Shown one piece after another: positions 1 through 61,676 of a stretch of DNA of 61,676 nucleotides (its first letter is position 1; each line of letters starts with the position of its first letter). The position numbers and the translations under genes are program-made. The notes beneath the pieces were generated by a model that made no database searches, had not been told where the DNA came from, and worked only from the letters and a program-made list of their open reading frames with translations. This DNA comes from a virus: positions 1 through 61,676 of IMG/VR virus record IMGVR_UViG_3300044530_000653, one strand, 5' to 3'.

Positions 1-48
1 GGTCACTAAAAAATTGGGGGAAAGCAATTGGAGTTGACAAATAACATC

Positions 49-204
49 ATGGCTGCTAAACTATATACATCAGAAGTCTTTATGCGTAAGAGATATCTTA
101 TGGATAAGAAGACTCCAGAAGAGATTGCAAAGGAATGTGGATGTTCTCTAGAGACTGTCTATGTTTACCTTGCTAAGTTTGGACTAAGGAAATCAAAACG
201 ATGA
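49..204 (+). CDS. Small helix-turn-helix protein
   Basis: A 51-residue basic protein. Residues 20-45 (KTPEEIAKECGCSLETVYVYL) read as a recognition-helix HTH of the resolvase/sigma-like type, so DNA binding is likely. The ATG at 49 follows a weak GGAG and the stop overlaps the next start (ATGA at 201-204), so the genes are translationally coupled. Its place just before the terminase genes would fit a role in packaging or local regulation, but nothing proves this. Confidence 0.65.
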   Translation: MAAKLYTSEVFMRKRYLMDKKTPEEIAKECGCSLETVYVYLAKFGLRKSKR

Positions 205-335
205 ATAAATTTGAAAAAGCATTGATAGCACTTGCCGTTGCAGGTAGCGTTGGTTTTGCGTTTGCGTTTGCTGCGTTAAAGGGTATTCCAGAAACATTTG
301 ATTGGGAGTCTGACGAAGAGGAATCTTATGAGTGA
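201..335 (+). CDS. Small single-span membrane protein
   Basis: Forty-four residues with one hydrophobic segment (about residues 7-27, Ala/Val/Phe rich) and an acidic tail (DWESDEEESYE). It overlaps the genes on both sides by 4 and 8 nt, which supports translation. I recognise no family. The topology would suit a small inner-membrane peptide. Confidence 0.55.
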   Translation: MNKFEKALIALAVAGSVGFAFAFAALKGIPETFDWESDEEESYE

Positions 336-570
336 CAATCTAAACATAACAGTTGACCAAGTAAATAATCCACTGCACTACACATCAGACCCATCTGGTA
401 TTGAGTGTATTGAGATAACTCGTCATCGTAATTTTAATATTGGTAATGCTTTTAAATATCTTTGGAGAGCAGGACTTAAGGATGAGGCAAAGACCATACA
501 AGATTTAGAGAAAGCAATCTTTTATATTAAAGATGAAATAAATAGACTAGAAGGCAAGTATGTCAACTGA
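328..570 (+). CDS. DUF3310 (SaV-like) protein
   Basis: An 80-residue protein with the DUF3310 signature: VNNPLHYTS near the N-terminus, GIECIEITRH, then NIGNAFKYLWRAGLKD and a C-terminal helix. Many phages carry this small family, and it is sometimes annotated as a nucleotide kinase without proof. I chose the ATG at 328, which overlaps the upstream stop, over an in-frame TTG at 298 that would lie inside the previous gene. Confidence 0.8.
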   Translation: MSDNLNITVDQVNNPLHYTSDPSGIECIEITRHRNFNIGNAFKYLWRAGLKDEAKTIQDLEKAIFYIKDEINRLEGKYVN

Positions 571-1096
571 AGACGATCTCGTTAAGCATCTTGACCAAGT
601 CAACCTAGTAGTAGAAGAATACCTAAAAGGTAATGATCCAACAGTTATTTCTAAGCAACTTTCTATACCAAGACAAAAAGTTGTAACACTTATTAATGAA
701 TGGAAGGTTATGGCATCTGCAAATGATGCTATCCGTGCTCGTGCTAAAGAAGCATTAGCAGCAGCAGATACTCACTACAGCAAGTTGGTTTCTCGCACAT
801 ACGAAGTTATTGATGAGGCATCAATGACAAATAATCTTAGTGCTAAAACTGCAGCAATCAAACTTGTGATGGACATTGAGTCTAAGCGTATTGACATGCT
901 TCAAAAGGCTGGACTACTTGAGAATAAAGAACTTGCTGAAGAGATGATGGAAATTGAGAAGCGTCAAGAGATTCTTGTTCTTATCCTAAAAGACATTGCG
1001 TCAGAGTATCCACAGGTTCGTGATGAGATTATGCGTAGGCTTTCTGCATTTGCAAAAGACAATGAGGTGATTACAGTTGTCCACGATGTTCAATGA
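560..1096 (+). CDS. terS: Terminase small subunit (putative)
   Basis: A 178-residue, mostly helical protein directly upstream of and overlapping the terminase large subunit. Residues 20-50 (GNDPTVISKQLSIPRQKVVTLI) form a predicted HTH, and the rest is coiled-coil-like with an acidic Glu-rich stretch. N-terminal DNA-binding HTH, helical oligomerisation core and position all fit a small terminase, which selects viral DNA for packaging. Sequence alone is not diagnostic, so the call rests mainly on context. Confidence 0.65.
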   Translation: MSTEDDLVKHLDQVNLVVEEYLKGNDPTVISKQLSIPRQKVVTLINEWKVMASANDAIRARAKEALAAADTHYSKLVSRTYEVIDEASMTNNLSAKTAAIKLVMDIESKRIDMLQKAGLLENKELAEEMMEIEKRQEILVLILKDIASEYPQVRDEIMRRLSAFAKDNEVITVVHDVQ

Positions 1097-2861
1097 GTTT
1101 CTTGAAGCACTACAGGATGATCACTTTCAAGAGATGCCAGTAGACGCAAGAACATTTGTTGAGGGTGAAGCGTACCTTGGACAACCACCATTATCTGATA
1201 TTCAGTACGATATTGTTGAGGCAATGAGCCAGATCTATCGTAAAGAAGATTTGATTAATATGATGGGTGAAGAAAAGGGCACTCAGTACTACAACAAGTA
1301 CACAAAGAATGAAATCATCCTGCAACTTGGGAAGGGATCTGGAAAAGACTTTACATCAACCGTAGCATGCTCATACATCGTATATAAACTATTATGTTTA
1401 AAAGACCCAGCAAAGTATTTTGGTAAGCCCTCTGGAGATGCTATCGACCTAATCAATGTGGCTATTAACGCTCAACAAGCAAAGAATGTTTTCTTTAAAG
1501 GTTTTAAATCAAAGATCGAAAGATCGCCATGGTTTGCTGGAAAGTATTATGCAAAGGCTGACTCAATTGAGTTTGACAAATCTATTACCGTTTACTCTGG
1601 TCACTCAGAGCGTGAATCACATGAGGGACTAAACCTTCTGCTTGCAGTTCTTGATGAGATTTCTGGTTTCGCATCTGAAGTTGGAACAGGAAATGAGCAA
1701 GGAAAGACTGCTGATAATATCTACAAGGCTTTCCGTGGTTCAGTAGACTCTCGCTTCCCTGACCTTGGCAAGGTAGTTCTTTTATCATTCCCCCGTTATC
1801 CAGGTGACTTTATTTCAGAAAAGTATGATGATGTTGTTGCTGAAAAAGAAGTGGTAGAGAGAAGTCACAAGTTTACAATTAATCCACTACTACCAGAAGA
1901 TAGCCCAGACAATAACTTTGAAATTTCGTGGGATGAAGATCAAATAATTTCATACAAATATCCAGGGGTATTCGCACTAAAAAGACCCACATGGGAAGTA
2001 AACCCTACACGCAAGATCGATGACTTTATGATTGCATTCATGACAGACCTTGGAGATGCTATGATGCGCTTTGCATGTGTACCAACCTTTGCTTCTGATG
2101 CATTCTTTAAGCAGGCAGACAAGGTAAGAGCATGTATGACATTAAGAAACCCTGTGGATAACTTTAGAAGATTTGACGATTCATTTAAGCCAGACCCAAC
2201 AAAAAAATATTATGTACACGCTGACCTTGCACAGAAGCACGATAAGTGTGCGGTAGCCATTGCACATGTAGAAAAATGGGTAAACATACAGGTAATTAAT
2301 AACTACGAACAGGTGGCACCAATTGTAGTAGTGGATGCAGTAGCATGGTGGGAGCCAAAGGTAGAAGGACCTGTTAATCTTTCTGAGGTAAAACAGTGGA
2401 TTCAAAATCTTAGAAGGCTTGGGTTTGATATTGGAATGGTTTCCTTTGACCGTTGGCAATCATTTGATATTCAAAATGAATTGAAGCAGGTTGGAATGAA
2501 GACTGATACTGTTTCTGTTGCCAAGAAGCACTATGAGGATATGGCTATGCTTGTGTACGAGGAAAGACTTGCCATGCCTGCAATTGATTTATTGTTTGAT
2601 GAACTAACCCAGTTAAAGATTATGAAAAATGATAGAGTTGACCACCCACGCAAAAAGTCAAAGGACTTGGCTGATGCTGTGTGTGGAGCAATATTTGGGG
2701 CAATATCACATACCCCAAAAAATATAGACACTGAAGTAGAGGTTCATACTTTTAGGGATAGACCTAAGCGAGTTGACGAACTACCTGAGAACGTGATACA
2801 ATATAAACCTAGCCAGATAGAAGAAATAAAAGACTACCTGGACAGACTAAAAACACTATAA
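1077..2861 (+). CDS. terL: Terminase large subunit
   Basis: A 594-residue packaging motor. The N-terminal ATPase has a Walker A-like GKGSGKD (residues 85-91) and a Walker B ending in LDE (192-194). The C-terminal RNase-H-like nuclease starts near HADLAQKHDKCAVAIAH and has later acidic residues including SFDRW and KDLADAV. It cuts concatemeric DNA and pumps it into procapsids. The TTG at 1077 has GAGGTGA at 1064-1070 with good spacing; an ATG at 1086 is possible. No portal gene follows, so the usual terminase-portal-capsid order is broken here. Confidence 0.92.
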   Translation: MSTMFNEFLEALQDDHFQEMPVDARTFVEGEAYLGQPPLSDIQYDIVEAMSQIYRKEDLINMMGEEKGTQYYNKYTKNEIILQLGKGSGKDFTSTVACSYIVYKLLCLKDPAKYFGKPSGDAIDLINVAINAQQAKNVFFKGFKSKIERSPWFAGKYYAKADSIEFDKSITVYSGHSERESHEGLNLLLAVLDEISGFASEVGTGNEQGKTADNIYKAFRGSVDSRFPDLGKVVLLSFPRYPGDFISEKYDDVVAEKEVVERSHKFTINPLLPEDSPDNNFEISWDEDQIISYKYPGVFALKRPTWEVNPTRKIDDFMIAFMTDLGDAMMRFACVPTFASDAFFKQADKVRACMTLRNPVDNFRRFDDSFKPDPTKKYYVHADLAQKHDKCAVAIAHVEKWVNIQVINNYEQVAPIVVVDAVAWWEPKVEGPVNLSEVKQWIQNLRRLGFDIGMVSFDRWQSFDIQNELKQVGMKTDTVSVAKKHYEDMAMLVYEERLAMPAIDLLFDELTQLKIMKNDRVDHPRKKSKDLADAVCGAIFGAISHTPKNIDTEVEVHTFRDRPKRVDELPENVIQYKPSQIEEIKDYLDRLKTL

Positions 2862-2878
2862 ACAAGGAGAAATAAGTA

Positions 2879-4051
2879 ATGAATTCATTCAAGAAAATCG
2901 CACTAGCCGTGGTTGCAGCCATGACTTTGGGCATGGTCGCAGTAGCACCTGCAAATGCTACAGTAATGACAGTAGCGGTAACGCTAGATGGAACAGCAAA
3001 TACAACTAATGGTGTAATTGCTACCCCTGCCACATTGCCAGTACCAGCAGATAACACAATCGATGCAGCAGATGCACTACGCTTTGTGGCAACAGTAGCA
3101 GCAGGAACATCAGTTTCTGCAGTAGCAACTAACGCAACAATCGTATCAGCACTACACACATCAGCAGCACCAGTCGGAGCATCGTCAGGATCATCATCTT
3201 TGACAATTGCAACAGGAACTGGAACAACTGCAACATTCTTTGTCTACACAAAGACAACAGCAATTGGAACCGTTGTAATTAACAATGGTGGAACAACTCT
3301 TACATACTATGTACAGGGTACTGCTGGCAAGATCAACAACCTAACAGTTTCAGCACCTTCAGCAGGTGCAGCAGGAACTAAGCAGGATATAGTTGTAACT
3401 GCAACAGATGCATTTGGCAACAAGGTATCTGGCAAGTCAATTACAGCAACCGTATTTGCTTCAACAGCAGTTATGGATACAGCAACAGTAACAACTGGTG
3501 CTACTCTAACAGACTTTGGAACAGCAACCTTTAAGGCTACTCTTCCAACAACAGGAACACGCTCACTAATTACTTTTGCACCAACAACATCATCAGATGC
3601 AGTTGCAGCAGCAGTAGTTGGTTTGACTGCTCCAACACTTGCACCATTCGCAGAGATTGCAGTTCGTGATCTAGTATCAGAACTTGCTGCACAGACTGCT
3701 GCAAAGATTGCTGCAGAGAATGCTCTTGCTGCTGCCGTTGCTAAGGCTGCAGCCGATGCTGCTGCTGCAAAGGTTGCTTCAGATGCAGCACTTGCTGCTA
3801 AGAATGCAGAACTTGCAAAGTTCAAGGACGACACAACAACAGCAGTTGCTCAGGCAAAGGCTGCTTCAGATAAGGCACTTGCAGATGCAAAGGTAGCATC
3901 AGATGCTGCTCTTGCTGCTAAGGATGCACAGATTGCTAAGTTGACTGCAGATAATGCAGCAGCACTTTCTTCTTTGAAGAAGTCATTCAATGCACTTGCT
4001 ACAAAGTGGAACAAGAAGAATCCAAAGGCTAAGGTTACTCTAGTTAAGTAA
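2879..4051 (+). CDS. Secreted Ala/Thr-rich protein with C-terminal coiled coil
   Basis: A 390-residue protein with a clear signal peptide (FKKIALAVVAAMTLGMVAVA, cleavage near ANA-TV). A Thr/Ala-rich beta region follows with an Ig/invasin-like stretch (LTVSAPSAGAAGTKQDIVVTATDAFGN), then an Ala/Lys heptad coiled coil (about 275-360). It ends in a basic KKSFNALATKWNKKNPKAKV motif that resembles C-termini of surface proteins in freshwater actinobacteria (from memory). RBS is AAGGAG at 2863-2868. The synonymous codon choice is rich in GCA/ACA. It may be a host-derived surface or exported protein; its role in infection is unknown. Confidence 0.75.
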   Translation: MNSFKKIALAVVAAMTLGMVAVAPANATVMTVAVTLDGTANTTNGVIATPATLPVPADNTIDAADALRFVATVAAGTSVSAVATNATIVSALHTSAAPVGASSGSSSLTIATGTGTTATFFVYTKTTAIGTVVINNGGTTLTYYVQGTAGKINNLTVSAPSAGAAGTKQDIVVTATDAFGNKVSGKSITATVFASTAVMDTATVTTGATLTDFGTATFKATLPTTGTRSLITFAPTTSSDAVAAAVVGLTAPTLAPFAEIAVRDLVSELAAQTAAKIAAENALAAAVAKAAADAAAAKVASDAALAAKNAELAKFKDDTTTAVAQAKAASDKALADAKVASDAALAAKDAQIAKLTADNAAALSSLKKSFNALATKWNKKNPKAKVTLVK

Positions 4052-4064
4052 TTAGTCCAACATT

Positions 4065-4097
4065 AAAGGGGTTACCAATTACGGTAGCCCCTTTTTT
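4065..4097 (+). terminator. Intrinsic terminator
   Basis: GGGGTTACC (4069-4077) pairs with GGTAGCCCC (4083-4091) around a short A/T loop, and a T-run follows. It lies 14 nt after the stop of the secreted protein gene, ending the terminase transcript. Confidence 0.85.
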
Positions 4098-4111
4098 GTG
4101 CAATAAAATGG

Positions 4112-4117
4112 TATAAT
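4112..4117 (+). promoter_or_regulatory. -10 box before the PA14 gene
   Basis: TATAAT lies just after the terminator. A TTGTGC about 17 nt upstream could be the -35. Transcription from here would give a leader of about 30 nt containing GGGGGAAAGG before the ATT at 4156. Confidence 0.6.
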
Positions 4118-4155
4118 CATCCTATCAGACATGTCGTCTGCAAGGGGGAAAGGTA

Positions 4156-6309
4156 ATTAAACGACTACTAAGAATAGTAACAGCCACAGTTCTAGCCTTT
4201 GGCTGGCTACTTATAGCCCCCCAGGAAGCCCACTCTGATGATCCACTCACAGTAGCATCCCAAGAAATACAGAAACTTAACGATAGCGTAGATGACCTTG
4301 GCTATCAAGATGATTTTATAGATCTTATAGAGATAGCAGAAAATAAGTTTGCCTCAGCCACAAATGCGAAGGAACTTAAAGATGATGCCTATGATGCCCA
4401 CGAAGATGCAGTAGAAGCAGAAGCCACAGCCTTAGAAGTAAAGAACCTTGCCCAGTCAAATGTGGATGGGCAGACAGCCACAGTAGCCTTGGCCCTTGAA
4501 CATAAAGACAACGCTCTTGAAGAAAAGAATGATGCTCAAGATGCACTCAGCATAGCCAATATTAATGTTCAAACCACACAATCTAATATGCAGAGTGCTG
4601 GGGGAACAGGTTTGGCATACACTGTTTATACTCTTGTTAGGCAGGGTAATGTTGCTACCCCAGGATCTGTTCTTTGTTCTGGCACCTGGAACTCAAGCAG
4701 TATGCAACTTCCAGTTTGCGGTAATAGATACGAAAACCTTATAGTTAAATTTACTGGACAGATAACAGTCCCTTCATGGTTTACACAAACCTACTTTGCA
4801 GGATATACGGATGATGGTTTTAGAATGTATGTTGACGGTCAACTTGCTGTTGATAACTGGGTAGAGCAAGGGACAACTTGGAGCGATTACTCTCCCGTAT
4901 ATGATGTTAGTGAAGACAAAACCTTAGATGTAGAAATATGGTGGTACAACGGAGGAGGCCCTGGATCCTACCTTCTTGGATGGGCAATTCCTGGAGGATG
5001 GACTGGAGCAGGTTGTGACTATGCTGGAAATCCAAGAGTATGGGGACAAAACTTTAGTTGTAATCTTAATACATTTTCTTCTGGATCAGGACCAACTCAA
5101 TCACAAATAAATGCTTACAATGATGCTGTTGCAGCACAGGCTATAGCACAAACAAACTATAACAATAAATTGGCAGTATACAATGACAAACTAAGCGTAT
5201 ACAACTCTGAGAATACAACACTGTCATCAATGAATCAGGTTTTGCAAACTAAGACACAGGAACATCTTGATGCCGTTGCAGATACAGAAGATGCTTTAGA
5301 GTTAAAGAATAGCAAAATACAAATATATAATCAATCAATAACTGATTTAAATAATGCTATTGATGATGCATGGCGTTACTATGATTATCAACTACAAAGA
5401 GAAATTCAGTCTGCCATTGCTCAAGCAGCAGCCAACGCTGCAGCCAATCAGCCTACTCCAGAACCCACACCAGAACCTTCTCCAGAACCAACCGAAGAGC
5501 CAACAGATGAACCAACTCCAGAGCCTTCGCCAGACCCAACTGATGAGCCTACAGATGAACCAACGCCTGAACCTACCCCAGAGCCATCACCAGAGCCTAC
5601 AGTAGACCCTACAGATGAGCCTACACCTGAACCTACCCCAGAAGTTACCCCAGATCCAGAACCAACTGAAGAGCCAGTTGTAGAACCTACTGAAGAACCT
5701 ACACCAGAACCTTCACCAGAGCCTGGACCAGATCCAGAGCCAGAAGATAATCCCTGGACTGAACCAGATGCAGAAATTAAAGATGAAGTGTTAGCAGCCC
5801 TCATTCCTGAAAAGGGTACAGGAACAGCAGAAGATTTATCTGGAGTTATTGCTAACCTTACAAGCAAGGATAATAAGTTAGTTACTCTTTCCCCTGAACA
5901 AGTAACAGCAGTTAGTCAGACACTTAGAGCATTGACACAAGAAGCAAAAGTAGAGGTTGCAGAAGACCTTGGTATTAAGCCGTCAGAAGTTGCACAGATT
6001 GCTGAGCAGATGAAGTCTAACCCAGCACTTGCTGAAGCATTTGTTGAGTTTACTGACAGAGCAGAATCAGCAGGGGATACACCAATGCCATTTACATTAG
6101 CAGATGCAGTAACAGAAGTACAGACAGAAGCATTTTTAGCAGATCCACTTGGTGCAGTATTTGAAGTGGATGTTACAGAACTCCTATCCAATTTTTCTGA
6201 GTTGGGTATGGACATGACAGACGATCAGAGAGAGAAAGCCCAGGAAGTCATTATCCCAGTAATCATTGTTTCACAGATTGCAAATGTAATGATTGGGATG
6301 AGGAGGTAA
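4156..6309 (+). CDS. Secreted PA14-domain protein with Pro/Glu-rich stalk
   Basis: Reading upstream from the first in-frame ATG (4462) gives a full signal peptide (KRLLRIVTATVLAFGWLLIAP, then EAHSDD) starting at an ATT codon behind GGGGGAAAGG, so I place the start there (717 residues). Order: signal peptide, helical segment, PA14 carbohydrate-binding-like domain (about 195-310, with YTDDGFRMYVDGQ and LLGWAIPG), coiled coil, about 100 residues of P(T/S)PEP/DEP repeats, helical domain, and a hydrophobic C-terminus that may anchor it. It looks like a wall- or membrane-linked glycan-binding protein. A G-run error plus the ATG at 4131 is the alternative explanation for the start. Confidence 0.75.
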   Translation: MKRLLRIVTATVLAFGWLLIAPQEAHSDDPLTVASQEIQKLNDSVDDLGYQDDFIDLIEIAENKFASATNAKELKDDAYDAHEDAVEAEATALEVKNLAQSNVDGQTATVALALEHKDNALEEKNDAQDALSIANINVQTTQSNMQSAGGTGLAYTVYTLVRQGNVATPGSVLCSGTWNSSSMQLPVCGNRYENLIVKFTGQITVPSWFTQTYFAGYTDDGFRMYVDGQLAVDNWVEQGTTWSDYSPVYDVSEDKTLDVEIWWYNGGGPGSYLLGWAIPGGWTGAGCDYAGNPRVWGQNFSCNLNTFSSGSGPTQSQINAYNDAVAAQAIAQTNYNNKLAVYNDKLSVYNSENTTLSSMNQVLQTKTQEHLDAVADTEDALELKNSKIQIYNQSITDLNNAIDDAWRYYDYQLQREIQSAIAQAAANAAANQPTPEPTPEPSPEPTEEPTDEPTPEPSPDPTDEPTDEPTPEPTPEPSPEPTVDPTDEPTPEPTPEVTPDPEPTEEPVVEPTEEPTPEPSPEPGPDPEPEDNPWTEPDAEIKDEVLAALIPEKGTGTAEDLSGVIANLTSKDNKLVTLSPEQVTAVSQTLRALTQEAKVEVAEDLGIKPSEVAQIAEQMKSNPALAEAFVEFTDRAESAGDTPMPFTLADAVTEVQTEAFLADPLGAVFEVDVTELLSNFSELGMDMTDDQREKAQEVIIPVIIVSQIANVMIGMRR

Positions 6310-6310
6310 T

Positions 6311-6517
6311 ATGAAAATAATAACAAAGGTTGTGAAGGGATTCTTCACATGGCTAAAAGATGCAGGGGTGGAGATAATCGCACAAGCCTTTACCCTCCTT
6401 GGCTTCTTTATTGCATGGTTAACATTAACGGGATCAGCAAGAGACATAGTTGGTATTGCAGTACTTGCAACCACAATAATCTGGCTAATTACAATCCCAC
6501 TAAGAAAGGAGGACTAA
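6311..6517 (+). CDS. Small two-span membrane protein
   Basis: Sixty-eight residues with two hydrophobic stretches (about 19-40 and 44-62) and charged ends. It starts 2 nt after the PA14 gene behind GAGGA and precedes the holin candidate. No family recognised. Membrane topology and position next to a holin-like gene make a lysis accessory role possible. Confidence 0.65.
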   Translation: MKIITKVVKGFFTWLKDAGVEIIAQAFTLLGFFIAWLTLTGSARDIVGIAVLATTIIWLITIPLRKED

Positions 6518-6519
6518 AT

Positions 6520-6804
6520 ATGGCAACTAAAAAGGTAGTAGAGCCTCCTAAGAAGGAGCACCCACAAAAGGCAATCACTAATATTTTAATGAGAATCCTA
6601 GCAGTCTTTGCAGCATCTGGTCTATCAGTACTTGGTGCTGGAGCAGTGGTTGGAATTGACACAATGCAGGCAGTATTCTTAGCAGGACTATTAGGCGTAG
6701 CAACAGTCATTGAAAGACTGGCAAGGGCTTTTTTGGACGATGGAAAACTCACATTGGCAGAGATCAATGATGCGTTTAAGACGGTAGACAAAAAGGCTAA
6801 TTAG
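6520..6804 (+). CDS. Holin-like membrane protein
   Basis: Ninety-four residues: a Lys/Pro-rich N-terminus, two transmembrane helices (about 24-45 and 50-68), then ARAFLDDGKLTLAEINDAF. That hydrophilic tail is shared with r1t-type holins of actinobacteriophages as I remember them. Holins open the inner membrane to release endolysin. RBS AAAGGAGG at 6505-6512 fixes the ATG at 6520. The endolysin gene is about 4 kb downstream, not adjacent. Confidence 0.6.
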   Translation: MATKKVVEPPKKEHPQKAITNILMRILAVFAASGLSVLGAGAVVGIDTMQAVFLAGLLGVATVIERLARAFLDDGKLTLAEINDAFKTVDKKAN

Positions 6805-6820
6805 TCATTATTGAAGGTAG

Positions 6821-6850
6821 TTGACAGCCCTCTCTGGGCAATGGTATACT
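6821..6850 (+). promoter_or_regulatory. Consensus sigma-70-type promoter
   Basis: TTGACA (6821-6826), 18-nt spacer, TATACT (6845-6850). It drives the Ntn-hydrolase gene with a leader of about 25 nt containing GGAGAGGG. Confidence 0.85.
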
Positions 6851-6881
6851 TGAGTATCACCTATCTGGAGAGGGCTCTGTC

Positions 6882-7406
6882 ATGACCTGTATTGCAGTTG
6901 TACGCCATGAAGATAAAATTTACATGGCTGGAGATCGTGGGGCATCAGATGATGGCACCATTCTAGCACTTGAAGCACCAAAGGTTTGGAAGATAGGTCC
7001 TTATCTTATTGGTTACGCTGGATCAATGGACGGAGAAAGAATCCGTTATAACTTTAAGCCAACACCACCTAACATTAAAGACACAGACAAGTTTATGCAG
7101 ACAAGATTTATTAAAGAACTAAAAGAATTTTACAACGAGTTCTGGGTTGATACATCAAAAGATGGAGACCTTGGTTTAATTATTGCAGTTCGTGGAAACA
7201 TCTATGAGCATAGTTCTGCGGACATGTCTTTATCTAAGTATACACTCCCATACCTTGCTATGGGGTCTGGAGCAGAGTATGCATATGGAGTTTTATATGC
7301 AACAGATAAGCAGAAAAATGCAAGGAATAGAGTAGTCCAAGCAGTAAATGCTGCAATTAAATTTAACCCATCATGCATGGGCCCAGTTGACATCGTCAGT
7401 CTATAG
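6882..7406 (+). CDS. Proteasome/HslV-type Ntn hydrolase
   Basis: A 174-residue protein starting MTCIAVVR. After Met removal, Thr1, Asp17 (in AGDRG) and Lys33 fall exactly at the catalytic positions of proteasome beta/HslV subunits. Conserved glycines follow (YLIGYAGS, AMGSGAEYAYG). Such enzymes are self-activated threonine peptidases that form rings. No ATPase partner is encoded nearby, so it may borrow a host unfoldase (HslU or Mpa type) or act alone on phage proteins, for example as a maturation protease. Phage HslV-like proteins are known; the function is inferred. Confidence 0.85.
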   Translation: MTCIAVVRHEDKIYMAGDRGASDDGTILALEAPKVWKIGPYLIGYAGSMDGERIRYNFKPTPPNIKDTDKFMQTRFIKELKEFYNEFWVDTSKDGDLGLIIAVRGNIYEHSSADMSLSKYTLPYLAMGSGAEYAYGVLYATDKQKNARNRVVQAVNAAIKFNPSCMGPVDIVSL

Positions 7407-7421
7407 GAGTATACTTAGTAT

Positions 7422-7640
7422 ATGAGCGAAGAATTTGAAGAGATCCTAAAGGACATTCAGAACATAGAATCAGACTTTGACGAGTTTGAAATCTGGCTTG
7501 AAAACGGTATTGAACGGGGATGGGTAACTGAACCGTTCTGCAATACACATGAGGGTGATCCCTATATGACAGACGAAGAACAACAAGAATGGGAAGAGGG
7601 CGGAGACCCTTGCCAAGTAGTTTTAAAAATCAAACAATAA
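7422..7640 (+). CDS. Small acidic protein
   Basis: Seventy-two residues, strongly acidic (EEFEEILKDIQNIESDFDEFEIWLE). Phages often make such proteins as DNA mimics or enzyme inhibitors, but nothing specific is seen. TATACT ends 6 nt before the ATG, predicting a leaderless mRNA. Confidence 0.65.
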   Translation: MSEEFEEILKDIQNIESDFDEFEIWLENGIERGWVTEPFCNTHEGDPYMTDEEQQEWEEGGDPCQVVLKIKQ

Positions 7641-7657
7641 AAAACAAGGAGAATAAA

Positions 7658-8530
7658 ATGAAGAAAACACTACTAGCACTACTATCAATTGCAATTGCAT
7701 TTACAGCAGTTGCACCAGCACAAGCACAAGATGAAAGAGTCTTAGCGATTATTGACTCTGCTATTAACTCAAATAACTTTCCATCAATTATTCATGAGGT
7801 CTGCTTTACAACTGTAAAGTCAACAACCCCAAAAGAAAATATGTCTTGTCCTAACGGAGAACTGTTTATGGAAGGAAAGGGAGCAGCATCTGCACCTTGG
7901 CCAGTGTCTGTAAACAATGCAACCTACCATGGAGACTCTATGGTAAAGGCTGCCCTAACAGTAAATCCAAATCTAAAGATTGTCTTTGTTAGATTTAACG
8001 ATGTCACAAGTCTTGGAAACTCACGAGGAGATGTGAAAGCATTGGCTTCAGCAATTAATTGGGTATCACAAAATGCAGCAAAGTACAGCATTGATGCTTT
8101 GTCAATTAGTCAGTCGACAGTAAGTACAGGAAACCTTGCACTATGCTCAACAGATAAAGTTGTTATTAATGCAGTAGCATCATTAAACACTAATAACATT
8201 CCAGTTTTTGTTGCAACAGGAAATGATCGTCGACGAGATGTTGTGGGATTCCCTTCATGTGTTAATGGTGTAATCGGCGTGGGAGCACTAGGTAATGCAA
8301 CACAACTAGAGGCAGCAACAAACACAGGTCCTGGACTTGACATGGTTGCACTTGGCAAGGTACGCATTACTAAGTATAACGGTTCTCCAACAGATACTGC
8401 TGGTAGTTCTGTAGCAACTGTAGTATCTGCAGCATCTTACGTAAATCGCAACACATTTAAAACATTTGGTGAGTATCTCACATCTCTTCCAAAGATTTTA
8501 ATTGGCACTGCATCATACATTCGTAACTAA
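7658..8530 (+). CDS. Secreted subtilase-like serine protease (S8)
   Basis: A 290-residue protein with signal peptide (KKTLLALLSIAIAFTAVAPAQA). The subtilisin triad appears in order: Asp33 in AIIDSA, His91 in YHGDSM and Ser251 in AGSSVA. FVATGND supplies the oxyanion Asn. The motifs are slightly off consensus (GSSVA rather than GTSMA). RBS AAGGAG and ATG 7658 were chosen because the upstream in-frame start lies inside the previous gene. It would act outside the cytoplasm, perhaps on cell-surface proteins during lysis or as a virion protease. Confidence 0.8.
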   Translation: MKKTLLALLSIAIAFTAVAPAQAQDERVLAIIDSAINSNNFPSIIHEVCFTTVKSTTPKENMSCPNGELFMEGKGAASAPWPVSVNNATYHGDSMVKAALTVNPNLKIVFVRFNDVTSLGNSRGDVKALASAINWVSQNAAKYSIDALSISQSTVSTGNLALCSTDKVVINAVASLNTNNIPVFVATGNDRRRDVVGFPSCVNGVIGVGALGNATQLEAATNTGPGLDMVALGKVRITKYNGSPTDTAGSSVATVVSAASYVNRNTFKTFGEYLTSLPKILIGTASYIRN

Positions 8531-8565
8531 ATAATAGTCCTAGGCATGACTTTAAACTGCCCCAT

Positions 8566-8638
8566 TGCCCTATAACTCAGTTGGTAGAGTGCCGAACTGT
8601 TAATTCGGATGCCCCTGGATCGAGGCCAGGTGGGGCAG
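8566..8638 (+). tRNA. tRNA-Asn (GTT)
   Basis: Full cloverleaf. Acceptor TGCCCTA pairs with TGGGGCA (one G-U), D-stem ACTC/GAGT, anticodon stem CCGAA/TTCGG with loop CTGTTAA, and T-stem CCTGG/CCAGG. Discriminator is G, and CCA is not encoded. An extra copy of CTGCCCCA lies just upstream (8558-8565). Confidence 0.95.
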
Positions 8639-8674
8639 CGTGATACAATATATAAAGACTTAAAAGGAGGCTAA

Positions 8675-9340
8675 GTGATACCTGTATTATCTATTCCAGT
8701 ATTAAATAGGTATGATCTGTTAGAGGAAAGCCTAAAGTCAATAGATTTTCCAATCAAAGAAGTTTTAATAATAAATAATGGTTTAGAAAATTATGTTCCC
8801 AGCAGAACAGATTTAAATATTAGAGTTTTAAACCTTCCATCAAACCTGGGAATGTCTGGTTCTTGGAATCTAACCATCAAACTATACCCTCATGAAAAGT
8901 ATTGGGTGTTTACTTCGGCAGACACATATTGGATTCCAGGATCATTAAAGTTATTATCTGAAATTAGCAAAGAGTCCTCTTTAGTAACATCAAGCGAGGG
9001 CTTTAGTTGTTTTTCTATTGGAGAAGATGTGATAAGGCAGGTTGGATTGTTTGATGAACGCTTCTACCCATATTTATTTGAAGACGATGACTATCGTGAA
9101 AGACTTTTTCGTGTAATGAAACAAGAAAATGGAAAGCACTTATCCTTTGATAATAAGTATTTTAATGTTGTTAGCCCTAGCGGAGCAGGTACAACAGTGG
9201 AAAGTGATAAACAATTAAAAGAAAAATTTGGAAAAACAAGTTTATATAATAAAAAATACTATATGCTAAAAAAAAGTCAAAACTTTGAGATCCCTGGTTA
9301 TTGGGATTTAGAAATAAGAAGGTCTCAAGAATGGCTATAA
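8675..9340 (+). CDS. GT2-like glycosyltransferase
   Basis: A 221-residue protein with a GT-A fold pattern: N-terminal IPVLNRYDLLEESLKSI, LIINNG, NLGMSGSWN, VFTSADTYW (DxD-like region) and VGLFDERFYPYLFEDDDY, typical of family 2 enzymes. It transfers a sugar from a nucleotide-sugar to an unknown acceptor. The GTG start follows AAAAGGAGG. It overlaps the nucleotidyltransferase gene, suggesting the pair makes and uses one activated sugar. Confidence 0.75.
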   Translation: MIPVLSIPVLNRYDLLEESLKSIDFPIKEVLIINNGLENYVPSRTDLNIRVLNLPSNLGMSGSWNLTIKLYPHEKYWVFTSADTYWIPGSLKLLSEISKESSLVTSSEGFSCFSIGEDVIRQVGLFDERFYPYLFEDDDYRERLFRVMKQENGKHLSFDNKYFNVVSPSGAGTTVESDKQLKEKFGKTSLYNKKYYMLKKSQNFEIPGYWDLEIRRSQEWL

Positions 9341-9996
9341 TTGGAGTACTGCCAGCGTCTGGAAGGTCATCAAGAGTTGGTGGCATACCAAAATTTTGCT
9401 TACCAATATCTGATGAAAGGTCTTTGCTACAGTGGCATGTAGAACAAATGCTTGAGTTCTGTGATGAAGTTCGTGTATCTACAAGATCTGAATGGGTTCC
9501 AATTGTTGAAAATATGGATATGAATATTAAACTTATTGTTCATGAGCCATCAACAATGTCTGAGGCAATTAAGTTTATGATCGGAGACTATAACGACACT
9601 GTTTTGGTTGGAATGCCAGACACCTATATTCTTAATGCTCAAGGGAATATATATAAAGAAATGTTTAAAGAAACCAATGCAGACTTAGTGCTTGGTATTT
9701 GGGAATGTGGGGATGATCTAAAAGGTCGTGTAGGGCAAGTTCAGGTTTCAGGAGACAAGGTCTTATCTTCAGAAGACAAAAAAGATGATTGTGACTACCC
9801 AGATATGTGGGGGACAATGTTGTTTCGTAAAAATATGATCAGATATTTGAATCCAGACTTAGAGCATCCAGGAAAACAGATACAGGAGTGGATTGATATG
9901 AATCTAGATATTAGGGCTGTAAAGCCAGGTGGAAAATATATGGACATAGGAACACTCAAAGGACTAAAGCAGTTGTATAAAAGTATGGACAATTAG
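9331..9996 (+). CDS. Sugar-nucleotidyltransferase-like protein
   Basis: A 221-residue protein. N-terminal GVLPASGRSSRVGGIPKF is the Gly-rich nucleotide-binding loop of RmlA/GlmU-type NTP transferases, followed by VGMPDTYI and late WGTMLFRK. Such enzymes make NDP-sugars. The ATG at 9331 overlaps the upstream stop and has AAGAAGG before it. It probably supplies substrate for the preceding glycosyltransferase. Confidence 0.75.
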   Translation: MAIIGVLPASGRSSRVGGIPKFCLPISDERSLLQWHVEQMLEFCDEVRVSTRSEWVPIVENMDMNIKLIVHEPSTMSEAIKFMIGDYNDTVLVGMPDTYILNAQGNIYKEMFKETNADLVLGIWECGDDLKGRVGQVQVSGDKVLSSEDKKDDCDYPDMWGTMLFRKNMIRYLNPDLEHPGKQIQEWIDMNLDIRAVKPGGKYMDIGTLKGLKQLYKSMDN

Positions 9997-10082
9997 TTAT
10001 CAAAATGTTATAATCTAAAAGAAACAAGATCGTGCCACTCTGCCAGCGTAAAATAAGCAATAAAATGTGCTATAATATAGTC

Positions 10083-10874
10083 ATGAGATCAATATATGAC
10101 ATCCAATTAAACTCAGCAGAAGGCACTCCGAACCATCTTGACCAATATAAGGGCAAGGTTACATTGGTTGCGAATACTACAGTCGGTTGTGGAAACGCCA
10201 ACCAACTAGAGGTTCTTCAGATGCTTCAAGACAAGTACAACAGTGAAGACTTTGAGATTATTGCCATACCAACAAATGATTATTGTGGTCCAGGAGTTAC
10301 TAAGGGAAAGTGGTCACAAGGAATTACTTGCGGTCTAGACTCAAAGGCGTATGGAGAAGAAGTTTACAACACAACTTTCAAGTACTCAGAGATGGTTTCT
10401 TCAGTTCCTCATGAGTTATTAAATGAAGTATTAGAAAATGGACTAGGTACTGGAACTAACGGACTAGGACAGCCAACGCTACCACCTCACGAAGTATATG
10501 CAGAAATTTCATCACAAATGGATCAGTTGCGATCAATGAGAGATTCTCTAGAGGATGGAAATGTTGAAGGAAAATTTAAGTCACCTTGGTTAAACATTGG
10601 ATTCTATGATGGAGTGCAAATGGGTGGTAACTACGAGAAGTACTTAATTGATAAAGATGGATATGTGATGAAGCACTTTACATGCACAGTCCTAAACTAT
10701 GACATCGAAAAAACTCTAAAAGAGGCAATGATTGCAGAAGGAAAGAGCCCAGCAATGGGACCTGATAGATCTCCAGAAATCTTTGAAGAAGAGTTTGCAT
10801 TTGTTTGTTCTGAAATTGAAAAGGCTATTGCGGGAGCAAAGTCTGCTCTTAATCCATCCCTAGTAAAAATATAA
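10083..10874 (+). CDS. Glutathione-peroxidase-like thioredoxin-fold protein
   Basis: A 263-residue protein. Residues 3-90 match the GPx layout: SIYDIQLNSAEG, YKGKVTLVANTTVGC36G, Q41xxxLQML, then FEIIAIPTNDY. EKYLIDKDGYVMKHF appears later. Cys36 aligns with the peroxidatic Cys/Sec. The central region is longer than usual and the conserved Trp-Asn motif is not evident, so activity is uncertain. TATAAT at 10071-10076 ends 6 nt before the ATG (leaderless). It may detoxify peroxides during infection. Confidence 0.7.
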   Translation: MRSIYDIQLNSAEGTPNHLDQYKGKVTLVANTTVGCGNANQLEVLQMLQDKYNSEDFEIIAIPTNDYCGPGVTKGKWSQGITCGLDSKAYGEEVYNTTFKYSEMVSSVPHELLNEVLENGLGTGTNGLGQPTLPPHEVYAEISSQMDQLRSMRDSLEDGNVEGKFKSPWLNIGFYDGVQMGGNYEKYLIDKDGYVMKHFTCTVLNYDIEKTLKEAMIAEGKSPAMGPDRSPEIFEEEFAFVCSEIEKAIAGAKSALNPSLVKI

Positions 10875-10886
10875 TATATCCCCCTG

Positions 10887-10916
10887 TTGACAGACATGCT
10901 ATTGTTCTGATATAAT
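10887..10916 (+). promoter_or_regulatory. Consensus promoter of the endolysin operon
   Basis: TTGACA (10887-10892), 18-nt spacer, TATAAT (10911-10916). Here the message has a leader with AAGGAGG (10933-10939) before ATG 10946. Confidence 0.85.
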
Positions 10917-10945
10917 AGAACTACATGTCAATAAGGAGGCATATC

Positions 10946-11590
10946 ATGGCAGCAAAAGGTAGTCTAGAAGCAATCATTGAGGTTGCAAAGAAAGAGTTGG
11001 GCACAATAGAAGGCCCAAAAGATAACGAAACAAAGTATGGTGCATGGATTAAGGTTAACTTCCAGCCATGGTGCCAATCTTTTGTTTCTTGGTGTGCATT
11101 TACATCAGGCGTAAAGTCATTCCCTAAGTCTGCATCAACAGTTCAGGCATCAGACTGGTTTAAGAAGAATGAGCGTTGGTCAGATGCTCGTAATGATGAT
11201 CCACAAGCAGGAGACTGGATCTATTTTGATTTTCCAGATGATGGTGTAAATCGTATTTCACATGTTGGTCTTTGCATTAAGAACAATGGCGATGGAACAA
11301 TCCAAGTTATTGAAGGAAACACTTCAGGAACTGCAAAGGGAGATCAGCGCAACGGAGGAATGTGCGTAGAGAAGACTCGTGCATATGTAAAAAACAACAA
11401 GAAGAAGTTAGTTAATGCTGTAGTTGGTTGGGGCCGTCCAGTTTATACTGGAGAAGAGAATGCTCCACTACTAAACAAGTTAGCAGCAACACCTGTTAAG
11501 ACTACAACTGCAGATGCTGCAAAAAAATCAGCAAAGCCAGCAGTAAAGAAGTCATCTGGTGGCGGAGGAAAGGGACCTGTGGCACTATAA
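10946..11590 (+). CDS. CHAP-domain endolysin
   Basis: A 214-residue protein. CHAP domain residues: Cys43 in PWCQSFVSWC, His106 in ISHVGL, then VIEGNTS. CHAP enzymes cut peptidoglycan peptides or the amide bond. A Lys/Ala-rich low-complexity tail (AKKSAKPAVKKSSGGGGKG) replaces a normal wall-binding domain. The same KKSSGGGK tail ends the membrane protein at 20900, so it may be a shared targeting tail. Strong RBS. Confidence 0.88.
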   Translation: MAAKGSLEAIIEVAKKELGTIEGPKDNETKYGAWIKVNFQPWCQSFVSWCAFTSGVKSFPKSASTVQASDWFKKNERWSDARNDDPQAGDWIYFDFPDDGVNRISHVGLCIKNNGDGTIQVIEGNTSGTAKGDQRNGGMCVEKTRAYVKNNKKKLVNAVVGWGRPVYTGEENAPLLNKLAATPVKTTTADAAKKSAKPAVKKSSGGGGKGPVAL

Positions 11591-11808
11591 TGGAATCTAA
11601 AAAGAAATCAGTACTAAAAACAATCAGTTGGCCATTTGTACATTTTACTTTTGTTGCTGGAATTTTATTTGCAGCAAGCCATATAATTTATGGTGAGGCT
11701 GAATGGGAGTATGTTGGACTATACGCACTTTCATACATGGCATTAGAAATGACATTCTATTACCTACATGAGAGAGTCTGGGCTAAATTTGGAAAGGGAA
11801 TTAAATAA
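11590..11808 (+). CDS. DUF2061 membrane protein (copy 1)
   Basis: Seventy-two residues with KKSVLKTISWPFVHFTFVAG, a second hydrophobic helix and the family ending FYYLHERVW. It has two transmembrane helices and overlaps the endolysin stop by 1 nt, so it belongs to the lysis operon. A paralogue is at 15116. Function unknown. Confidence 0.75.
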   Translation: MESKKKSVLKTISWPFVHFTFVAGILFAASHIIYGEAEWEYVGLYALSYMALEMTFYYLHERVWAKFGKGIK

Positions 11809-11915
11809 TGCGTATTAAAATAATTAGGTTTGTTGTTAAAGCACTTGGCTATGACTGGGGTGGCGATAATCTTAACGCACCTGTTTGGACAGTAAAAGCA
11901 AAAAAGAAGAAGTAG
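11808..11915 (+). CDS. Tiny basic protein
   Basis: Thirty-five residues (RIKIIRFVVKALGYDWGGDN, ending KAKKKK). TAATG overlap with the previous stop supports translation. No family recognised. Confidence 0.5.
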   Translation: MRIKIIRFVVKALGYDWGGDNLNAPVWTVKAKKKK

Positions 11916-11918
11916 CCT

Positions 11919-12104
11919 ATGGCACTGTACGAATATGATTGTATGCCATGTGCACAAAGATTTACCAAAGAAAGATCTATTCAAGAAAACGATCCTGGAT
12001 ATAAATGTGAAACTTGCAATTCACCTCTAGTTCGTGTATACTCTAATGTAGGAGCAGTATTCAACGGTAGTGGATTTTATTCCACTGATAACAGAAAGCG
12101 GTAG
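11919..12104 (+). CDS. FmdB-type zinc-ribbon protein
   Basis: Sixty-one residues beginning MALYEYDCMPCAQRFTKERS, with a second pair CETC. The CxxC/CxxC spacing and ALYEY start match the FmdB/CxxC zinc-ribbon family. Probably a small zinc-binding regulatory or chaperone-like protein. Confidence 0.75.
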   Translation: MALYEYDCMPCAQRFTKERSIQENDPGYKCETCNSPLVRVYSNVGAVFNGSGFYSTDNRKR

Positions 12105-12117
12105 TATAATGTTTAGT

Positions 12118-12339
12118 ATGATCAAAGACAAGGCTGAAGAAAAAGAATGGACACTTACACCCCTTGATCGTTGTGATCGATGCAACGCAGAGGCACTAGT
12201 CAAGGTTACTGGAATAACTGGAGATTTATTCTTCTGTGGTCACCACTACAATAAAATCATGGCTATTCCAGATGGCTACAATAGCATGATGTCATTTATG
12301 ATCAGTGTTATTGATGAGCGAGAAAAACTAGCACAGTAA
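12118..12339 (+). CDS. DUF7455-like zinc protein
   Basis: Seventy-three residues with LTPLDRCDRCNAEALVKV and FFCGHHYNK, the Cys/His pattern of the actinobacterial DUF7455 family. TATAAT (12105-12110) directly follows the upstream stop and ends 7 nt before the ATG at 12118; an in-frame ATG at 12109 overlaps the -10. It supports an actinobacterial host. Confidence 0.75.
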   Translation: MIKDKAEEKEWTLTPLDRCDRCNAEALVKVTGITGDLFFCGHHYNKIMAIPDGYNSMMSFMISVIDEREKLAQ

Positions 12340-13178
12340 TGAAGATTCATTACATGTTGAGGGATCAGCATAAAAATGTACAAGAACTAAAAGATCTTTC
12401 TAGCAAACTAGAGGATTCTGGATATAAGTCAGTCTTGCTAACTTTTCATTCACAACAAGGAGACTACTTTATAAAGTCTGCAGCAGCATTAATTCCAGGA
12501 AATAAATTAAAGTACATGATTGCTTTAAGGCCATACCACGTAAGTGCTCAGTATGCTGGAATGATGACTATAGGATATGACCAAATAGATAGCAACAGAC
12601 TCGTGTTTAACTGGGTGGCTGGTGATTTTCATCAAAGAGAAGATGAGCCAGATTTAGAGTTTGACATCTTTGGGGAATCAGAGTCAGTTGATAGCATTCA
12701 AAAAAGAACTACATACTTGAGAAATTTTGTAAACATGTACAAAATGTATTGCCCAACAAAAATAAGACCACCAATGGTTTTTAGTGGTTTTTCTGACTAC
12801 TCTTTAGAGACTGTCAGAATGTTTAATGGTACTTCTTTGTGTATGCTAGACACATACAGAGAAAATCTAGAAAAGTTTGATGGCATTAAAAACCGAATGG
12901 TCAGTGCTAATGTAACCATTTTAGAATCAGATGAAGATATTAAAGAGTATGAAGAAAGTTCACTTGCGCTTAACCCTAGGTCCTTAAAGTGGTCAATAAT
13001 TGGAAATTATCAAACAGTTAAACAACAAATAATTGATCTTAAGGATGAAGGGATAACTGATCTATTGTTGTTCACTAACACAACTAACTTTAAAGATGAA
13101 TGGAACCAGAACAACGATACGATGGTACATAAACTTGTTAAAGAAATAAATAGTGAGTCTGAACAAGATGATAATTAA
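12339..13178 (+). CDS. Luciferase-like monooxygenase (copy 1)
   Basis: A 279-residue TIM-barrel-type protein. MIALRPYHVSAQYAGMMTIGYDQIDSNRLVFNWVAG corresponds to the core of SsuD/LuxA-like flavin monooxygenases (RPxxxSP, D-SxGRLxxNxVxG). It overlaps the upstream stop and the next start. The substrate is unknown; family members oxidise alkanesulfonates, aldehydes or natural products with FMNH2. It heads a run of tailoring enzymes. A paralogue is at 19853. Confidence 0.78.
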   Translation: MKIHYMLRDQHKNVQELKDLSSKLEDSGYKSVLLTFHSQQGDYFIKSAAALIPGNKLKYMIALRPYHVSAQYAGMMTIGYDQIDSNRLVFNWVAGDFHQREDEPDLEFDIFGESESVDSIQKRTTYLRNFVNMYKMYCPTKIRPPMVFSGFSDYSLETVRMFNGTSLCMLDTYRENLEKFDGIKNRMVSANVTILESDEDIKEYEESSLALNPRSLKWSIIGNYQTVKQQIIDLKDEGITDLLLFTNTTNFKDEWNQNNDTMVHKLVKEINSESEQDDN

Positions 13179-13752
13179 AGGGAAAAAGTATGGTTCAGTC
13201 TTGTTTGTTCACATACCAAAAACTGCAGGCTCTTCAATTTCTAAAATATTAGATGAAAACAATTTGGATAACTGGAAGAGAGAATGGCCAAGGCATCATG
13301 ACCCATACTCATATTTAAAAGAGGCAAATTTAATAGATGAAAAAGTATTTTCTTTTGCTGTTGTAAGAAATCCATACACAAGAACCTACAGTTGTTACAA
13401 GCAGTACAACAAAACTAATCAAACAAACATATCTTTTGCACAATATCTAGACAACATTAAGCAAGGAAAAATATCTACAATAAGCCCACTGCTACACATA
13501 CCCCAGTCTTTTTATATTATGGATCAGGACATCCTTCAAGTAGAAAGACTTTATAAGTTTGAAAACCTAAAAGAGTTAGAGGATGAACTCGGCTGGGAAC
13601 TTGGATTTTACAATGTAGGCAACTATGTGGTAGAATCATATATACAAGAATATTCAGATGAGGCAATAAAAATGGTTCAGGATTTCTACAGTTCTGACTT
13701 TATTAACTTTGGATATTCTAAAGATTTTAATCAGACCCTGGAGGCAAAATGA
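13168..13752 (+). CDS. Sulfotransferase family protein (copy 1)
   Basis: A 194-residue protein. VHIPKTAGSS (14-23) is the 5-prime PAPS-binding loop and VVRNPYTRTYS (65-75) is the 3-prime phosphate-binding segment of Sulfotransfer_2 enzymes. It would move sulfate from PAPS to a sugar or other acceptor. ATG 13168 overlaps the upstream gene. The APS-kinase-like fusion two genes downstream could supply PAPS. Confidence 0.8.
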   Translation: MIIKGKKYGSVLFVHIPKTAGSSISKILDENNLDNWKREWPRHHDPYSYLKEANLIDEKVFSFAVVRNPYTRTYSCYKQYNKTNQTNISFAQYLDNIKQGKISTISPLLHIPQSFYIMDQDILQVERLYKFENLKELEDELGWELGFYNVGNYVVESYIQEYSDEAIKMVQDFYSSDFINFGYSKDFNQTLEAK

Positions 13753-14312
13753 GAAAGACGCTAGAAGACTTTAACTTTAAGCAACACAGTAAGTATGATG
13801 TTGAGCCCATCAAAAACTATATAGATAGTTTTTCTGACGAGTGGTTTATCAATACATCAAGACAAGATAACTACTATGTTCATAAAGATACTAACTCATA
13901 CTTTGTCTATACCGCAGATCTTATGTGGAAAGAAGGAGAAGAATTTTCTACTCAGAAAACATCTAATGATACTGGGCTGCTTGAAATTCTTGAGCCAATA
14001 ATCTCAGACCTTGAAAGAATCCACAAGGGTGTCAGAGGTATGGTCCTTTTGATTAAGTTAAAAGCAGGTCAAGATATAGCACATCATCATGATGCAGGAG
14101 ACTATCTAATGCTTTCAAGAAGAAACCACATCCCAGTAGTTACTTCTGACAGTGTATTCTTTGGTGTAGGAGATGATAGGGTTAAGATGGGCACTGGAGA
14201 ATGTTGGGAAATAAACAACTCAAGAACTCACTATGTAAATAATGGCAGTGAAATAGATAGGGTACATTTGTTAATTGACATTATGCCAAACACAGAGATA
14301 GGGAAAAAATGA
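13749..14312 (+). CDS. Aspartyl/asparaginyl beta-hydroxylase-like dioxygenase
   Basis: A 187-residue protein. AHHHDAGDY supplies the metal His and Asp, and NNSRTHYVNNGSEIDRVHLLIDIMP carries the distal His and the 2-oxoglutarate-binding Arg of the AspH family. It would hydroxylate Asp/Asn or a related substrate using Fe(II), O2 and 2-oxoglutarate. ATGA overlaps on both sides couple it to the sulfotransferase and kinase fusion. Confidence 0.8.
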   Translation: MRKTLEDFNFKQHSKYDVEPIKNYIDSFSDEWFINTSRQDNYYVHKDTNSYFVYTADLMWKEGEEFSTQKTSNDTGLLEILEPIISDLERIHKGVRGMVLLIKLKAGQDIAHHHDAGDYLMLSRRNHIPVVTSDSVFFGVGDDRVKMGTGECWEINNSRTHYVNNGSEIDRVHLLIDIMPNTEIGKK

Positions 14313-15067
14313 TTATTCAGATTATTGGTCTGCCAGGTGCAGGCAAGACAGAGTTGGCCAAGGCACTCAAAGAAAGAATTAACGCTATCCATCTTAATGC
14401 AGATGAGGTTCGTGCAACAGTAAACTCAGATCTAGGTTTTAGCCCTGAAGACAGAATTGAACAGGCAAGACGTATGGGAGACATGGCTAGACTTATTTCT
14501 AAGCAGGGAGTTGCTCCAGTGATAGTTGATTTCGTATGCCCAACTGATCTAACCCGTGCAGCCTTTGGTAAGCCAGATATTTTAATTTGGGTAGACAGAA
14601 TTGAGTCTGGAAGATTTGAAGATACAAACAAGATGTGGGAAGACCCAGAGTCATGTGATGTCAGAATCCCCTGTGGGATGACAGTAGAAGAAGAGGCTGA
14701 CCTTATCATTGCTGCTTGCCAGTTACACGACTGGACAGCCCCTACAACCCTTATGCTGGGCAGATATCAGCCATGGCATGAAGGACATCACGCTCTTTAC
14801 AAAGAGGCAGGGAAAAGAACAGAGCAGGTACTTCTTGGGGTTCGTAATACCTACAACACAAGCGAGAAGGATCCACTTAAGTTTGATCAGGTAAAAGAGT
14901 ATATTGCCAAAGATGAATTTATGGATGGTGCATTAGTATTAAGACTACCTAACATTACTAACATTGTATATGGCAGAGATGTCGGATATAAGATTGAACA
15001 AGTAGATTTGGGGGCAGACATTCATGCTATATCGGCTACGCAAAAGCGTAAAGAGATGGGTATCTAA
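14309..15067 (+). CDS. APS-kinase-like / adenylyltransferase fusion
   Basis: A 252-residue two-domain protein. Residues 1-140 resemble CysC: Walker A GLPGAGKT (7-14), LNADEVRATVNSDLGFS and EDRIEQARRMGDMARL. Residues 145-252 are a HIGH-type nucleotidyltransferase with GRYQPWHEGHH (His157, His160). If the second domain works as ATP sulfurylase, the protein would make PAPS for the neighbouring sulfotransferase. GRYQPWHEGH looks more like NadM/NMN adenylyltransferases, so a NadR-like NAD salvage role is the alternative. Confidence 0.75.
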   Translation: MIIQIIGLPGAGKTELAKALKERINAIHLNADEVRATVNSDLGFSPEDRIEQARRMGDMARLISKQGVAPVIVDFVCPTDLTRAAFGKPDILIWVDRIESGRFEDTNKMWEDPESCDVRIPCGMTVEEEADLIIAACQLHDWTAPTTLMLGRYQPWHEGHHALYKEAGKRTEQVLLGVRNTYNTSEKDPLKFDQVKEYIAKDEFMDGALVLRLPNITNIVYGRDVGYKIEQVDLGADIHAISATQKRKEMGI

Positions 15068-15115
15068 GGTTTGGAACATAATCAGTAAAGGTCCTAAAAA
15101 TATGGAGTGGCCAGC

Positions 15116-15319
15116 ATGAATGTATCTAAACAAAGATCAGCATTAAAGGCCATTACCTGGCGTATAATTGGAACAGCAGATACATTTGCTATTGCTTGGC
15201 TTATAACCAAAGAACCAGTTACAGCAGGTGCAATCGCAAGTTTCGAGGTAGTTACAAAAACAATCCTTTATTACTTCCATGAGCGTGGTTGGAATAAGGT
15301 TAAATGGGGGAGAAAGTAA
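15116..15319 (+). CDS. DUF2061 membrane protein (copy 2)
   Basis: Sixty-seven residues: SALKAITWRIIGTADTFAIAW, second helix, ILYYFHERGWNK. Close to the family consensus and paralogous to the gene at 11590. ATG 15116 is spaced 8 nt from GGAG; its stop overlaps the halogenase start. Confidence 0.82.
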   Translation: MNVSKQRSALKAITWRIIGTADTFAIAWLITKEPVTAGAIASFEVVTKTILYYFHERGWNKVKWGRK

Positions 15320-16863
15320 TGACAAAGAATATAGTTGTTGTTGGTGGTGGAAGTGCTGGATGGCTTACTGCACTTAAAGCCCAAAGATCATACCCAGACC
15401 TAAACATAACTGTTATTGAGTCAACAGAAATAGGAATCTTGGGAGCAGGAGAAGGGTCAACCCCATACCTTGCAGATTTCTTTGACCATTTAAATATTCC
15501 TTTGTCTGACCTAATAAAAAATTGTGATGCAACTATTAAAAATGGAATCAAGTTTACAAATTGGAACAATGATGGAGAGTTTTATTACCATGGTTTTTCT
15601 ACAACAGATAGGTCGCTAGGCTTTGATGCTGTGTACGATAGGTATCTTTCTAATAGCCCTCTTATTGCAGCAAGCATTGCTTTAAATAATAGCGTAAAGA
15701 AGATAGACTTTACAGAAAAAATTTCAGAAGCAAATAAAGTCCCCTTTACTTTGGAAGCAAACAAGAGAGATTTCGGATTTGTATCTAAAAAAGATCCTAT
15801 AGATGATTATAAAAAAATAGGAAATATTTCTATACATTTTAATGCTACCAAACTAGCAAATAGACTAAAAGAAATAGGAAAAGAAAGAGGAATTAAAGTA
15901 GTTGATGGCACAATAAAAAATGTCTCACTAGATAAAGATAACTATGTAAATGGTTTAACTTTAGAAAATGATGAAAAGATTATGTGTGATTTTGTTTTTG
16001 ATTGTAGCGGATTTCACAGGCTAATCATTGGAAAAGTATATGACTCTAAATGGAAAAGTTATAAAGATTTTCTTCCAGTAGATTCTGCTGTTCCATTTTT
16101 TGTTGAGATGACAGATAAGATTCCATCCTACACAGAAGCAATTGCTATGAAATACGGATGGATGTGGAAGATTCCACTCCAGAACAGGTTTGGTTGTGGG
16201 TATGTCTACGACTCATCCCTTATCTCTGAAGAAGCAGCAGTGAAAGAGATAGAAGAGTTCTTAGGCTATGAGCCAACCTATCCAAGAAAAGACAAGGGTG
16301 GCTTTAAGTTTAATGCTGGATGCTATGAAGAGCCCTGGATCAACAACTGTGTTGCAGTAGGCCTTGCAGCAAACTTTGTTGAGCCACTAGAAGCAACATC
16401 AATTTGGGTTAGCATTGTAGAGTTGACACAGATATTTGACAATCCGCTATGGCTATTCGAGAACTCGAAAGAGATAAGACAAGAGTTTAACAAGAACATA
16501 GTTAGTATGAACAATAATATTTCTGAATTTATATATTTTCACTATATGACTTTAAGAAATGATACAGAGTTTTGGAAAAAGTTTTCATATGAGAATGCGC
16601 CAAAAGATCTGCAAGAAAAAATTAACAAGTGGAATGTCAGACTTCCAAACAAGTTTGACTCTGGAGAGCACTGGTCATCAAATAGTTGGACCTTTGTGGG
16701 ATCTGCACACAACACAATTAATAAAGATGTTGCAAAAGCATATATAGAAAATTCTGCAGACTATAAAAAGGGTGTTGATATGTATGACTATTACAAGAAA
16801 TATCAAGACTACAAGGTGTCAGAATGTGTAGATCACAGGAAATTTTTGGAGGGATTAAAATGA
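15319..16863 (+). CDS. Flavin-dependent (tryptophan-type) halogenase
   Basis: A 514-residue protein. FAD-binding GGGSAGW (9-15), GEGSTP (44-49), Lys74 at the position of the catalytic lysine (CDATIKNGIKF), the halogenase hallmark WxWxIP (Trp281-Met-Trp283-Lys-Ile-Pro286) and NFVEPLEATS (352-361) are all present. These enzymes use FADH2, O2 and halide to make HOX and halogenate aromatics. No flavin reductase is nearby, so the host would supply FADH2. Cyanophage halogenases are known (VirX1). The substrate is unknown. ATG 15319 follows GGGGGAGAAAG. Confidence 0.9.
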   Translation: MTKNIVVVGGGSAGWLTALKAQRSYPDLNITVIESTEIGILGAGEGSTPYLADFFDHLNIPLSDLIKNCDATIKNGIKFTNWNNDGEFYYHGFSTTDRSLGFDAVYDRYLSNSPLIAASIALNNSVKKIDFTEKISEANKVPFTLEANKRDFGFVSKKDPIDDYKKIGNISIHFNATKLANRLKEIGKERGIKVVDGTIKNVSLDKDNYVNGLTLENDEKIMCDFVFDCSGFHRLIIGKVYDSKWKSYKDFLPVDSAVPFFVEMTDKIPSYTEAIAMKYGWMWKIPLQNRFGCGYVYDSSLISEEAAVKEIEEFLGYEPTYPRKDKGGFKFNAGCYEEPWINNCVAVGLAANFVEPLEATSIWVSIVELTQIFDNPLWLFENSKEIRQEFNKNIVSMNNNISEFIYFHYMTLRNDTEFWKKFSYENAPKDLQEKINKWNVRLPNKFDSGEHWSSNSWTFVGSAHNTINKDVAKAYIENSADYKKGVDMYDYYKKYQDYKVSECVDHRKFLEGLK

Positions 16864-17144
16864 AATTTAGAACAGAGTGGATTAATGCTCTAAAGACAAT
16901 GAGACACAAAGAGTATTGGAACAAGCCAAACACTGTTGAGTTCTTTGCTTTTATGACAAAAATATCTATTATATTTCCAGGCTTACTATTCGGTAAGCAA
17001 TGGTGGTGGCTATACATCTTTGCATTGGTATCAAGCCTTGCATTGATTTGGTCATCGACAGTAAAGACTTTGCCTACAATTATTTGGTTTAATATACTGT
17101 GGACAATTCTTGCTGTAAGTGCTATAATTAAACATTGGGTCTAA
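16860..17144 (+). CDS. Three-span membrane protein
   Basis: Ninety-four residues with hydrophobic segments near 28-45, 49-65 and 70-90. ATGA overlap with the halogenase stop. No family recognised. It may tether or serve the preceding enzymes. Confidence 0.65.
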   Translation: MKFRTEWINALKTMRHKEYWNKPNTVEFFAFMTKISIIFPGLLFGKQWWWLYIFALVSSLALIWSSTVKTLPTIIWFNILWTILAVSAIIKHWV

Positions 17145-17155
17145 GGGGGCTTATT

Positions 17156-17563
17156 ATGTATCAGTATTATGTAAGAAAAGTAGAGAATGTAGTAGATGGA
17201 GATACCATTGACGTTCTTATTGATTTAGGGTTTGACATTTTGTTTTCATCTCGTGTAAGATTGGCTGGTATTGATACTCCTGAGTCTCGCACAAAAGATC
17301 TTAAGGAAAAGGCTCTTGGCCTTGAGTCTAAAGAATATTTAAAGAAGGCTCTAAAAGATGCCAAATCTGTTGTAATCAAGACTGAGAAGATGGATTCATC
17401 TGAAAAGTATGGCCGTATCTTGGGTTGGATATACGTTAATGATGACACAGTGTCTTTAAATGACATGATGATTAATGATGGCTATGCATGGGGATATCTG
17501 GGCGACACAAAGGTTAAGGACTTTGACGCACTTGCAAAGGCTAGAAAGAAGTCTGGGAAGTAA
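17156..17563 (+). CDS. Thermonuclease (SNase-like)
   Basis: A 135-residue protein with VVDGDTIDVLID, VRLAGIDTPES and KYGRILGWIYV, the calcium- and phosphate-binding motifs of Staphylococcal nuclease. No signal peptide, so it acts in the cytoplasm, perhaps degrading host nucleic acid. RBS AAGGGGG selects ATG 17156. Confidence 0.88.
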   Translation: MYQYYVRKVENVVDGDTIDVLIDLGFDILFSSRVRLAGIDTPESRTKDLKEKALGLESKEYLKKALKDAKSVVIKTEKMDSSEKYGRILGWIYVNDDTVSLNDMMINDGYAWGYLGDTKVKDFDALAKARKKSGK

Positions 17564-17784
17564 TGAACCTAAGAAGCCAAGCAATGGTAGAGCATTTAAT
17601 TATGCAAGGTGCCATAGAGATGGCTGGAATAGATGAAAAAGGCGAAATGCTTTACTCTATAACAGACAAACTTGAGTTAGTAAATCCAGAAATCTATGCA
17701 GAACTAACAGAACAATATAAGCACCATATGTTTCAAATGATAAAGCAAGGTCCTAAAGCCATGAACTGGAGACTGAGGGTTTAA
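17563..17784 (+). CDS. Hypothetical small helical protein
   Basis: Seventy-three residues (RSQAMVEHLIMQGAIEMAG, SITDKLELVNPEIYAEL). Overlaps the SNase stop. Resembles short conserved phage proteins of unknown role. Confidence 0.65.
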   Translation: MNLRSQAMVEHLIMQGAIEMAGIDEKGEMLYSITDKLELVNPEIYAELTEQYKHHMFQMIKQGPKAMNWRLRV

Positions 17785-17818
17785 AGAAAAGTGATACAAT
17801 CGTTATCTGGGGGCATTC

Positions 17819-18232
17819 ATGAATAGTCTGTATGGAGCGTTGGCTTTAACTGTTCCTTTATTATTAATAATAGGATACATAGTCTTCTTTAAAAAGGAAA
17901 AAGTTTATGAGCCCATGATGACTCAATCTATGATCCATAATCAATACTCCAAGCAGAGAAAATATATTGAAAAGATAAATAGAAAAAGCCAGTCAAAAAT
18001 TCGTCAAGAAAAAGAAAATGTTAGAGTTATCATTGTTGAAAATGAAGCGTACTGGATTAAAGACAATGGGTTTTATACAGCACCAATGGTAGACAATTTG
18101 ATCAGCAAAGACTCTGCGATACAAGTTGACACGAGCACCATGGATAAGGTACAATTAGACAAGATGTTATTCATACTGGACAAACTAAGAGAAGGGATAA
18201 GCAATGATAGTAGGGGTGCAGGGAACGACTAG
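17819..18232 (+). CDS. Membrane-anchored basic protein
   Basis: A 137-residue protein with one N-terminal transmembrane helix (about 5-25), a basic coiled-coil segment and a cytosolic C-terminus. RBS CTGGGGG. It overlaps the following gene by 29 nt. Function unknown. Confidence 0.65.
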   Translation: MNSLYGALALTVPLLLIIGYIVFFKKEKVYEPMMTQSMIHNQYSKQRKYIEKINRKSQSKIRQEKENVRVIIVENEAYWIKDNGFYTAPMVDNLISKDSAIQVDTSTMDKVQLDKMLFILDKLREGISNDSRGAGND

Positions 18233-18554
18233 TTTCAACAACTACAACATTTTTCTTAGAGCAATGGCAGTCGCATTATCTGAACTAGAAGAAAGCGACA
18301 AGGAGTTTTACTTGTACACTGCTGGTCCATCAAATATTAGTGCAATGGCATCTGAGTTTGTTAACCTTTCTGAAAGAGGAATGAAGTCTAGAGGAAAGTC
18401 TATTAAATTATTTAGAGTTACTCCCGAATGGATTGAAGAAAACATGAACAGTTTTAATCATTTTGCTTTTGTTTCTAATCCAAAAGAGCAGACTTCTCGA
18501 ATAGTAAATTTATCAAGATCAAAAAATATCAACACAAACGTATACAACTTCTAA
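18204..18554 (+). CDS. Rossmann-like protein (possible SLOG/YspA relative)
   Basis: A 116-residue protein. GVQGTTSFNNYNIFLRAM near the N-terminus and FYLYTAGPSNISAMASEF look like the nucleotide-binding loop and following strand of SLOG/YspA-type folds, which bind nucleotide ligands. The assignment is tentative. Confidence 0.6.
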   Translation: MIVGVQGTTSFNNYNIFLRAMAVALSELEESDKEFYLYTAGPSNISAMASEFVNLSERGMKSRGKSIKLFRVTPEWIEENMNSFNHFAFVSNPKEQTSRIVNLSRSKNINTNVYNF

Positions 18555-18566
18555 GGAGCACACATA

Positions 18567-18779
18567 ATGGTATCAATCAGTTCTCTTGAAAAAATGGAAG
18601 CAATTGTTTCCAAGAACAGCAACCTTTCCTGGGATGGATGGGATGTTGTAGAGATGACAAGGTCAGATAAGGCCTTTACATCAAAGCAGGGAGCATTAAA
18701 AAATAATGCTTGGCACTTAAAAAAGATCTTTGTCGTTTCTAGAACTGGATGGGAAATACCTGACAAGTATGTAAGGTAA
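18567..18779 (+). CDS. Hypothetical small protein
   Basis: Seventy residues (SISSLEKMEAIVSKNSNLSW, ending VVSRTGWEIPDKYVR). RBS AAGGAG. No family recognised; it directly precedes whiB. Confidence 0.6.
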   Translation: MVSISSLEKMEAIVSKNSNLSWDGWDVVEMTRSDKAFTSKQGALKNNAWHLKKIFVVSRTGWEIPDKYVR

Positions 18780-18780
18780 T

Positions 18781-19062
18781 ATGAATAAGTATGAGTGGAA
18801 AGATAATGCTGCATGCTTAGATTATGATACAAATGTATTCTTTGATAAGTATGAAGAAGATGAATTACTAAGGCCTGCCGTAGACTTGCTATGCTCTAAG
18901 TGTCCTGTAAGAAAAGAATGTTTTTCTGTAGGAGTTTCTGGAAAAGAGTGGGGAGTTTGGGGTGGAGTATACTTAGAAAATGGGGAAATATCAAAAGAGT
19001 TTTCTAGCCATAAGACAAAGACAGACTGGGGAATAACATGGCAGTCCCTAACAATGGAGTAA
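18781..19062 (+). CDS. whiB: WhiB-family Fe-S regulator
   Basis: Ninety-three residues with the four [4Fe-4S] cysteines Cys12, Cys38, Cys41 and Cys47 (LLCSKCPVRKEC) and the turn GVWGG. WhiB proteins bind sigma A and change promoter choice, and they are almost confined to Actinobacteria and their phages. It could redirect host RNA polymerase during infection. Confidence 0.92.
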   Translation: MNKYEWKDNAACLDYDTNVFFDKYEEDELLRPAVDLLCSKCPVRKECFSVGVSGKEWGVWGGVYLENGEISKEFSSHKTKTDWGITWQSLTME

Positions 19063-19063
19063 T

Positions 19064-19303
19064 ATGTATACAGATCAGATGAGAAGAGCATTCAGATCTC
19101 TTAGATGTCCTGAAGGATTTTCTTTAGAGTTAGTAGATAATGACACATTCATAACTGTTAAAGCAAAAGAAAAAGTCTTTATGTCTCTTGAAACAGTTGA
19201 AAAGAAAAAGCAGGCAATAGAGTATATGATCCGTGTTAAAAAAGCACTAGAAGATAATGGAGCGATTGTTCTATTAGTAAGAGAAGGGGGTAAAGAATTA
19301 TGA
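19064..19303 (+). CDS. Hypothetical small protein
   Basis: Seventy-nine residues, mixed alpha/beta (SLRCPEGFSLELVDNDTFIT, later EYMIRVKKALEDNGAIVLLV). It starts 2 nt after whiB, so likely co-transcribed. No family recognised. Confidence 0.6.
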   Translation: MYTDQMRRAFRSLRCPEGFSLELVDNDTFITVKAKEKVFMSLETVEKKKQAIEYMIRVKKALEDNGAIVLLVREGGKEL

Positions 19304-19710
19304 TTGAGTTAATTTTTATATGTATCTTGTCTTCTCTAACTTTGCTTTTCTTATCTTTATACGTTATACAAAAAAGGGCTAACAAGGTTATTATTGCTAA
19401 GACCTTAGAGGCTTTATTGCTGCAGCAGTTAACAAGGAATACAAACAAAACAGACAAAGATCAGTCTAATGAGGATTTTTTGAAATTTGTTTCAGATTCT
19501 CGTGATTGGGCATATCAATATATAGAAGAAGTGCAGGCTGGTTTGAGTTCATTTATTAATGAAGTTGGTCCACAGATTGACTACTATAATGAGTATGGGT
19601 CATCAGTTGAGGGCATGCTTGCCCCTCATGATTTTGCTTTAAAAAAAATATCTTCAGAATTTGAAAAGTTAAAGAAACTACTCCCAGAAGACTATGATAG
19701 AATAATGTAA
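19300..19710 (+). CDS. Single-span membrane protein with coiled coil
   Basis: A 136-residue protein: an N-terminal membrane helix (about 2-24), a charged cytosolic part with DWAYQYIEEVQAGLSSF and a helical C-terminus. ATGA overlap with the upstream gene. Such short phage proteins of unknown function are common. Confidence 0.65.
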   Translation: MIELIFICILSSLTLLFLSLYVIQKRANKVIIAKTLEALLLQQLTRNTNKTDKDQSNEDFLKFVSDSRDWAYQYIEEVQAGLSSFINEVGPQIDYYNEYGSSVEGMLAPHDFALKKISSEFEKLKKLLPEDYDRIM

Positions 19711-19856
19711 TGATACGATTAAAAAGCACAAAGAACATTAACCTATTCATCTGTGAAGAAGAGTTTTGCGAAGAAGAAAGCACCCATATATGGGCAAACT
19801 CTGAAACAAGAATAGTTGATTTGTGTGATTATCATTACGCTAAGGTAACAGTATGA
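19710..19856 (+). CDS. Small Cys/His protein
   Basis: Forty-eight residues with CEEEFCEEESTHIW and CDYHY, a probable zinc site. Overlaps both neighbours by 1-4 nt, which strongly suggests translation. Confidence 0.6.
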   Translation: MIRLKSTKNINLFICEEEFCEEESTHIWANSETRIVDLCDYHYAKVTV

Positions 19857-20734
19857 AATTTTATTATTTTGGTGGAGTAATGGGAAACCCTGGGGATCCA
19901 AAAGATCCATCCAACCTAAACAACCATAACTTTTCTGGAGTTATGTTTACACATGATATCCCAGAAGGAGACATGTTTGTAAAGACAGCAAAAGATATAG
20001 AAAAAGGCGAAGACATTAAGTACTTAGTAGCCATTCGTCCATATACAATATCTCCTCAATATCTTTCTATGATAAATAGATCTATGGACAGGATAGATAA
20101 AGGTAGGCTTCAGATTAATTTAATTTCTGGATACATAAAAGATCATGAAGATGGTGTTGGTGGTGTTGTTGGAGATGTTAATGACAAATCAAGCCCTCTT
20201 GACAGATCAAACTACATGATAGAATTTCTCAAAGTTTTAAATGAAATGGATCAAGACAAAGATTCTCCAGGATATTGGCGTGACCCAAATCATAAAAATA
20301 AATTAGACGTATATGTCTCAACAACAAACAGTTATGTATTTGAAGTAGCAAAAAAGTATGGTCACAAAATTATTTTGCCATATCACATATATGCTCGTGG
20401 AGCATGGTCTGATTTTTTAAGGCATCGTTCTGCAGAGATTCCTCTTGAACTAAAGGGTGTAGAAGTAATGATTGCCATTACTCCTGTTATTAGAAAAACA
20501 GAAGAAGAACTTGACTTGTTAACAAACCATGTCGTCAGACCAGTATGGAAAAAAGGAGAGGTTCCACAGCCTGTCCTTGATACTGCCTATCTTACATACG
20601 ATCAGTTTGATGATCTTGTAAAGACTCTTGAAAGTAAAGGCATAAACCATATGCTTATTAATGCAGTACCATCAGAAGAGGTCAACGTAATAGTTCCATT
20701 TATTAAACGATATGTAGAGGAAAATAAAAAATGA
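19853..20734 (+). CDS. Luciferase-like monooxygenase (copy 2)
   Basis: A 293-residue protein. YLVAIRPYTISPQYLSMINRSMDRIDKGRLQINLISG is the conserved LLM core; the C-terminal VLDTAYLTYDQFDDLVKTLESKGINHMLI fits the barrel end. Paralogous to the gene at 12339 but distinct in sequence. Flavin-dependent, substrate unknown. ATGA overlaps with neighbours on both sides. Confidence 0.8.
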   Translation: MKFYYFGGVMGNPGDPKDPSNLNNHNFSGVMFTHDIPEGDMFVKTAKDIEKGEDIKYLVAIRPYTISPQYLSMINRSMDRIDKGRLQINLISGYIKDHEDGVGGVVGDVNDKSSPLDRSNYMIEFLKVLNEMDQDKDSPGYWRDPNHKNKLDVYVSTTNSYVFEVAKKYGHKIILPYHIYARGAWSDFLRHRSAEIPLELKGVEVMIAITPVIRKTEEELDLLTNHVVRPVWKKGEVPQPVLDTAYLTYDQFDDLVKTLESKGINHMLINAVPSEEVNVIVPFIKRYVEENKK

Positions 20735-20889
20735 AAGATGTGATACTATCAGTATTAACAGGTTTTGGATGTGGTGTAGTATTTGCTGCATTCAAATTGC
20801 CAGTCCCAGCACCACCAGTTTTTGCGGGAGTCGCAGGAATTATTGGTCTATGGATTGGTTTTACAGTACTAACAAAAATAATATCCTAG
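20731..20889 (+). CDS. XapX-domain (DUF1427) membrane protein
   Basis: Fifty-two residues with two hydrophobic helices separated by FKLPVPAPPVFAG, matching XapX/DUF1427 small membrane proteins. Overlaps the upstream stop. Role unknown. Confidence 0.7.
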   Translation: MKDVILSVLTGFGCGVVFAAFKLPVPAPPVFAGVAGIIGLWIGFTVLTKIIS

Positions 20890-20899
20890 GAGGAAAATT

Positions 20900-21199
20900 A
20901 TGAATCAACAAATCAAAAACGCACTGGCGTCATACGGAAGATCAGTACTTGGAGCAGCAACAGCAATGTATGCTTCTGGAGTTACAGATCCCCAGACACT
21001 AGCATACTCACTACTTGGAGCATTTGTGCCCGTTGTATTGAGAGCAGCCAACCCTAACGATCCTGCATTCGGCAAGATGCCATCAGTAGATGAGGTAGAT
21101 GCAGCAGTTAAGTCTGCAAAGGTTGTTAAGAAGACCGCAAAGAAGGCTCCTGCAAAGAAGTCATCTGGTGGAGGCAAGGCTACTAACCAGGTAAAGTAA
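20900..21199 (+). CDS. Membrane protein with Lys-rich tail, holin-like
   Basis: Ninety-nine residues: an amphipathic start, hydrophobic stretch (about 14-50, ALLGAFVPVV-like) and RAANPNDPAFGKMP, then a KKTAKKAPAKKSSGGGK tail shared with the CHAP endolysin. RBS AGGAGG. Similar short proteins occur in other aquatic phages. A second holin is possible. Confidence 0.65.
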   Translation: MNQQIKNALASYGRSVLGAATAMYASGVTDPQTLAYSLLGAFVPVVLRAANPNDPAFGKMPSVDEVDAAVKSAKVVKKTAKKAPAKKSSGGGKATNQVK

Positions 21200-21212
21200 T
21201 CTCACTCTAGAC

Positions 21213-21256
21213 TAGCAGGCTTGTTACTTGACAGGCCTGCTTTTCTATGCTATAAT
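21213..21256 (+). promoter_or_regulatory. Terminator overlapping a perfect promoter
   Basis: AGCAGGC (21214-21220) and GCCTGCT (21235-21241) form a terminator stem followed by TTTTC. TTGACA (21228-21233) lies in its loop, with a 17-nt spacer to TATAAT (21251-21256). One element therefore ends the upstream operon and starts the hsp20 transcript. Confidence 0.75.
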
Positions 21257-21313
21257 ATTTATACCTGCCCAATAGGGGGGTAATTTAACTTATTCGCTTG
21301 AAAGGGGAATAAC

Positions 21314-21730
21314 ATGGTAACAAAGTACGCTATGGATCTATTCAATGATCCTTTTTTTATTGGCTTCAACAGAGAGTTGAGTCGCCTAAATACAGCACAT
21401 AAAACAAACTCACAGTCATACCCTCCGTATGATCTAATCAAACTAGATGAAGATACATACAAGATTTCACTGGCTGTCGCTGGTTTTTCAAAAGACGATA
21501 TTGATGTTTCAGTAGATAACGGAACATTGATTATCAAGGGTGAGATTGTTGAAGTTACAGATGCAGAGGTAGTTCATAAAGGAATCGCAGGAAGAAAGTT
21601 CGTAAGATCTTTTGCACTGGGAGAGTATATGGAAGTAACATCTGCAGAACTTAAGGACGGGATGCTGCATGTTAATGTGGTTCGTATTGTTCCTGAAGAT
21701 AAAAAGCCCAAGTCTATTAAAATTAAGTAG
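21314..21730 (+). CDS. hsp20: Small heat-shock protein (Hsp20/IbpA)
   Basis: A 138-residue protein with an alpha-crystallin core (YPPYDLIKLDEDTYKISLAVAGFSKDDIDV, GTLIIKGE, RSFALGEYMEVTSAELKDGML) and a C-terminal IKIK. It would hold unfolding proteins during late infection. RBS AAAGGGGAA. Hsp20 is also found in T4-like cyanophages. Confidence 0.92.
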   Translation: MVTKYAMDLFNDPFFIGFNRELSRLNTAHKTNSQSYPPYDLIKLDEDTYKISLAVAGFSKDDIDVSVDNGTLIIKGEIVEVTDAEVVHKGIAGRKFVRSFALGEYMEVTSAELKDGMLHVNVVRIVPEDKKPKSIKIK

Positions 21731-21742
21731 TATAATAGATAG

Positions 21743-21846
21743 TATTCCGTCATGATACATGCAGTTGCTTATAGCAACCCTATTGCTGAGTACGGATAAG
21801 CCAGGGTCGCACCCTGGGAGACCTGAGCAAGTCCATAAACTGCTCC
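21743..21846 (+). ncRNA. Structured small RNA (RNA-1)
   Basis: TATAAT at 21731-21736 has no ORF after it. The next 100 nt hold four stems: TCCGT/ACGGA (21746 with 21792), GTTGCT/AGCAAC (21764 with 21773), CCAGGGT/ACCCTGG (21801 with 21811) and GAGCA/TGCTC (21825 with 21841). Its 3-prime part GAGACC-TGAGCAAGTC is shared with the RNA at 22981. No known RNA family is recognised. Confidence 0.6.
21822..21845 (+). repeat. 24-nt conserved hairpin, + strand copy
   Basis: CCTGAGCAAG, six variable bases, then AACTGCTC. It is the only + strand member of a seven-copy family whose other members follow - strand genes at 33.7-39.7 kb. Here it is the 3-prime stem of RNA-1. Confidence 0.8.
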
Positions 21847-21921
21847 ATTATTCATCTAAAGTTCTTTGTTTGTTTGCCATTTATAACAAAACTTTATAGC
21901 CTTGTCGTATATACTATAAGT

Positions 21922-22965
21922 ATGAAATTTAAATTCATTGCTTTATCAGCAGCATTAGCCATATTTGCTAATGCTTTTTTTATTACCCCTTCACATGCCG
22001 ATAACCTTCAAGGTGCTGGATCCACATTTGCTGCTAACTTTATAGACAGATGCAGGGTCGAATTTATGAAATCAACAGGAGATTCTGTTGTGTATGGAGC
22101 ATCTGGTTCAGGTGCTGGAAAGAATATGTTTTCAAATGGAGTAACAGACTTTGCTATGTCAGATGTTCCTTACTCTGGGACAGAAGTAAAGCCATCAAAA
22201 GAGTTTACATATGTTCCATTAGTAGCAGGGCCAATTGGAATTATCTACAAACTTGATGGATATAAAGTTACTATAAAGATGAGTAAAGATACTCTTGCTA
22301 AAGTTTTTGCGGGACAAATAACAATGTGGAACGACCCACAGATATTAAAAGAAAACCTTATATCAGGAAAACTACCTAAGATACCAGCAACAAAGATTAG
22401 AGTTGTATACCGTGTTGATGGTTCTGGAACTTCAGAAGTTTTTACTTCATATTTAAATGCTGTGGCTCCAACAATTTGGACAAAGCCAGGAAATAAAAAC
22501 TTTTCAAGTGCATTTCCTGGAGACATATCTAAGCAGTATATGAACAGTGCTTCTGGATCACATGGAATTGCAATGGTACAGAGCACTACAAATGGCTCTA
22601 TTGGATATAATGAGATATCATATGCAAGAGGACTAAAGACAGTGTCTGTTGAGAATGAGGCTAGAAGGTTTATACAACCAACAGTTAGCGCAGCCTCTGT
22701 ATTTCTTGGAGATTTTATTCCAGATAAAAGTGGTGTAGTTAAGATAAACTATAAGAACCCAAACAAACTATCTTATAACATATCTACATTTACCTATGGT
22801 GTAGCATACAAAGAAAAGAACTCAAAGAATGATTCAGTTAAAAAGTTCTTTAACTTCATGCTTGATACCTGTGGAAAGAAGGCTGAAGATCTTGGCTACT
22901 CGCCAATCAGAAGTTCTATGCTTAAATTCTCAAAGGCGAGAGTAGCAGAAATAAGTTCAAAGTAG
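21922..22965 (+). CDS. pstS: Phosphate-binding protein PstS
   Basis: A 347-residue protein: signal peptide (KFKFIALSAALAIFANAF, cleavage near SHA-DN), then LQGAGSTFAANFI, GDSVVYGASGSGAGK, DFAMSDVPYS, VVYRVDGSGTSEVFTSYL and SIGYNEISYA, the phosphate-ligand loops of PstS. It would raise phosphate uptake in a P-limited host, as proposed for cyanophage pstS. TATACT (21910-21915) ends 6 nt before the ATG (leaderless). No PHO-box-like repeat was noticed. Confidence 0.92.
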   Translation: MKFKFIALSAALAIFANAFFITPSHADNLQGAGSTFAANFIDRCRVEFMKSTGDSVVYGASGSGAGKNMFSNGVTDFAMSDVPYSGTEVKPSKEFTYVPLVAGPIGIIYKLDGYKVTIKMSKDTLAKVFAGQITMWNDPQILKENLISGKLPKIPATKIRVVYRVDGSGTSEVFTSYLNAVAPTIWTKPGNKNFSSAFPGDISKQYMNSASGSHGIAMVQSTTNGSIGYNEISYARGLKTVSVENEARRFIQPTVSAASVFLGDFIPDKSGVVKINYKNPNKLSYNISTFTYGVAYKEKNSKNDSVKKFFNFMLDTCGKKAEDLGYSPIRSSMLKFSKARVAEISSK

Positions 22966-22980
22966 CAGTATAATAGAAGT

Positions 22981-23064
22981 GTCCCACACAGGACCTTAGT
23001 GATGGATTAGTTACCCATTGGATAGAGACCGTGGCGCAAGTCAGGTGAATTGCCTGTGTGGGAC
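22981..23064 (+). ncRNA. Structured small RNA (RNA-2)
   Basis: TATAAT (22969-22974) ends 6 nt before position 22981, where a perfect 12-bp terminal helix begins: GTCCCACACAGG pairs with CCTGTGTGGGAC (23053-23064). Inside are ATGG/CCAT and ACCT/AGGT pairings and the core AGAGACCGTGGCGCAAGTC, similar to RNA-1. There is no ORF in it, and the next gene has its own -10 box. An 84-nt discrete RNA is the simplest reading. Confidence 0.65.
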
Positions 23065-23091
23065 CTAACATTTGGCGGTATAATAATATCA

Positions 23092-23364
23092 ATGACTGAC
23101 AAAGAGTTAGACACCTATAATAAGCAGCAGTATAAGAAGATGCTTGCTAAGATAAAAGAAGATTCTGGCTGTGTAGACTGTGGTGTTGGTAACCATATAA
23201 TCCTAGACTTTGATCACATAAGAGATAAGAAGTACAATGTGTCAAGGATGATCCATGATGGTTTTTCATGGAAGGCTATCAAGAAAGAAATAGAAAAGTG
23301 TGAAGTGGTTTGTGCCAACTGCCACAGGATCAGGACTTACAACAGGCTTAACGGTATGATATAA
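23092..23364 (+). CDS. HNH endonuclease
   Basis: Ninety residues: CVDCGVGNHIILDFDHIRDKKYNVS and CANCHRIRT form a zinc-stabilised HNH motif with catalytic D-H. It may be a free-standing homing nuclease or aid DNA processing. TATAAT (23079-23084) ends 7 nt before the ATG. Confidence 0.85.
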   Translation: MTDKELDTYNKQQYKKMLAKIKEDSGCVDCGVGNHIILDFDHIRDKKYNVSRMIHDGFSWKAIKKEIEKCEVVCANCHRIRTYNRLNGMI

Positions 23365-23371
23365 TTATAGT

Positions 23372-23674
23372 ATGACAAACTGCCCAAAATGCTCTTCTTC
23401 AGCAATCGATTCAGAAGTTGCTATGGCTATGTACGACTCATCAATTGGTAAGGCATACGAAGACTGTGGTTGTCCAACTTGTAAAGAACTAAACGTAACC
23501 TGTGAAGAGTGTCCAGATTGCCAGGCTGAAACAGTTGCTAAGCAAGCACCTTGCTGGGATGGCTATGTACAAAGAGGCATGAAGCCAGGTGCAGACGGAA
23601 AGCCAGTACCTAACTGTATTCCAGTCGCTAAGTCAGATAGTTGGATTGATTCTCCATTTAGGATGGTAAAGTAA
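23372..23674 (+). CDS. Cys-rich zinc protein
   Basis: One hundred residues with CPKC, CGCPTC, CEECPDC and then PCWDGYVQRGMKPGADGKPVPNC, a motif seen in phage prohead/structural proteins from memory. Several zinc ribbons are likely. Leaderless: TATAAT ends 6 nt before the ATG. Confidence 0.7.
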   Translation: MTNCPKCSSSAIDSEVAMAMYDSSIGKAYEDCGCPTCKELNVTCEECPDCQAETVAKQAPCWDGYVQRGMKPGADGKPVPNCIPVAKSDSWIDSPFRMVK

Positions 23675-23802
23675 TGCCAAAGAAAAAAGCAGCAGCGTTT
23701 AATCCTATTCAGATTAAAGATGGATGGATTGTTAGATTATATAAAGATGGTCGTATTAAGTCCAAGATCGCACCTTACGAAGTAAAGCACAAGGCAAAGT
23801 AA
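23674..23802 (+). CDS. Small basic protein
   Basis: Forty-two residues (PKKKAAAFNPIQIKDGWIV, RLYKDGRIKSKI). TAATG overlap with the preceding stop and direct abutment with the next start. Function unknown. Confidence 0.55.
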   Translation: MPKKKAAAFNPIQIKDGWIVRLYKDGRIKSKIAPYEVKHKAK

Positions 23803-24540
23803 ATGAAATATAACAAAGTTTATTTTTTACACATACCAAAAACTGGTGGTAGATTCTTAACAAAGTATATTATCAGACCTATGGAAGATACTCTTGCTAA
23901 ACACGGTATTGAGTATCTTAGAATGCCAGAAGACATGAGACAGCACGGTGGATGGCCATTCTTTATAGATGATGAAACATATGTTATCTCACTTTTTAGA
24001 GAGCCTTCTGAGTTTTTTGTTAGCACTGTATGTCATGCTGCTGCAGGTAGAGCAGACTTAATAGACAAAGAAAATTGGCATGTTATAAGAGGAGAAAACC
24101 TCAATGTTGAAAAAGAAGAATTGTTTGATAAGTTATCTTACTGGAACTACATGAAAGATTTTCAAGCGCATAATTTTGCTTTAAGTCCAGACCCAGCAGC
24201 AATGTCTGTTATTAAGGAAGCACAATTTTTCCATGATGAGCAAAAGGAATATGACGAAGAGTTAATATATGATAGAATTAATAGAACGAATTTGTTTATT
24301 AGAACTGATGAATTAAAAAATATGGATTACACATTGCTGGTTAAAAAAATATCAGAAGACTTAGGCGTAGAACTAGATGTTGATTTATCACAAATTGACA
24401 AAACATATTTTAAGAATGATGCTTCAAAAAGACTGTTCGATTCTTTAACTCAAAGCGAAAAAGATTTAATTCTTGAAAATTTTACACTAGATAAAAAGAT
24501 ATACGAAGACGATTCTTTATTCTGGAATCCTGCTAGATAA
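23803..24540 (+). CDS. Sulfotransferase-like protein (copy 2)
   Basis: A 245-residue protein. FLHIPKTGGRF (8-18) is the PAPS phosphate loop, and SLFREPSEFFVST supplies the second nucleotide-binding segment. It diverges strongly from the copy at 13168, suggesting a different acceptor. It is the last gene of the + block. Confidence 0.75.
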   Translation: MKYNKVYFLHIPKTGGRFLTKYIIRPMEDTLAKHGIEYLRMPEDMRQHGGWPFFIDDETYVISLFREPSEFFVSTVCHAAAGRADLIDKENWHVIRGENLNVEKEELFDKLSYWNYMKDFQAHNFALSPDPAAMSVIKEAQFFHDEQKEYDEELIYDRINRTNLFIRTDELKNMDYTLLVKKISEDLGVELDVDLSQIDKTYFKNDASKRLFDSLTQSEKDLILENFTLDKKIYEDDSLFWNPAR

Positions 24541-24568
24541 ATAAATAGTTTTTCATACAAAATTTAGG

Positions 24569-24631
24569 AGGGTGTGGTGTTGCAACATAAAGCATATATG
24601 TTTCCCGACACACATACTCTAACCACACCCT
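24569..24631. other. Inverted repeat between convergent blocks
   Basis: AGGGTGTGGT (24569-24578) and ACCACACCCT (24622-24631) are perfectly complementary over 10 bp with a 43-nt loop that contains the palindrome GTTGCAAC. It may stop transcription from both sides, although no clear T-run follows. Confidence 0.45.
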
Positions 24632-24645
24632 TACTACTATTATAG

Positions 24646-24717
24646 CATCCCTGGTAGGATTCGAACCTACGACCTACACCTTAGAAGGGTGTCACTCTTC
24701 CACTGAGTTACAGAGAT
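24646..24717 (-). tRNA. tRNA-Arg (TCT)
   Basis: On the - strand: acceptor ATCTCTG with CAGGGAT, D-stem ACTC/GAGT, anticodon loop CTTCTAA between ACACC and GGTGT, T-stem GTAGG/CCTAC. Reads AGA, a codon common in these genes. Confidence 0.93.
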
Positions 24718-24721
24718 CTAG

Positions 24722-24796
24722 TACACCAGGTAGGACTTGAACCTACGAATAGCCGAATTATGAGTTCGGTGCCTTAACCAACTTGGCTACTGGTGC
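24722..24796 (-). tRNA. tRNA-Met (CAT)
   Basis: On the - strand: acceptor GCACCAG with CTGGTGT, anticodon loop CTCATAA between CCGAA and TTCGG, T-stem GTAGG/CCTAC. It could be elongator Met, or Ile if the C is modified. Confidence 0.9.
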
Positions 24797-24802
24797 TAGT
24801 CC

Positions 24803-24946
24803 TTATTTAATTAGTAATCCAAAGAATGTTCCAAGCAGAAAACATAAAATTCCAATAGTAGTATAATAATATGTTTTCATATGTTGTTTAATAATGTAAC
24901 GCTTTAGTTCTTTTGATATTTTGTTTAACTCATCATGATCTACCAT
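24803..24946 (-). CDS. Small membrane protein
   Basis: Forty-seven residues: charged N-terminus (VDHDELNKISKELKRYI) and a C-terminal membrane helix (IGILCFLLGTFFGLLI). RBS GGAGA upstream. It would be anchored with its N-terminus inside. Confidence 0.55.
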   Translation of the reverse strand: MVDHDELNKISKELKRYIIKQHMKTYYYTTIGILCFLLGTFFGLLIK

Positions 24947-24960
24947 GACTATCTCCAGTT

Positions 24961-25122
24961 CTAGTTAGGCACTGACTTCAATGCTCCAAGAATAATTGCT
25001 TCTCTGATTCTTTTTTGTTTACGCTCAAACTTTGAAAGGTATGGCTTAGCCTGTGTTCTTTTCTTGTTCTTAACTGCTCTCTTAATTTTATGCTGAGAGG
25101 CTTTGTTGTTGGACTTTCTCAT
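24961..25122 (-). CDS. Small highly basic protein
   Basis: Fifty-three residues, about 30 percent Lys/Arg (KIKRAVKNKKRTQAKPYLSK). Overlaps the upstream stop. Nucleic-acid or ribosome binding is plausible from charge only. Confidence 0.55.
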   Translation of the reverse strand: MRKSNNKASQHKIKRAVKNKKRTQAKPYLSKFERKQKRIREAIILGALKSVPN

Positions 25123-25256
25123 TTTGCACCCTGATTTTCTGCTACGCTGTCACATGGACAGATAATTGACTCTGGTAGTTCGTGAACCTTGGTTACAATA
25201 GTAATCATAGTCTCACATTCAACGCACTTATAAATTTTCTTAACTCTTTGGCTCAT
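25119..25256 (-). CDS. Small zinc-ribbon protein
   Basis: Forty-five residues with CVEC and CPCD. TTGACA, a 17-nt spacer, TATGAT and 6 nt to the ATG: a perfect leaderless promoter on the - strand (25257-25293 region), which starts the operon down to the tRNAs. Confidence 0.65.
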   Translation of the reverse strand: MSQRVKKIYKCVECETMITIVTKVHELPESIICPCDSVAENQGAK

Positions 25257-25287
25257 GATCTAATCATATCATATTGGGATGTCTGTG

Positions 25288-25737
25288 TCAAGACTTATCT
25301 CCGTCCCATGTTCCGATCTTGGTAGTAGGTATTCCATAATTTTCCCACAACCTAATTACATTAGGGTTATCGTCTACTGCATGAACGACGCTCCAATGTT
25401 TCTTAATCTTAAGTAAGATATCTTTTTTAACTTCATAGTCTGGTCTGTTATCATCATCACCACGCATGTATAGTGCATGATGTCCAATGTCATTTTTAGC
25501 AAGCCAATATGATGTTAGTCCACGCCAAGTTTCTTTTCTTGATGTGACAATAATGACGTGCATCTGATCAAAGAAAGCATTGTTTAACATTTCTACTACC
25601 TCTATATTTGGCAGGGCATCTACAGAAGCCTCATGAAAAGCCTCATAGTCCCTATTAGAGCCACGAACATAGTGAAGGTAAGGATCTACATTGGCTAGAG
25701 TTCCGTCTACGTCAAAGATGTATGCAAGAGGTTTCAT
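25288..25737 (-). CDS. HAD-family polynucleotide phosphatase-like
   Basis: A 149-residue protein. DVDGTLAN is the HAD nucleophile motif; IIVTSRKETWRGLTSYWL and YMRGDDDNRPDYEVK match the 3-prime phosphatase domain of T4 Pnk-like proteins; VHAVDDNPNVI carries the metal-binding acid. The kinase half is absent. It probably repairs 3-prime phosphate ends of RNA or DNA. Confidence 0.8.
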   Translation of the reverse strand: MKPLAYIFDVDGTLANVDPYLHYVRGSNRDYEAFHEASVDALPNIEVVEMLNNAFFDQMHVIIVTSRKETWRGLTSYWLAKNDIGHHALYMRGDDDNRPDYEVKKDILLKIKKHWSVVHAVDDNPNVIRLWENYGIPTTKIGTWDGDKS

Positions 25738-25838
25738 TGGTGTTCTTTCATGTGATTAGATAGAGATTCATTAGCCATAATGCCCCATCGAAGGTTCCAT
25801 TCTTTTTTGCAGACGGGACAAACAAGTATCCTACTCAT
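25734..25838 (-). CDS. Tiny zinc-finger-like protein
   Basis: Thirty-four residues: CPVC, spacer, HMKEH gives a C2H2-like site. ATGA overlap with the HAD gene. Confidence 0.5.
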   Translation of the reverse strand: MSRILVCPVCKKEWNLRWGIMANESLSNHMKEHQ

Positions 25839-26127
25839 CTTTATCCCAGTAGGCTTTACCAAACTCGTCATAGTCATCCCATCCAGCACCATCTAGATCA
25901 TCCTTTAGTCCTTGAATATCAAGTTCATAATATGTGCCCCACCACCTGTAAGGTTTGTTAAGCACTACCCACATTTTACCGTGGTACTTATAACGCCAAC
26001 CTAGATTGCCATCTTCATCTAGAATTATAGCCTTGAACAAATGATTGCCAGCAAATCCACCACATATATTCCCTATAACTCTTAGAGGCCAGACCCTAGT
26101 CTTTTCTATCTTTGTTGTGTGTCTCAC
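25831..26127 (-). CDS. Hypothetical protein
   Basis: Ninety-eight residues, rich in Trp/Tyr (WRYKYHGKMWVVLNKPYRWW), ending in acidic DDYDEFGKAYWDKDE. No family recognised. Overlaps the zinc-finger gene. Confidence 0.6.
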   Translation of the reverse strand: MRHTTKIEKTRVWPLRVIGNICGGFAGNHLFKAIILDEDGNLGWRYKYHGKMWVVLNKPYRWWGTYYELDIQGLKDDLDGAGWDDYDEFGKAYWDKDE

Positions 26128-26130
26128 TTA

Positions 26131-26304
26131 TTACTCAAAGTCCATTTGTTTTTCAAAAATACTGGCCATATAATTTGCTTTTCCTCTTGCAACATGTGCA
26201 GCAGCAAGACGCATGCCTAATGCATTTGTTACAGATGGTTCAATAGGAAGGGCTTCAATCTCTCTTGCTATCTCTTCTCTTAATGCCATTTCATCTATAC
26301 TCAT
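26131..26304 (-). CDS. Small helical protein
   Basis: Fifty-seven residues, predicted all-helical (IDEMALREEIAREIEALP, then MRLAAAHVARGKANYMAS). RBS AGGAGAA. Function unknown. Confidence 0.55.
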   Translation of the reverse strand: MSIDEMALREEIAREIEALPIEPSVTNALGMRLAAAHVARGKANYMASIFEKQMDFE

Positions 26305-26320
26305 CTTTATTCTCCTAAAA

Positions 26321-26413
26321 TTAGTCTTGATCTACTTTGTATGTCATTATAAAGTAACACAGTAAATACGCTGCAATAGCAGTTGGTATTAAAAATAAAG
26401 CGTTAATCATCAT
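26321..26413 (-). CDS. Tiny membrane peptide
   Basis: Thirty residues, one hydrophobic helix (INALFLIPTAIAAYLLCYF). Start overlaps the upstream stop by 4 nt. Low certainty because of size. Confidence 0.45.
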   Translation of the reverse strand: MMINALFLIPTAIAAYLLCYFIMTYKVDQD

Positions 26414-26694
26414 TTGTTTTCCTTCCATATCAATTGTGTAAAACTTTTCCAAGACAACTGTTCTTTTTCTAAGTCTTTCCAGTGTCTGTAAGATCTAATA
26501 TAAACAATAGAGTATGCAATTGCAGCAAAGATAAAGCCATACTGCTTAGTTACTAAGGCATAGTAGATCCACATAGCCTCATTAAATGTAGCCCAGATCC
26601 ATGCCCAAATTTGTTTTCTTCCAACAAAATAGATTGCTGCAACCCCACTGAGAGCAAGCACCCATGAGGCATAGTCATTAATCCATTGTTCCAT
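26410..26694 (-). CDS. Membrane protein, PnuC-like half
   Basis: Ninety-four residues with three hydrophobic helices and many aromatic residues (KQIWAWIWATFNEAMWIYYA, FIFAAIAYSIVYIRSY). Resembles part of PnuC/SWEET-type vitamin transporters, although too short for a complete one. Leaderless: TATACT ends 6 nt before the ATG. Confidence 0.6.
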   Translation of the reverse strand: MEQWINDYASWVLALSGVAAIYFVGRKQIWAWIWATFNEAMWIYYALVTKQYGFIFAAIAYSIVYIRSYRHWKDLEKEQLSWKSFTQLIWKENK

Positions 26695-26721
26695 ATATCA
26701 AGTATACCTTAAAGTTAGGGT

Positions 26722-26994
26722 TTAGTCAACTTGCTTTTGTTTCCACTTGGTTTTTACCCAAGTGCCTATTTTATTAATGTTAACCTTTTCTCTAAGCACT
26801 TCTGCAAAGTCTGTGCTTATCTCAGATCCAAGGTACTCTTCCCCTGTTTCTAAATCAATTAATTTCCATTTTCCAGGGGCCTTAGTATGAATAACTAGAT
26901 CAACTGGCTTATTAAAAGAGTCAACCTCAGATCCATCTTTAAGGATTCTTTTGTCCATTATGAAACATGGCTCACAGACAAATGAGTTAGACAT
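26722..26994 (-). CDS. Hypothetical protein
   Basis: Ninety residues, mostly beta (KPVDLVIHTKAPGKWKLIDL). Its start overlaps the upstream 41-residue gene by 37 nt in another frame. No family recognised. Confidence 0.6.
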   Translation of the reverse strand: MSNSFVCEPCFIMDKRILKDGSEVDSFNKPVDLVIHTKAPGKWKLIDLETGEEYLGSEISTDFAEVLREKVNINKIGTWVKTKWKQKQVD

Positions 26995-27083
26995 ACATCT
27001 GCAACTATGTAGTCAGCGTGATCTACTACAACATCGTAATGAGTTGCATCTTTTTCGCAGAAAAAACACTTAGATTTATTCAT
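26958..27083 (-). CDS. Small Cys/His protein
   Basis: Forty-one residues: CFFCEKDATHY and CLTHLSVSH suggest a zinc site. TATAAT ends 6 nt before the ATG (leaderless), which supports this short gene. Confidence 0.55.
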   Translation of the reverse strand: MNKSKCFFCEKDATHYDVVVDHADYIVADVCLTHLSVSHVS

Positions 27084-27101
27084 ATACCGATTATATCATG
27101 T

Positions 27102-27224
27102 TTAAGTTTGTTCATCATCAGTGTTTATCTTGTCTTTGGGTACCCATACCTTTTTTCCATCTTTCCATACGGGCCAATATCCAAGGCTACGCCAGTCCAT
27201 TTGGGCTATCTTAGGCTCTTTCAT
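27102..27224 (-). CDS. Tiny Trp-rich protein
   Basis: Forty residues (KIAQMDWRSLGYWPVWKDGK). Overlaps the neighbouring gene by 14 nt. No family recognised. Confidence 0.45.
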   Translation of the reverse strand: MKEPKIAQMDWRSLGYWPVWKDGKKVWVPKDKINTDDEQT

Positions 27225-27444
27225 CACTCTCCCATATAACTAAACACTTTGTACATTGTATACCAGGCTCCCTCATATACCAAGTATGATCACATTTTGG
27301 AGTATATCCCTTGCCCATACCTTTACGCTTTAATTGCTGTCTAAACTTTCCATTTGGGTCATGGATATGACAGTATTGTTTAGGATGTGCTACATTTGCA
27401 AAGCAGGTCTTACCATCATTTTTAGTAGCATAACATTTTTTCAT
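27211..27444 (-). CDS. Small zinc-binding protein
   Basis: Seventy-seven residues: CYATKNDGKTC, YCHIHDPNGKFRQQL and KCDHTW with CTKC suggest two zinc sites. ATGA overlap with the upstream GTG-start gene. Confidence 0.65.
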   Translation of the reverse strand: MKKCYATKNDGKTCFANVAHPKQYCHIHDPNGKFRQQLKRKGMGKGYTPKCDHTWYMREPGIQCTKCLVIWESDERA

Positions 27445-27605
27445 TGGCGATGTCTTTTCTTATTGCCATACTTAGACTTAACTTGAGCCTTAGCCTTATC
27501 AACAATATACTTGGTAACACACCAGATATGACCATCTGACATGGTTTGGTGGGTATCCCAAAAAGCATCATTATCCTTAGATATAGTGCAGCAATTAGTA
27601 TCCAC
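27441..27605 (-). CDS. Small GTG-start protein
   Basis: Fifty-four residues (DTNCCTISKDNDAFWDTHQT, later KYIVDKAKAQVKSKYGNKKR). I chose this frame over a longer hydrophobic ORF at 27422-27613 because it links both neighbours by short overlaps. The basic C-terminus suggests nucleic-acid contact. Confidence 0.55.
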   Translation of the reverse strand: MDTNCCTISKDNDAFWDTHQTMSDGHIWCVTKYIVDKAKAQVKSKYGNKKRHRQ

Positions 27606-27801
27606 CTAAGCACTCATTTCTTGTATGGTATAGTCTAATTTTTGTCATGGTCTTTCGGTTTGGAGCATTAAGGGGTTCTCCACAACAACCACACTCCATA
27701 TCCCATTCCCCAGAAAAGAAATCATATCGTAATCCTTTTGTTCTGTTGTATTTATCTATTCTGAATTGAGTAAACGGGTCAGGTATTTCCATGTTTATCA
27801 T
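27595..27801 (-). CDS. Small zinc protein
   Basis: Sixty-eight residues with ECGCCGEPL and a TKIRLYHTRNEC end. Upstream on the - strand: TTGACA, 17 nt, TATAAT, 6 nt, ATG, the clearest leaderless promoter in the window. It starts a long - strand operon. Confidence 0.7.
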   Translation of the reverse strand: MINMEIPDPFTQFRIDKYNRTKGLRYDFFSGEWDMECGCCGEPLNAPNRKTMTKIRLYHTRNECLGGY

Positions 27802-27849
27802 ACCTTAATTATAGCGATTTTGACAGGGTATGTCAAGTATAATAGATAC
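27802..27849. promoter_or_regulatory. Divergent leaderless promoters
   Basis: - strand TTGACA/TATAAT (17-nt spacer) for the gene at 27801 and + strand TATAAT (27838-27843) for the gene at 27850 share 48 bp. The dyad TTGACA-N5-TGTCAA sits in the middle, so the two -35 regions overlap. Confidence 0.75.
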
Positions 27850-28179
27850 ATGACCCTACTATATATACTATATAGCCCAATACATAAGGCTATTAAGATA
27901 GGCATATCTGATGTGTCTGGTAGAAGGTTTGCAAGCCACAGGCAGAAGGGCTGGGTCCTAATTAAGTATTGGTGGTTTTCCGAACGGGATCAAGCAAGAG
28001 CAGTAGAATCTCTAGTATTAGACACACTAAGGACTAAGTACGGACATTTCCTAGATAAGGCAGATATGCCTCAAGGTGGGTATACGGAGACGTTCGATGC
28101 GTCAAAAATTACGAGACGAGGTTTGGTCCGCATGGTCAATAATGCTATAGGTAAGTCTTTAGAGTTCGGCGCAAAATAG
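27850..28179 (+). CDS. GIY-YIG-superfamily-like nuclease
   Basis: A 109-residue protein. LYILYSPIHKAIKIGISDVSGRRFASHRQKG resembles the T5orf172/Mug113 version of the GIY-YIG fold (Y-IL ... KIGIS ... R). The final catalytic Glu may be AVESLVLDTL. A lone + strand gene within the - strand block, as expected for a homing nuclease. Leaderless. Confidence 0.65.
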   Translation: MTLLYILYSPIHKAIKIGISDVSGRRFASHRQKGWVLIKYWWFSERDQARAVESLVLDTLRTKYGHFLDKADMPQGGYTETFDASKITRRGLVRMVNNAIGKSLEFGAK

Positions 28180-28197
28180 AAGTAGTAAACCTACATA

Positions 28198-28211
28198 TGC
28201 CCTAAAGGGCA
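28198..28211. terminator. Short palindrome between convergent genes
   Basis: TGCCCT-AA-AGGGCA lies between the + gene ending at 28179 and the - gene ending at 28212. It is short and has no T-run, so termination is uncertain. Confidence 0.35.
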
Positions 28212-28784
28212 CTATTGGTTATTATCCTGGGCATGGCCATTAAACTTGGTAGTCTCATCACCATAAATAAATGCTGTTATAGAATATCTATTACCAGAGG
28301 TAACAGTCTTAACTTCATGGTTAAACTTAGCATTATGAATAACTGCACTTCTAGGCTTTGGATAGATATCTAGTTCAATATCTGGGTAGGATAACTCACC
28401 ACCTGTAAACTTGTCATTTAGATATATCGCAACCCCAAAGACTATACTCTTTGATTCTACTGGAGTTTCTATGGGGGTTACAGTGTCTGGAAGTATTGGA
28501 GGCTTTCCAGCATCTACGTGAGGCCACATAAACTCACCTGTTGTTAGTCTTCTTAGGCGATTAACAGTAGAGAAAGAATCCACGTTTTCAAAAAAAGTAC
28601 CTAGCCTAGCAAGCAGTTTATCTCTTAGACTAAACTCTTCATTTGTCATTGGCTTAGTTATGTTTCCTGGGTGAGACTCTTCCCATCCATCATCTGTGCA
28701 TGAAGATAGAAATAGTTCTTGCTCTTCATCATTTAGGAAATCTTCTATTTCATATATGCCATCTGCGTGTTGGATTACATTCAT
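28212..28784 (-). CDS. Prolyl-4-hydroxylase-like 2OG-Fe(II) oxygenase
   Basis: A 190-residue protein. WPHVDAG gives H-x-D, IYLNDKFTGGELSYPD the core strand, AVIHNAKFNHEVKTVTSGNRYS the distal His and Arg. Overlaps the methyltransferase by 4 nt, so the two are coupled. Substrate unknown; phage P4H-like enzymes may modify virion proteins. Confidence 0.82.
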   Translation of the reverse strand: MNVIQHADGIYEIEDFLNDEEQELFLSSCTDDGWEESHPGNITKPMTNEEFSLRDKLLARLGTFFENVDSFSTVNRLRRLTTGEFMWPHVDAGKPPILPDTVTPIETPVESKSIVFGVAIYLNDKFTGGELSYPDIELDIYPKPRSAVIHNAKFNHEVKTVTSGNRYSITAFIYGDETTKFNGHAQDNNQ

Positions 28785-29374
28785 TTTACTTCTCCAATAA
28801 GTGGATGTCCGTTGAAGATATCATATCTATAGGCTTCTTGGTTTACTGATTCTGGATCGATCCACCAGTCTTCACTAAGGGTTTGCCCAATTAGTTTGTA
28901 TCCTAGGCTGCTTAAGATTTCTCTTTGAGCATCTCTCATGGAGGCTCTCTTGTAGTTTTGAGACAGGTCATGCTCAATGATTATGACCGAAAATCTATAC
29001 TGTAGCATAGGCAGGGCTAGGAGGGCTAATAGACAGTTTCCTTTGTCATGTCCATCAATATCAATCTGCAAGAAGTCAATAGTCTTTGGGAAGTTATTGT
29101 CTCTAAAATAAGACAGGTAGTCAAAGGTTAAAGCATCAGCGTTAGTGCACTTGTTAGTACGGTCAGAGGAGTTATATCTTTGAGCCAGACCTTCATCAAT
29201 TTCTAAGGCAAGCCCCTTCCATCCAAACTCAGATTCTAGTAAATAGGTGTTACTTTCGATATATGGGTCTGCTGAGCCTAACTCTACATAGAAACCATTC
29301 TTCTTCTCCTGGGTCATAGATATGGCAAACGACTCTTGGAATGAAGAACTCTTGCTATTTTTATAATTGATCAT
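28781..29374 (-). CDS. FkbM-like methyltransferase
   Basis: A 197-residue protein. GFYVELGSADPYIESNTYLLE is motif I, GWKGLALEID motif II, and FLQIDIDGHDKGN motif III of FkbM-type SAM O-methyltransferases, often acting on glycans. TATACT ends 7 nt before the ATG. Paired with the hydroxylase downstream. Confidence 0.8.
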   Translation of the reverse strand: MINYKNSKSSSFQESFAISMTQEKKNGFYVELGSADPYIESNTYLLESEFGWKGLALEIDEGLAQRYNSSDRTNKCTNADALTFDYLSYFRDNNFPKTIDFLQIDIDGHDKGNCLLALLALPMLQYRFSVIIIEHDLSQNYKRASMRDAQREILSSLGYKLIGQTLSEDWWIDPESVNQEAYRYDIFNGHPLIGEVK

Positions 29375-29450
29375 ATCGTCCAGTATAGCATAAAATTCGG
29401 GGAATAAAAAGATGTCATCATAATCCCCAATAGCATGATAGAATACCTAT

Positions 29451-29690
29451 ATGAAACCAGAACTATGTAACGCAAGCCCTAAAGGAATAGGTCATGCTGG
29501 TGAGTATGGCAAGATAGGCTTTTCCCCATGTGGCGAATATGTCTCCCATGAGAGTAATAAACCCTGCAACCCTCTACCTGTTAATGAAGGTTTGATAGAT
29601 AAGGATAACTGCCACTGTGAGGAAGCCTTATGCCCATGTGGGGAGTTCTTATCCCATAGGGTGTCTGATCCTTGTACCGCAAAAATATAG
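29451..29690 (+). CDS. Cys-rich protein with an internal repeat
   Basis: Seventy-nine residues. CGEYVSHESNKPC and CGEFLSHRVSDPC form two repeats about 35 residues apart. Zinc binding or a disulfide knot is possible. TAGAAT ends 6 nt before the ATG. Confidence 0.6.
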   Translation: MKPELCNASPKGIGHAGEYGKIGFSPCGEYVSHESNKPCNPLPVNEGLIDKDNCHCEEALCPCGEFLSHRVSDPCTAKI

Positions 29691-30110
29691 TTATCCACAG
29701 GTTTAGTTCTTAGGTTTGGTAAAGATATGACCATATGTCTCACGAGGAGCCTTTGGAACACTCGAAGTCCCTGTAGTAGGCTTTTCTTTATCTGGCATGT
29801 TCCAAAGAATAGCAATTATGATAGGAATGATAAAGCCTTGCCAGTTGTTAATAAAGAAAGCAAGGATGCCAGCACCGAATAAAACAAAGATCGTTACCCA
29901 TATTGGTGATGTGAGAAGTAAGAATATAAAGGCTGCAAATTTAGTCATATTCTAAGTATATTACGGATGTGTCTGCCTGTCAAGTATAGTTATCCACAGG
30001 CTAATAGGCTAAAAATATCATAGTTATCCACAAGTTATCCACAGATTAATCTTACTGATTATATTATTAGACAGTCTAGAAGTGGAGTAAAGTGGAGGAT
30101 AGTGGAGTAT
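29691..30110. other. Probable replication origin: DnaA boxes and iterons
   Basis: Four perfect TTATCCACA boxes at 29691, 29990, 30024 and 30035, all + oriented, are followed by an AT-rich stretch and three tandem 10-mers AGTGGAGTAA, AGTGGAGGAT, AGTGGAGTAT (30081-30110). The bases from 29949 to 30379 hold no gene. The layout is that of a DnaA-dependent origin. Confidence 0.7.
29703..29948 (-). CDS. Membrane protein
   Basis: Eighty-one residues with two helices (about 5-28 and 33-49) and a Pro/Thr-rich tail. Perfect leaderless promoter: TTGACA, 17 nt, TATACT, 6 nt, ATG. Confidence 0.65.
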   Translation of the reverse strand: MTKFAAFIFLLLTSPIWVTIFVLFGAGILAFFINNWQGFIIPIIIAILWNMPDKEKPTTGTSSVPKAPRETYGHIFTKPKN

Positions 30111-30149
30111 AGGGCCCTTTTATAGATGGCGTCGTAATCTTCTGGGCGA

Positions 30150-30803
30150 CAAACCCCAAACCTCAAAACCTTATGTCGGGGATTGTATCACAAACCTTCA
30201 TATCTGTCAAACCATCATATGCAGGGTTTGGGCATTATATCCTAGTTTTTAAGGTTTGTCAAGCCCATTTGCTGCATAAAAAAATCTCCCAAAACCAGGG
30301 AGAAATTGTCGATAATCGTAATCTTATTTTGAAAAACCTTTATCAAATATTTAAGAAACCAGGATAAAAGGTTTGTTATTTACCATAGGGTTAATTGGGT
30401 ATACTTTGACTCCCCCGATTTTTGCGACGGCATAGGATAAGGGGCATGATTAACAGCATTATCAATGATTTCCGCAGGGGATCTAAAGAAAGGAAAGAAA
30501 GCCTTAAGAGTAACAATAGAATACAACATACCCGTTATAGAACCTACTGCTTCATTAAAGATAGCAGAGTCAGAAAGAGAATCATGTCTATGGGACTTGT
30601 TCTCATACATCTTTGCAAAGTGATGTGGCATGGTTTAATTATAACATGGTTTGACAATATAAGGTTTGTATGGTATAAGGTTTGGCCAAACCAGGATATG
30701 CTAGGTTTGGGGAAAAGAATTGGCCCATCGTAATATGCTAGGTTTGGGGAAAAATTTTTGATCGTTCGTAATCATCTTTTGAAAATGTGGTTTGCATGGT
30801 TTG
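30150..30803. repeat. GGTTTG/CAAACC hexamer array
   Basis: At least fourteen copies of GGTTTG or its complement lie within 650 bp (for example 30150, 30157, 30223, 30251, 30647, 30679, 30703, 30743, 30789). Copies near 30700-30760 are embedded in a longer repeat with TCGTAAT. They continue the origin region. Confidence 0.65.
30380..30631 (-). CDS. Small protein inside the origin region
   Basis: Eighty-three residues (PHHFAKMYENKSHRHDSLSD, then a hydrophobic helix and FFPFFRSPAEIID). TATAAT (30638-30643) ends 6 nt before the ATG, which is why I favour it over the overlapping + strand ORF. Function unknown. Confidence 0.55.
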   Translation of the reverse strand: MPHHFAKMYENKSHRHDSLSDSAIFNEAVGSITGMLYSIVTLKAFFPFFRSPAEIIDNAVNHAPYPMPSQKSGESKYTQLTLW

Positions 30804-30842
30804 ACATATGAGAAAATATAGGGCGCCCCCGCAGGGGCCAGA

Positions 30843-31136
30843 TTACTCGATTGTGTTTTTCTTTTGGTGTGCGAGTTCTAGAACTGAATCTAAATTAATT
30901 CTGGGTAGCAACTCCACTTCTTGTTCTGTAATCTCAAGAAGTTTAAACAACATCTCGATAGTCTCATCAACATAGTCCTCGCCCAGTTGTGTTAGTGCTG
31001 GCACCAAACCTTCTGCCACTACATAGGACAATGGCAAACCAATGTCGTTGTATTCCATAAAGAGCGAGAAGTTCTCGTCCTCACGATAGTCAATCCATAG
31101 TTGACCTAGTAGTCCTGTCTTATCTGCGTAGTCCAT
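30843..31136 (-). CDS. Acidic hypothetical protein
   Basis: Ninety-seven residues, helical and acidic (YVDETIEMLFKLLEITEQEVELL). Overlaps the upstream gene by 17 nt. A GCCCC-CGCA-GGGGC hairpin lies just past the stop (30824-30837). No family recognised. Confidence 0.6.
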   Translation of the reverse strand: MDYADKTGLLGQLWIDYREDENFSLFMEYNDIGLPLSYVVAEGLVPALTQLGEDYVDETIEMLFKLLEITEQEVELLPRINLDSVLELAHQKKNTIE

Positions 31137-31359
31137 TTGCGGGTCCTTTCATCTCTAACATAAGTTTATCATACTCTTCCATAGATGTCAAACTCAAAAC
31201 CTCTAGTCTGTGGTAGTTAATCAGGGGTAGGTTTCTTACTATGTAAAATCCTACTCTTTCTAAATCTACCGCAAAATCTTGGGTAAGGAGTTTGCCTAAC
31301 TGCTCTGCCATACGAGTTTCTTTATTATGCGTTGCCGTTCGTCTAACTGAATAAGTCAT
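31120..31359 (-). CDS. Hypothetical protein
   Basis: Seventy-nine residues (TYSVRRTATHNKETRMAEQL, GFYIVRNLPLINYHRLEVL). RBS AAGGAG on the - strand. Overlaps the following gene. No family recognised. Confidence 0.6.
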   Translation of the reverse strand: MTYSVRRTATHNKETRMAEQLGKLLTQDFAVDLERVGFYIVRNLPLINYHRLEVLSLTSMEEYDKLMLEMKGPANGLRR

Positions 31360-31453
31360 AGGTATCTCCTTCTATCCATTGTACCAAAAAGTAGGGGGAA
31401 GGGCAAGCCCCACGCCAGCCCCTCCCACCTTATTAATCTAGGGGACCCACTCC

Positions 31454-31819
31454 CTAGATCTGCTCAGCCAAAACGGGCAGGTATGCTACCATAAATTTAT
31501 CCCAGTCAACCACTACAGTGGAGCCCACATGATTGATAGTTTCTTTAGCAATATCGATGACGACGGTGGTCTCACCTAAATCAAAGTTGCTGCCTGTGAT
31601 TGCATAGATACCAAACCCCGTTTCCTCTAGGATTGAATCTTGCATAAGATAACTAATCATCATACGGGTAAAGTAGGAGTAGTCTTTCCACCTAGGCTTT
31701 GAATGCTGCAGGGCCATTGCTAGGTCCCGTTGCCATTCAGTCTCACCCCAGTGGCTATATAGAACTACGTGTGCTTCATCCTCGACGTCTTTAAATACAA
31801 AGTTAATACGTGCTCCCAT
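31454..31819 (-). CDS. Hypothetical alpha/beta protein
   Basis: A 121-residue protein (INFVFKDVEDEAHVVLYSHW, LQHSKPRWKDYSYFTRMMI). The stop of the upstream gene overlaps its start. Similar ORFs are common in actinobacteriophages (memory only). Confidence 0.6.
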   Translation of the reverse strand: MGARINFVFKDVEDEAHVVLYSHWGETEWQRDLAMALQHSKPRWKDYSYFTRMMISYLMQDSILEETGFGIYAITGSNFDLGETTVVIDIAKETINHVGSTVVVDWDKFMVAYLPVLAEQI

Positions 31820-31965
31820 TAGTCTTGCTCCTTAAAAGATACAATTGATAGTTGGCTTAGAATTTCGTTGCAGAGGTCCTCTTCATTATCTGATTCAGCC
31901 TCGTATCTAAATGTCATGTAATCACCTGTTGGTTCAAAGATGATTTCTACTTTATATTCGTTCAT
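31819..31965 (-). CDS. Small hypothetical protein
   Basis: Forty-eight residues (NEYKVEIIFEPTGDYMTFRY). ATG 31965 is preferred over an upstream ATG at 32007 because of the ATGA overlap with the previous stop. Confidence 0.55.
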   Translation of the reverse strand: MNEYKVEIIFEPTGDYMTFRYEAESDNEEDLCNEILSQLSIVSFKEQD

Positions 31966-32162
31966 TTGTTTGCTCCGATTCCTGTTGAGTCGCAATAGTC
32001 TTTCCAAGTATTAGTAATGATTACACCTTCTTCAGGTGTTTCACATTCTACGCAGCAGCCAAGGCTTATGTACCCAGCATTTTTAAGAAACCATAGGTTA
32101 TCTTCTTCGTGTCTATCTCCGTATTGGATTAAGCACCGTGGGCAGGTGTATGTTTCTTTCAT
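31962..32162 (-). CDS. Zinc-ribbon protein
   Basis: Sixty-six residues with CPRC and CCVEC. ATG 32162 overlaps the upstream stop (TCA at 32159). Probably a small zinc protein. Confidence 0.6.
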   Translation of the reverse strand: MKETYTCPRCLIQYGDRHEEDNLWFLKNAGYISLGCCVECETPEEGVIITNTWKDYCDSTGIGANK

Positions 32163-32542
32163 TGGTTCAATCCTTCGCATTGTGGGTCGTGGGGTAGTTC
32201 TTCATCAAGTATATCACCACAGAAATCACATGTCAAGTCAGGCTCTCCGACCATGACCTGTATGTCTGTATCAGGTGGGCACGGTACCTCAGTGATGAAG
32301 TATCCTAATCTATTTACAAATCCCCAGCCATTCCAGACATAGGTACCACCGTCATCACCCTGACCATACATCCAGATATTGGCAGGGGATTGAGACTTAA
32401 CAAACTCTACCTCATCACCATAGGTCTCAAACATAACACCACCGTCTCCATTGTCAAAGGAGGCATTACTGTCTATATGGTTAATGATTGGCTTGTATGT
32501 GTCACACCACTCGTCAAAGTCCATTTCGATAAAGTTATTCAT
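32159..32542 (-). CDS. Acidic protein with C-terminal zinc knuckle
   Basis: A 127-residue protein: acidic mixed fold (NNFIEMDFDEWCDTYKPI, YGQGDDGGTYVWNGWGFV) ending in CDFCGDILDEELPHDPQC, a likely zinc site. Start 32542 fits the 8-nt overlap with the upstream gene. Confidence 0.6.
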   Translation of the reverse strand: MNNFIEMDFDEWCDTYKPIINHIDSNASFDNGDGGVMFETYGDEVEFVKSQSPANIWMYGQGDDGGTYVWNGWGFVNRLGYFITEVPCPPDTDIQVMVGEPDLTCDFCGDILDEELPHDPQCEGLNQ

Positions 32543-32813
32543 TGTTCTTAATCCTGTCACTGATAGCAAAGGCCAGTTGGTATGTAAGGGCATAGACTTC
32601 TACAAGAGCGTCCATACGACCTTCAGCCCTTGTTCTGTCCATAGATAGCATTGCGTCAGAGTAGCCACCCTCACGCTCTTCTTGTTCGATTTCAAGGTAT
32701 TCTTTCTCAGCCTCGTAAATAAGGTTTTTAAGTTCCCCGTGTAGGATGTCAGTTCCTGACTCTCCCATATCAATCAGTTTCTGCAGTCTTGGTTCTAGTT
32801 GTGTGTTCATCAT
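32535..32813 (-). CDS. Helical hypothetical protein
   Basis: Ninety-two residues, charged and helical (ELKNLIYEAEKEYLEIEQEE). TAGAAT ends 6 nt before the ATG (leaderless), opening a new operon of overlapping small genes. Confidence 0.6.
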   Translation of the reverse strand: MMNTQLEPRLQKLIDMGESGTDILHGELKNLIYEAEKEYLEIEQEEREGGYSDAMLSMDRTRAEGRMDALVEVYALTYQLAFAISDRIKNNE

Positions 32814-32815
32814 AG

Positions 32816-32971
32816 TTATATTCTACCCTCTGCCACTGACAAAAGATGTTTAGTAGCATAGATTTGTCCCTCAATGTCTACCACATGGATAGAGGCAGGG
32901 TTTTCTTCAAGGTCTTGTTCAAGACTAATCAGATGTAGTTTGATGTATTCGATAAATGTGTTTAGGTCCAT
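32816..32971 (-). CDS. Small hypothetical protein
   Basis: Fifty-one residues (DLNTFIEYIKLHLISLEQDL, IHVVDIEGQIYATKHLL). TATAAT ends 6 nt before the ATG. No family recognised. Confidence 0.6.
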   Translation of the reverse strand: MDLNTFIEYIKLHLISLEQDLEENPASIHVVDIEGQIYATKHLLSVAEGRI

Positions 32972-32974
32972 ATA

Positions 32975-33190
32975 TTAATTATACGGGTTGGAGTCAATTT
33001 TTACAACTGTACGGGGTGTGACCTTGCTCACATCTGTAAGGATAGGGGCATTGCCATCTGATTCTGATATTAGGATAACTATTCCATACCCTCCGCAAAT
33101 ACAGGCAGGATCAAGAACCTTATCAGCACAAGCAGTGATTTGAATCAGGGCATCACAATCAGTACATAGATAATCATACTTAGTCCACAT
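32975..33190 (-). CDS. Zinc-ribbon-like protein
   Basis: Seventy-one residues with CTDC and CICGGYG. A single-nucleotide overlap with the upstream stop. Probably zinc binding. Confidence 0.6.
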   Translation of the reverse strand: MWTKYDYLCTDCDALIQITACADKVLDPACICGGYGIVILISESDGNAPILTDVSKVTPRTVVKIDSNPYN

Positions 33191-33348
33191 TAGTCAAAGT
33201 ACCCTTCTGCCCATAGTCCATTAAGAAAGTCTGAGGCGTTGGATAGGTATCTAGCAATAGCAGGGTTCTCGTCCTGGTTTATCATCAATAGGGCAGAGTC
33301 AATGCCATAGGTCATATCATTTAGATCTTGTAGTTCATAGCCTAGCAT
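33190..33348 (-). CDS. Small hypothetical protein
   Basis: Fifty-two residues (GYELQDLNDMTYGIDSALLM, ARYLSNASDFLNGLW). Overlaps both neighbours by 1 nt. No family recognised. Confidence 0.55.
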   Translation of the reverse strand: MLGYELQDLNDMTYGIDSALLMINQDENPAIARYLSNASDFLNGLWAEGYFD

Positions 33349-33500
33349 TACCCTACCTCTATCCCAGCATAAAATGCTATAGTATTTAGTGTAGTATGGA
33401 TATGGCAGTCACAAGCATCTCCACCCATATTTTCTTCAAACTCTAGGTGAGAGTAGTTGCTTTCGTATATTTCATTTATGAGGTCGTCTATAGTATTCAT
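33348..33500 (-). CDS. Small His/Cys protein
   Basis: Fifty residues (NTIDDLINEIYESNYSHLEF, DACDCHIHTTLN). First gene of its operon. TAGAAT lies about 20 nt upstream, with the CRP-like site at 33613 and a tandem repeat behind it. Confidence 0.55.
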   Translation of the reverse strand: MNTIDDLINEIYESNYSHLEFEENMGGDACDCHIHTTLNTIAFYAGIEVG

Positions 33501-33532
33501 GGTTTGGGTCATAGATTAATTCTAGCAGGTTT

Positions 33533-33597
33533 CGGGAAAAAAATCAACTCTTCGTAATTAAATTCCAGGAAAAATATCACTCTATCGTAATTAAGTT
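33533..33597. repeat. Tandem repeat with TCGTAAT
   Basis: Two 31-nt imperfect copies, period 34, run from an A-rich GGGAAAAAAATCA start to TCGTAATTAA. Related copies (GGGGAAAA followed by TCGTAAT) occur at 30713 and 30747 in the origin region. Confidence 0.65.
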
Positions 33598-33612
33598 TTG
33601 ACAAAAATCTCA

Positions 33613-33628
33613 TGTGATATAGATCACA
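33613..33628. promoter_or_regulatory. CRP/GlxR-like palindrome 1
   Basis: TGTGATATAGATCACA is a perfect TGTGA-N6-TCACA site with the central TA preferred by actinobacterial GlxR. It touches the GGGGCGCCCC palindrome (33630-33639) upstream of the gene starting at 33500. Confidence 0.75.
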
Positions 33629-33650
33629 GGGGGCGCCCCATTTTTTCTTG

Positions 33651-33724
33651 CGATCCGTACGGGACTTGAACCCGTGACCTCTACCGTGACAGGGTAGCGA
33701 ACTAACCAACTATTCTAACGGACC
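33651..33724 (-). tRNA. tRNA-Asp (GTC)
   Basis: On the - strand: acceptor GGTCCGT with ACGGATC, anticodon loop CTGTCAC between CTACC and GGTAG, T-stem ACGGG/CCCGT. It lies directly behind a 24-nt hairpin element, possibly transcribed with the DUF932 gene. Confidence 0.93.
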
Positions 33725-33728
33725 ATGT

Positions 33729-33756
33729 GAGCAGTTTTTGCATCCACTTGCTCAGG
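33729..33756 (-). repeat. Conserved 3-prime hairpin element a
   Basis: Read on the - strand: CCTGAGCAAG, a longer variable loop, AAAACTGCTC. The stem is GAGCA/TGCTC. It sits 23 nt past the DUF932 stop and 4 nt before the tRNA-Asp. Confidence 0.8.
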
Positions 33757-33778
33757 TGGCATTTATTTATTTTTTTAT

Positions 33779-34792
33779 TTATGCGTTAGTTAATTCACGC
33801 ACAATTTTTAGTAAGCGATTTTTTTCTGCATTGATAGCAGGGTCAAAACCACTTGCAGATGCAAGGATTGATTCGTTAGAACCACCACGAGCAGAACGGT
33901 GCCAATCTAAACGCTCAGTAAGTGCATTGAAAGCACCCCACGCATTACCAGCAATCATTCCGTTAAACTCGCCTGTGTAGATGTCATTGATAACATCAAC
34001 CTTGTTTTCCCACTTCTTGAAAGCACCCTTAGAATCCTTTTCAGGCTTTGGGTATGCAGCAAGAATGATGTCGTTAAACATCTTAGCAGAAACTTCTTGT
34101 TGAATCATAGCGTTAGCCATGAGGTCAAAAGAATCCATGTACTTATGAGCAAGCCCAAGAGTTTCACGAGCAACGGCAACCTTACCAGATGCTGTCTGTG
34201 TGTGGCGAATCTTGAAAGATTGCTTGACACCATTCTTCTTGCGTGTAGTATTTAGTGCAAGGTTAAGAGTGTTAGCACATACAACACGAACAGGTGTAAT
34301 AGATGCTTGAATAGCGATTGAGCCGTCATGTGATGTGTTGATAAGTAAATAAGTCTTTACCTTATCTGCAACACCGTTAGGGTCTAGAATTGTTTCACGC
34401 TCTAGTGCCAATGCACCGAACACGACACGTCCACCCTTGATTGAGCCAGCCGTTTCCCAACGACCACCACCGTCTAGAATGTTATCACCGAATGAGAATA
34501 AATCTTCATTCTGCATTACATGGTAACGCTCACCAACGACACCAAGAATGTCGGTCTGTGTGTTATCTGTAGGGTTAGTACGCAAAACGTACTGATAGTT
34601 TTTATCACTTGTCAAATGTGATGGGGTTTCCAAATCCTCAAGACGAACATTCCAATTAGAAAGGTTAGCAAGGTCTAACATTTCTTTTGTGGTCTTTTCT
34701 TCTGTGAATACGGTACCCAATCCATGCCAAGCAGGTTCACGGAAAGATGCAAAAGATGCCTTACCGTTTTGTGTTTCTAGGTCATGTGCCAT
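33779..34792 (-). CDS. DUF932 phage/plasmid protein
   Basis: A 337-residue protein. Conserved start AHDLETQNGKASFASFREPAWHGLG, then VVGERYHVMQNEDLFSFGDNI and NTSHDGSIAIQASITPVRVVCANTLNLAL. Matches the DUF932/TIGR03299 family, common in phages and plasmids; biochemical role unknown. Promoter on the - strand: TTGCAT, 17 nt, TATACT, then a leader with AAGGAG. Confidence 0.88.
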   Translation of the reverse strand: MAHDLETQNGKASFASFREPAWHGLGTVFTEEKTTKEMLDLANLSNWNVRLEDLETPSHLTSDKNYQYVLRTNPTDNTQTDILGVVGERYHVMQNEDLFSFGDNILDGGGRWETAGSIKGGRVVFGALALERETILDPNGVADKVKTYLLINTSHDGSIAIQASITPVRVVCANTLNLALNTTRKKNGVKQSFKIRHTQTASGKVAVARETLGLAHKYMDSFDLMANAMIQQEVSAKMFNDIILAAYPKPEKDSKGAFKKWENKVDVINDIYTGEFNGMIAGNAWGAFNALTERLDWHRSARGGSNESILASASGFDPAINAEKNRLLKIVRELTNA

Positions 34793-34909
34793 GAGTTTTC
34801 TCCTTTTTGTTGTTGAGATTTAAGTATAACAGGACGGACTGACAAATGCAAATCGGGATAGTTAATCATGGACAAATCGGACATTTTGTAAAAGATCACC
34901 CCTAAGCAT

Positions 34910-34982
34910 CGGCGTGTCGACTTGACAGGGGGCGCCCCAAAATTTTGAGGGAAGAGAGGAGCAGTTTTAAAACATGCTCAGG
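34910..34982. promoter_or_regulatory. Inter-operon module: GACACGCC box, GGCGCC box and hairpin b
   Basis: GACACGCCG (- strand, 34910-34918), the palindrome GGGGCGCCCC (34930-34939) and hairpin b (34959-34982, read CCTGAGCATG ... AAAACTGCTC on -) occur together between the coiled-coil gene and DUF932. Confidence 0.6.
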
Positions 34983-35000
34983 TTTATTAGTAGCCCCCTA

Positions 35001-35417
35001 CTAAATTTCTATACGGTCAACACTGGATGATAAGTAAGTTACTTCTTCACCATATGAGACTGAATCAAAATCAATATCATGAATTGCATTTTGTGCAGAT
35101 TCTTCATCACGAGCATTAACTGTAATTGAATATTGAACTGTAACTTCTAGTTCAAATTCTTTTGACAATTCGAATCCGCAAATGTCTGCAATTTCTTGTG
35201 CAGTAGACTCATCGATTGTTCCGTGCTCCATTGCTTCCAAGGTCCACTCTTGCATTTCGTTTTGCATACGTGAACGCTCTGCAGCCTCGCCATATGAACG
35301 TTGGGTTACCTTTTGAATGTGCTCTTCAAGTTGCTGAATGCGTTCTTTGTTTTGCACAAGAGTGGTTTCTAAAAACTCTCGTGTCATGTAGTGATTGTCG
35401 ATTACTGGCTGGTCCAT
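35001..35417 (-). CDS. Coiled-coil protein
   Basis: A 138-residue protein: an N-terminal coiled coil (LVQNKERIQQLEEHIQKV), acidic middle, C-terminal beta part (FELEVTVQYSITVNA). No family recognised. Hairpin b follows its stop by 18 nt. Confidence 0.6.
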   Translation of the reverse strand: MDQPVIDNHYMTREFLETTLVQNKERIQQLEEHIQKVTQRSYGEAAERSRMQNEMQEWTLEAMEHGTIDESTAQEIADICGFELSKEFELEVTVQYSITVNARDEESAQNAIHDIDFDSVSYGEEVTYLSSSVDRIEI

Positions 35418-35492
35418 GGGGGCCTCTTTCTGTTAGTTGGTTTACATTAATTGTACTGGGTGCCACTGACAATTGTCAAGGGCCCTTGCGGG

Positions 35493-35653
35493 GAGCAGTT
35501 TTGATACATACTCAGGTAGTTACACTTCTTGCAGTTGGTGTGAACTGGCTCTATAGTATTTCTATGATCGCCCTAATTAGCCTGGCGAACCATACACCCA
35601 GGGAACCTACGGAGCACAGGGTATAAGGTGAGCAGTTTAGCGACATACTCAGG
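35493..35653 (-). repeat. Two hairpin elements c and d with spacer
   Basis: Hairpins at 35493-35516 and 35630-35653, both read CCTGAGTATG ... AAACTGCTC on the - strand, bracket 113 nt without an ORF. GAGTA/TGCTC keeps pairing through G-U. The region 35418-35706 holds no gene; it may encode a small - strand RNA starting after the coiled-coil gene at 35707. Confidence 0.7.
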
Positions 35654-35706
35654 TCGTTTCCACTCTATTTATTTATACACGCATTTCTGTGGTCGTGTTG
35701 ATTTAT

Positions 35707-36129
35707 TTAGAGATAACGAGCAACGGCATTGTAAGTGCTGGTGCTAACTACTTCCTCGTCCGTCATCTTTAGGATACGGATTGCGTTTGATAGTTCCTCT
35801 TTCATCTCATTGTATGAGTGTCGGTGTAGAACTTCGTAGTCCTTCTCAGGCTCTTTAGGCAAATCCTTATCTGAAACTGTTAGGTCGAAGTCAATGTTTA
35901 ATTGGTTATTCCAATTACGATAGTTGGTGCGTAGGTTTTCTGCCTTCTTGATGTTTGCTACGGCATAGTCAAAAAGTTCCTTTTTCCACTTATCGTATTG
36001 CTTCTGATACTTTGCCTCGTTTGCTTCTTGATTAGTCCAATCAAGTTCTAACTTTGCTAGACGAGTTTCTAGTGCCTTGATTACCTTTGGTGTTGCTATC
36101 TTTACTGAGATTGCTTTTTGTCGTGCCAT
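35707..36129 (-). CDS. Basic coiled-coil protein
   Basis: A 140-residue protein, largely helical and charged (KALETRLAKLELDWTNQEAN, QKQYDKWKKELFDYAVANIK). RBS AAAGGAA. Function unknown. Confidence 0.6.
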   Translation of the reverse strand: MARQKAISVKIATPKVIKALETRLAKLELDWTNQEANEAKYQKQYDKWKKELFDYAVANIKKAENLRTNYRNWNNQLNIDFDLTVSDKDLPKEPEKDYEVLHRHSYNEMKEELSNAIRILKMTDEEVVSTSTYNAVARYL

Positions 36130-36165
36130 TGGGTCTGTTCCTTTTCTGTTAGTTGGGGGGTGGTT

Positions 36166-36189
36166 GAGCAGTTTTTATTCATACTCAGG
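36166..36189 (-). repeat. Conserved 3-prime hairpin element e
   Basis: Read on the - strand: CCTGAGTATG ... AAAACTGCTC, 14 nt past the stop of the gene at 36204. Same 24-nt length as b, c, d and f. Confidence 0.8.
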
Positions 36190-36203
36190 AATTAGTAATT
36201 AGA

Positions 36204-36371
36204 TTACTTAGCCGTCCAAGTTGTGTAACGAACTGAACCATTTACATCTAACTTAACACGAACTGATTGTCCGTTTGGGTTAGGTGTGATTTCTGTGATT
36301 GTTCCTGTTACCTTTGACTTCTGTGTTGTGTAGAGGTCTCCGACTTTGTATGTTGCTGTTGCTACTGACAT
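36204..36371 (-). CDS. Small beta protein (GDLxTT family, copy 1)
   Basis: Fifty-five residues: ATYKVGDLYTTQKSKVTGTI, then PNGQSVRVKLDVNGSVRYT. Paralogous to the gene at 36475. A small beta barrel (SH3/KOW-like) that could bind nucleic acid. RBS AAAGGAAA. Confidence 0.65.
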   Translation of the reverse strand: MSVATATYKVGDLYTTQKSKVTGTITEITPNPNGQSVRVKLDVNGSVRYTTWTAK

Positions 36372-36474
36372 TGTATTTCCTTTTCTGTTAGAGGGTTGTT
36401 TTCGTTATACCTAAGTATAACATTTTGCCTGTAAAAATGTCAAATCGAAATCTGACATTTCTCACATTTTGAGA

Positions 36475-36645
36475 TTACTTAGATGTCTTGACCATAGCCA
36501 GACGGCGTGAGCCATTTGCTAGGACGAGTGAAACTCTAGTAACCTTATTAGACATTGGCTCGAAACCTGCGATACGACCTGTAACGCCTGTTTTGCTTGT
36601 TGTGAACAAGTCACCAATTTGGTATGTGTATCCGTGTAGTGTCAT
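36475..36645 (-). CDS. Small beta protein (GDLxTT family, copy 2)
   Basis: Fifty-six residues: GYTYQIGDLFTTSKTGVTGRI, NKVTRVSLVLANGSRR. I chose ATG 36645 because of GAAAGG upstream and alignment with copy 1; a longer N-terminus lies over the promoter (TATACT near 36685). Confidence 0.65.
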   Translation of the reverse strand: MTLHGYTYQIGDLFTTSKTGVTGRIAGFEPMSNKVTRVSLVLANGSRRLAMVKTSK

Positions 36646-36825
36646 TTGGGTCTTGCCTTTCGTTGTGGGGGTTAATTGCTTATAGTATAATTTTAGCAGA
36701 AAAATGTCATAAATACAAATCTTAGTGACATTTTTTAGTGTGTCCTTAATCACATTTTTTATGCGTGTCGTGACTTGACAAATGACTGGTCAGGGGGCGC
36801 CCTGCATTTTTGGCAGGGGATTTAT

Positions 36826-36897
36826 TTAAATACCAGAACTACCACTAATAGACAATAAAACTATTAACATCATTAGTAAATAGAACCAAGGACTCAT
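36826..36897 (-). CDS. Tiny membrane peptide
   Basis: Twenty-three residues, almost wholly hydrophobic (SPWFYLLMMLIVLLSISG). It starts next to the GP88 stop. Too short to be sure. Confidence 0.35.
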   Translation of the reverse strand: MSPWFYLLMMLIVLLSISGSSGI

Positions 36898-37623
36898 TTA
36901 CTTTTTACTCGCACTAAATATGATATCACTCTTAGAGTATACACACAATGAGCAAGAAACGCAAGCCGAGCCCTGCTTAGAAATAAGTGGAATCTGTTTA
37001 TTATTTTCAGGACACTTAGCACCAGGTCTATTTGTTAATTCTTTCATGTCAGCCTGGCCAATAGCAAAATTCTTAGCAAGGTATGCAAGACGAATGCCAT
37101 GATCGGTTTTAAGTCCAATACCAATAGACTTATTCTCACTGTCTGTTGAATAGTATAGTGATAGATTATCAATATTTTTAAGCATTACGGCTGCAGACTT
37201 AACACGTGTATATACCCAGAATTGAATATCAGGATTGTTAAGGATGACATGCTTCCATGCGAATGTATAAGTATCATTAAAGAAATCTCCGTCCCAGTGA
37301 ATGCGGAAGAGTAGGGGTGCGTCTTTCTTTACACAGTCTGCACGAAAATCGTTAATCATATCAGTTAACAATTCTTCTATAGTATCATGGTCTGCGTCTT
37401 TGACTAGGTCCCAATTGTGTAGTAGGTTAGCCTTTACTCCTTTGAAGAGTTTTTCAAGTTTTCCTGCATAGCAAACGCTTTCACAAACACTAGTGGCACC
37501 AGGGCACGAGAAAGCCTTTCCAGCAGGTAGTCCAAATGTGTTAGCGATTGTTGCGGTTTTTCCATTAGGTGAGACGGCATTAGCGACCTTTCTGTCAAAT
37601 GATCTTTTTAGTTTAGTAGTCAA
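36898..37623 (-). CDS. GP88-like phage protein
   Basis: A 241-residue protein. GLPAGKAFSCPGATSVCESVCYAGKLEK near the N-terminus, LLFRIHWDGDFFNDTYTFAW in the middle and CPENNKQIPL ... CVSCSLC at the end match the Gp88 family of actinobacteriophages. The Cys clusters could bind metal or Fe-S. Role unknown. Confidence 0.75.
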   Translation of the reverse strand: MTTKLKRSFDRKVANAVSPNGKTATIANTFGLPAGKAFSCPGATSVCESVCYAGKLEKLFKGVKANLLHNWDLVKDADHDTIEELLTDMINDFRADCVKKDAPLLFRIHWDGDFFNDTYTFAWKHVILNNPDIQFWVYTRVKSAAVMLKNIDNLSLYYSTDSENKSIGIGLKTDHGIRLAYLAKNFAIGQADMKELTNRPGAKCPENNKQIPLISKQGSACVSCSLCVYSKSDIIFSASKK

Positions 37624-37780
37624 GGCCTAGGCTCATTTCTAGTGCGATGTCTTCGTTATAGGTTGCAGACATTTCTTCAAGCAAGCAATGTGTGCACTTA
37701 TCTTCATAGTCATCAACGGCATTTTCTTTGCATGAAGGGCAGGTTGTTGCGTAGTACTCATCTAGTGCGTAGTCGTTCAT
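37613..37780 (-). CDS. Small zinc-ribbon protein
   Basis: Fifty-five residues with CPSC and CTHC (NDYALDEYYATTCPSCKEN). GGAGACCCCC precedes the ATG at 37780. Overlaps GP88 by 11 nt. Confidence 0.6.
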   Translation of the reverse strand: MNDYALDEYYATTCPSCKENAVDDYEDKCTHCLLEEMSATYNEDIALEMSLGLDY

Positions 37781-37926
37781 AGGGGGTCTCCTTTGTATTT
37801 CTTTAATTGTATCATTTCGGACTGACATTTCCTACGGTTATAGGATTTCTTTGAAGGCACGGCTGAGGCAGCATTAGAACGCCTTAGTTCCATGAGTCTG
37901 CGTAATTCTTCAGGTGTTTTCTTCAT
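37777..37926 (-). CDS. Small basic protein
   Basis: Forty-nine residues (KKTPEELRRLMELRRSNAAS, KKSYNRRKCQSEM). Leaderless: TTGACA, 18 nt, TAAGAT, 6 nt, ATG. The CRP-like site at 37973 is centred about 54 bp upstream of the predicted start. Confidence 0.6.
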   Translation of the reverse strand: MKKTPEELRRLMELRRSNAASAVPSKKSYNRRKCQSEMIQLKKYKGDPL

Positions 37927-37972
37927 AAGTTAATCTTAGCAGACTTAGGGTAAAAATGTCAAATCTTGATCG

Positions 37973-37988
37973 TGTGATTAAAATCACA
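37973..37988. promoter_or_regulatory. CRP/GlxR-like palindrome 2
   Basis: TGTGATTAAAATCACA, a perfect TGTGA-N6-TCACA site next to the -35 of the promoter of the gene at 37926, a typical activator position. Confidence 0.75.
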
Positions 37989-38021
37989 AAAAAATTTTCC
38001 CAGCCAAAAATTCTGGGAAAA
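37989..38021 (-). terminator. Intrinsic terminator (- strand)
   Basis: TTTTCCCAG (37995-38003) and CTGGGAAAA (38013-38021) form a 9-bp stem; on the - strand a T-run follows. It closes the operon that ends at 38142. Confidence 0.75.
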
Positions 38022-38075
38022 AAAATGCTCCTTCTTAAAGAAATTATATATAGGTTACTCGTGAGTAGATTGAAG

Positions 38076-38095
38076 TTATCCACAGGTTATCCCCA
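38076..38095 (+). promoter_or_regulatory. DnaA-box pair
   Basis: TTATCCACA (38076-38084) and TTATCCCCA (38087-38095). A further perfect box lies on the - strand at 39583-39591. They may be secondary DnaA sites or regulatory boxes. Confidence 0.55.
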
Positions 38096-38141
38096 GACAC
38101 ACCCGAACGGGGCGCCCATTTTTTTTCAGGGAATTTATTTA

Positions 38142-38387
38142 TTAATCGTCATCATCTTCAATAAAAACATAAAACGGAATTGTATCAGTGTAACTATACA
38201 ACACAACTTCTTTTTCACCAAACTCGTTTTGAGTTTCTACTGAATAGTTATCTCCTGTTGAATCACTTTCTAAATAAATAACTTCAACAATGTCATCATT
38301 AACTTTTATTAAATCGCCAATCATTAACTGGCTTGGTGTTAGATCATCAGCGTGTATTAAATCCATAGCAATCATTGTATCAGACAT
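38142..38387 (-). CDS. Acidic small protein
   Basis: Eighty-one residues (LIHADDLTPSQLMIGDLIKV, then a beta region and FIEDDDD). The LMIGDLIKV segment resembles the GDL proteins at 36204/36475. Overall strongly acidic. Confidence 0.6.
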   Translation of the reverse strand: MSDTMIAMDLIHADDLTPSQLMIGDLIKVNDDIVEVIYLESDSTGDNYSVETQNEFGEKEVVLYSYTDTIPFYVFIEDDDD

Positions 38388-38666
38388 TTACTCTTCCTCA
38401 TCTACTGGGTCAATGAACCATGATAAGTGGTGTTGGTCTACAATAGCATGAGCAGGGGCATGGCTCATACCCTTATAGAATACGCCTTCAGGCATAGCAA
38501 TAAATCGGTCATAGTCCTCATCATAGTATGCGTCAATAGCGTCAATACAAGGCTGAACCATGCTTAGTGGTACGGGTGGATAGTGATTACCTTGTAAGTG
38601 ATACGCTATCTGCGTTTCTAAATCTAATACGCTATCTGCTAATCCAATTGCTGTTACGCTTCCCAT
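38388..38666 (-). CDS. Hypothetical protein
   Basis: Ninety-two residues (MVQPCIDAIDAYYDEDYDRF, SHAPAHAIVDQHHLSWFID). Follows the upstream gene with a 1-nt overlap. No family recognised. Confidence 0.55.
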   Translation of the reverse strand: MGSVTAIGLADSVLDLETQIAYHLQGNHYPPVPLSMVQPCIDAIDAYYDEDYDRFIAMPEGVFYKGMSHAPAHAIVDQHHLSWFIDPVDEEE

Positions 38667-38884
38667 TATCGTGTTACCACCATTCCTGTTGTGTAGAAAG
38701 TTTTTGTGTGTAACTTACCTGAAGGTTCAGATAAATTAACTACTCTGTATTCCTTAGCGTCACCATAGTCAATAAAACTATTAAAGACATTTACTGCGTC
38801 AAGGGCATTAGAATAGCGTCCAACCCAAAGTGTATTGGTATCACTATCGTTGGTGCTAGTTACTGAGTATAGGTATTCGTTCAT
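38666..38884 (-). CDS. Hypothetical protein
   Basis: Seventy-two residues (NEYLYSVTSTNDSDTNTLWV, NALDAVNVFNSFIDYGDAKE). Overlaps both neighbours by 1 nt. No family recognised. Confidence 0.55.
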   Translation of the reverse strand: MNEYLYSVTSTNDSDTNTLWVGRYSNALDAVNVFNSFIDYGDAKEYRVVNLSEPSGKLHTKTFYTTGMVVTR

Positions 38885-39036
38885 TAGTTATTCTCCTTAG
38901 TGATAAATAATTGGTGTGGATTACAATCGCAAGACTCTGTATCAAAGTCCTCTCCCTGTGCCCAAAATTGCCAACCCTGCCCGTAGCATTGTTCGCAATT
39001 CTCAATTTCTGTGTATAGTGTTTTCATCTTAGCCAT
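38884..39036 (-). CDS. Small Cys-rich protein
   Basis: Fifty residues with CEQCYGQGW and CDCNPHQ, a likely zinc site. Overlaps both neighbours by 1 nt. Confidence 0.55.
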   Translation of the reverse strand: MAKMKTLYTEIENCEQCYGQGWQFWAQGEDFDTESCDCNPHQLFITKENN

Positions 39037-39158
39037 TAGATAGCCCCTTCCTGAAATAAACCTATTTCTAGGTCTAGCAATTCTTTATCTGTTGCCTGAG
39101 ACAAGTCTATCCAACCTGCCCCCTCATTGTCAATTCTAAAAATCTCTATGTATCCCAT
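39036..39158 (-). CDS. Tiny acidic protein
   Basis: Forty residues (GYIEIFRIDNEGAGWIDLSQ, TDKELLDLEIGL). GGAG upstream. No family recognised. Confidence 0.5.
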   Translation of the reverse strand: MGYIEIFRIDNEGAGWIDLSQATDKELLDLEIGLFQEGAI

Positions 39159-39160
39159 TA

Positions 39161-39370
39161 CTAGTCTCCAATTCTTACTGCTAGGACACGATAAGTATCC
39201 TTTAAGTTAAGTGGTGCTGAGTAGTGGGGACGAACCTGAACAAGATAACTTTCGCAACCCTCATACCATACATCAGACTTTTCGGCTGAGATAATTTCTC
39301 CCTTTAGTGTGCGAGAGTGATAAGTTTTTCCTACAAGTAGGTTTTCTATTGTATAGACATTTGCTGACAT
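39161..39370 (-). CDS. Small protein, first gene of operon
   Basis: Sixty-nine residues (NVYTIENLLVGKTYHSRTLK, YLVQVRPHYSAPLNL). Its VGKTYHS segment faintly resembles the GDLxTT family. Promoter with TAGAAT near 39401-39406 and a leader containing AAAGAGG. Confidence 0.55.
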   Translation of the reverse strand: MSANVYTIENLLVGKTYHSRTLKGEIISAEKSDVWYEGCESYLVQVRPHYSAPLNLKDTYRVLAVRIGD

Positions 39371-39434
39371 TTGCCAACCTCTTTCTTTTTGTTGATAATT
39401 CTATCCTACCATAGGGGTCTGACATTTTCGGTTA

Positions 39435-39658
39435 GACACGCCGTAAGCGAATAGACTTTCTTTTATTTATTTTTTCTTACTATGTAAGTCTAGCCTATTA
39501 GACATAAATTATCAAGTTACTAGGGAGTAAGTCCAAATAGTGAGACGCTCAAGCCATGTGATAAAACTCACACAAGCAGGCCTGTGGATAACTTTGTGGA
39601 CGACACGCCCGAACGGGGCGCCCCAAAAAATTGGGAGCAGTTTTAGATCTTGCTCAGG
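39435..39658. promoter_or_regulatory. Inter-operon module: two GACACGCC boxes, CRP site 3, DnaA box, GGCGCC, hairpin f
   Basis: The gene-free stretch 39371-39666 holds GACACGCCG (39435), the perfect CRP/GlxR-like palindrome TGTGATAAAACTCACA (39557-39572), a - strand DnaA box (39583), GACACGCC (39602), GGGGCGCCCC near 39615 and hairpin f (39635-39658, - strand CCTGAGCAAG ... AAAACTGCTC). Confidence 0.65.
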
Positions 39659-39666
39659 ATTTTTTA

Positions 39667-40671
39667 TTATCTCCAAATTAACTTTTTGTTAATTTTTTTG
39701 CAAGTAAACTTTTTTCCACCTGCTAATTTTGTAGCATTTAACTTTTTGCAAGCAGTTCCATTAACCAAATCTCTTTTTTCTTTCATAGCCTGTGCTTGTG
39801 CTTCTAGTATTCTTTTGTCGTTAATTTCTTTATCAACCTGTGCACACACAATGACAGCCTCTGCATGAGTCATTTTGTTTTTTGTTGTGTCATTAGTGCA
39901 GAACCAAGTTGGGGCTAACTTTTTAGCCAAATCTGCAGCATCTGCATCGGCTTTTGCCTTTGCTTCTGCTTCTTGCTTGGCTTTAAGTTCTGCATCAGCC
40001 TTTGCTTTTGCTTCTGCATCTGCTTTAGCCTTTGCTTCTGCATCAGCCTTTGCTTTAGCCTCTGCTTCTTGCTTAGCCTTTAGTTCTGCTTCTGCTTTTG
40101 CTTTAGCATCTGCTTCTGCTTTGGCTTTTGCATCTGCAATTGCTTTTGCTTCTGCCTGAGCCTTTGCTACTGCTTCAGCCTGTGCTTTTGCTACTGCATC
40201 TGTTTGTGCTTTTTCTGCAACATCATCTTTGTGAGTAACAAAATTCATTGGAAATGTTTGCACAACAGAAGCCTTGCCAGTACTTCTCCAAAACTCAATT
40301 TCTGTTTGTAGTCTAATAGGCAATTTTGCTTTATCAAAAGAGTACAATGTCCACTTAGTATTCTGAGCCCAAGTCTTTGGTGAATAGTGTGTGTCAATCC
40401 CTGAGTATGGTGTACTAAGTTCCTTGCTACTAATTTTAAAACCTTCTGCATCTATTAAATTAAAATGAAAACTAGCAACAGTTCCGTCTGAAACTAAAAT
40501 TACAGAAAAAGGAATTTCTATTGTACGCCACCTAGAATTATAAGTTTCTGCAGGAAGTTCATAGGTTGTTGTTAGCACTGGTGTTACAAGTTGATAAGAT
40601 GAACCATTCGCACTAGCAGACGAGATTGGAATAAGCAAAAGTGTTAAAATAAATGCTATTAGTTTTCTCAT
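39667..40671 (-). CDS. Secreted Ala/Lys coiled-coil protein
   Basis: A 334-residue protein. Signal peptide (RKLIAFILTLLLIPISSAS, cut near SANG), a beta domain (about 25-150), then about 100 residues of AKA(K/E)A(E/D) repeats forming a long helix, and a C-terminal domain with paired Cys (CKKLNATKLAGGKKFTC ... KKLIW). That ending resembles C-termini of secreted proteins in freshwater actinobacteria as I recall them. A - strand counterpart to the gene at 2879. ATG 40671 overlaps the upstream stop. Confidence 0.75.
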   Translation of the reverse strand: MRKLIAFILTLLLIPISSASANGSSYQLVTPVLTTTYELPAETYNSRWRTIEIPFSVILVSDGTVASFHFNLIDAEGFKISSKELSTPYSGIDTHYSPKTWAQNTKWTLYSFDKAKLPIRLQTEIEFWRSTGKASVVQTFPMNFVTHKDDVAEKAQTDAVAKAQAEAVAKAQAEAKAIADAKAKAEADAKAKAEAELKAKQEAEAKAKADAEAKAKADAEAKAKADAELKAKQEAEAKAKADADAADLAKKLAPTWFCTNDTTKNKMTHAEAVIVCAQVDKEINDKRILEAQAQAMKEKRDLVNGTACKKLNATKLAGGKKFTCKKINKKLIWR

Positions 40672-40853
40672 TATGCTATTTCCTTTTCTTTTACGCAAGC
40701 GTCATAGAATTTACTTTCATCAAATCTAGGATTGTCAGAAGCAAACCACTCACTGAATTCAAAAACTAATTGGTCAAAATCATTTGAGTCAATGTCATCA
40801 ACAAATTTATTTAGAATTTTTGCAGTTTCTACATAGTCTTTTCGTGTCATCAT
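40671..40853 (-). CDS. Small acidic helical protein
   Basis: Sixty residues (TRKDYVETAKILNKFVDDID, DNPRFDESKFYDAC). Resembles a conserved short phage protein of unknown function. Overlaps both neighbours. Confidence 0.65.
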   Translation of the reverse strand: MMTRKDYVETAKILNKFVDDIDSNDFDQLVFEFSEWFASDNPRFDESKFYDACVKEKEIA

Positions 40854-41059
40854 TACGCAACCACCTTAAGAATTGCATAGGACCCGTTTTTGTTGATGTC
40901 CTCAATTGTTGGAAGTATTGCAGGCACTAGAAGGTCCTTTAGCATTCCTTCAAGCATAGCAATTAAATCTGCGTGAGGGATAGCAAGTGCTTGCTTAGCG
41001 ATTGGATGTGTTTCGTCAAATTCTGTAACGAAGTTTAGAGAGTGTTTAATTTCTACCAT
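40853..41059 (-). CDS. Small hypothetical protein
   Basis: Sixty-eight residues (VEIKHSLNFVTEFDETHPIA, MLEGMLKDLLVPAILPTIED). ATG 41059 follows AGGAAAA. No family recognised. Confidence 0.55.
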   Translation of the reverse strand: MVEIKHSLNFVTEFDETHPIAKQALAIPHADLIAMLEGMLKDLLVPAILPTIEDINKNGSYAILKVVA

Positions 41060-41078
41060 TTTTTTAGTTTTCCTATTC

Positions 41079-41276
41079 TTAGTTTGAGTTAGTAAGTACA
41101 CGAGTGCCACGAATTGTGCCACTAAGTCCGAGAGTATCGCAAGCGATTTTTACAGATACGCCAACGGGTAATTGTGTTGGGTATTGTGATACGAATTGAG
41201 CAACGGCACCTTTAGAGGCTAGGTTGATTTTTTTGACAGAACCATTAAAGGTTTCTAGTGTTACAGTGTAAGTCAT
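41079..41276 (-). CDS. Small beta protein
   Basis: Sixty-five residues (TYTVTLETFNGSVKKINLAS, VSVKIACDTLGLSGTIRG). RBS GAAAGGAAG. Promoter TAAGAT near 41310, with the repeat-flanked CRP site at 41360 upstream. Confidence 0.6.
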   Translation of the reverse strand: MTYTVTLETFNGSVKKINLASKGAVAQFVSQYPTQLPVGVSVKIACDTLGLSGTIRGTRVLTNSN

Positions 41277-41340
41277 TTAGTGACTTCCTTTCGTTTAATT
41301 GATAAGACTATCTTACCATTGGGGGCTGACATTTTGGCTA

Positions 41341-41394
41341 CTTATTTGCTAAGGCTCATTGTGATTTGTATCACACTTATTTGCTTAGGCTCAT
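41341..41394 (-). promoter_or_regulatory. CRP-like palindrome 4 flanked by 19-bp direct repeats
   Basis: ATGAGCCTWAGCAAATAAG occurs twice on the - strand (41341-41359 and 41376-41394), and the 16 bp between are exactly the perfect site TGTGATTTGTATCACA (41360-41375). The same repeat recurs at 42746 and 42779 on the + strand. Confidence 0.8.
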
Positions 41395-41488
41395 TAGCCA
41401 ATTTGTCCTTTATTTAGTTTTTCTTATGTAGTAAGACTATCAGAGAAACCCTGAAAAGTCAAATCGACACGCCGTCTATTTTGTGTGA

Positions 41489-41608
41489 TTAGCGACACAT
41501 TACGCAGGTTTCCCACGCAGTCACACGCTCACACTTTGAGCACTTAACATAGCCAAGCCATTCAGCCATTTGAGGGGTGTTTCCCTGTTCGAAAATTCTA
41601 TTAGTCAT
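41489..41608 (-). CDS. Tiny zinc-ribbon protein
   Basis: Thirty-nine residues: CSKC and CVMC, spaced as a zinc ribbon (LGYVKCSKCERVTAWETC). TATACT lies near 41660. Confidence 0.5.
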   Translation of the reverse strand: MTNRIFEQGNTPQMAEWLGYVKCSKCERVTAWETCVMCR

Positions 41609-41717
41609 TTTGACCCTTTCTAGTTTGAGAACCTTTCTCAACTTTCTTTATACTAGAAGTATAGCAGAAGAAACCCCAAAAGTCAAGTTTAGACACGCAC
41701 AAAACGGACATTTTTGA

Positions 41718-41733
41718 TGTGATTTGCGTCACA
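41718..41733. promoter_or_regulatory. CRP/GlxR-like palindrome 5
   Basis: TGTGATTTGCGTCACA, perfect TGTGA-N6-TCACA, next to GGGGGGCGCC. It lies about 70 bp upstream of the predicted start for the gene at 41608. Confidence 0.75.
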
Positions 41734-41763
41734 GGGGGGCGCCTTTTTTTGCAGGGAATTTAT

Positions 41764-41853
41764 TTATTCCGTTACGAATAAATAAAACCCATAGAATAAA
41801 CAGATCATAGAAAACCAAAATAAAGCATTACCATTTACAAAAAAGTCAATCAT
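41764..41853 (-). CDS. Tiny membrane peptide
   Basis: Twenty-nine residues, mostly one hydrophobic helix (NALFWFSMICLFYGFYLF). It starts directly after the upstream stop. Uncertain because of size. Confidence 0.4.
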   Translation of the reverse strand: MIDFFVNGNALFWFSMICLFYGFYLFVTE

Positions 41854-42000
41854 TTATTTCTCCATTACTTTTATAATTATGTCAAAATCTTTTTCTGAAA
41901 GTAGAACAGCAGCAGAACCCCAAAGCCCTGCTAACCATTGGTCACCATACTTTTCTTTAGCAAGGTTTATTGCTAATTCTCTTTTTTGGTCTTTATTCAT
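41854..42000 (-). CDS. Small helical protein
   Basis: Forty-eight residues (NKDQKRELAINLAKEKYGDQ, WGSAAVLLSEKDFD). ATGA overlap with the upstream gene. Confidence 0.55.
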   Translation of the reverse strand: MNKDQKRELAINLAKEKYGDQWLAGLWGSAAVLLSEKDFDIIIKVMEK

Positions 42001-42176
42001 TTAGAGACCTTCCAATCTGTCCACATTGGTAGACGTTCTGGGTCAGTATCGTTATACCAACGCTCAATGTTTTGTTCACAATCTTGGCAGAAAGTGAATT
42101 GCTCATCTCCTACATTTGAGATAGCAGATTTCATAGGGTTGTGCTCTACGCACTTTTTATTTTCTAATGTTATCAT
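41997..42176 (-). CDS. Small Cys/His protein
   Basis: Fifty-nine residues: KKCVEHNP and FCQDCEQNIERWYNDTDP suggest a zinc site. ATG 42176 is 9 nt past GAAAGG; an in-frame TTG at 42185 is the alternative. Confidence 0.6.
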   Translation of the reverse strand: MITLENKKCVEHNPMKSAISNVGDEQFTFCQDCEQNIERWYNDTDPERLPMWTDWKVSK

Positions 42177-42238
42177 TTTTGACAACCTTTCTTTTTTTGT
42201 TAGTTAATTTTATTTTATTAAGTTTTTTATTTATCTAA

Positions 42239-42433
42239 TTACTTAGATTTTGGAAGTGAACGACCACAGCGACTATGGTAGCATTTTGTACCATACTTGT
42301 CACCTTCTGGTGTACACATTTCGTGAATTGTAGCAGGTGCTAAAACAACCTGACCACATTGGCAGGTATTCATTAAACCTGCTGGGTAATCGCTAACTGT
42401 AGCGAAACCTTGACCGAAAATACTGTTTGACAT
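42239..42433 (-). CDS. Small Cys-rich protein
   Basis: Sixty-four residues with CQCG, MC and CYHSRCGRSL, a probable zinc-binding fold. RBS AAAGGA; promoter TATACT near 42483-42488. It is the first gene of the last - strand operon. Confidence 0.6.
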   Translation of the reverse strand: MSNSIFGQGFATVSDYPAGLMNTCQCGQVVLAPATIHEMCTPEGDKYGTKCYHSRCGRSLPKSK

Positions 42434-42540
42434 TTTATTGTCCTTTCTAGTTCAGAAACCTTTTCTGACTTTCTTTATACTAGTAAGTATAACAGGTACC
42501 ACTGACAAATACGAGGGTATAAAAGGGATAAATCGGACAT

Positions 42541-42572
42541 TGTGATGTACCACACATGTGATCTACACCACA
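42541..42572. promoter_or_regulatory. Tandem near-consensus CRP-like half sites
   Basis: TGTGATGTACCACACA and TGTGATCTACACCACA abut exactly (16 + 16 bp). Each matches TGTGA-N6-TCACA with one or two changes in the right half. They lie about 70-90 bp upstream of the - strand start near 42476. Confidence 0.6.
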
Positions 42573-42578
42573 GGGGGC

Positions 42579-42640
42579 GCTATATAGGGGGGTGCCTATA
42601 TAGGGGGCTGTATATGGGGTACCTGTATAGGGCGGCCCCA
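42579..42640. repeat. TATATAGGGG repeats
   Basis: Four imperfect units (CTATATAGGGGGG, CTATATAGGGGGC, GTATATGGGG, GTATAGGGCGG) fill the gap between CRP-like sites. No gene lies in 42434-42878. Confidence 0.6.
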
Positions 42641-42668
42641 TGTGATGGACATCACACACGACACGCCG
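42641..42668. promoter_or_regulatory. CRP/GlxR-like palindrome 6 with GACACGCC box
   Basis: TGTGATGGACATCACA (42641-42656) is perfect and is followed by GACACGCCG (42660-42668) inside the palindrome 42661-42671 (ACACG, C, CGTGT). It is centred about 65 bp upstream of the predicted + strand start near 42713. Confidence 0.75.
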
Positions 42669-42677
42669 TGTTAGGAC

Positions 42678-42706
42678 TTGACTTTTAGGGGTAGATGTGT
42701 TATTAT
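42678..42706 (+). promoter_or_regulatory. + strand promoter of the small-gene operon
   Basis: TTGACT (42678-42683), 17-nt spacer, TATTAT (42701-42706). The leader of about 160 nt contains the repeat-flanked palindrome at 42746-42796. Confidence 0.65.
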
Positions 42707-42745
42707 ACTAGTATAAGAAAAATTAAATAGAGTTAATTAAGGTCA

Positions 42746-42810
42746 ATGAGCCTAGCAAATAAGATAACGAATTGTTATATGAGCCTAGCGAATAAGTGAC
42801 CTAAATCACA
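42746..42810 (+). promoter_or_regulatory. 18-bp repeats flanking a palindrome, plus CRP-like half site
   Basis: ATGAGCCTAGCAAATAAG (42746-42763) and ATGAGCCTAGCGAATAAG (42779-42796) flank the palindrome ATAACGAATTGTTAT (42764-42778). A degenerate AGTGACCTAAATCACA site follows (42795-42810). Same architecture as 41341-41394. Confidence 0.75.
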
Positions 42811-42878
42811 CCCACAGCCCTTGATTTTTCAGGGGATAAATGCTAAGATTATTACATACAAAAAGAAAGGTGGTCAAA

Positions 42879-43076
42879 ATGACTACATTAACAAATCAAT
42901 ACAAGGGTCTATCACTAGACCAAAAAATCGCTATTGCTGCTCAAATGGTAGTAGATGGAAAAACAGTATCTTTTAGAGGTGCTAGTGCAGATACCTATAA
43001 CAAGGTTATGCTACTTGCTAATAGAATTAAGCAAGAATTAGAATTCCCCCTATGCCCATGTGAGGAGTGTAACTAA
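42879..43076 (+). CDS. Small protein with C-terminal CxxC
   Basis: Sixty-five residues (TTLTNQYKGLSLDQKIAIAA, YNKVMLLANRIKQELEFP) ending CPCEECN. RBS AGAAAGGTGG. Heads an operon of tightly overlapping tiny genes. Confidence 0.65.
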   Translation: MTTLTNQYKGLSLDQKIAIAAQMVVDGKTVSFRGASADTYNKVMLLANRIKQELEFPLCPCEECN

Positions 43077-43195
43077 TGAACCCTTTTACATATGTACAAG
43101 ATTGGCTAGATGAAAATGCTGATTATGCCCCTATAGGTGCTTTTATTGGTTTAGGTATAGCCATAGTACTAGCCTTTATTTTAGGGGGTAACTAA
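43076..43195 (+). CDS. Tiny membrane protein
   Basis: Thirty-nine residues with one helix (PIGAFIGLGIAIVLAFILGG). TAATG overlap upstream and downstream. Confidence 0.55.
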   Translation: MNPFTYVQDWLDENADYAPIGAFIGLGIAIVLAFILGGN

Positions 43196-43284
43196 TGAGC
43201 CTACCCCTTATTATCCTAGCCTTGTCAGTGCTAGGTACTATACTAGTACTTATCCCTACTATACTAGATAAGAGTGAATACTAA
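43195..43284 (+). CDS. Tiny membrane peptide
   Basis: Twenty-nine residues, a single hydrophobic helix (LPLIILALSVLGTILVLIP). TAATG overlaps on both sides make translation likely. Confidence 0.5.
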   Translation: MSLPLIILALSVLGTILVLIPTILDKSEY

Positions 43285-43388
43285 TGCACATATACCTATG
43301 CTCACAATGTAGTACCCTAGCAGTGGTAACCCTCAAGGGTAAACAAATAACAATTAACCCATGTCAATGCACAAAAGAAAAGAGATAA
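43284..43388 (+). CDS. Tiny zinc-ribbon peptide
   Basis: Thirty-four residues with CSQC and CQC (HIYLCSQCSTLAVVTLKGKQ). TAATG overlap with the upstream stop. Confidence 0.5.
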   Translation: MHIYLCSQCSTLAVVTLKGKQITINPCQCTKEKR

Positions 43389-43392
43389 ACAA

Positions 43393-43587
43393 ATGACAAC
43401 ATGCAAAGTAATTAACTGTGAATCAACAGAGTTAGTATATAGTGGAACAGATGCCTTTATGTTAGGCATTAACACAGAGACCTATTGCTATAAGTGTGCT
43501 AATGCATATGCACAAATAGATAGGGCTATGACTAAGGTACGAGAAGAGTACCTTGCCTCAGTATCAACACTAACTACATCAGACTAA
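43393..43587 (+). CDS. Small Cys-containing protein
   Basis: Sixty-four residues: CKVINCES and CYKC form a likely zinc site, with a helical C-terminus (AYAQIDRAMTKVREEYLASV). Confidence 0.6.
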   Translation: MTTCKVINCESTELVYSGTDAFMLGINTETYCYKCANAYAQIDRAMTKVREEYLASVSTLTTSD

Positions 43588-43599
43588 GGGAGTTTTATA

Positions 43600-43890
43600 T
43601 TGCTAGATTTTTTAACTACACCATTTGATTGGTTTGCTAATATAGTACAGTACTCACTTATATTTATGGCTATTATTATATTAGTTTTAACTATAGGTGC
43701 AGTCGTTGCGATTCCTATTGGATTAAAACTATTAGGTGTTGCATTTGCTAAAACTATTGTAGTAGAAACATCTAAAATAGTTAAAGATTTAGGTATTGCT
43801 AACATAGATTTGAAACAGTCAAAAGATACTCAAAAGATGAAAGCCTACCTAGATCGCAAGGTGGTACCTATACTAAGTAAATCGAGTTAG
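43600..43890 (+). CDS. TTG-start membrane protein
   Basis: Ninety-six residues: two hydrophobic segments (about 17-34 and 35-52), then a basic amphipathic tail. AAGGGAG lies 8 nt before the TTG. Last gene of the operon before a terminator. Confidence 0.6.
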   Translation: MLDFLTTPFDWFANIVQYSLIFMAIIILVLTIGAVVAIPIGLKLLGVAFAKTIVVETSKIVKDLGIANIDLKQSKDTQKMKAYLDRKVVPILSKSS

Positions 43891-43955
43891 GCGTACGGGT
43901 GCCAATCATTTGGTGCCTACTAGTACTAACTAGATAATTAGTCTACGCTGAGAGA

Positions 43956-43986
43956 GGTAGTGAGTTATGTGCTCACTATCTTTTTT
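43956..43986 (+). terminator. Intrinsic terminator
   Basis: GGTAGTGAG (43956-43964) pairs with CTCACTATC (43972-43980), one G-U, followed by TTTTTT. The 43891-44078 gap otherwise holds nothing I can identify. Confidence 0.85.
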
Positions 43987-44090
43987 GGTCTTTCTTTCTA
44001 AATACATGTATCATACATCTGGACAAAATATTCAGATTTTAGCCTATTTGGGTTTTACAAAATTATTCAGAATTGTGATATAATGGATTC

Positions 44091-44201
44091 ATGACAGAAT
44101 CAACCTATGATGGCCCAATGTGTTGCGATGCATGCACATGCACAACATCTCACAGTTCAAAGCCAGCAACAGCAATAGTAGAGCCACCAGTAGCAGAGTA
44201 A
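44091..44201 (+). CDS. Tiny Cys-cluster peptide
   Basis: Thirty-six residues with CCDACTC near the N-terminus. TATAAT (44079-44084) ends 6 nt before the ATG, which supports this short gene. Confidence 0.55.
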   Translation: MTESTYDGPMCCDACTCTTSHSSKPATAIVEPPVAE

Positions 44202-44202
44202 T

Positions 44203-44370
44203 ATGGGAATCCTAGACAATTTCGAAAATGCCTGGGATGTAGATTTTCAATTTGAATCTAAGCCTATGCCATCTACTGATAATATGGGAAGACCAACCGA
44301 AGAGCCAAACCTGGCTGTAAAATTATTTTCAGAAACCTGCTGCACGAATTGTAGTTGCAAAAATGGATAG
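44203..44370 (+). CDS. Small protein with C-terminal Cys cluster
   Basis: Fifty-five residues, acidic N-terminus (GILDNFENAWDVDFQFESKP) and ending CCTNCSCKNG. The Cys cluster mirrors that of the preceding peptide. Confidence 0.55.
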   Translation: MGILDNFENAWDVDFQFESKPMPSTDNMGRPTEEPNLAVKLFSETCCTNCSCKNG

Positions 44371-44533
44371 CGATCAACAACAACTAAGTCCAGAACAAGC
44401 ACAAGCAATTCTACTTTTTCAGATTGAACAGAAATTAAGGTTTGCTATTGCAAACCAAGTAGAGCAAAAATTTCACGGTACTTATCATGGCGCATCACAC
44501 GATATAGCCAATTACATACGTAATAGTGCTTAG
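44363..44533 (+). CDS. Small helical protein
   Basis: Fifty-six residues (SPEQAQAILLFQIEQKLRFA, HGASHDIANYIRNSA). Overlaps the upstream gene by 8 nt and the convergent - strand gene by 4 nt. Confidence 0.55.
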   Translation: MDSDQQQLSPEQAQAILLFQIEQKLRFAIANQVEQKFHGTYHGASHDIANYIRNSA

Positions 44534-44727
44534 TCTTGAACTAATTCCCACATACGTATATCAACAAACCCATAACGAGATAGATCTGCTAACTCTTCAG
44601 TGTCTGCTTCAATAACAAGTCGCACATTGGACTCAATGTCAAAACCTGGTTTGTACTCTGTCTTGGCATTCTCCAAATAAGCCTCTTCAATTTTTTCGAG
44701 AATCGGACGATACTGATACTTAGCCAA
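44530..44727 (-). CDS. Hypothetical protein
   Basis: Sixty-five residues (KYQYRPILEKIEEAYLENAK, NVRLVIEADTEELADLSRYG). Overlaps the upstream gene by 8 nt. No family recognised. Confidence 0.55.
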   Translation of the reverse strand: MAKYQYRPILEKIEEAYLENAKTEYKPGFDIESNVRLVIEADTEELADLSRYGFVDIRMWELVQD

Positions 44728-44911
44728 TTACTTTGGCCTCTTGTAACTTATCGTAAATATTTCCCATCATAAACACAAGGCTTGGCTGACTCTGGTCAAT
44801 CTGTGCCTTTAGTGCGGTTTCTTCCAAACCAGCCTGTAGACCCAATGCTAGGTTATCTCCATTAATGCTGGCCATCATAATTTGTACTGCTTCGTCTTTT
44901 GTCATACCCAT
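44720..44911 (-). CDS. Hypothetical helical protein
   Basis: Sixty-three residues (TKDEAVQIMMASINGDNLAL, FMMGNIYDKLQEAKV). Overlaps the DHH-like gene by 10 nt. Confidence 0.55.
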   Translation of the reverse strand: MGMTKDEAVQIMMASINGDNLALGLQAGLEETALKAQIDQSQPSLVFMMGNIYDKLQEAKVIG

Positions 44912-45672
44912 TCCTTTTCTTGGTCGTAAGTTACAGAGTACTCCCCTGTAAAAATCTCTGCATAAGAGATGATATCTCTATTATACCGTATAACGGTTTC
45001 TTTGCCAACTTTATCGCATACATACTTCATACCCTGGACTAATGGCTCAAACTTCATCTCCTGCCCTGCTAGGGCATTATTTAGGGTATCCAGGTAACGT
45101 TCCTTGCCATAACGTTTAGATACAAATGCTTGATCAACATAATCAAACCTTGCTTGTGCATCATTCTTTCTTGCAATGTCCGAATTGTCTATTATGTACC
45201 TTGTTGCAAAATGATCCATCCGTGTAGACCAGTTTCGCATGTTATCGCTGTACTTCTCCATGTTCTTGAGAGTTGAGTCAGCGAAAGCCATGCGTATAAG
45301 GTCTTGTTCGGACAGATCAGCCTCTATTGCGAACGAAATCAAAAAAGCGGTTGCGAAGGGAAACTTGTCGCTATATGTCGAGACATTAAAATGAACATTT
45401 GGATTGAACGACTCGACTGACATATTGTCATCTATTAAACGCATATGATTTCCGAGAGATACAAACTCTTGTCGATTCATATCACAGTCCACGAATAAGC
45501 ATTCCTCTGGGTTGATCCCGTCGGCGAGACATAAAAGATTCTTGTCATATGAACCTACTATTTTCGAACCGTTAAAACGCTCTAGTAATTTTGCGGACAT
45601 AAAACCATCCATGTCGGGAGATATAATTAAATTCTTAGAATGCTCCAGCGTATTGAGTATGTCTGTTTTCAT
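44902..45672 (-). CDS. DHH-phosphoesterase-like protein
   Basis: A 256-residue protein. LIISPDMDGFMSAKLL (D-x-D-G), LFVDCDMNRQEF and NHMRLIDDNMS follow the order of DHH-family motifs (metal-binding Asp residues), but the true DHH triplet is replaced by IDDN. It may be a divergent or inactive relative of RecJ/NrnA. The codon mix has more CG than its neighbours (TCGGA, GCGAA). Divergent from the gene at 45702. Confidence 0.5.
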   Translation of the reverse strand: MKTDILNTLEHSKNLIISPDMDGFMSAKLLERFNGSKIVGSYDKNLLCLADGINPEECLFVDCDMNRQEFVSLGNHMRLIDDNMSVESFNPNVHFNVSTYSDKFPFATAFLISFAIEADLSEQDLIRMAFADSTLKNMEKYSDNMRNWSTRMDHFATRYIIDNSDIARKNDAQARFDYVDQAFVSKRYGKERYLDTLNNALAGQEMKFEPLVQGMKYVCDKVGKETVIRYNRDIISYAEIFTGEYSVTYDQEKEWV

Positions 45673-45701
45673 TTAGTATAAACGTCCCTTATAATAATGT
45701 C

Positions 45702-45968
45702 ATGACTGTGCAAGACTGGGCTTCCCTAATCGTAGCCATACTTACAATTGTATCATCAATAGCATTTGGAATCAAGTGGCTTGTTAAACATTATCTAAGC
45801 GAACTTAAGCCAAATTCTGGATCATCACTAAAAGATCAAATGTCAAGATTAGAGTTGGCTGTTCAAGAACAAAAAATTAATTCCGAAGAATCACGAGATC
45901 GCCAAGAAAGAAAACTTGACGACTTGTATAGAATTCTAATTCAGCATATTTCTGACTCTAAGAAATAA
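45702..45968 (+). CDS. Membrane protein with coiled coil
   Basis: Eighty-eight residues: one N-terminal membrane helix (about 7-28), then a charged coiled coil (MSRLELAVQEQKINSEESRD). Similar single-span proteins occur near lysis genes in phages. Leaderless: TATAAT ends 6 nt before the ATG. Confidence 0.65.
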   Translation: MTVQDWASLIVAILTIVSSIAFGIKWLVKHYLSELKPNSGSSLKDQMSRLELAVQEQKINSEESRDRQERKLDDLYRILIQHISDSKK

Positions 45969-46161
45969 TTTGCTATATACTATATATAAAGATAGTTTTT
46001 AAAACTATAAAGATAGTTCTTTTTTCTTATATATTTAAAGTATACACTATCCCTAACCTGGCTAAAATAGACTTATGGTAACAAATCGGACATTGACTAT
46101 TATAACAATTTGATAACTTTAAATATCATGTCCGTTTTGTCTATTATGGTATAATTTATTG

Positions 46162-46217
46162 TTGGCTAATACCTTGGTTTGTCCTATACCCACCGACCAT
46201 GGTATTAGTCAATTTTT
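46162..46217 (+). ncRNA. Tiny hairpin RNA with terminator
   Basis: TATAAT (46150-46155) ends 6 nt before position 46162, where a 16-position stem begins: TTGGCTAATACCTTGG pairs with CCATGGTATTAGTCAA (46197-46212; one G-U, one mismatch), then T5. The whole predicted transcript is a terminator-like hairpin of about 56 nt. The next gene has its own promoter at 46222. Rest of the 45969-46233 gap is AT-rich. Confidence 0.55.
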
Positions 46218-46233
46218 ATGGTATAATCACAGT

Positions 46234-46629
46234 ATGCCTAACCACTCTTCTCTTGCTTTTGGTGCCGATCCAGTCACTATGCAATGGAGCGTTGTTAGAG
46301 GAGATACTGGAACTCTGAGAGTAGAGTTTTATGAAGATAATGAAGTAGATTATTACAATACTGATGGATGGATTTTTAGAGCAACTGCTTATGACCAGTC
46401 TGGCAACGTTTTAGATGCCCTGGACTGTGAGCCTGGAGAAGGTTTTGTTGATATTACAGCCTACCCTTCAGTTACAAAAAACTGGGGATTAAAATATTCA
46501 TCAGTCGTGGCTCAGTTGCCATTTGATTTACAAGTAATAATTCCACAAGAGATTGAAGACACTGTTTGGACTCCTGTTATTGGAACCATTCAAGTATTAG
46601 GCGATGTTACACCAGGGGGTACACTATAA
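46234..46629 (+). CDS. Virion protein, tail-fibre adaptor-like
   Basis: A 131-residue protein. QWSVVRGDTGTLRVEFYEDN and later VIIPQEIEDTVWTPVIGTIQVLGDVTP resemble BppU-like/immunoglobulin adaptor modules. Paralogous to the gene at 55851 (RWTVVRGDS ... ILEDVTQ). TATAAT (46222-46227) ends 6 nt before ATG 46234. Confidence 0.65.
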   Translation: MPNHSSLAFGADPVTMQWSVVRGDTGTLRVEFYEDNEVDYYNTDGWIFRATAYDQSGNVLDALDCEPGEGFVDITAYPSVTKNWGLKYSSVVAQLPFDLQVIIPQEIEDTVWTPVIGTIQVLGDVTPGGTL

Positions 46630-47024
46630 TGGCAGTTATTAAGATTGTTCCAATGCCAGGCGCAGTTGGAGACAAGGGAGACGAAGGAGCCGTAGGCCCT
46701 CAAGGTCCACAAGGAGCACAAGGTTTACAGGGACCCGCAGGTGCTGACGCACTATGGTCTTACAATGGTGAATACAACCCAGGTGCAGGATATGCAGTTG
46801 GAGATGTTGTAACATACGAAGGACAACTTTGGTATCGCAAGCATCCTAATGGTGGAAACGTTGGAGACACACCATCAGAAGGATTTATTTGGGATTTACT
46901 TGCAGCAAAAGGTGCAGATGCTGAACTACCAATTGGTGTTAACTCATCCTTTACTATTGGAAATCAAACTTTTAATATTGTAAATGGAATTATTACATCT
47001 ATTGATGTAAACATTCAAGCATAA
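46629..47024 (+). CDS. Collagen-like tail-fibre protein with carbohydrate-binding module
   Basis: A 131-residue protein. Collagen-like Gly-X-Y stretch (GPQGPQGAQGLQGPAG, about 23-38), then NPGAGYAVGDVVTYEGQLWYRK, a CBM5/12-like motif. Probably a trimeric fibre that touches surface glycans. One-nt overlap with the previous stop. Its Gly-Pro-Gln triplets could be substrates for the prolyl hydroxylases downstream. Confidence 0.75.
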   Translation: MAVIKIVPMPGAVGDKGDEGAVGPQGPQGAQGLQGPAGADALWSYNGEYNPGAGYAVGDVVTYEGQLWYRKHPNGGNVGDTPSEGFIWDLLAAKGADAELPIGVNSSFTIGNQTFNIVNGIITSIDVNIQA

Positions 47025-47044
47025 TAACGTGAGATAATAACTCC

Positions 47045-47776
47045 ATGGCTGTTTCTAAATCTATGGATTTTCCAGGTGCAAAAAAATCTTCTTATGCTGC
47101 ACAAGTAGAACAAAGTCAAGCATCTCCTACTGTGGATAATGCTCTTTCATTTCTTCCAGTCCCTGGCCCAGTAGGACCACAGGGACCCGCAGGTAGAGAC
47201 GGTAGAGATGGAAAAGAAGGACCTGAAGGACCAGAAGGAAAGCCAGGACAAAAGGGTGATAAAGGTCCAGCAGGAAAAGATGGAGCAAGTTCTTTATCTT
47301 CTTCAGGACAACAAGCAGGATGGGCATCATACACAAACACTATTGACAAACCAACAAAACTCGGAGTATCTCAAGGAAACGATGGATGGGTAACTCTACT
47401 ATTAGATACAAAAGACAAATCCCAAAATGAAACATACCTTCCAAAAGGATGCACTAGCCTTTGGAATAGTCATCAAAGAGCCCTAAACTTCCACGGTATA
47501 AACGAAGGATCCCAAGTATTCCTAACATATAACTTTGAACTAACTACCTATACGGCTAACACCGAGGTTTGGCTAAGGACATATTTTGCAAGTAAGGATC
47601 AGGAGTTTGTGCAGTTTGTAGGATCTCTTAAGTATCAAAATGTCTACAACCTTTCAGTTACTCAAAATATATTTATCGAAGACAAGGCTATGTGGGGCAA
47701 CGGAGCAGTGCCTCAAATTAGAACAGACTTTGATGCCTCCGTAATCTTCAATTCTGTCTACGTCAGCGTGGTATAA
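47045..47776 (+). CDS. Collagen-like tail-fibre protein
   Basis: A 243-residue protein: Gly-X-Y region (about 40-80, GPVGPQGPAGRDGRDG, GKPGQKGDKGPAGKDG) and a C-terminal beta domain of about 150 residues (receptor-binding?). GATAAT ends 6 nt before the ATG. Confidence 0.75.
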   Translation: MAVSKSMDFPGAKKSSYAAQVEQSQASPTVDNALSFLPVPGPVGPQGPAGRDGRDGKEGPEGPEGKPGQKGDKGPAGKDGASSLSSSGQQAGWASYTNTIDKPTKLGVSQGNDGWVTLLLDTKDKSQNETYLPKGCTSLWNSHQRALNFHGINEGSQVFLTYNFELTTYTANTEVWLRTYFASKDQEFVQFVGSLKYQNVYNLSVTQNIFIEDKAMWGNGAVPQIRTDFDASVIFNSVYVSVV

Positions 47777-47783
47777 TAAAACC

Positions 47784-48920
47784 ATGGCATTTCCAGCAAC
47801 CTATGACTTTAACTACTATAAGGGTGATACCTTTGAGTTTAAGATCTACCCGAAAAAGAACGATGGAACGGTTTTTGATTTACGCCATTACGATGCCCCA
47901 ACAAGTTTTGCTAATGATCCAGATTATGTAAATGCTTTGGCTTCAACATATGATAGTGCTCAATTTACAATTGCTACTGCTAGAGGACCAATATCCACTG
48001 CTCCAGGAGTTCAACAGCCAATAAGATGCTTTGCAAGAATATCAGAAGATGGCACAAATGTTTCTTGTGCAATAAGACCAACAGATGCAGAAACTCTTAT
48101 TGCTGGAACAGAGTATGTGTATGACGTTGAAGTTAAAAAGCCAGCAGGTTTGCCAGGCAGTGGTCAATACGAAGTTGTTCAAACACTACTTACTGGCAAA
48201 ATAACAGTTACAGATCAAGTAACTGGTGCTAATGATGGAACTAGAGGATCTTTATCAGATTACAATATTCTAGGACTAACAGTTCCAGTTACATGTGCAG
48301 AACCAGACACGTCAGTTATTGGAACAGCAGAATATTTTGGAACAGTTAGATGGTTTGAGCCAAACGGTACAACTCTATTACCAACTACAGATTACACATT
48401 TGGACCAGACAAAGCATACAAGGCAGAAATAACTATAACACCTAGAGCGCCATATAGGATTCTTGGAACACCTGCTAATAAGTTTTCAGTAGAGGGTGCA
48501 GATATTGCAGAAAATCCTGAATATACAACAGAGCCAATTAGCGGGGCAGTAGTAATTGCAACATTTCCGAAGACAGCAAAACCAGTTTCACTCTTAGCAA
48601 TAAATGGTGTAACTCCTCCAGTTACTGGTATTGCTCCAAATACATCTGTTCCAGAAACAGCACAGTATTCAGTTACTTTATCGTGGAAAGAAAAATCTTT
48701 AACTGATCCAGTTACTTATGAAAACTTTACTGGAACATTTAAACCATCTAGAACATATGTAGCACAAATATTATTAACACCTAAAACTGGATATACTCTT
48801 TGTACAGGAATTTCAGCATCACCTGAACCAGGTTCTTTCTCTGTTACAGGTGCTTTAAATTACACAAATAGCGAAAACTCAGGAATCATTATTGCAGAAT
48901 TTCCTGTAACAGGAGCATAA
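47784..48920 (+). CDS. Tail protein with two Ig-like repeats
   Basis: A 378-residue protein. N-terminal BppU-like part (NYYKGDTFEFKIYPKKNDG), then two related modules of about 100 residues (LTVPVTCAEPDTSVIGTAEY and INGVTPPVTGIAPNTSVPET) with VxITPRAPYR/LTPKTGYTL and FPKT/FPVT ends, as in MBG-like surface repeats. Leaderless: TATAAT ends 6 nt before the ATG. Confidence 0.7.
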   Translation: MAFPATYDFNYYKGDTFEFKIYPKKNDGTVFDLRHYDAPTSFANDPDYVNALASTYDSAQFTIATARGPISTAPGVQQPIRCFARISEDGTNVSCAIRPTDAETLIAGTEYVYDVEVKKPAGLPGSGQYEVVQTLLTGKITVTDQVTGANDGTRGSLSDYNILGLTVPVTCAEPDTSVIGTAEYFGTVRWFEPNGTTLLPTTDYTFGPDKAYKAEITITPRAPYRILGTPANKFSVEGADIAENPEYTTEPISGAVVIATFPKTAKPVSLLAINGVTPPVTGIAPNTSVPETAQYSVTLSWKEKSLTDPVTYENFTGTFKPSRTYVAQILLTPKTGYTLCTGISASPEPGSFSVTGALNYTNSENSGIIIAEFPVTGA

Positions 48921-49516
48921 TGGCAGACATCCTTTTATCAAATGACGACCTAACAGTCTTTGGTGGACCAGAAACAGTTAGTCTTGATTTAGATATAGGA
49001 CCACAGGGTGATCGTGGAAGCATTATCCTAGCATCAAATGGCAACCCACAAGATGCTAACGTAAATGCTGCAATTGTTCAAAGCCTTCAGGCATTAGATA
49101 TTGCAATTGACATTCAGCCAGCATCTGAAACATACAAAACAGTTTTTCAAAGAGTAGCAACAGCGACTGGAACACAATGGACGACAATGTTCAACCTAAA
49201 AACAAACTACTACTCTTCAATTAAAGAGGAAGTTGCTGTTGATGGAACACTAGAAATAACACCAATAAACGTTTACGATATTTATGGAGATTCTGGAGAA
49301 ACCGCAGCAACATCAAATGCCTTTAATGTCCAGTACTCAATATCCTCACCAGATTCTTCTGGTCCTTTAGCAACAACTCTTATAGTAAAGCCACTAATAA
49401 CCAGTCAAGGCTTTTTGGCACTACCACTTGAAATAAAGGGTGTAGAATATATTGATGACGCTTGGCAGCCTATGGCTGGTCCAAAGCGTGTTCATTTATT
49501 TATTACGGTGGTATAA
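48920..49516 (+). CDS. Tail-fibre-associated protein
   Basis: A 198-residue protein (LLSNDDLTVFGGPETVSLDL, DIGPQGDRGSIILAS). Short Gly-Pro motif near residue 27, then a beta-rich C-terminus. One-nt overlap with the previous stop. No specific family recognised. Confidence 0.6.
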   Translation: MADILLSNDDLTVFGGPETVSLDLDIGPQGDRGSIILASNGNPQDANVNAAIVQSLQALDIAIDIQPASETYKTVFQRVATATGTQWTTMFNLKTNYYSSIKEEVAVDGTLEITPINVYDIYGDSGETAATSNAFNVQYSISSPDSSGPLATTLIVKPLITSQGFLALPLEIKGVEYIDDAWQPMAGPKRVHLFITVV

Positions 49517-49535
49517 TGACAAGAGGTGATTTATA

Positions 49536-51752
49536 GTGGCAGCAGAAAATATTGACAAAACCCCTACGGGTACTGGGCCGTTCAACACCAAAATGCCAGG
49601 ACTCGGAGATCCAGCCGATATTCAAGCAGCATTAAGACTTTACCACTATGGATCAGACACTTATGATGCAGCAGCAACAGAACCAGGCCCTCTTCCAATC
49701 CCCTCAATTGCAAACCACCTTAAAACTCTTACAGATGCAATCGCTGCTGAAACAGCAGCACGTGTTGCTCATCAAAACAAGACAACAGATGTCCACGGTA
49801 TAGCAAATACTGCAAATCTAGCATCACAGGCATATGTTATTAACGCTCTCGAAGGTGCTACAGCAGAGTATCCAAACCTTGCAGGAGATGGTCTTGAATG
49901 GAACGGTATTGATGAAAGATTTGATCTTGATCCATCTCTACTAAATAATAATACTGTAGTAATTAAGACAACTGGATTTACTTTAAGTGCCCTGGATGTT
50001 AATAAGACAATTTTACTACAAGCATCATCTCCAATGAATTTAACTATCCCGCTAAATTCTTCTGTTAGCATCCCAGTTGGATATAAGTACAATCTGGTTG
50101 AGGCTGGTTCAGCAAAAACAACTTTTGTTCCAGCATCTGGAGTAACAGTGGGTAGCAAAAACTCACAACTATTTTTAGATGGACAATATAGCAGAGGAAC
50201 TCTTGTAAAAATTGCAACAGATTCTTGGATTTTGTATGGTGATGTTTATGAAGGCGTTGCAGTACCTACTCCTACACCAGTTGCACCAACCCCTGTAGCA
50301 CCAACCCCAGTTGCACCTACACCTGTAGCACCAACACCTGTTGCTCCTACTCCTGTAGCACCAACCCCAGTAGCACCAGCACCACCTGTAACACCAGTCC
50401 CTCCATTCTTCCCATTCTTCCCTCCATTCTTCCCACCATTCTTCCCACCATACTTTGCTCCTATCCCTATCCCTGTTCCAACTCCAATACCATCAACAAC
50501 TTATTATGCAAAATTCTGTTCAAATGGTAGTGTAATTGGAAACAATACTGGAGCATCTTGTGCAGAGATAGAGGCTCTCGCACTTCAGGCTTATCCAAAT
50601 TTAACTAATTTTGTATGTCAAGCAAATTCTGCTCCATCAGATCCAACATGCACAGTTACACCTGTAACACCTATACCAGTTACTCCAACACCAGTTCCTG
50701 TACCAACACCTGTACCTACAAATCAATGGTATTGCTCTACAAGAGAAAACGATGGAACTACTGCTAATTACACAAGCGACACCAATAATACTAGTTGCAA
50801 TAACGTGGCTGCAACAGTATGTGTTTATGGACCAGAAGGAACATCTTACCCAGCATTACCAGCATTTCCATGTGATGGAACACCTACTCCTGTAGCACCA
50901 ACCCCTGTTGCTCCTACTCCTGTAGCACCAACTCCTGTAAACCCTTGTAACCCAGACTGGAGTTTAATTCCTCAGTCACAATGTGCTGAATGTGGATTAG
51001 TATGGAGCCAAGAGTTTGGTGAATGTATTAGCGTATCACCTACCCCAGTTGCACCTACACCTGTAGCACCTACACCTGTTGCTCCAACACCAGTTGCTCC
51101 TACACCAGTAGCACCTGTTAATGTTTGTGCAGATCCTTCAATCCTTACACAAGGACAGTGCCAGGGCTGCGGATACTACTGGTCACCAACATTTGGAGAG
51201 TGTTCTTCAACTCCATGGAATACACCTACCCCAGTTGCTCCAACACCAGTTGCCCCTACACCTGTAGCACCAACACCAGTTGCTCCAACACCAGTTGCTC
51301 CAACACCAGTTGCTCCTACACCTGTAGCACCTACACCAGTAGCACCTGTTAACATTTGTGCAGATCCATCAATTCTTAATCAGTCACAATGCCAGAGTTG
51401 TGGATATTACTACAGCACAGAGTTTGGAGAGTGTTCATCAACTCCATGGAATACACCTACACCTGTAGCACCACCATTCTTCCCACCGTTCTTCCCACCG
51501 TTCTTCCCATTCTTCCCACCGTTCTTCCCACCATTCTTTGCACCTACACCAGTTGCACCTACACCAGTTGCACCTACACCAGTAGCACCAACCCCAGTAG
51601 CACCTACTCCTGTAGCGCCAACACCTGTCGCACCAACCCCAGTAGCACCTACTCCTGTAGCACCAACACCAACAGGAGGATGTACTGGATGTATCAGAAA
51701 TTATTGCTATGAGCCTTGCCCATCATGTTGTAATGGCGATTGCGGATGCTAG
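49536..51752 (+). CDS. Pro-rich tail fibre with PTPVAP and PFFP repeats
   Basis: A 738-residue protein. N-terminal fibre part (about 1-240; DVHGIANTANLASQ and LNSSVSIPVGYKYNLVEAG shared with the gene at 59153). Then PTPVAP tandem repeats in six blocks, PPFFP blocks near 290 and 650, Gly/Cys inserts in three related copies (CADPSILTQGQCQGCGYYWS type) and a Cys-rich end (CTGCIRNYC ... CCNGDCGC). GTG start behind AGAGGTGA. The Pro-rich arms resemble arabinogalactan-protein glycomodules and sit just before three oxygenase genes and a glycosyltransferase. Confidence 0.8.
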   Translation: MAAENIDKTPTGTGPFNTKMPGLGDPADIQAALRLYHYGSDTYDAAATEPGPLPIPSIANHLKTLTDAIAAETAARVAHQNKTTDVHGIANTANLASQAYVINALEGATAEYPNLAGDGLEWNGIDERFDLDPSLLNNNTVVIKTTGFTLSALDVNKTILLQASSPMNLTIPLNSSVSIPVGYKYNLVEAGSAKTTFVPASGVTVGSKNSQLFLDGQYSRGTLVKIATDSWILYGDVYEGVAVPTPTPVAPTPVAPTPVAPTPVAPTPVAPTPVAPTPVAPAPPVTPVPPFFPFFPPFFPPFFPPYFAPIPIPVPTPIPSTTYYAKFCSNGSVIGNNTGASCAEIEALALQAYPNLTNFVCQANSAPSDPTCTVTPVTPIPVTPTPVPVPTPVPTNQWYCSTRENDGTTANYTSDTNNTSCNNVAATVCVYGPEGTSYPALPAFPCDGTPTPVAPTPVAPTPVAPTPVNPCNPDWSLIPQSQCAECGLVWSQEFGECISVSPTPVAPTPVAPTPVAPTPVAPTPVAPVNVCADPSILTQGQCQGCGYYWSPTFGECSSTPWNTPTPVAPTPVAPTPVAPTPVAPTPVAPTPVAPTPVAPTPVAPVNICADPSILNQSQCQSCGYYYSTEFGECSSTPWNTPTPVAPPFFPPFFPPFFPFFPPFFPPFFAPTPVAPTPVAPTPVAPTPVAPTPVAPTPVAPTPVAPTPVAPTPTGGCTGCIRNYCYEPCPSCCNGDCGC
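50264..51670 (+). repeat. Coding tandem repeats (PTPVAP and PFFP)
   Basis: Fifteen- to eighteen-nt units CCWACMCCWGTWGCA and CCACCATTCTTC recur in blocks at about 50265-50390, 50880-50935, 51040-51115, 51225-51345 and 51545-51665. Codons vary between units, so selection keeps the peptide, not the DNA. Confidence 0.85.
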
Positions 51753-51797
51753 TCTATAGTGTATAATAGAATAAAACAACTATAGAAGGAGATATAA

Positions 51798-52037
51798 ATG
51801 TCAGAAGAACTAACTCCTTGGCAAAAATATAAACAAAATTTGGGAGAAACTAGGCCTTGGGACATTGTAAACCCCTCAACAGAGTGGGCTACTGCCGAGG
51901 TAGCAGAAGAAAGATACTCTATCTGTAAAGCATGTCCAGAACTAATTAAATTAACAAAACAATGCAAAAAGTGCGGATGTTTTATGATAGCCAAAACAAA
52001 ACTACAAGTGGCAGTATGTCCATTAGGGAAGTGGTAA
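51798..52037 (+). CDS. DUF6171-like zinc protein
   Basis: Seventy-nine residues: YSICKACPELIKLTKQCKKCGCFM and a CPLGKW end are typical of DUF6171. RBS AGAAGGAGA. It lies between the fibre and the modification genes. Confidence 0.75.
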   Translation: MSEELTPWQKYKQNLGETRPWDIVNPSTEWATAEVAEERYSICKACPELIKLTKQCKKCGCFMIAKTKLQVAVCPLGKW

Positions 52038-52038
52038 C

Positions 52039-52710
52039 ATGGAAAAGGTATTTTGGGAAAACGATAAAGGAATAATTTTTAATAAATATAGGGCTATAGA
52101 AAGAACCGAAATTGCACCAGGAATCATGGCTTATGAAAATGTAATTCCTGAAGATATTTTTAAAACTTTTGTTTTTGACCTTGAAGAAGGTATGTTGTCA
52201 GCAAAAATAGAATGGCAAGCAGCACGGGTAAAAACTGGAATCGGGGATGCTGTAGAGACAAATGTGAATACAGAGTCAAGAGACACACAAACCATCAGTA
52301 TTCCATATTCAGAAACAGAAAAAGATGATTACTCAAGTGTAAGTTCAACATTCTATACCTCTATGGCTAATCTTTTTTTAGAAAACTTGGTTTCTATAGA
52401 AAACAATTATCAAAATAATTATGGAATATCCTGCTCCTGGCATGACTCTTATCAAATTTTAAAATATGGGGTAGGTCAAAAATTTACAAATCACATAGAT
52501 GATCATCCAGATTACCATAGAAGAGTGTCAACTTTGTATTATCTTAACGATAACTATTCTGGAGGAGAATTAAATTTTCCAAGATTTAATCTTTCTTTTA
52601 AGCCTAAAGCAAATCAGATGATAGTTTTCCCATCAACTTATGTATACAACCATTCTGTGTCTCCAGTAACTGAGGGAGAAAGGTATGCAGTCGTTAGTTG
52701 GTTAAGATGA
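52039..52710 (+). CDS. Prolyl-4-hydroxylase-like dioxygenase A
   Basis: A 223-residue protein. His152-x-Asp154 in NHIDDHPDYHRR, YYLNDNYSGGELNFPRF, distal His205 in VYNHSVSP and TEGERYAVVSW with the 2OG-binding Arg. This is a full P4H set. It would hydroxylate peptidyl proline or a similar residue in the cytoplasm. First of four coupled modification genes directly behind the Pro-rich fibre. Confidence 0.85.
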   Translation: MEKVFWENDKGIIFNKYRAIERTEIAPGIMAYENVIPEDIFKTFVFDLEEGMLSAKIEWQAARVKTGIGDAVETNVNTESRDTQTISIPYSETEKDDYSSVSSTFYTSMANLFLENLVSIENNYQNNYGISCSWHDSYQILKYGVGQKFTNHIDDHPDYHRRVSTLYYLNDNYSGGELNFPRFNLSFKPKANQMIVFPSTYVYNHSVSPVTEGERYAVVSWLR

Positions 52711-53279
52711 TAGAGCCAATACTAGTAGATAGTTTGTTAAGCGATGAGGATTACTCAAGACTTTTACAATCTTTAGATAATCCTAAGAGTTTTGGCTTTG
52801 ACCCTGGATTTAGCAGGTACTGTATTGGAGATGGTGGACTACCAATTTTAGGAGAGTTGGCAGACAAACTAACAGAAACTGCCAGAGAAATATTTAATAG
52901 TGAAACACTTCTTCCAACATATACCCTATTTGCACATTATGAGGGTCAAGATCCCGAACCAAGTCTTTATAAGCACAAAGATGATAATGCATGTACCTAC
53001 ACTCTAGATATGTGTGTTTATCAGAATGAGCCGTGGGACCTTTTTGTTGAGGACAAGGCATATACTCTTTATAAAAATCAGGCACTTGCGTACTACGGTA
53101 ATGATCAAATGCACTGGCGTGAAAAATTTCCTAACCCAGAAACTAATCATGTTGCTATGATTTTCTTTCACTTTGCTGAGCCAGACCATTGGTGGTTTAC
53201 CAAGGGAGTAGAATATCTTCAGGTGGTAAGAGGGCAAATAACAGAAGAGCAATGGGAACTTCAAAATGAAAACAAATAA
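52707..53279 (+). CDS. Dioxygenase-like protein B
   Basis: A 190-residue protein. LYKHKDDNACTYTLDMCVYQ supplies His-x-Asp, and GNDQMHWREKFPNPETNHVAMIFFHFAE the second His and strand. Similar to P4H-like oxygenases but more divergent; the 2OG-binding Arg is not clear. ATGA overlap with dioxygenase A. Confidence 0.7.
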   Translation: MIEPILVDSLLSDEDYSRLLQSLDNPKSFGFDPGFSRYCIGDGGLPILGELADKLTETAREIFNSETLLPTYTLFAHYEGQDPEPSLYKHKDDNACTYTLDMCVYQNEPWDLFVEDKAYTLYKNQALAYYGNDQMHWREKFPNPETNHVAMIFFHFAEPDHWWFTKGVEYLQVVRGQITEEQWELQNENK

Positions 53280-53790
53280 GGGAAATGTAGTTGTTGTAAA
53301 TAACTTCTTTAATCAAGACTACTCCTGGAACAATTTTATTAATTCTATTAATGATGCGTATGATCTAAGCAATCCAAAGAACGGAATAGTTTTTGGTAAA
53401 GAGGTTATCGGAAATATAAACTTTTTTCAGAAACTAACATTGACTCTAGAAAACATTAATGAGAAAAATTTTCCAGGGGTTGAAGATAAAGCAAACAAAC
53501 TAACACAGTTACACCAAGAGTTATCAAAGCCTAGCAAATGCATTGGATATTTTGGGGCAGTAAGTTTTACAACTAAAGAGCCCACAACAAGTAAGCACAA
53601 TGACCCCATAGATGTCATTTATGCTCAGTTTGTTGGCTCTGCCACATGGACAATATTTGATGAAGACGAGTCTGAGGTGCATACACTTAATCCAGGAGAT
53701 GTTATTTATGTTCCAAAAACTGTTATGCATGAAGTAACATCTTTAACTCCAAGAGCAGCCATATCTTTTATGTTTGGAGATTTAGAGTGA
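53266..53790 (+). CDS. Cupin/JmjC-like protein C
   Basis: A 174-residue protein. TSKHNDPIDVIYAQFVGSATW gives His and Asp, and LNPGDVIYVPKTVMHEVTSL the cupin motif and distal His. Such double-stranded beta-helix proteins are protein or ribosomal oxygenases. Overlaps dioxygenase B by 14 nt. Confidence 0.75.
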   Translation: MKTNKGNVVVVNNFFNQDYSWNNFINSINDAYDLSNPKNGIVFGKEVIGNINFFQKLTLTLENINEKNFPGVEDKANKLTQLHQELSKPSKCIGYFGAVSFTTKEPTTSKHNDPIDVIYAQFVGSATWTIFDEDESEVHTLNPGDVIYVPKTVMHEVTSLTPRAAISFMFGDLE

Positions 53791-54566
53791 AAAATGGAAT
53801 AGTGGTTTCTATGGTTCTTGATGAAAAGATAAGCATTGAGCACAACCATATGTATAAGCAGTTGTCTCATTCACTAAATACTTTGAGAAAAATAAACAAA
53901 GACATAAGTGTAAAAATTTACTATTCTCATAAGCCTGGATTGCCAGATAGCCATTCTGTTTATTTTCCAGAAGATCCAAACACAGAGTTTATACATTTTG
54001 ATAATATTATAAGTTTAGATTGGCACTCAGGATTTTGGAGTGCAGGAGTGGTTGAGCATAGGTGGGTTAATGCTTTTAGAGGCCTAGAAGATTTTGATTT
54101 TGATAATATTATTAATATGGACACAGATACTGAGTTTTTTAGAGATCCAGAAGAACTTTTTGAAAAATATGGAAATACAGAGTTTCTTTGGAGCAGAGAA
54201 GATACCTGTGATGACCTAACTAAAACATTAAAGATATACCCTGCTATAAATGATGGAATAACAGTTATTAGTAAAAATATTTTAAAGCACAAAAACATGT
54301 GTCTATCATCAATGAAACAATATATTAACTACACTTTAGAAAAATATAAAACACTTCTTTCTGAAAAAGACTACTATCAATTACCCTGGGTAATAATTCA
54401 ATATTCGGTATTTGACTATTTTAGTTCAAGGAATCTTCATAGATACTTCGACAAAGATGATGTTTTAATGCATGTTGAAGACAAAAAAGACACACATGTT
54501 GTTCGTCATTATTTTTCTTCAAACTCCTCAAAGTTCCTTCCAGTATGGCTGGGAGGCACACAGTAA
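53787..54566 (+). CDS. GT8-like glycosyltransferase
   Basis: A 259-residue protein. VSMVLDEK start, WVNAFRGLEDFDFDNIINMDTDTEFFRDPEELF with the DxD metal motif, and later PWVIIQYSVFDYF. Typical of nucleotide-sugar glycosyltransferases. GTG start overlaps the cupin stop. It is the natural candidate to glycosylate hydroxyproline made by the preceding enzymes. Confidence 0.75.
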   Translation: MKNGIVVSMVLDEKISIEHNHMYKQLSHSLNTLRKINKDISVKIYYSHKPGLPDSHSVYFPEDPNTEFIHFDNIISLDWHSGFWSAGVVEHRWVNAFRGLEDFDFDNIINMDTDTEFFRDPEELFEKYGNTEFLWSREDTCDDLTKTLKIYPAINDGITVISKNILKHKNMCLSSMKQYINYTLEKYKTLLSEKDYYQLPWVIIQYSVFDYFSSRNLHRYFDKDDVLMHVEDKKDTHVVRHYFSSNSSKFLPVWLGGTQ

Positions 54567-54579
54567 GTTTTAACATAAA

Positions 54580-54618
54580 AATACCCCCAAGGATTTCTCC
54601 AAGGGGGTATTCTTTTTT
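54580..54618. terminator. Bidirectional terminator
   Basis: ATACCCCC (54581-54588) and GGGGGTAT (54603-54610) form an 8-bp stem; T-runs follow in both directions. It separates the glycosyltransferase from the convergent lysozyme gene. Confidence 0.85.
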
Positions 54619-54623
54619 ATGTA

Positions 54624-55187
54624 TTACTTAGGAAATTTAGCCATCCAGTATTTGGTTCTTGGAGTGATGCCCTTCCATGAGGACCAATCATCTCCACCGT
54701 TTGTCATATAGTATGCAATCTCTGCATTCTTGACGGGATTGAATAACTCAGCATTTGAGTCAAGATCAAACTTGGTTCTACGATCAGGACCAAGAGCATC
54801 AATCATATTAATTTGGAACATACCATAAGACGAGTCGCCAGTCTTGTGATTGCCATTAAAGGCCAATGGTCGTCCATTAGATTCTTTCTTTGCTACTGCC
54901 CAAGCCACAACAAGGTCTTTGCCCTTGAAGCCTACTAGCGAAAGCAGTTCTTTTAGTTCTAAATCAGTCAGAGAAACCTTATTCTCAAAACTCTCTAACT
55001 TTTTTGCCTTAGAAACCAAAAAAACCTCTTTCGAGGTGGTTTCCGATGTCTGAGCCTGTTCAAGGCTAAGATTGTTCTTAGTATCAAGACCTGAATCAGC
55101 ATTGGCTCCGTTCGACAAAACAGTTACTAATGCTACGATACTGAGTGTGCTAATGATCTCTTTGTTTCTTTCGATAAATTTAATCAT
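54624..55187 (-). CDS. Exported lysozyme-like lytic transglycosylase
   Basis: A 187-residue protein. N-terminal signal/anchor (NKEIISTLSIVALVTVLSNGA), spacer helix, then a lysozyme-like domain: WAVAKKESNGRPLAFNG (catalytic Glu in KES), SYGMFQINMID and the C-terminal WSSWKGIT. It cuts glycan strands outside the membrane. It is the only - strand gene in the tail region. ATG 55187 follows AAGGAGGAAA. An operator-like element sits at 55209-55236. Confidence 0.8.
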   Translation of the reverse strand: MIKFIERNKEIISTLSIVALVTVLSNGANADSGLDTKNNLSLEQAQTSETTSKEVFLVSKAKKLESFENKVSLTDLELKELLSLVGFKGKDLVVAWAVAKKESNGRPLAFNGNHKTGDSSYGMFQINMIDALGPDRRTKFDLDSNAELFNPVKNAEIAYYMTNGGDDWSSWKGITPRTKYWMAKFPK

Positions 55188-55208
55188 AGTTTCCTCCTTA
55201 GAAAACAA

Positions 55209-55236
55209 TAACACCTTGGTAGGTGTTACTACCAAG
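55209..55236 (-). promoter_or_regulatory. Nested palindromes over the lysozyme promoter
   Basis: On the - strand, CTTGGTAG-N6-CTACCAAG (55215-55236) and TAACACCT-N4-AGGTGTTA (55209-55228) overlap so that only one can form. TATACT (55235-55240) and TTGCTT (55258-55263, 17-nt spacer) place the first palindrome over -10/+1 and the second at the start of the RNA. Confidence 0.7.
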
Positions 55237-55289
55237 TATATCATGAGATTTTTCAAAAAGCAACTTCAGAGGGTGGTATAATAAAGATT

Positions 55290-55838
55290 ATGCCACAATA
55301 TGCATCTAACTATCCTACTTCGCTTTCATACCCTATTGCCTCAGATCCCGTCAATGTACACGGAGATTTCAAGGTATTGGTAGATGCGCTAAATAATATT
55401 CTTCCCCCATTAGGATACGGAGCAGCATATATTGATGTTAGAAATACCACAAACGCAGCAATTTCTCAGGGTACTCCAGTTTTTATTAGCGGAAGTGTTT
55501 CTGGAAAATCATTAGTTGAAAAATATAATCCATCAAGTGTTTCCCATAATCCAGATGTTCCAATTCTTGGTTTGGTGAAAAATGATATTGCAACAAATAC
55601 CAACGGTCTTGTTATTGTCTCTGGAGTTATTCAAATGAACACAACAGACTTAGGGCCTGCTGGAACAAAAATTTATGTAGACAATAATGGAACTCTTGTT
55701 GCAGGTCGTCCATCTACTGGACCAGCAAGATATATAGCAGTCGTTGCAATTCAAGCAACCCTTGCACTTGGAGGAATGTTAATTGTTCAAACAAAAGGCA
55801 ACGGTACTTGGGGAGCACTCAAAGACGGATTGTCGTGA
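55290..55838 (+). CDS. Virion/tail protein
   Basis: A 182-residue protein (YASNYPTSLSYPIASDPVNV, INNxxP-like loop, ISQGTPVFISGSVSGKS). A beta-rich fibre or decoration protein. TATAAT (55277-55282) ends 7 nt before the ATG. Confidence 0.6.
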   Translation: MPQYASNYPTSLSYPIASDPVNVHGDFKVLVDALNNILPPLGYGAAYIDVRNTTNAAISQGTPVFISGSVSGKSLVEKYNPSSVSHNPDVPILGLVKNDIATNTNGLVIVSGVIQMNTTDLGPAGTKIYVDNNGTLVAGRPSTGPARYIAVVAIQATLALGGMLIVQTKGNGTWGALKDGLS

Positions 55839-55850
55839 TATAATAACATT

Positions 55851-56240
55851 ATGGCTACCTTCAGAAATCAACCCACAGACTCTTATGCGCTAGGTTCAGC
55901 ACCACCAGAAATTCGTTGGACTGTTGTTCGTGGAGATTCTGCAGCATTTCGTGTTTATGTAACCAATGATGCTAGAGAGCCACTTCTTCTTGATGATTGG
56001 GAAGTTGCTATGGATATTTATCGTCCTTCAACTGATGAGGTTGTTGTTTCTTTATCCCCTGAGCCAATTGAGTTTCAGGACACAGAAGGAAGTTTTACTG
56101 TAAACCTTACATCCTCTCAATCAGAACTTCTTGAGACAGGAGATATCTTCGACATCCAACTCACAGAACTTCTATCAGAAGGCAGAGTTTGGACGGTAGC
56201 CAAAGGGTCAATGGTTATCCTTGAAGATGTAACGCAGTAA
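55851..56240 (+). CDS. BppU-like tail adaptor
   Basis: A 129-residue protein (EIRWTVVRGDSAAFRVYVTN, MVILEDVTQ). Paralogous to the gene at 46234. Such modules join fibres to the baseplate. TATAAT (55839-55844) ends 6 nt before the ATG. Confidence 0.65.
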   Translation: MATFRNQPTDSYALGSAPPEIRWTVVRGDSAAFRVYVTNDAREPLLLDDWEVAMDIYRPSTDEVVVSLSPEPIEFQDTEGSFTVNLTSSQSELLETGDIFDIQLTELLSEGRVWTVAKGSMVILEDVTQ

Positions 56241-56485
56241 TGCCAACAAACCTAACCCCACTATCACAAGAGTTTTACAGAACAACCCATAGGCTTGCTC
56301 ATACACAGATTCAAGATCTTGATGTCAAAAGAATAAAGATCGATCACTTCCAGCCAAAGGCTAGGGTTCAAGAGGTTTTGCCGTTTAGAGTTCAGTTTAT
56401 AAATGTAAGTGTGTTTGGATACTCTAAAACAAATCCACCTCCAATTCCTCTTCAAGTTATTGGTTATAGTAACTATATTCTTTAA
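56240..56485 (+). CDS. Conserved small tail protein
   Basis: Eighty-one residues (PLSQEFYRTTHRLAHTQIQD, KIDHFQPKARVQEVLPFRVQ, PPIPLQVIGYSNYI). A type seen with minor tail genes. One-nt overlap with the previous gene. Confidence 0.65.
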   Translation: MPTNLTPLSQEFYRTTHRLAHTQIQDLDVKRIKIDHFQPKARVQEVLPFRVQFINVSVFGYSKTNPPPIPLQVIGYSNYIL

Positions 56486-56518
56486 TAGTACTATTAAAAG
56501 GGATGATATAATCACTAC

Positions 56519-56965
56519 ATGGCCAAAGTATCAATTCCATCAGTTAAGGCTCTATTCCAAACAGGAGATAGACCTACTCAAGAAAACTATGAAGATTTAA
56601 TCGATACCGCAACTGCTCAGTCAACAGACTTGGGCTCTGCAGGTAATAATGAAAATACAATCACTGGTATTGAAAACGTAACTGTTGTTGATAACTTTGA
56701 TGCTACAGTTTGGCGTATGGTCAAGTATATTGTTTCAATATCAAAGACCACTGCAGGGGACAACAAGTTCTATGCAACCGAACTTACAATTCTCGTTGAC
56801 GGTACAAATGTAAATGTCAGCGAATACGGAACAATCGACAATGATGGGAATATTGGCACCATTAATGTCTCTCGCACTGGAAATACCGTGGCCTTAACAG
56901 TCACTCCAGACCAAGCGATCAAGCCAGTCACAGTTCGTTTCGCACGAATTGGACTTAAGGCATAA
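56519..56965 (+). CDS. Tail-fibre beta-domain protein
   Basis: A 148-residue protein. The C-terminal part (VWRMVKYIVSISKTTAGDNK, then EYGTIDNDG and VTVRFARIG) is shared with the C-terminus of the next gene (EYLVKVAYGTHTEIS, EYGIVGTNG). TATAAT (56507-56512) ends 6 nt before the ATG. Confidence 0.65.
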   Translation: MAKVSIPSVKALFQTGDRPTQENYEDLIDTATAQSTDLGSAGNNENTITGIENVTVVDNFDATVWRMVKYIVSISKTTAGDNKFYATELTILVDGTNVNVSEYGTIDNDGNIGTINVSRTGNTVALTVTPDQAIKPVTVRFARIGLKA

Positions 56966-56983
56966 TAAAAGGAGATATAAAAA

Positions 56984-58609
56984 ATGGCAACAGTAAATAA
57001 AGATTTTAAGATTAAGAGTGGACTCGTCGTTGAAGGCCTACAAGGTACAATCAACGGTGAGGTAATTCTTACAGAAAATGCAGGAGATCAATACATTCTT
57101 GATTTGATTGGTGGAGAAACACTAGTCAAGTCAGTATCAAACCAGTTTGATGTTTCAGCAGGTGGAGAACTTTCACTTGATCGTACAGTAGTAGATGCTT
57201 ATTATGATGAAGCAGGTTCAGCAGATGCAGCAGAAGCAGCAGCAAACTCTTACACAGATGGAAGAGAAGCAGCAATTACAACTGCTTACGAAGCATACGC
57301 TGATCAAGCAGAAGTAGATGCTAAAGCATATACAGATACTCGTGAGACAGCAATTACAACTGCTTACGAAGCATACGCTGACACAGCAGAGCAAGATGCT
57401 AAAGACTACGCAGATGACTTGATCAATGATGCATCAAACCTTTCAACAGAGGTTTGGTCAGCATACAAGACAGCAACAGAAATTAGCGTTGCTCAGACAG
57501 CAGCAGAGGCTTACACAGACACTCGTGAAACTGCAATCACAACTGCTTACGAGGCATACGCTGACCAAGCAGAGGTAGATGCTAAGGCTTACACAGACAC
57601 TGAAATTGCAGCACTTGTAGATTCAGCACCAGCACTTCTTGATACACTCAATGAGTTGGCAGCAGCAATTGGAGATAATCCAAACTATGCAACAGACCTT
57701 GCTACATCAGTAGGAACAAAGGTTTCAAAGGCTGGCGACACAATGACAGGTGCTTTGACACTTTCAGGTGCACCAACAAGCAACCTACATGCAGCAACAA
57801 AGGCATATGTTGATTCAGCAGAATCAAATGCAATTTCAACAGCATCATCAGATGCTACCTCAAAGGCTAATGCAGCACAGGCTGCAGCAGAGGCTACAGC
57901 ATCATCGGATGCTACCTCAAAGGCTAACGCTGCACAAGCAGCAGCAGAAGCAACTGCCTCAGCAGATGCAACTTCAAAGGCAAATGCAGCAGAAGCAGCA
58001 GCAATCGCACACGCAGATGCACTTACAACAGACGATGTAGCAGAAGGAACAACACAGTACTTCACAGATGCTCGTGCTAAGTCTTCAGCAGCAAGTCTTT
58101 TGACTGGTGCTTCACTTACAAACATTACAATCACAGGAACAGGTGCAGGACTTACTATTACCGCAGAAAACGGTGTAGCAGATTCTACAACAACTGATCT
58201 TGCAGAAGGTACAAACCTTTACTTTACAGATGCTCGTGCTCGTACTGCAGTAGATGGAACAAATCGTTCATTTACTTCAGTTGAGTTAAACTCAGTTGCT
58301 AAGCAGGTCGCAGCAACACTTTCAGCACCAACAGCAGGAATTCAAGTAGCACACGCCTTCGCAAAGGCTGACTACCGTTCAGCAGAATACCTTGTAAAGG
58401 TTGCCTACGGAACACATACTGAAATATCAAAGGTCCTTTTGACACTTGACTCTTCAGATAACATTGCAATCACTGAATACGGAATTGTTGGAACAAATGG
58501 CTCAGCGTCATCAATTTCAGCAGGTATTTCAGGAGCAAACGTACAACTACAGGTAACAACCGCTAACAATGACTCAACAGTTACTGTTATGGGTACACTT
58601 CTAGTTTAA
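56984..58609 (+). CDS. Long tail fibre with helical repeats
   Basis: A 541-residue protein. Start ATVNKDFKIKSGLVVEG, then three AYTDTRETAITTAYEAYADQ repeats, an AS(S/A)DATSKANAAQAAAEA triple, TTDLAEGTNLYFTDARAR repeats (also TTDDVAEGTTQYFTDARAK) and a C-terminal beta domain. Typical trimeric fibre with coiled-coil shaft. RBS AAGGAGA. Confidence 0.75.
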   Translation: MATVNKDFKIKSGLVVEGLQGTINGEVILTENAGDQYILDLIGGETLVKSVSNQFDVSAGGELSLDRTVVDAYYDEAGSADAAEAAANSYTDGREAAITTAYEAYADQAEVDAKAYTDTRETAITTAYEAYADTAEQDAKDYADDLINDASNLSTEVWSAYKTATEISVAQTAAEAYTDTRETAITTAYEAYADQAEVDAKAYTDTEIAALVDSAPALLDTLNELAAAIGDNPNYATDLATSVGTKVSKAGDTMTGALTLSGAPTSNLHAATKAYVDSAESNAISTASSDATSKANAAQAAAEATASSDATSKANAAQAAAEATASADATSKANAAEAAAIAHADALTTDDVAEGTTQYFTDARAKSSAASLLTGASLTNITITGTGAGLTITAENGVADSTTTDLAEGTNLYFTDARARTAVDGTNRSFTSVELNSVAKQVAATLSAPTAGIQVAHAFAKADYRSAEYLVKVAYGTHTEISKVLLTLDSSDNIAITEYGIVGTNGSASSISAGISGANVQLQVTTANNDSTVTVMGTLLV

Positions 58610-58644
58610 TAAAAAATAAAAATAGTTGGAAGAGGGAGTAGTAA

Positions 58645-59094
58645 ATGGCAACAGTCGATAAAGACTTCAAGGTCAAGAATGGGTTAGTCGTAGCAAACGG
58701 CGGTACATTCGGAGATGCAGTAACAGTAGGAGCCCCAACTCTTAATGCCCATGCAGCAACTAAGGAGTATGTCGATAACCGATCAATGGCTGTTGGCTCA
58801 ACTGCTCCTTCTTCACCAACTAATGGAACTCAGTGGTTAGACACTGGAACAAACAGAGTTAATTTTTATTACGATGGAATTTGGTATACCCAAGCAACTA
58901 TCGATGATACAAATAACTTACCACAGCACATTCACGATACCGCAATTGATGGAACTGGTTTCATAGTATCCCAGTTCTATGAAGGTGGATCATTCAACAG
59001 CCCCTTGGGTGTAGGTTTGGATGCAGGTGGACCAGACTCGACAGTTTGGACAGTTGTATTCGATGGCGGTAGTGTAGTAGATAACTTCAACTAA
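58645..59094 (+). CDS. Tail-fibre protein, short paralogue
   Basis: A 149-residue protein. N-terminus ATVDKDFKVKNGLVVANG matches the previous fibre, then HAATKEYVDNR, a bridge to PTNGTQWLDTGTNRVNFYYDG, a CBM-like tip. RBS GGAAGAGGG. Confidence 0.7.
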   Translation: MATVDKDFKVKNGLVVANGGTFGDAVTVGAPTLNAHAATKEYVDNRSMAVGSTAPSSPTNGTQWLDTGTNRVNFYYDGIWYTQATIDDTNNLPQHIHDTAIDGTGFIVSQFYEGGSFNSPLGVGLDAGGPDSTVWTVVFDGGSVVDNFN

Positions 59095-59152
59095 AAAATT
59101 GATGTTATAATAAGATAAGTTAATGGGCAGCCCCCATAAGGAGAATATATAA

Positions 59153-60751
59153 ATGGCAACAAGAATGCAACAGCGCAGAGGTACTGCAGCACAATGGACG
59201 GCTGCAAACCCAATTCTAGCAGCAGGTGAGATCGGTTTTGAAACCGACACAAGTAAGTTTAAGATGGGTAATGGCTCATCTACATGGTCAGCATTACAGT
59301 ACTTTGCTAATGCATCAGAACTAGCAGCCATCATCGGTGGCGACATGCCAGCACTTCTCAATTCTCTTGATGAGTTGGCACAAGCGATCAATGATGATCC
59401 ACAATTTTATTTAACAATGGGAACAAACCTAACAAACCACCAAAATGATACAACTATGATTCACGGTATTGTTGACACTGCTCTTCTTGCAACAACAGGA
59501 GATGTTAATACAGCAGCAACAGGAGCAGCAGTAGCACTAGCAGCACACGCTTCAGACACAACACTTGTTCATGGTATTGCTGACACAGCACTTCTTGCAA
59601 CAACAGGAGATGTTGCTACCGCAGCACAAGGTGCTGCAACAGCACTTTCTGCTCACGAAGCAGACATAACAAATGTTCACGGAATTGCAGACACTTCAGT
59701 TCTAGCAACTCTTACAAATGTGTCAACTGCCAAGTCAGAGGCAATTGCAGATGCAGCAACGGCTTCATCAACTGCGATTTCAACACATAATTCAGATACA
59801 ACAAATGTGCATGGAATTGCAGATACTTCTCTTCTAGCAACAACAGGAAATGTATCAACTGCTAAAACAGAAGCAATTACTGCAGCAGGCGAAGCAGCAG
59901 ATACAGCCCTATCGACACACAATTCAGATACATCAAATGTACATGGAATTAATGATACAACTGTTCTTGTTACACAGCAACAACTTACAGATGCGGTTAA
60001 CGGAGCAGTTATAGACCAATCAGCACTTGCTGGCGTTGGAATTGACTGGAACTCAGAAGATGAGCAGTTTGATATCGACTCAACAGTAGCAACAAAGACA
60101 TATGCAGACGATGCAATTACTGATCACAATGCAGAAACACTAAATGTACACGGCATCGCAGACACATCACTTCTTGCAACAACTGCAGATGTGGCAGCAG
60201 TTACAAAAACCACTCTAGGTCTTGGAAATGTTGACAATACATCAGATGCTGACAAGCCAGTTTCAACAGCAACTGTAACAGCAATCGCAACAGCAAAGTC
60301 TGAAGCAATTGCAGAAGTAACAGCAGTTATTGATGGTGCACCAAACGCACTTAATACCCTTAACGAACTTGCTGCAGCACTTGGCGATGATGCTAACTTT
60401 GCTTCAACAGTTACAACATCACTTGCAACAAAGGTAGATTCATACACACCAATTACACAAAAGACAGCATCTTATACTCTATCAACGCTAGATCACAGAG
60501 ATGATTTAATTGAAATGGGTTCAGCATCAGCACTTACATTAACAATTCCGCTAAATTCATCAATTGCTTACCCAGTAGGAACATCTTTAGATATTCTTCA
60601 AACTGGTGCAGGTCAAGTAACGATTGCTGGAGCAGCAGGAGTTACCGTAAATGCAACACCAGGTCTTAAGTTGAGAACTCAGTGGTCATCTGCAACTCTT
60701 TTCAAGAGAGCAGAAAACACATGGGTTGTCTACGGCGACTTGACAGCGTAA
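59153..60751 (+). CDS. Tail fibre with Mtd-like N-terminus
   Basis: A 532-residue protein. Start ATRMQQRRGTAAQWTAANPI and GEIGFETDTSKFKMGNGSS match the N-terminal domain of major tropism determinants. Five or six HGI(A/V/N)DT repeats (VHGIADTSLLATTGDV), then a C-terminal domain (SSIAYPVGTSLDILQTGAGQ) shared with the gene at 49536. RBS AAGGAG. Confidence 0.75.
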   Translation: MATRMQQRRGTAAQWTAANPILAAGEIGFETDTSKFKMGNGSSTWSALQYFANASELAAIIGGDMPALLNSLDELAQAINDDPQFYLTMGTNLTNHQNDTTMIHGIVDTALLATTGDVNTAATGAAVALAAHASDTTLVHGIADTALLATTGDVATAAQGAATALSAHEADITNVHGIADTSVLATLTNVSTAKSEAIADAATASSTAISTHNSDTTNVHGIADTSLLATTGNVSTAKTEAITAAGEAADTALSTHNSDTSNVHGINDTTVLVTQQQLTDAVNGAVIDQSALAGVGIDWNSEDEQFDIDSTVATKTYADDAITDHNAETLNVHGIADTSLLATTADVAAVTKTTLGLGNVDNTSDADKPVSTATVTAIATAKSEAIAEVTAVIDGAPNALNTLNELAAALGDDANFASTVTTSLATKVDSYTPITQKTASYTLSTLDHRDDLIEMGSASALTLTIPLNSSIAYPVGTSLDILQTGAGQVTIAGAAGVTVNATPGLKLRTQWSSATLFKRAENTWVVYGDLTA

Positions 60752-60783
60752 TACAAAATTCAATAAGAAATTAGGAGATACAA

Positions 60784-61676
60784 ATGGCAGCAGGTAAGAA
60801 ATCAGGTAGAAAGTCCCAAGCGTCAAATGACTTCTTGGAGCCATTAGCACCAACAGGTGTTACAGGAACAAACGTTGGAACAGGAAGAGCCTTCAATAAT
60901 GGAGCAGTTTCTGTAGCGTTTTCTTTACCAGCACTTTCTCCTGCTGCTACATCTTTTACAGTAACAGCAAGTACTGGACAAACAAAAACTGGAGCATCTT
61001 CTCCACTTATTGTTGAAGGTATTGCGTCAGCAGCATCTGTAACATTTACAGTAACAGCAACTAATGCTGCAGGAACTTCCGCAGCATCTGCTGCTTCTGC
61101 TGCAGTAACAGTAACAACAGTACCAGCAACTCCTTCAGCACCAACTGCAACAGCAGGAGTAGATGCTGACTCAGTTTCTTGGACAGCACCAGCAAACGGA
61201 GGAAGTGCAATTACCTCTTATGTTTGGGCAGCATCAGATGGCAAGACTAACTCAACAGCAGGAACTTCAGTCTCTGTTGGACAAGAAGCAAATACAGCAC
61301 AGACTTACACTGTTAGAGCAGTAAATGCTAATGGAACATCAGCAACATCACCAGCATCTAACAACGTAACTACTATTGCTCCATTCTTCCCGTTCTTCCC
61401 CCCATTTTTCCCCCCATTCTTCCCACCGTTCTTCCCACCGTTCTTCCCGTTCTTCCCATTCTTCCCACCGTTCTTCCCACCATTCTTCCCACCGTTCTTC
61501 CCACCATTCTTCCCATTCTTCCCACCGTTCTTCCCACCATTCTTCCCATTCTTCCCACCGTTCTTCCCACCATTCTTCCCGTTCTTCCCACCATTCTTCC
61601 CATTCTTCCCGTTCTTCCCATTCTTCCCACCGTTCTTCCCCTTCTTCCCGTTCTTCCCACCATTCTTCCCAAAATA
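60784..61676 (+). CDS. Fibronectin-III fibre with PFFP tract (partial)
   Basis: At least 297 residues; runs off the window. N-terminal basic AAGKKSGRKSQASN, two fibronectin-III-like domains (VTFTVTATNAAGTSAAS, SWTAPANGGSAITSYVWAAS), then about 95 residues of only Pro and Phe in PFFP/PPFF units from 61381. RBS TAGGAGA. Same Pro/Phe units as in the fibre at 49536. The last codons read PK, so the tract may be ending. Confidence 0.75.
   Translation, partial: MAAGKKSGRKSQASNDFLEPLAPTGVTGTNVGTGRAFNNGAVSVAFSLPALSPAATSFTVTASTGQTKTGASSPLIVEGIASAASVTFTVTATNAAGTSAASAASAAVTVTTVPATPSAPTATAGVDADSVSWTAPANGGSAITSYVWAASDGKTNSTAGTSVSVGQEANTAQTYTVRAVNANGTSATSPASNNVTTIAPFFPFFPPFFPPFFPPFFPPFFPFFPFFPPFFPPFFPPFFPPFFPFFPPFFPPFFPFFPPFFPPFFPFFPPFFPFFPFFPFFPPFFPFFPFFPPFFPK
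61381..61676 (+). repeat. PFFP coding repeat tract
   Basis: About 295 bp made almost only of TTCTTCCC with CCA/CCG/CCC spacers (6- and 9-nt units). The + strand is C/T only apart from a few A and G, giving a strong polypyrimidine bias. Confidence 0.85.

Follow-up and report, generated by a model that had tools for sequence, protein, structure and literature searches.

Results

Fibre gene and repeats

The window, by which we mean the whole 61,676-nucleotide stretch of viral DNA analysed (IMG/VR record IMGVR_UViG_3300044530_000653), contains a gene for a proline-rich fibre followed on the same strand by a DUF6171 gene, three predicted oxygenase genes and a predicted glycosyltransferase gene (Table 1). 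TPVAP and PTPVA each occur 32 times in the fibre, against a maximum of one TPVAP in 2000 residue shuffles, which bears out the PTPVAP-type repeats of the first-pass annotation. Because the 32 PTPVA units are encoded by 16 distinct 15-base spellings, the repeat appears to be kept at the protein level, and simple recent slippage is unlikely to be the sole source of the array. Residues 133-237 align to the C-terminal portion of the minor tail protein family phrog_8780 (E 6.6e-13), and the N-terminal 245 residues find matches in 215 phage records, 202 of them from Gordonia phages, in which the listed matches sit at minor tail proteins. The fibre matched no Pfam family and contains no Gly-X-Y run of 8 or more (checked on the identical fibre of L003-L007), and thus has no collagen-like Gly-X-Y tract.

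Table 1. Features of the fibre locus and its flanks
Feature	Position	Strand	Basis
Collagen-like (Gly-X-Y) fibre, rival substrate	47045..47776	+	PF01391, 30.8 bits (cut-off 27.2)
f48920, left flanking gene used as border	48920..49516	+	
Pro-rich minor tail / fibre protein	49536..51752	+	ORF, 738 aa, 19% Pro
First PTPVA repeat block, residues 245-281	50268..50378	+	fibre composition
FFPP block of fibre	50412..50455	+	tandem repeat
PTPVA blocks, residues 502-527 and 563-604, Cys-rich module in between	51039..51347	+	
Second FFPP block of fibre	51471..51538	+	tandem repeat
Last PTPVA block, residues 669-710, then Cys-rich C-terminus	51540..51665	+	
DUF6171 small CxxC protein, possible adaptor	51798..52037	+	PF19668, phrog_13558
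P4H1, prolyl-4-hydroxylase-like 2OG-Fe(II) oxygenase	52039..52710	+	PF13640, bacterial P4H structure
P4H2, second 2OG-fold oxygenase (predicted)	52707..53279	+	ORF from TTG 52698; ATG 52707 likelier
CUP, JmjC/cupin-type oxygenase	53266..53790	+	PF08007, PF13621
GT, GT8-like GT-A glycosyltransferase (predicted)	53787..54566	+	fold model, DxD
LYS, SLT/lysozyme-like flanking gene, right border of variable cassette	54624..55256	-	PF18896, E 7.6e-16

Downstream enzymes

The protein encoded next to the fibre, possibly an adaptor, scores 26.9 bits against PF19668 (DUF6171), just below the 27-bit cut-off, and matches phrog_13558 with E 1.6e-15. P4H1 is by sequence a P4H-like 2OG-Fe(II) oxygenase for which prolyl hydroxylation is predicted: it scores 71.5 bits against PF13640 (gathering score 27; E 1.2e-19), its nearest PDB sequence is the bacterial P4H 3itq (E 1.3e-9), and across 26 sequences the HxD...H iron triad and basic 2OG residue are conserved, H152 and H205 being invariant and D154 and R215 present in at least 90%. 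PKHD-type/Fe2+-dioxygenase models of NCBIfam match P4H1 below their cut-offs.

P4H2, whose likelier ATG start overlaps the preceding stop as ATGA, is modelled as a double-stranded beta-helix 2OG oxygenase fold with an HxD...H motif. The predicted model (pLDDT 92.8) has a best Foldseek E of 2.6e-7, the 50 listed rows, none with E above 1.5e-5, all being 2OG-type enzymes, and VIA aligns it with 6n1f at Z 16.2 (rmsd 2.5, 159 aligned); H93, D95, H139 and R141 are invariant in 30 sequences, and the protein matches phrog_2954. It has no sequence match in Pfam, NCBIfam or PDB, its profile likewise found none among PDB sequences, and hhalign detected no profile similarity between P4H2 and P4H1. We therefore drop the initial description of two P4H-type dioxygenases: P4H1 is P4H-like by sequence, but P4H2 has the 2OG fold only and belongs to no recognisable P4H sequence family.

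CUP, previously called a cupin dioxygenase-like protein, exceeds the cut-offs of both PF08007 (32.6 bits, cut-off 22) and PF13621 (32.3 bits, cut-off 27.4), and its HxD...H triad (H111, D113, H155) is invariant in 14 sequences. The DxD glycosyltransferase also holds up, as a predicted GT8-like GT-A fold in which D112xD114 is invariant in 14 sequences; its model (pLDDT 88.9) matches LgtC in Foldseek (E 5e-10) and LARGE1/LgtC in VIA (Z 16.7, rmsd 3.4-3.7, 222-227 aligned). No Pfam, NCBIfam or PHROG family matched GT above its cut-off, and its likeness to GT8 comes from the fold. PF11397 gave no match in the window in a search whose controls were silent too, and since hhalign found no similarity between GT and the PF11397 GlcNAc-transferase (GlcNAcT) of relatives, we do not claim GT as a GT60 enzyme.

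The genes had been described as all overlapping; the four enzyme frames (52039-52710, 52698-53279, 53266-53790 and 53787-54566) do overlap one another, but the fibre gene overlaps no next gene, and the enzymes do lie downstream of the fibre, but with the previously omitted DUF6171 gene (51798-52037) between fibre and hydroxylase. Scans returned 21 promoters (29.5 in shuffles, sd 7.1) and 11 terminators (7.5, sd 3.0), and were left out of the argument.

Source lineage

The phage belongs to an uncultured lineage whose hosts are probably actinobacteria: the genome encodes a WhiB match (E 4e-13), whiB being treated as an actinophage indicator in PMC10202952, along with actinophage-related structural genes, and its terminase is 55% identical to those of Streptomyces phages. 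Megablast of 46159-58609 against phage records gave no match. Among 318 phage records P4H1 has no relative at 60% identity, the top-ranked match reaching 32% over 87% of the query and another 44% over 39%. A P4H1 profile found 137 relatives in species genomes, of which 80 were kept; the best-scoring is 32% identical over residues 72-223, higher identities are confined to short stretches, and no prophage or named host was recognised among these 80. The GlcNAcT of relative L030 has a single match in phage records, at 22% identity, and a GlcNAcT profile matched no PDB sequence.

Oxygenase genes accompany proline-rich fibres

We compared loci anchored on P4H1 (80 of 161 relatives), on LYS (80 of at least 590) and on the collagen-like gene (80 of 211). 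Requiring both borders kept 112 of 160 loci, 40 of the 80 LYS-anchored and 8 of the 80 collagen-gene-anchored loci having incomplete borders, and these gave 63 distinct fibres, with fibres merged at 90% identity or more. A proline-rich ORF (at least 25% Pro in 60 aa) lies within 4 kb upstream in 74 of the 80 P4H1 loci, and in the other six the contig ends less than 1.5 kb upstream; the predicted fibre-P4H synteny thus recurs in relatives. LYS is found in 69 of the 80.

Among distinct fibres, a local P4H1/P4H2-type oxygenase accompanies 54 of 56 with high proline content (42 with P4H1, 12 with P4H2 only) and none of seven with low content (Fisher p 6.5e-8 at a cut-off of 0.26 picked post hoc, after the data were seen; 1.8e-5 at 0.25), so that within this lineage the modification proposal withstands the refuting case named in the first-pass annotation. 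For P4H1 alone the values are 0.003 at 0.25 and 2e-4 at 0.26. Because the fibres are related, Fisher p-values here overstate independence. In these counts P4H1 denotes the best BLAST hit, which falls below 45% identity in five high-Pro fibres (L183, L190, L216, L236, L240), and P4H2 is tallied as an oxygenase rather than as a proven P4H.

Some loci run counter to the rule. Proline-rich L134 and L159 lack a local P4H, although they carry other P4H-like genes elsewhere on their contigs. L156 (VTPA repeats) has CUP and no P4H, as does L179 (VTP repeats), which was not counted since its left border is missing. Among fibres with TTTT and FFPP repeats, L212 has no P4H, and L183, L236 and L240 have a distant P4H1 relative (34-38% identity). 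Two low-Pro contigs, G007 (L253) and G010 (L155), carry other 2OG genes elsewhere; the remaining low-Pro contigs are fragmentary, at 6 to 24 kb. In four of five distant cyanophage or marine records, the 2OG oxygenase lies beside replication, hypothetical or unannotated genes, with no clear Pro-rich or collagen-like fibre nearby, and the rule therefore holds for this lineage, not for phage 2OG oxygenases generally.

Repeat motif and enzyme cassette covary

Across 68 representatives, repeat k-mers correlate with enzyme content (Mantel r 0.38, p 5e-4; partial Mantel r 0.36, p 5e-4), against r 0.16 for the intervening DUF6171 gene and -0.05 for the flanking LYS. By motif classes that were also defined post hoc, after the data were seen, CUP accompanies VTP[A/V] fibres (12/13 vs 4/50 others, p 8e-9), an O-FucT-like gene PTPVA fibres (9/12 vs 8/51, p 1.5e-4) and GlcNAcT TTTT fibres (6/6 vs 13/57, p 4e-4); identical cassettes also occur in some fibre pairs of different motif class. 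PF11397, which we take to be the GT60/Gnt1 family, was matched by all four relatives tested (L030, L011, L253, L210) at 79-132 bits (gathering score 21; E 5e-22 to 5e-38). GlcNAcT is fused to DUF6171 in L134/L210 (one contig), L148, L158 and L159, with the Pfam assignment made on L210. Other cassette genes in relatives include GT61 (E 1e-12), O-FucT below its cut-off, epimerases and an NTP transferase, so that the cassette as a whole draws on families for sugar transfer and sugar nucleotides. Three of the six TTTT fibres, the Thr-rich L162, L253 and L212, keep GlcNAcT and likewise rSAM at loci where a local hydroxylase is absent. Threonine is the commonest residue before proline (52.7% of 7405 prolines beyond residue 200 in 77 fibres). 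Thr-Pro also occurs in all three fibres of the SFTP class, none of which has a P4H and two of which have no recognised cassette enzyme at all. These patterns suggest that the enzyme set is exchangeable and changes along with the repeat motif.

Discussion

From the gene content, folds, catalytic motifs, synteny and covariation observed, we infer the enzyme activities, substrate, sugar, attachment residue and benefit as follows. The phage likely hydroxylates and glycosylates its own fibre repeats by means of a swappable enzyme cassette, a proposal of the first-pass annotation that synteny and covariation support, although its second hydroxylase is not recognisably a P4H. The operon-like module at 49536-54566 would build and decorate a single virion protein, with (PTPVA)n and FFPP arms projecting from the minor-tail domain. 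P4H1 would hydroxylate repeat prolines, while P4H2 and CUP would probably oxidise further residues, and the GT8-like transferase would then put sugar on hydroxyproline or adjacent threonine side chains, leaving a stiff, sugar-covered arm comparable to a plant hydroxyproline-rich glycoprotein or mucin. Enzyme set and repeat motif would be swapped together among relatives, making the glycan type swappable, and host binding or shielding is a plausible gain. The data suggest that these phages themselves make plant-like or mucin-like glycoprotein fibres. More tentatively, and with the chances somewhat against it, motif and cassette may swap as a unit between conserved flanks to give modular "glycotypes", one GlcNAc-transferase family serving hydroxyproline where a hydroxylase is present and threonine where it is not.

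A sub-case that overlaps this main explanation places the sugar on threonine, as in mucins, and leaves proline hydroxylation merely to stiffen a polyproline arm; we regard it as a serious but doubtful candidate. The frequency of threonine before proline and the TTTT loci that keep GlcNAcT without a local P4H speak for it, as does the description of GT60 enzymes as starting mucin-type chains as well (PMC8724618), but Gnt1 (GT60) is reported as specific to hydroxylated proline (PMC6939170), and the SFTP fibres have Thr-Pro yet no P4H and mostly no cassette enzyme. The enzymes might instead modify phage DNA or target the host, altering its envelope glycans or proteins or excluding superinfection. 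Phage glycosyltransferases are read as agents of host modification or DNA protection in PMC10202952 and PMC12619734, and DNA-metabolism genes adjoin two distant 2OG relatives; such targets are nevertheless unlikely, because the motif-cassette covariation persists after flank control, local P4H is absent where proline repeats are absent, and nearly all P4H1 loci have the proline-rich ORF upstream.

That fibre and enzymes are merely physically linked and co-inherited would fit their adjacency and their exchange between conserved flanks, but the DUF6171 gene lying between them tracks the repeat less closely than the cassette does, and the three Thr-rich fibres keep rSAM and GlcNAcT with P4H missing, which makes linkage without an enzyme-substrate relation quite improbable. 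We think it very improbable that the hydroxylase substrate is the upstream collagen-like fibres (46566-47776), as in viral collagen systems, with adjacency to the proline-rich fibre due to chance. These genes do lie in the same gene run, and the P4H relative of cyanophage P-SSM2 sits among collagen-like frames, but P4H presence follows the proline-rich fibre, and six of the seven low-Pro loci, all without a local P4H, have the collagen-like gene upstream (longest Gly-X-Y run 11 to 14), which the contig of the seventh (L170) does not show.

Should self-modification of the fibre hold, bacterial viruses would produce hydroxyproline- or mucin-like glycoproteins varied by cassette exchange, opening a new route to changed receptor binding or shielding and offering compact hydroxylase-glycosyltransferase pairs potentially expressible in bacteria. 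The glycotype reading, if true, would give phages an equivalent of the Skp1 pathway of protists and of mucin-type pathways alike, and no bacteriophage fibre known to us has so far been described as glycosylated in a hydroxylation-dependent way. We know of no earlier case, and the literature retrieved by our search, as far as its text was available, describes no phage module in which P4H and a glycosyltransferase accompany a Pro-rich fibre.

Plant hydroxyproline-rich glycoproteins (extensins, arabinogalactan proteins) are marked by a TP/AP/VP dipeptide code. The fibre has such repeats, with hydroxyproline predicted, but it differs in showing no visible homology, in its tail-protein domain and in belonging to a bacterial virus; the plant proteins are described as carrying sugars on hydroxyproline derived from proline (PMC8724618). 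In the Skp1 pathway of protists, the PhyA prolyl 4-hydroxylase is described as acting before Gnt1 (CAZy GT60), followed by further sugars (PMC8724618, PMC6939170, PMC3515798), and GT60 GlcNAc-transferases as acting on Skp1 hydroxyproline and also initiating mucin-type O-glycosylation (PMC8724618, PMC6939170). Relatives of our phage similarly pair a P4H-type oxygenase with a PF11397 GlcNAc-transferase, some with fucose-type enzymes, but Skp1 has one regulatory proline whereas the fibre is repetitive, and the window's own GT is GT8-like rather than a PF11397 match. Virus-encoded hydroxylation of repeat proteins, predicted here, has precedents in PBCV-1 vCPH (5c5t, which the P4H2 model matches among many 2OG enzymes) and in the viral collagen hydroxylase L230 of mimivirus; those act on collagen-type substrates in eukaryotic viruses, in contrast to non-collagen TP repeats in a bacteriophage. 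Mycobacteriophage virions carry glycans on the C-termini of capsid and tail-tube subunits (Freeman et al. 2023, as cited in PMC12619734), a likeness in actinobacterial phages to the virion-protein glycans predicted here from genes, but that citing account mentions no hydroxylase. P4H1 also resembles phage 2OG-Fe(II) oxygenases (phrog_61, E 8.4e-36), and P4HA is counted among the most abundant auxiliary genes of the Baltic Sea water column, its use being called cryptic (PMC9301287). While phrog_61 and P4HA auxiliary genes have no substrate assigned, the proline-rich fibre is a candidate here, and phage prolyl-4-hydroxylase genes thereby gain a substrate that can be put to the test.

Results

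The proline-rich fibre of the window combines a minor-tail domain (phrog_8780 match, residues 133-237) with a repeat part of FFPP blocks, Cys-rich modules and blocks totalling 32 PTPVA units, bearing out the many PTPVAP-type units reported in the first-pass annotation; codons vary between PTPVA units while the protein repeat is maintained. Behind it follow a small DUF6171 gene, the oxygenase genes P4H1 and P4H2, a JmjC/cupin gene (CUP) and a glycosyltransferase gene (GT). The enzyme genes overlap one another by a few bases; the DUF6171 gene sits between fibre and P4H1, so that the overlap first described for all genes applies to the enzymes. Likewise, the description of two P4H-type dioxygenases holds for P4H1, which matches PF13640 and whose closest solved sequence is a bacterial P4H, whereas P4H2 is identified by its 2OG fold alone in structure model comparison. 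The proposed cupin dioxygenase-like protein is a JmjC/cupin protein by Pfam, and the proposed DxD glycosyltransferase is a predicted GT-A fold, GT8-like transferase; alignments of 26 (P4H1), 30 (P4H2), 14 (CUP) and 14 (GT) sequences show little or no variation at the iron-binding and DxD positions.

The source of this IMG/VR virus record (61,676 bases, 39% GC) is probably an actinobacteriophage, because it carries a WhiB gene, its terminase is 55% identical to those of Streptomyces phages, and the fibre domain matches 215 phage records, 202 of them Gordonia phages. The window also encodes a second PF13640 oxygenase (E 3.3e-8), distant from the fibre, whose gene overlaps that of an FkbM-type methyltransferase; a phage-encoded tryptophan halogenase (PF04820, E 2e-101); and four further genes (Table).

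Coordinates of the fibre locus and of other genes in the window
Feature	Position	Strand	Remark
PT-repeat protein	4462-6309		rich in Pro/Glu/Thr; PA14 domain match borderline
Tryptophan halogenase	15304-16863
Luciferase-like monooxygenase	19853-20734
Substrate-binding protein-like	21874-22965		resembles (phosphate)-binding protein
Second oxygenase / methyltransferase	28212-28784 / 28781-29374	-
Collagen-like gene	47045-47776	+	upstream of fibre
f48920	48920-49516	+	left border
Fibre	49536-51752		738 aa
DUF6171	51798-52037
P4H1	52039-52710
P4H2	52707-53279
CUP	53266-53790
GT	53787-54566
LYS (SLT/lysozyme-like)	54624-55256	-	right-hand border
FFPPFFP array protein	60784-61674		long, runs to record end; Pro at most 47% per 60 aa

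The suggested search for fibre-P4H-GT synteny in other phages found a Pro-rich ORF at most 4 kb upstream of P4H1 in 74 of the 80 best of 161 P4H1 relatives, the contig ending less than 1.5 kb upstream in the remaining six. Gene content behind P4H1 varies among these loci and includes a GlcNAc-transferase (PF11397, which we take to be the GT60 family; our literature search found no paper naming it so), a GT8-like GT, GT61 (single or fused to cupin), an O-FucT match that falls below the family cut-off, epimerases (for one of them GDP-L-fucose synthase is the top NCBIfam hit, scoring far below threshold), an NTP transferase, a methyltransferase, a radical SAM protein and an additional 2OG oxygenase. 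LYS is present in 69/80 and forms the edge of the variable stretch in the loci inspected; the 11 loci without it include short contigs and others with another right-hand neighborhood. Three minus-strand loci (L013, L015, L035) encode a distant relative of P4H1 (35-41%) ahead of the collagen-like genes, L035 having a DUF6171 relative nearby.

In a P4H-independent sample, fetched via two flanking genes (both borders in 112/160 loci; 63 distinct fibres), no low-Pro fibre (maximum Pro in 60 aa below 0.26, a cut-off picked post hoc; L144, L155, L156, L162, L170, L212, L253) had a local P4H1- or P4H2-type oxygenase (0/7), compared with 54/56 high-Pro fibres (42 P4H1; 12 P4H2 only). At a cut-off of 0.25, the counts with and without were 0 and 5 for low-Pro and 54 and 4 for high-Pro fibres (p 1.8e-5); for P4H1 alone, p was 0.003 at 0.25 and 2e-4 at 0.26. 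Within this lineage, then, the case named at first pass as evidence against the module, relatives keeping the enzymes but lacking any Pro-rich or collagen-like fibre, did not appear as far as the local P4H1- or P4H2-type oxygenase is concerned. In both high-Pro exceptions (L134, L159), DUF6171 is fused to GlcNAcT at the locus, and the contig has other P4H-like genes elsewhere. Two low-Pro contigs have 2OG genes elsewhere and the rest are fragments, and therefore the association covers the local gene only. L179, excluded from the counts since a border is missing, has VTP repeats and a cupin gene but no P4H, and speaks against a strict rule. By eye, the C-terminal ~150 residues of the L144, L170 and L179 fibres resemble intein/Hint-type domains; the contigs of L159, L134, L158, L089, L180 and L185 hold 4 to 10 PF13640 matches apiece, several clustered.

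Repeat motif also tracked enzyme cassette. By repeat classes that are crude and drawn up post hoc, GlcNAcT-cluster genes accompany TTTT fibres in 6/6 cases (13/57 otherwise), cupin genes VTPA/VTPV repeats in 12/13 (4/50 otherwise), and O-FucT-like genes PTPVA repeats in 9/12 (8/51 otherwise). A Mantel test independent of these classes (68 representatives, repeat k-mers) gave r = 0.38 against enzyme content (partial r 0.36, with p as low as 2000 permutations allow), compared with 0.16 against the intervening DUF6171 sequence and -0.05 against the LYS flank. Among close-flank pairs, mean cassette distance was 0.60 within and 0.77 between repeat classes, and some pairs of different class share an identical cassette.

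Discussion

Our best reading is that the fibre repeats would be hydroxylated and then glycosylated. The covariation of motif and cassette is what an enzyme-substrate relation predicts, with shared ancestry and linkage only partly removed. A strong rival places the sugar on Thr, with hydroxyproline purely structural. In the window fibre, Pro follows mainly T (48) and A (36). Of the six Thr-rich (TTTT) fibres, three (L162, L253 and L212, the last with FFPP) lack a local P4H, and three with TTTT plus FFPP blocks (L183, L236, L240) have a distant P4H1 relative. None of the three SFTP-class fibres has a P4H, and two have no recognized enzyme at the locus. The collagen-like protein, a rival hydroxylase substrate, is encoded in 6/7 low-Pro loci.

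Beyond this phage lineage, the fibre-oxygenase link is weaker: of five distant phage records, P-SSM2 is the single one whose neighborhood is clearly collagen-like and Pro-rich, and S-B64 offers one minus-strand frame (123 residues, Pro 0.25) lacking a collagen run.

The open-access literature searched yielded no description of a fibre-hydroxylase-glycosyltransferase module. Passages of published work describe glycosylation of phage virions (PMC12619734), abundant phage P4H genes whose use is termed cryptic (PMC9301287) and, as cited there, hydroxyproline in proteins of a chlorella virus. In the relevant sections of PMC8724618, PMC6939170 and PMC3515798, Skp1 hydroxyproline is glycosylated by a GT60 enzyme after P4H action, and other GT60 enzymes start mucin-type chains. 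The window phage differs from the Skp1 pathway in carrying a GT8-like transferase instead, and so may use another sugar and attachment residue; published work offers a precedent for both halves of the proposed sequence, hydroxylation and glycosylation.
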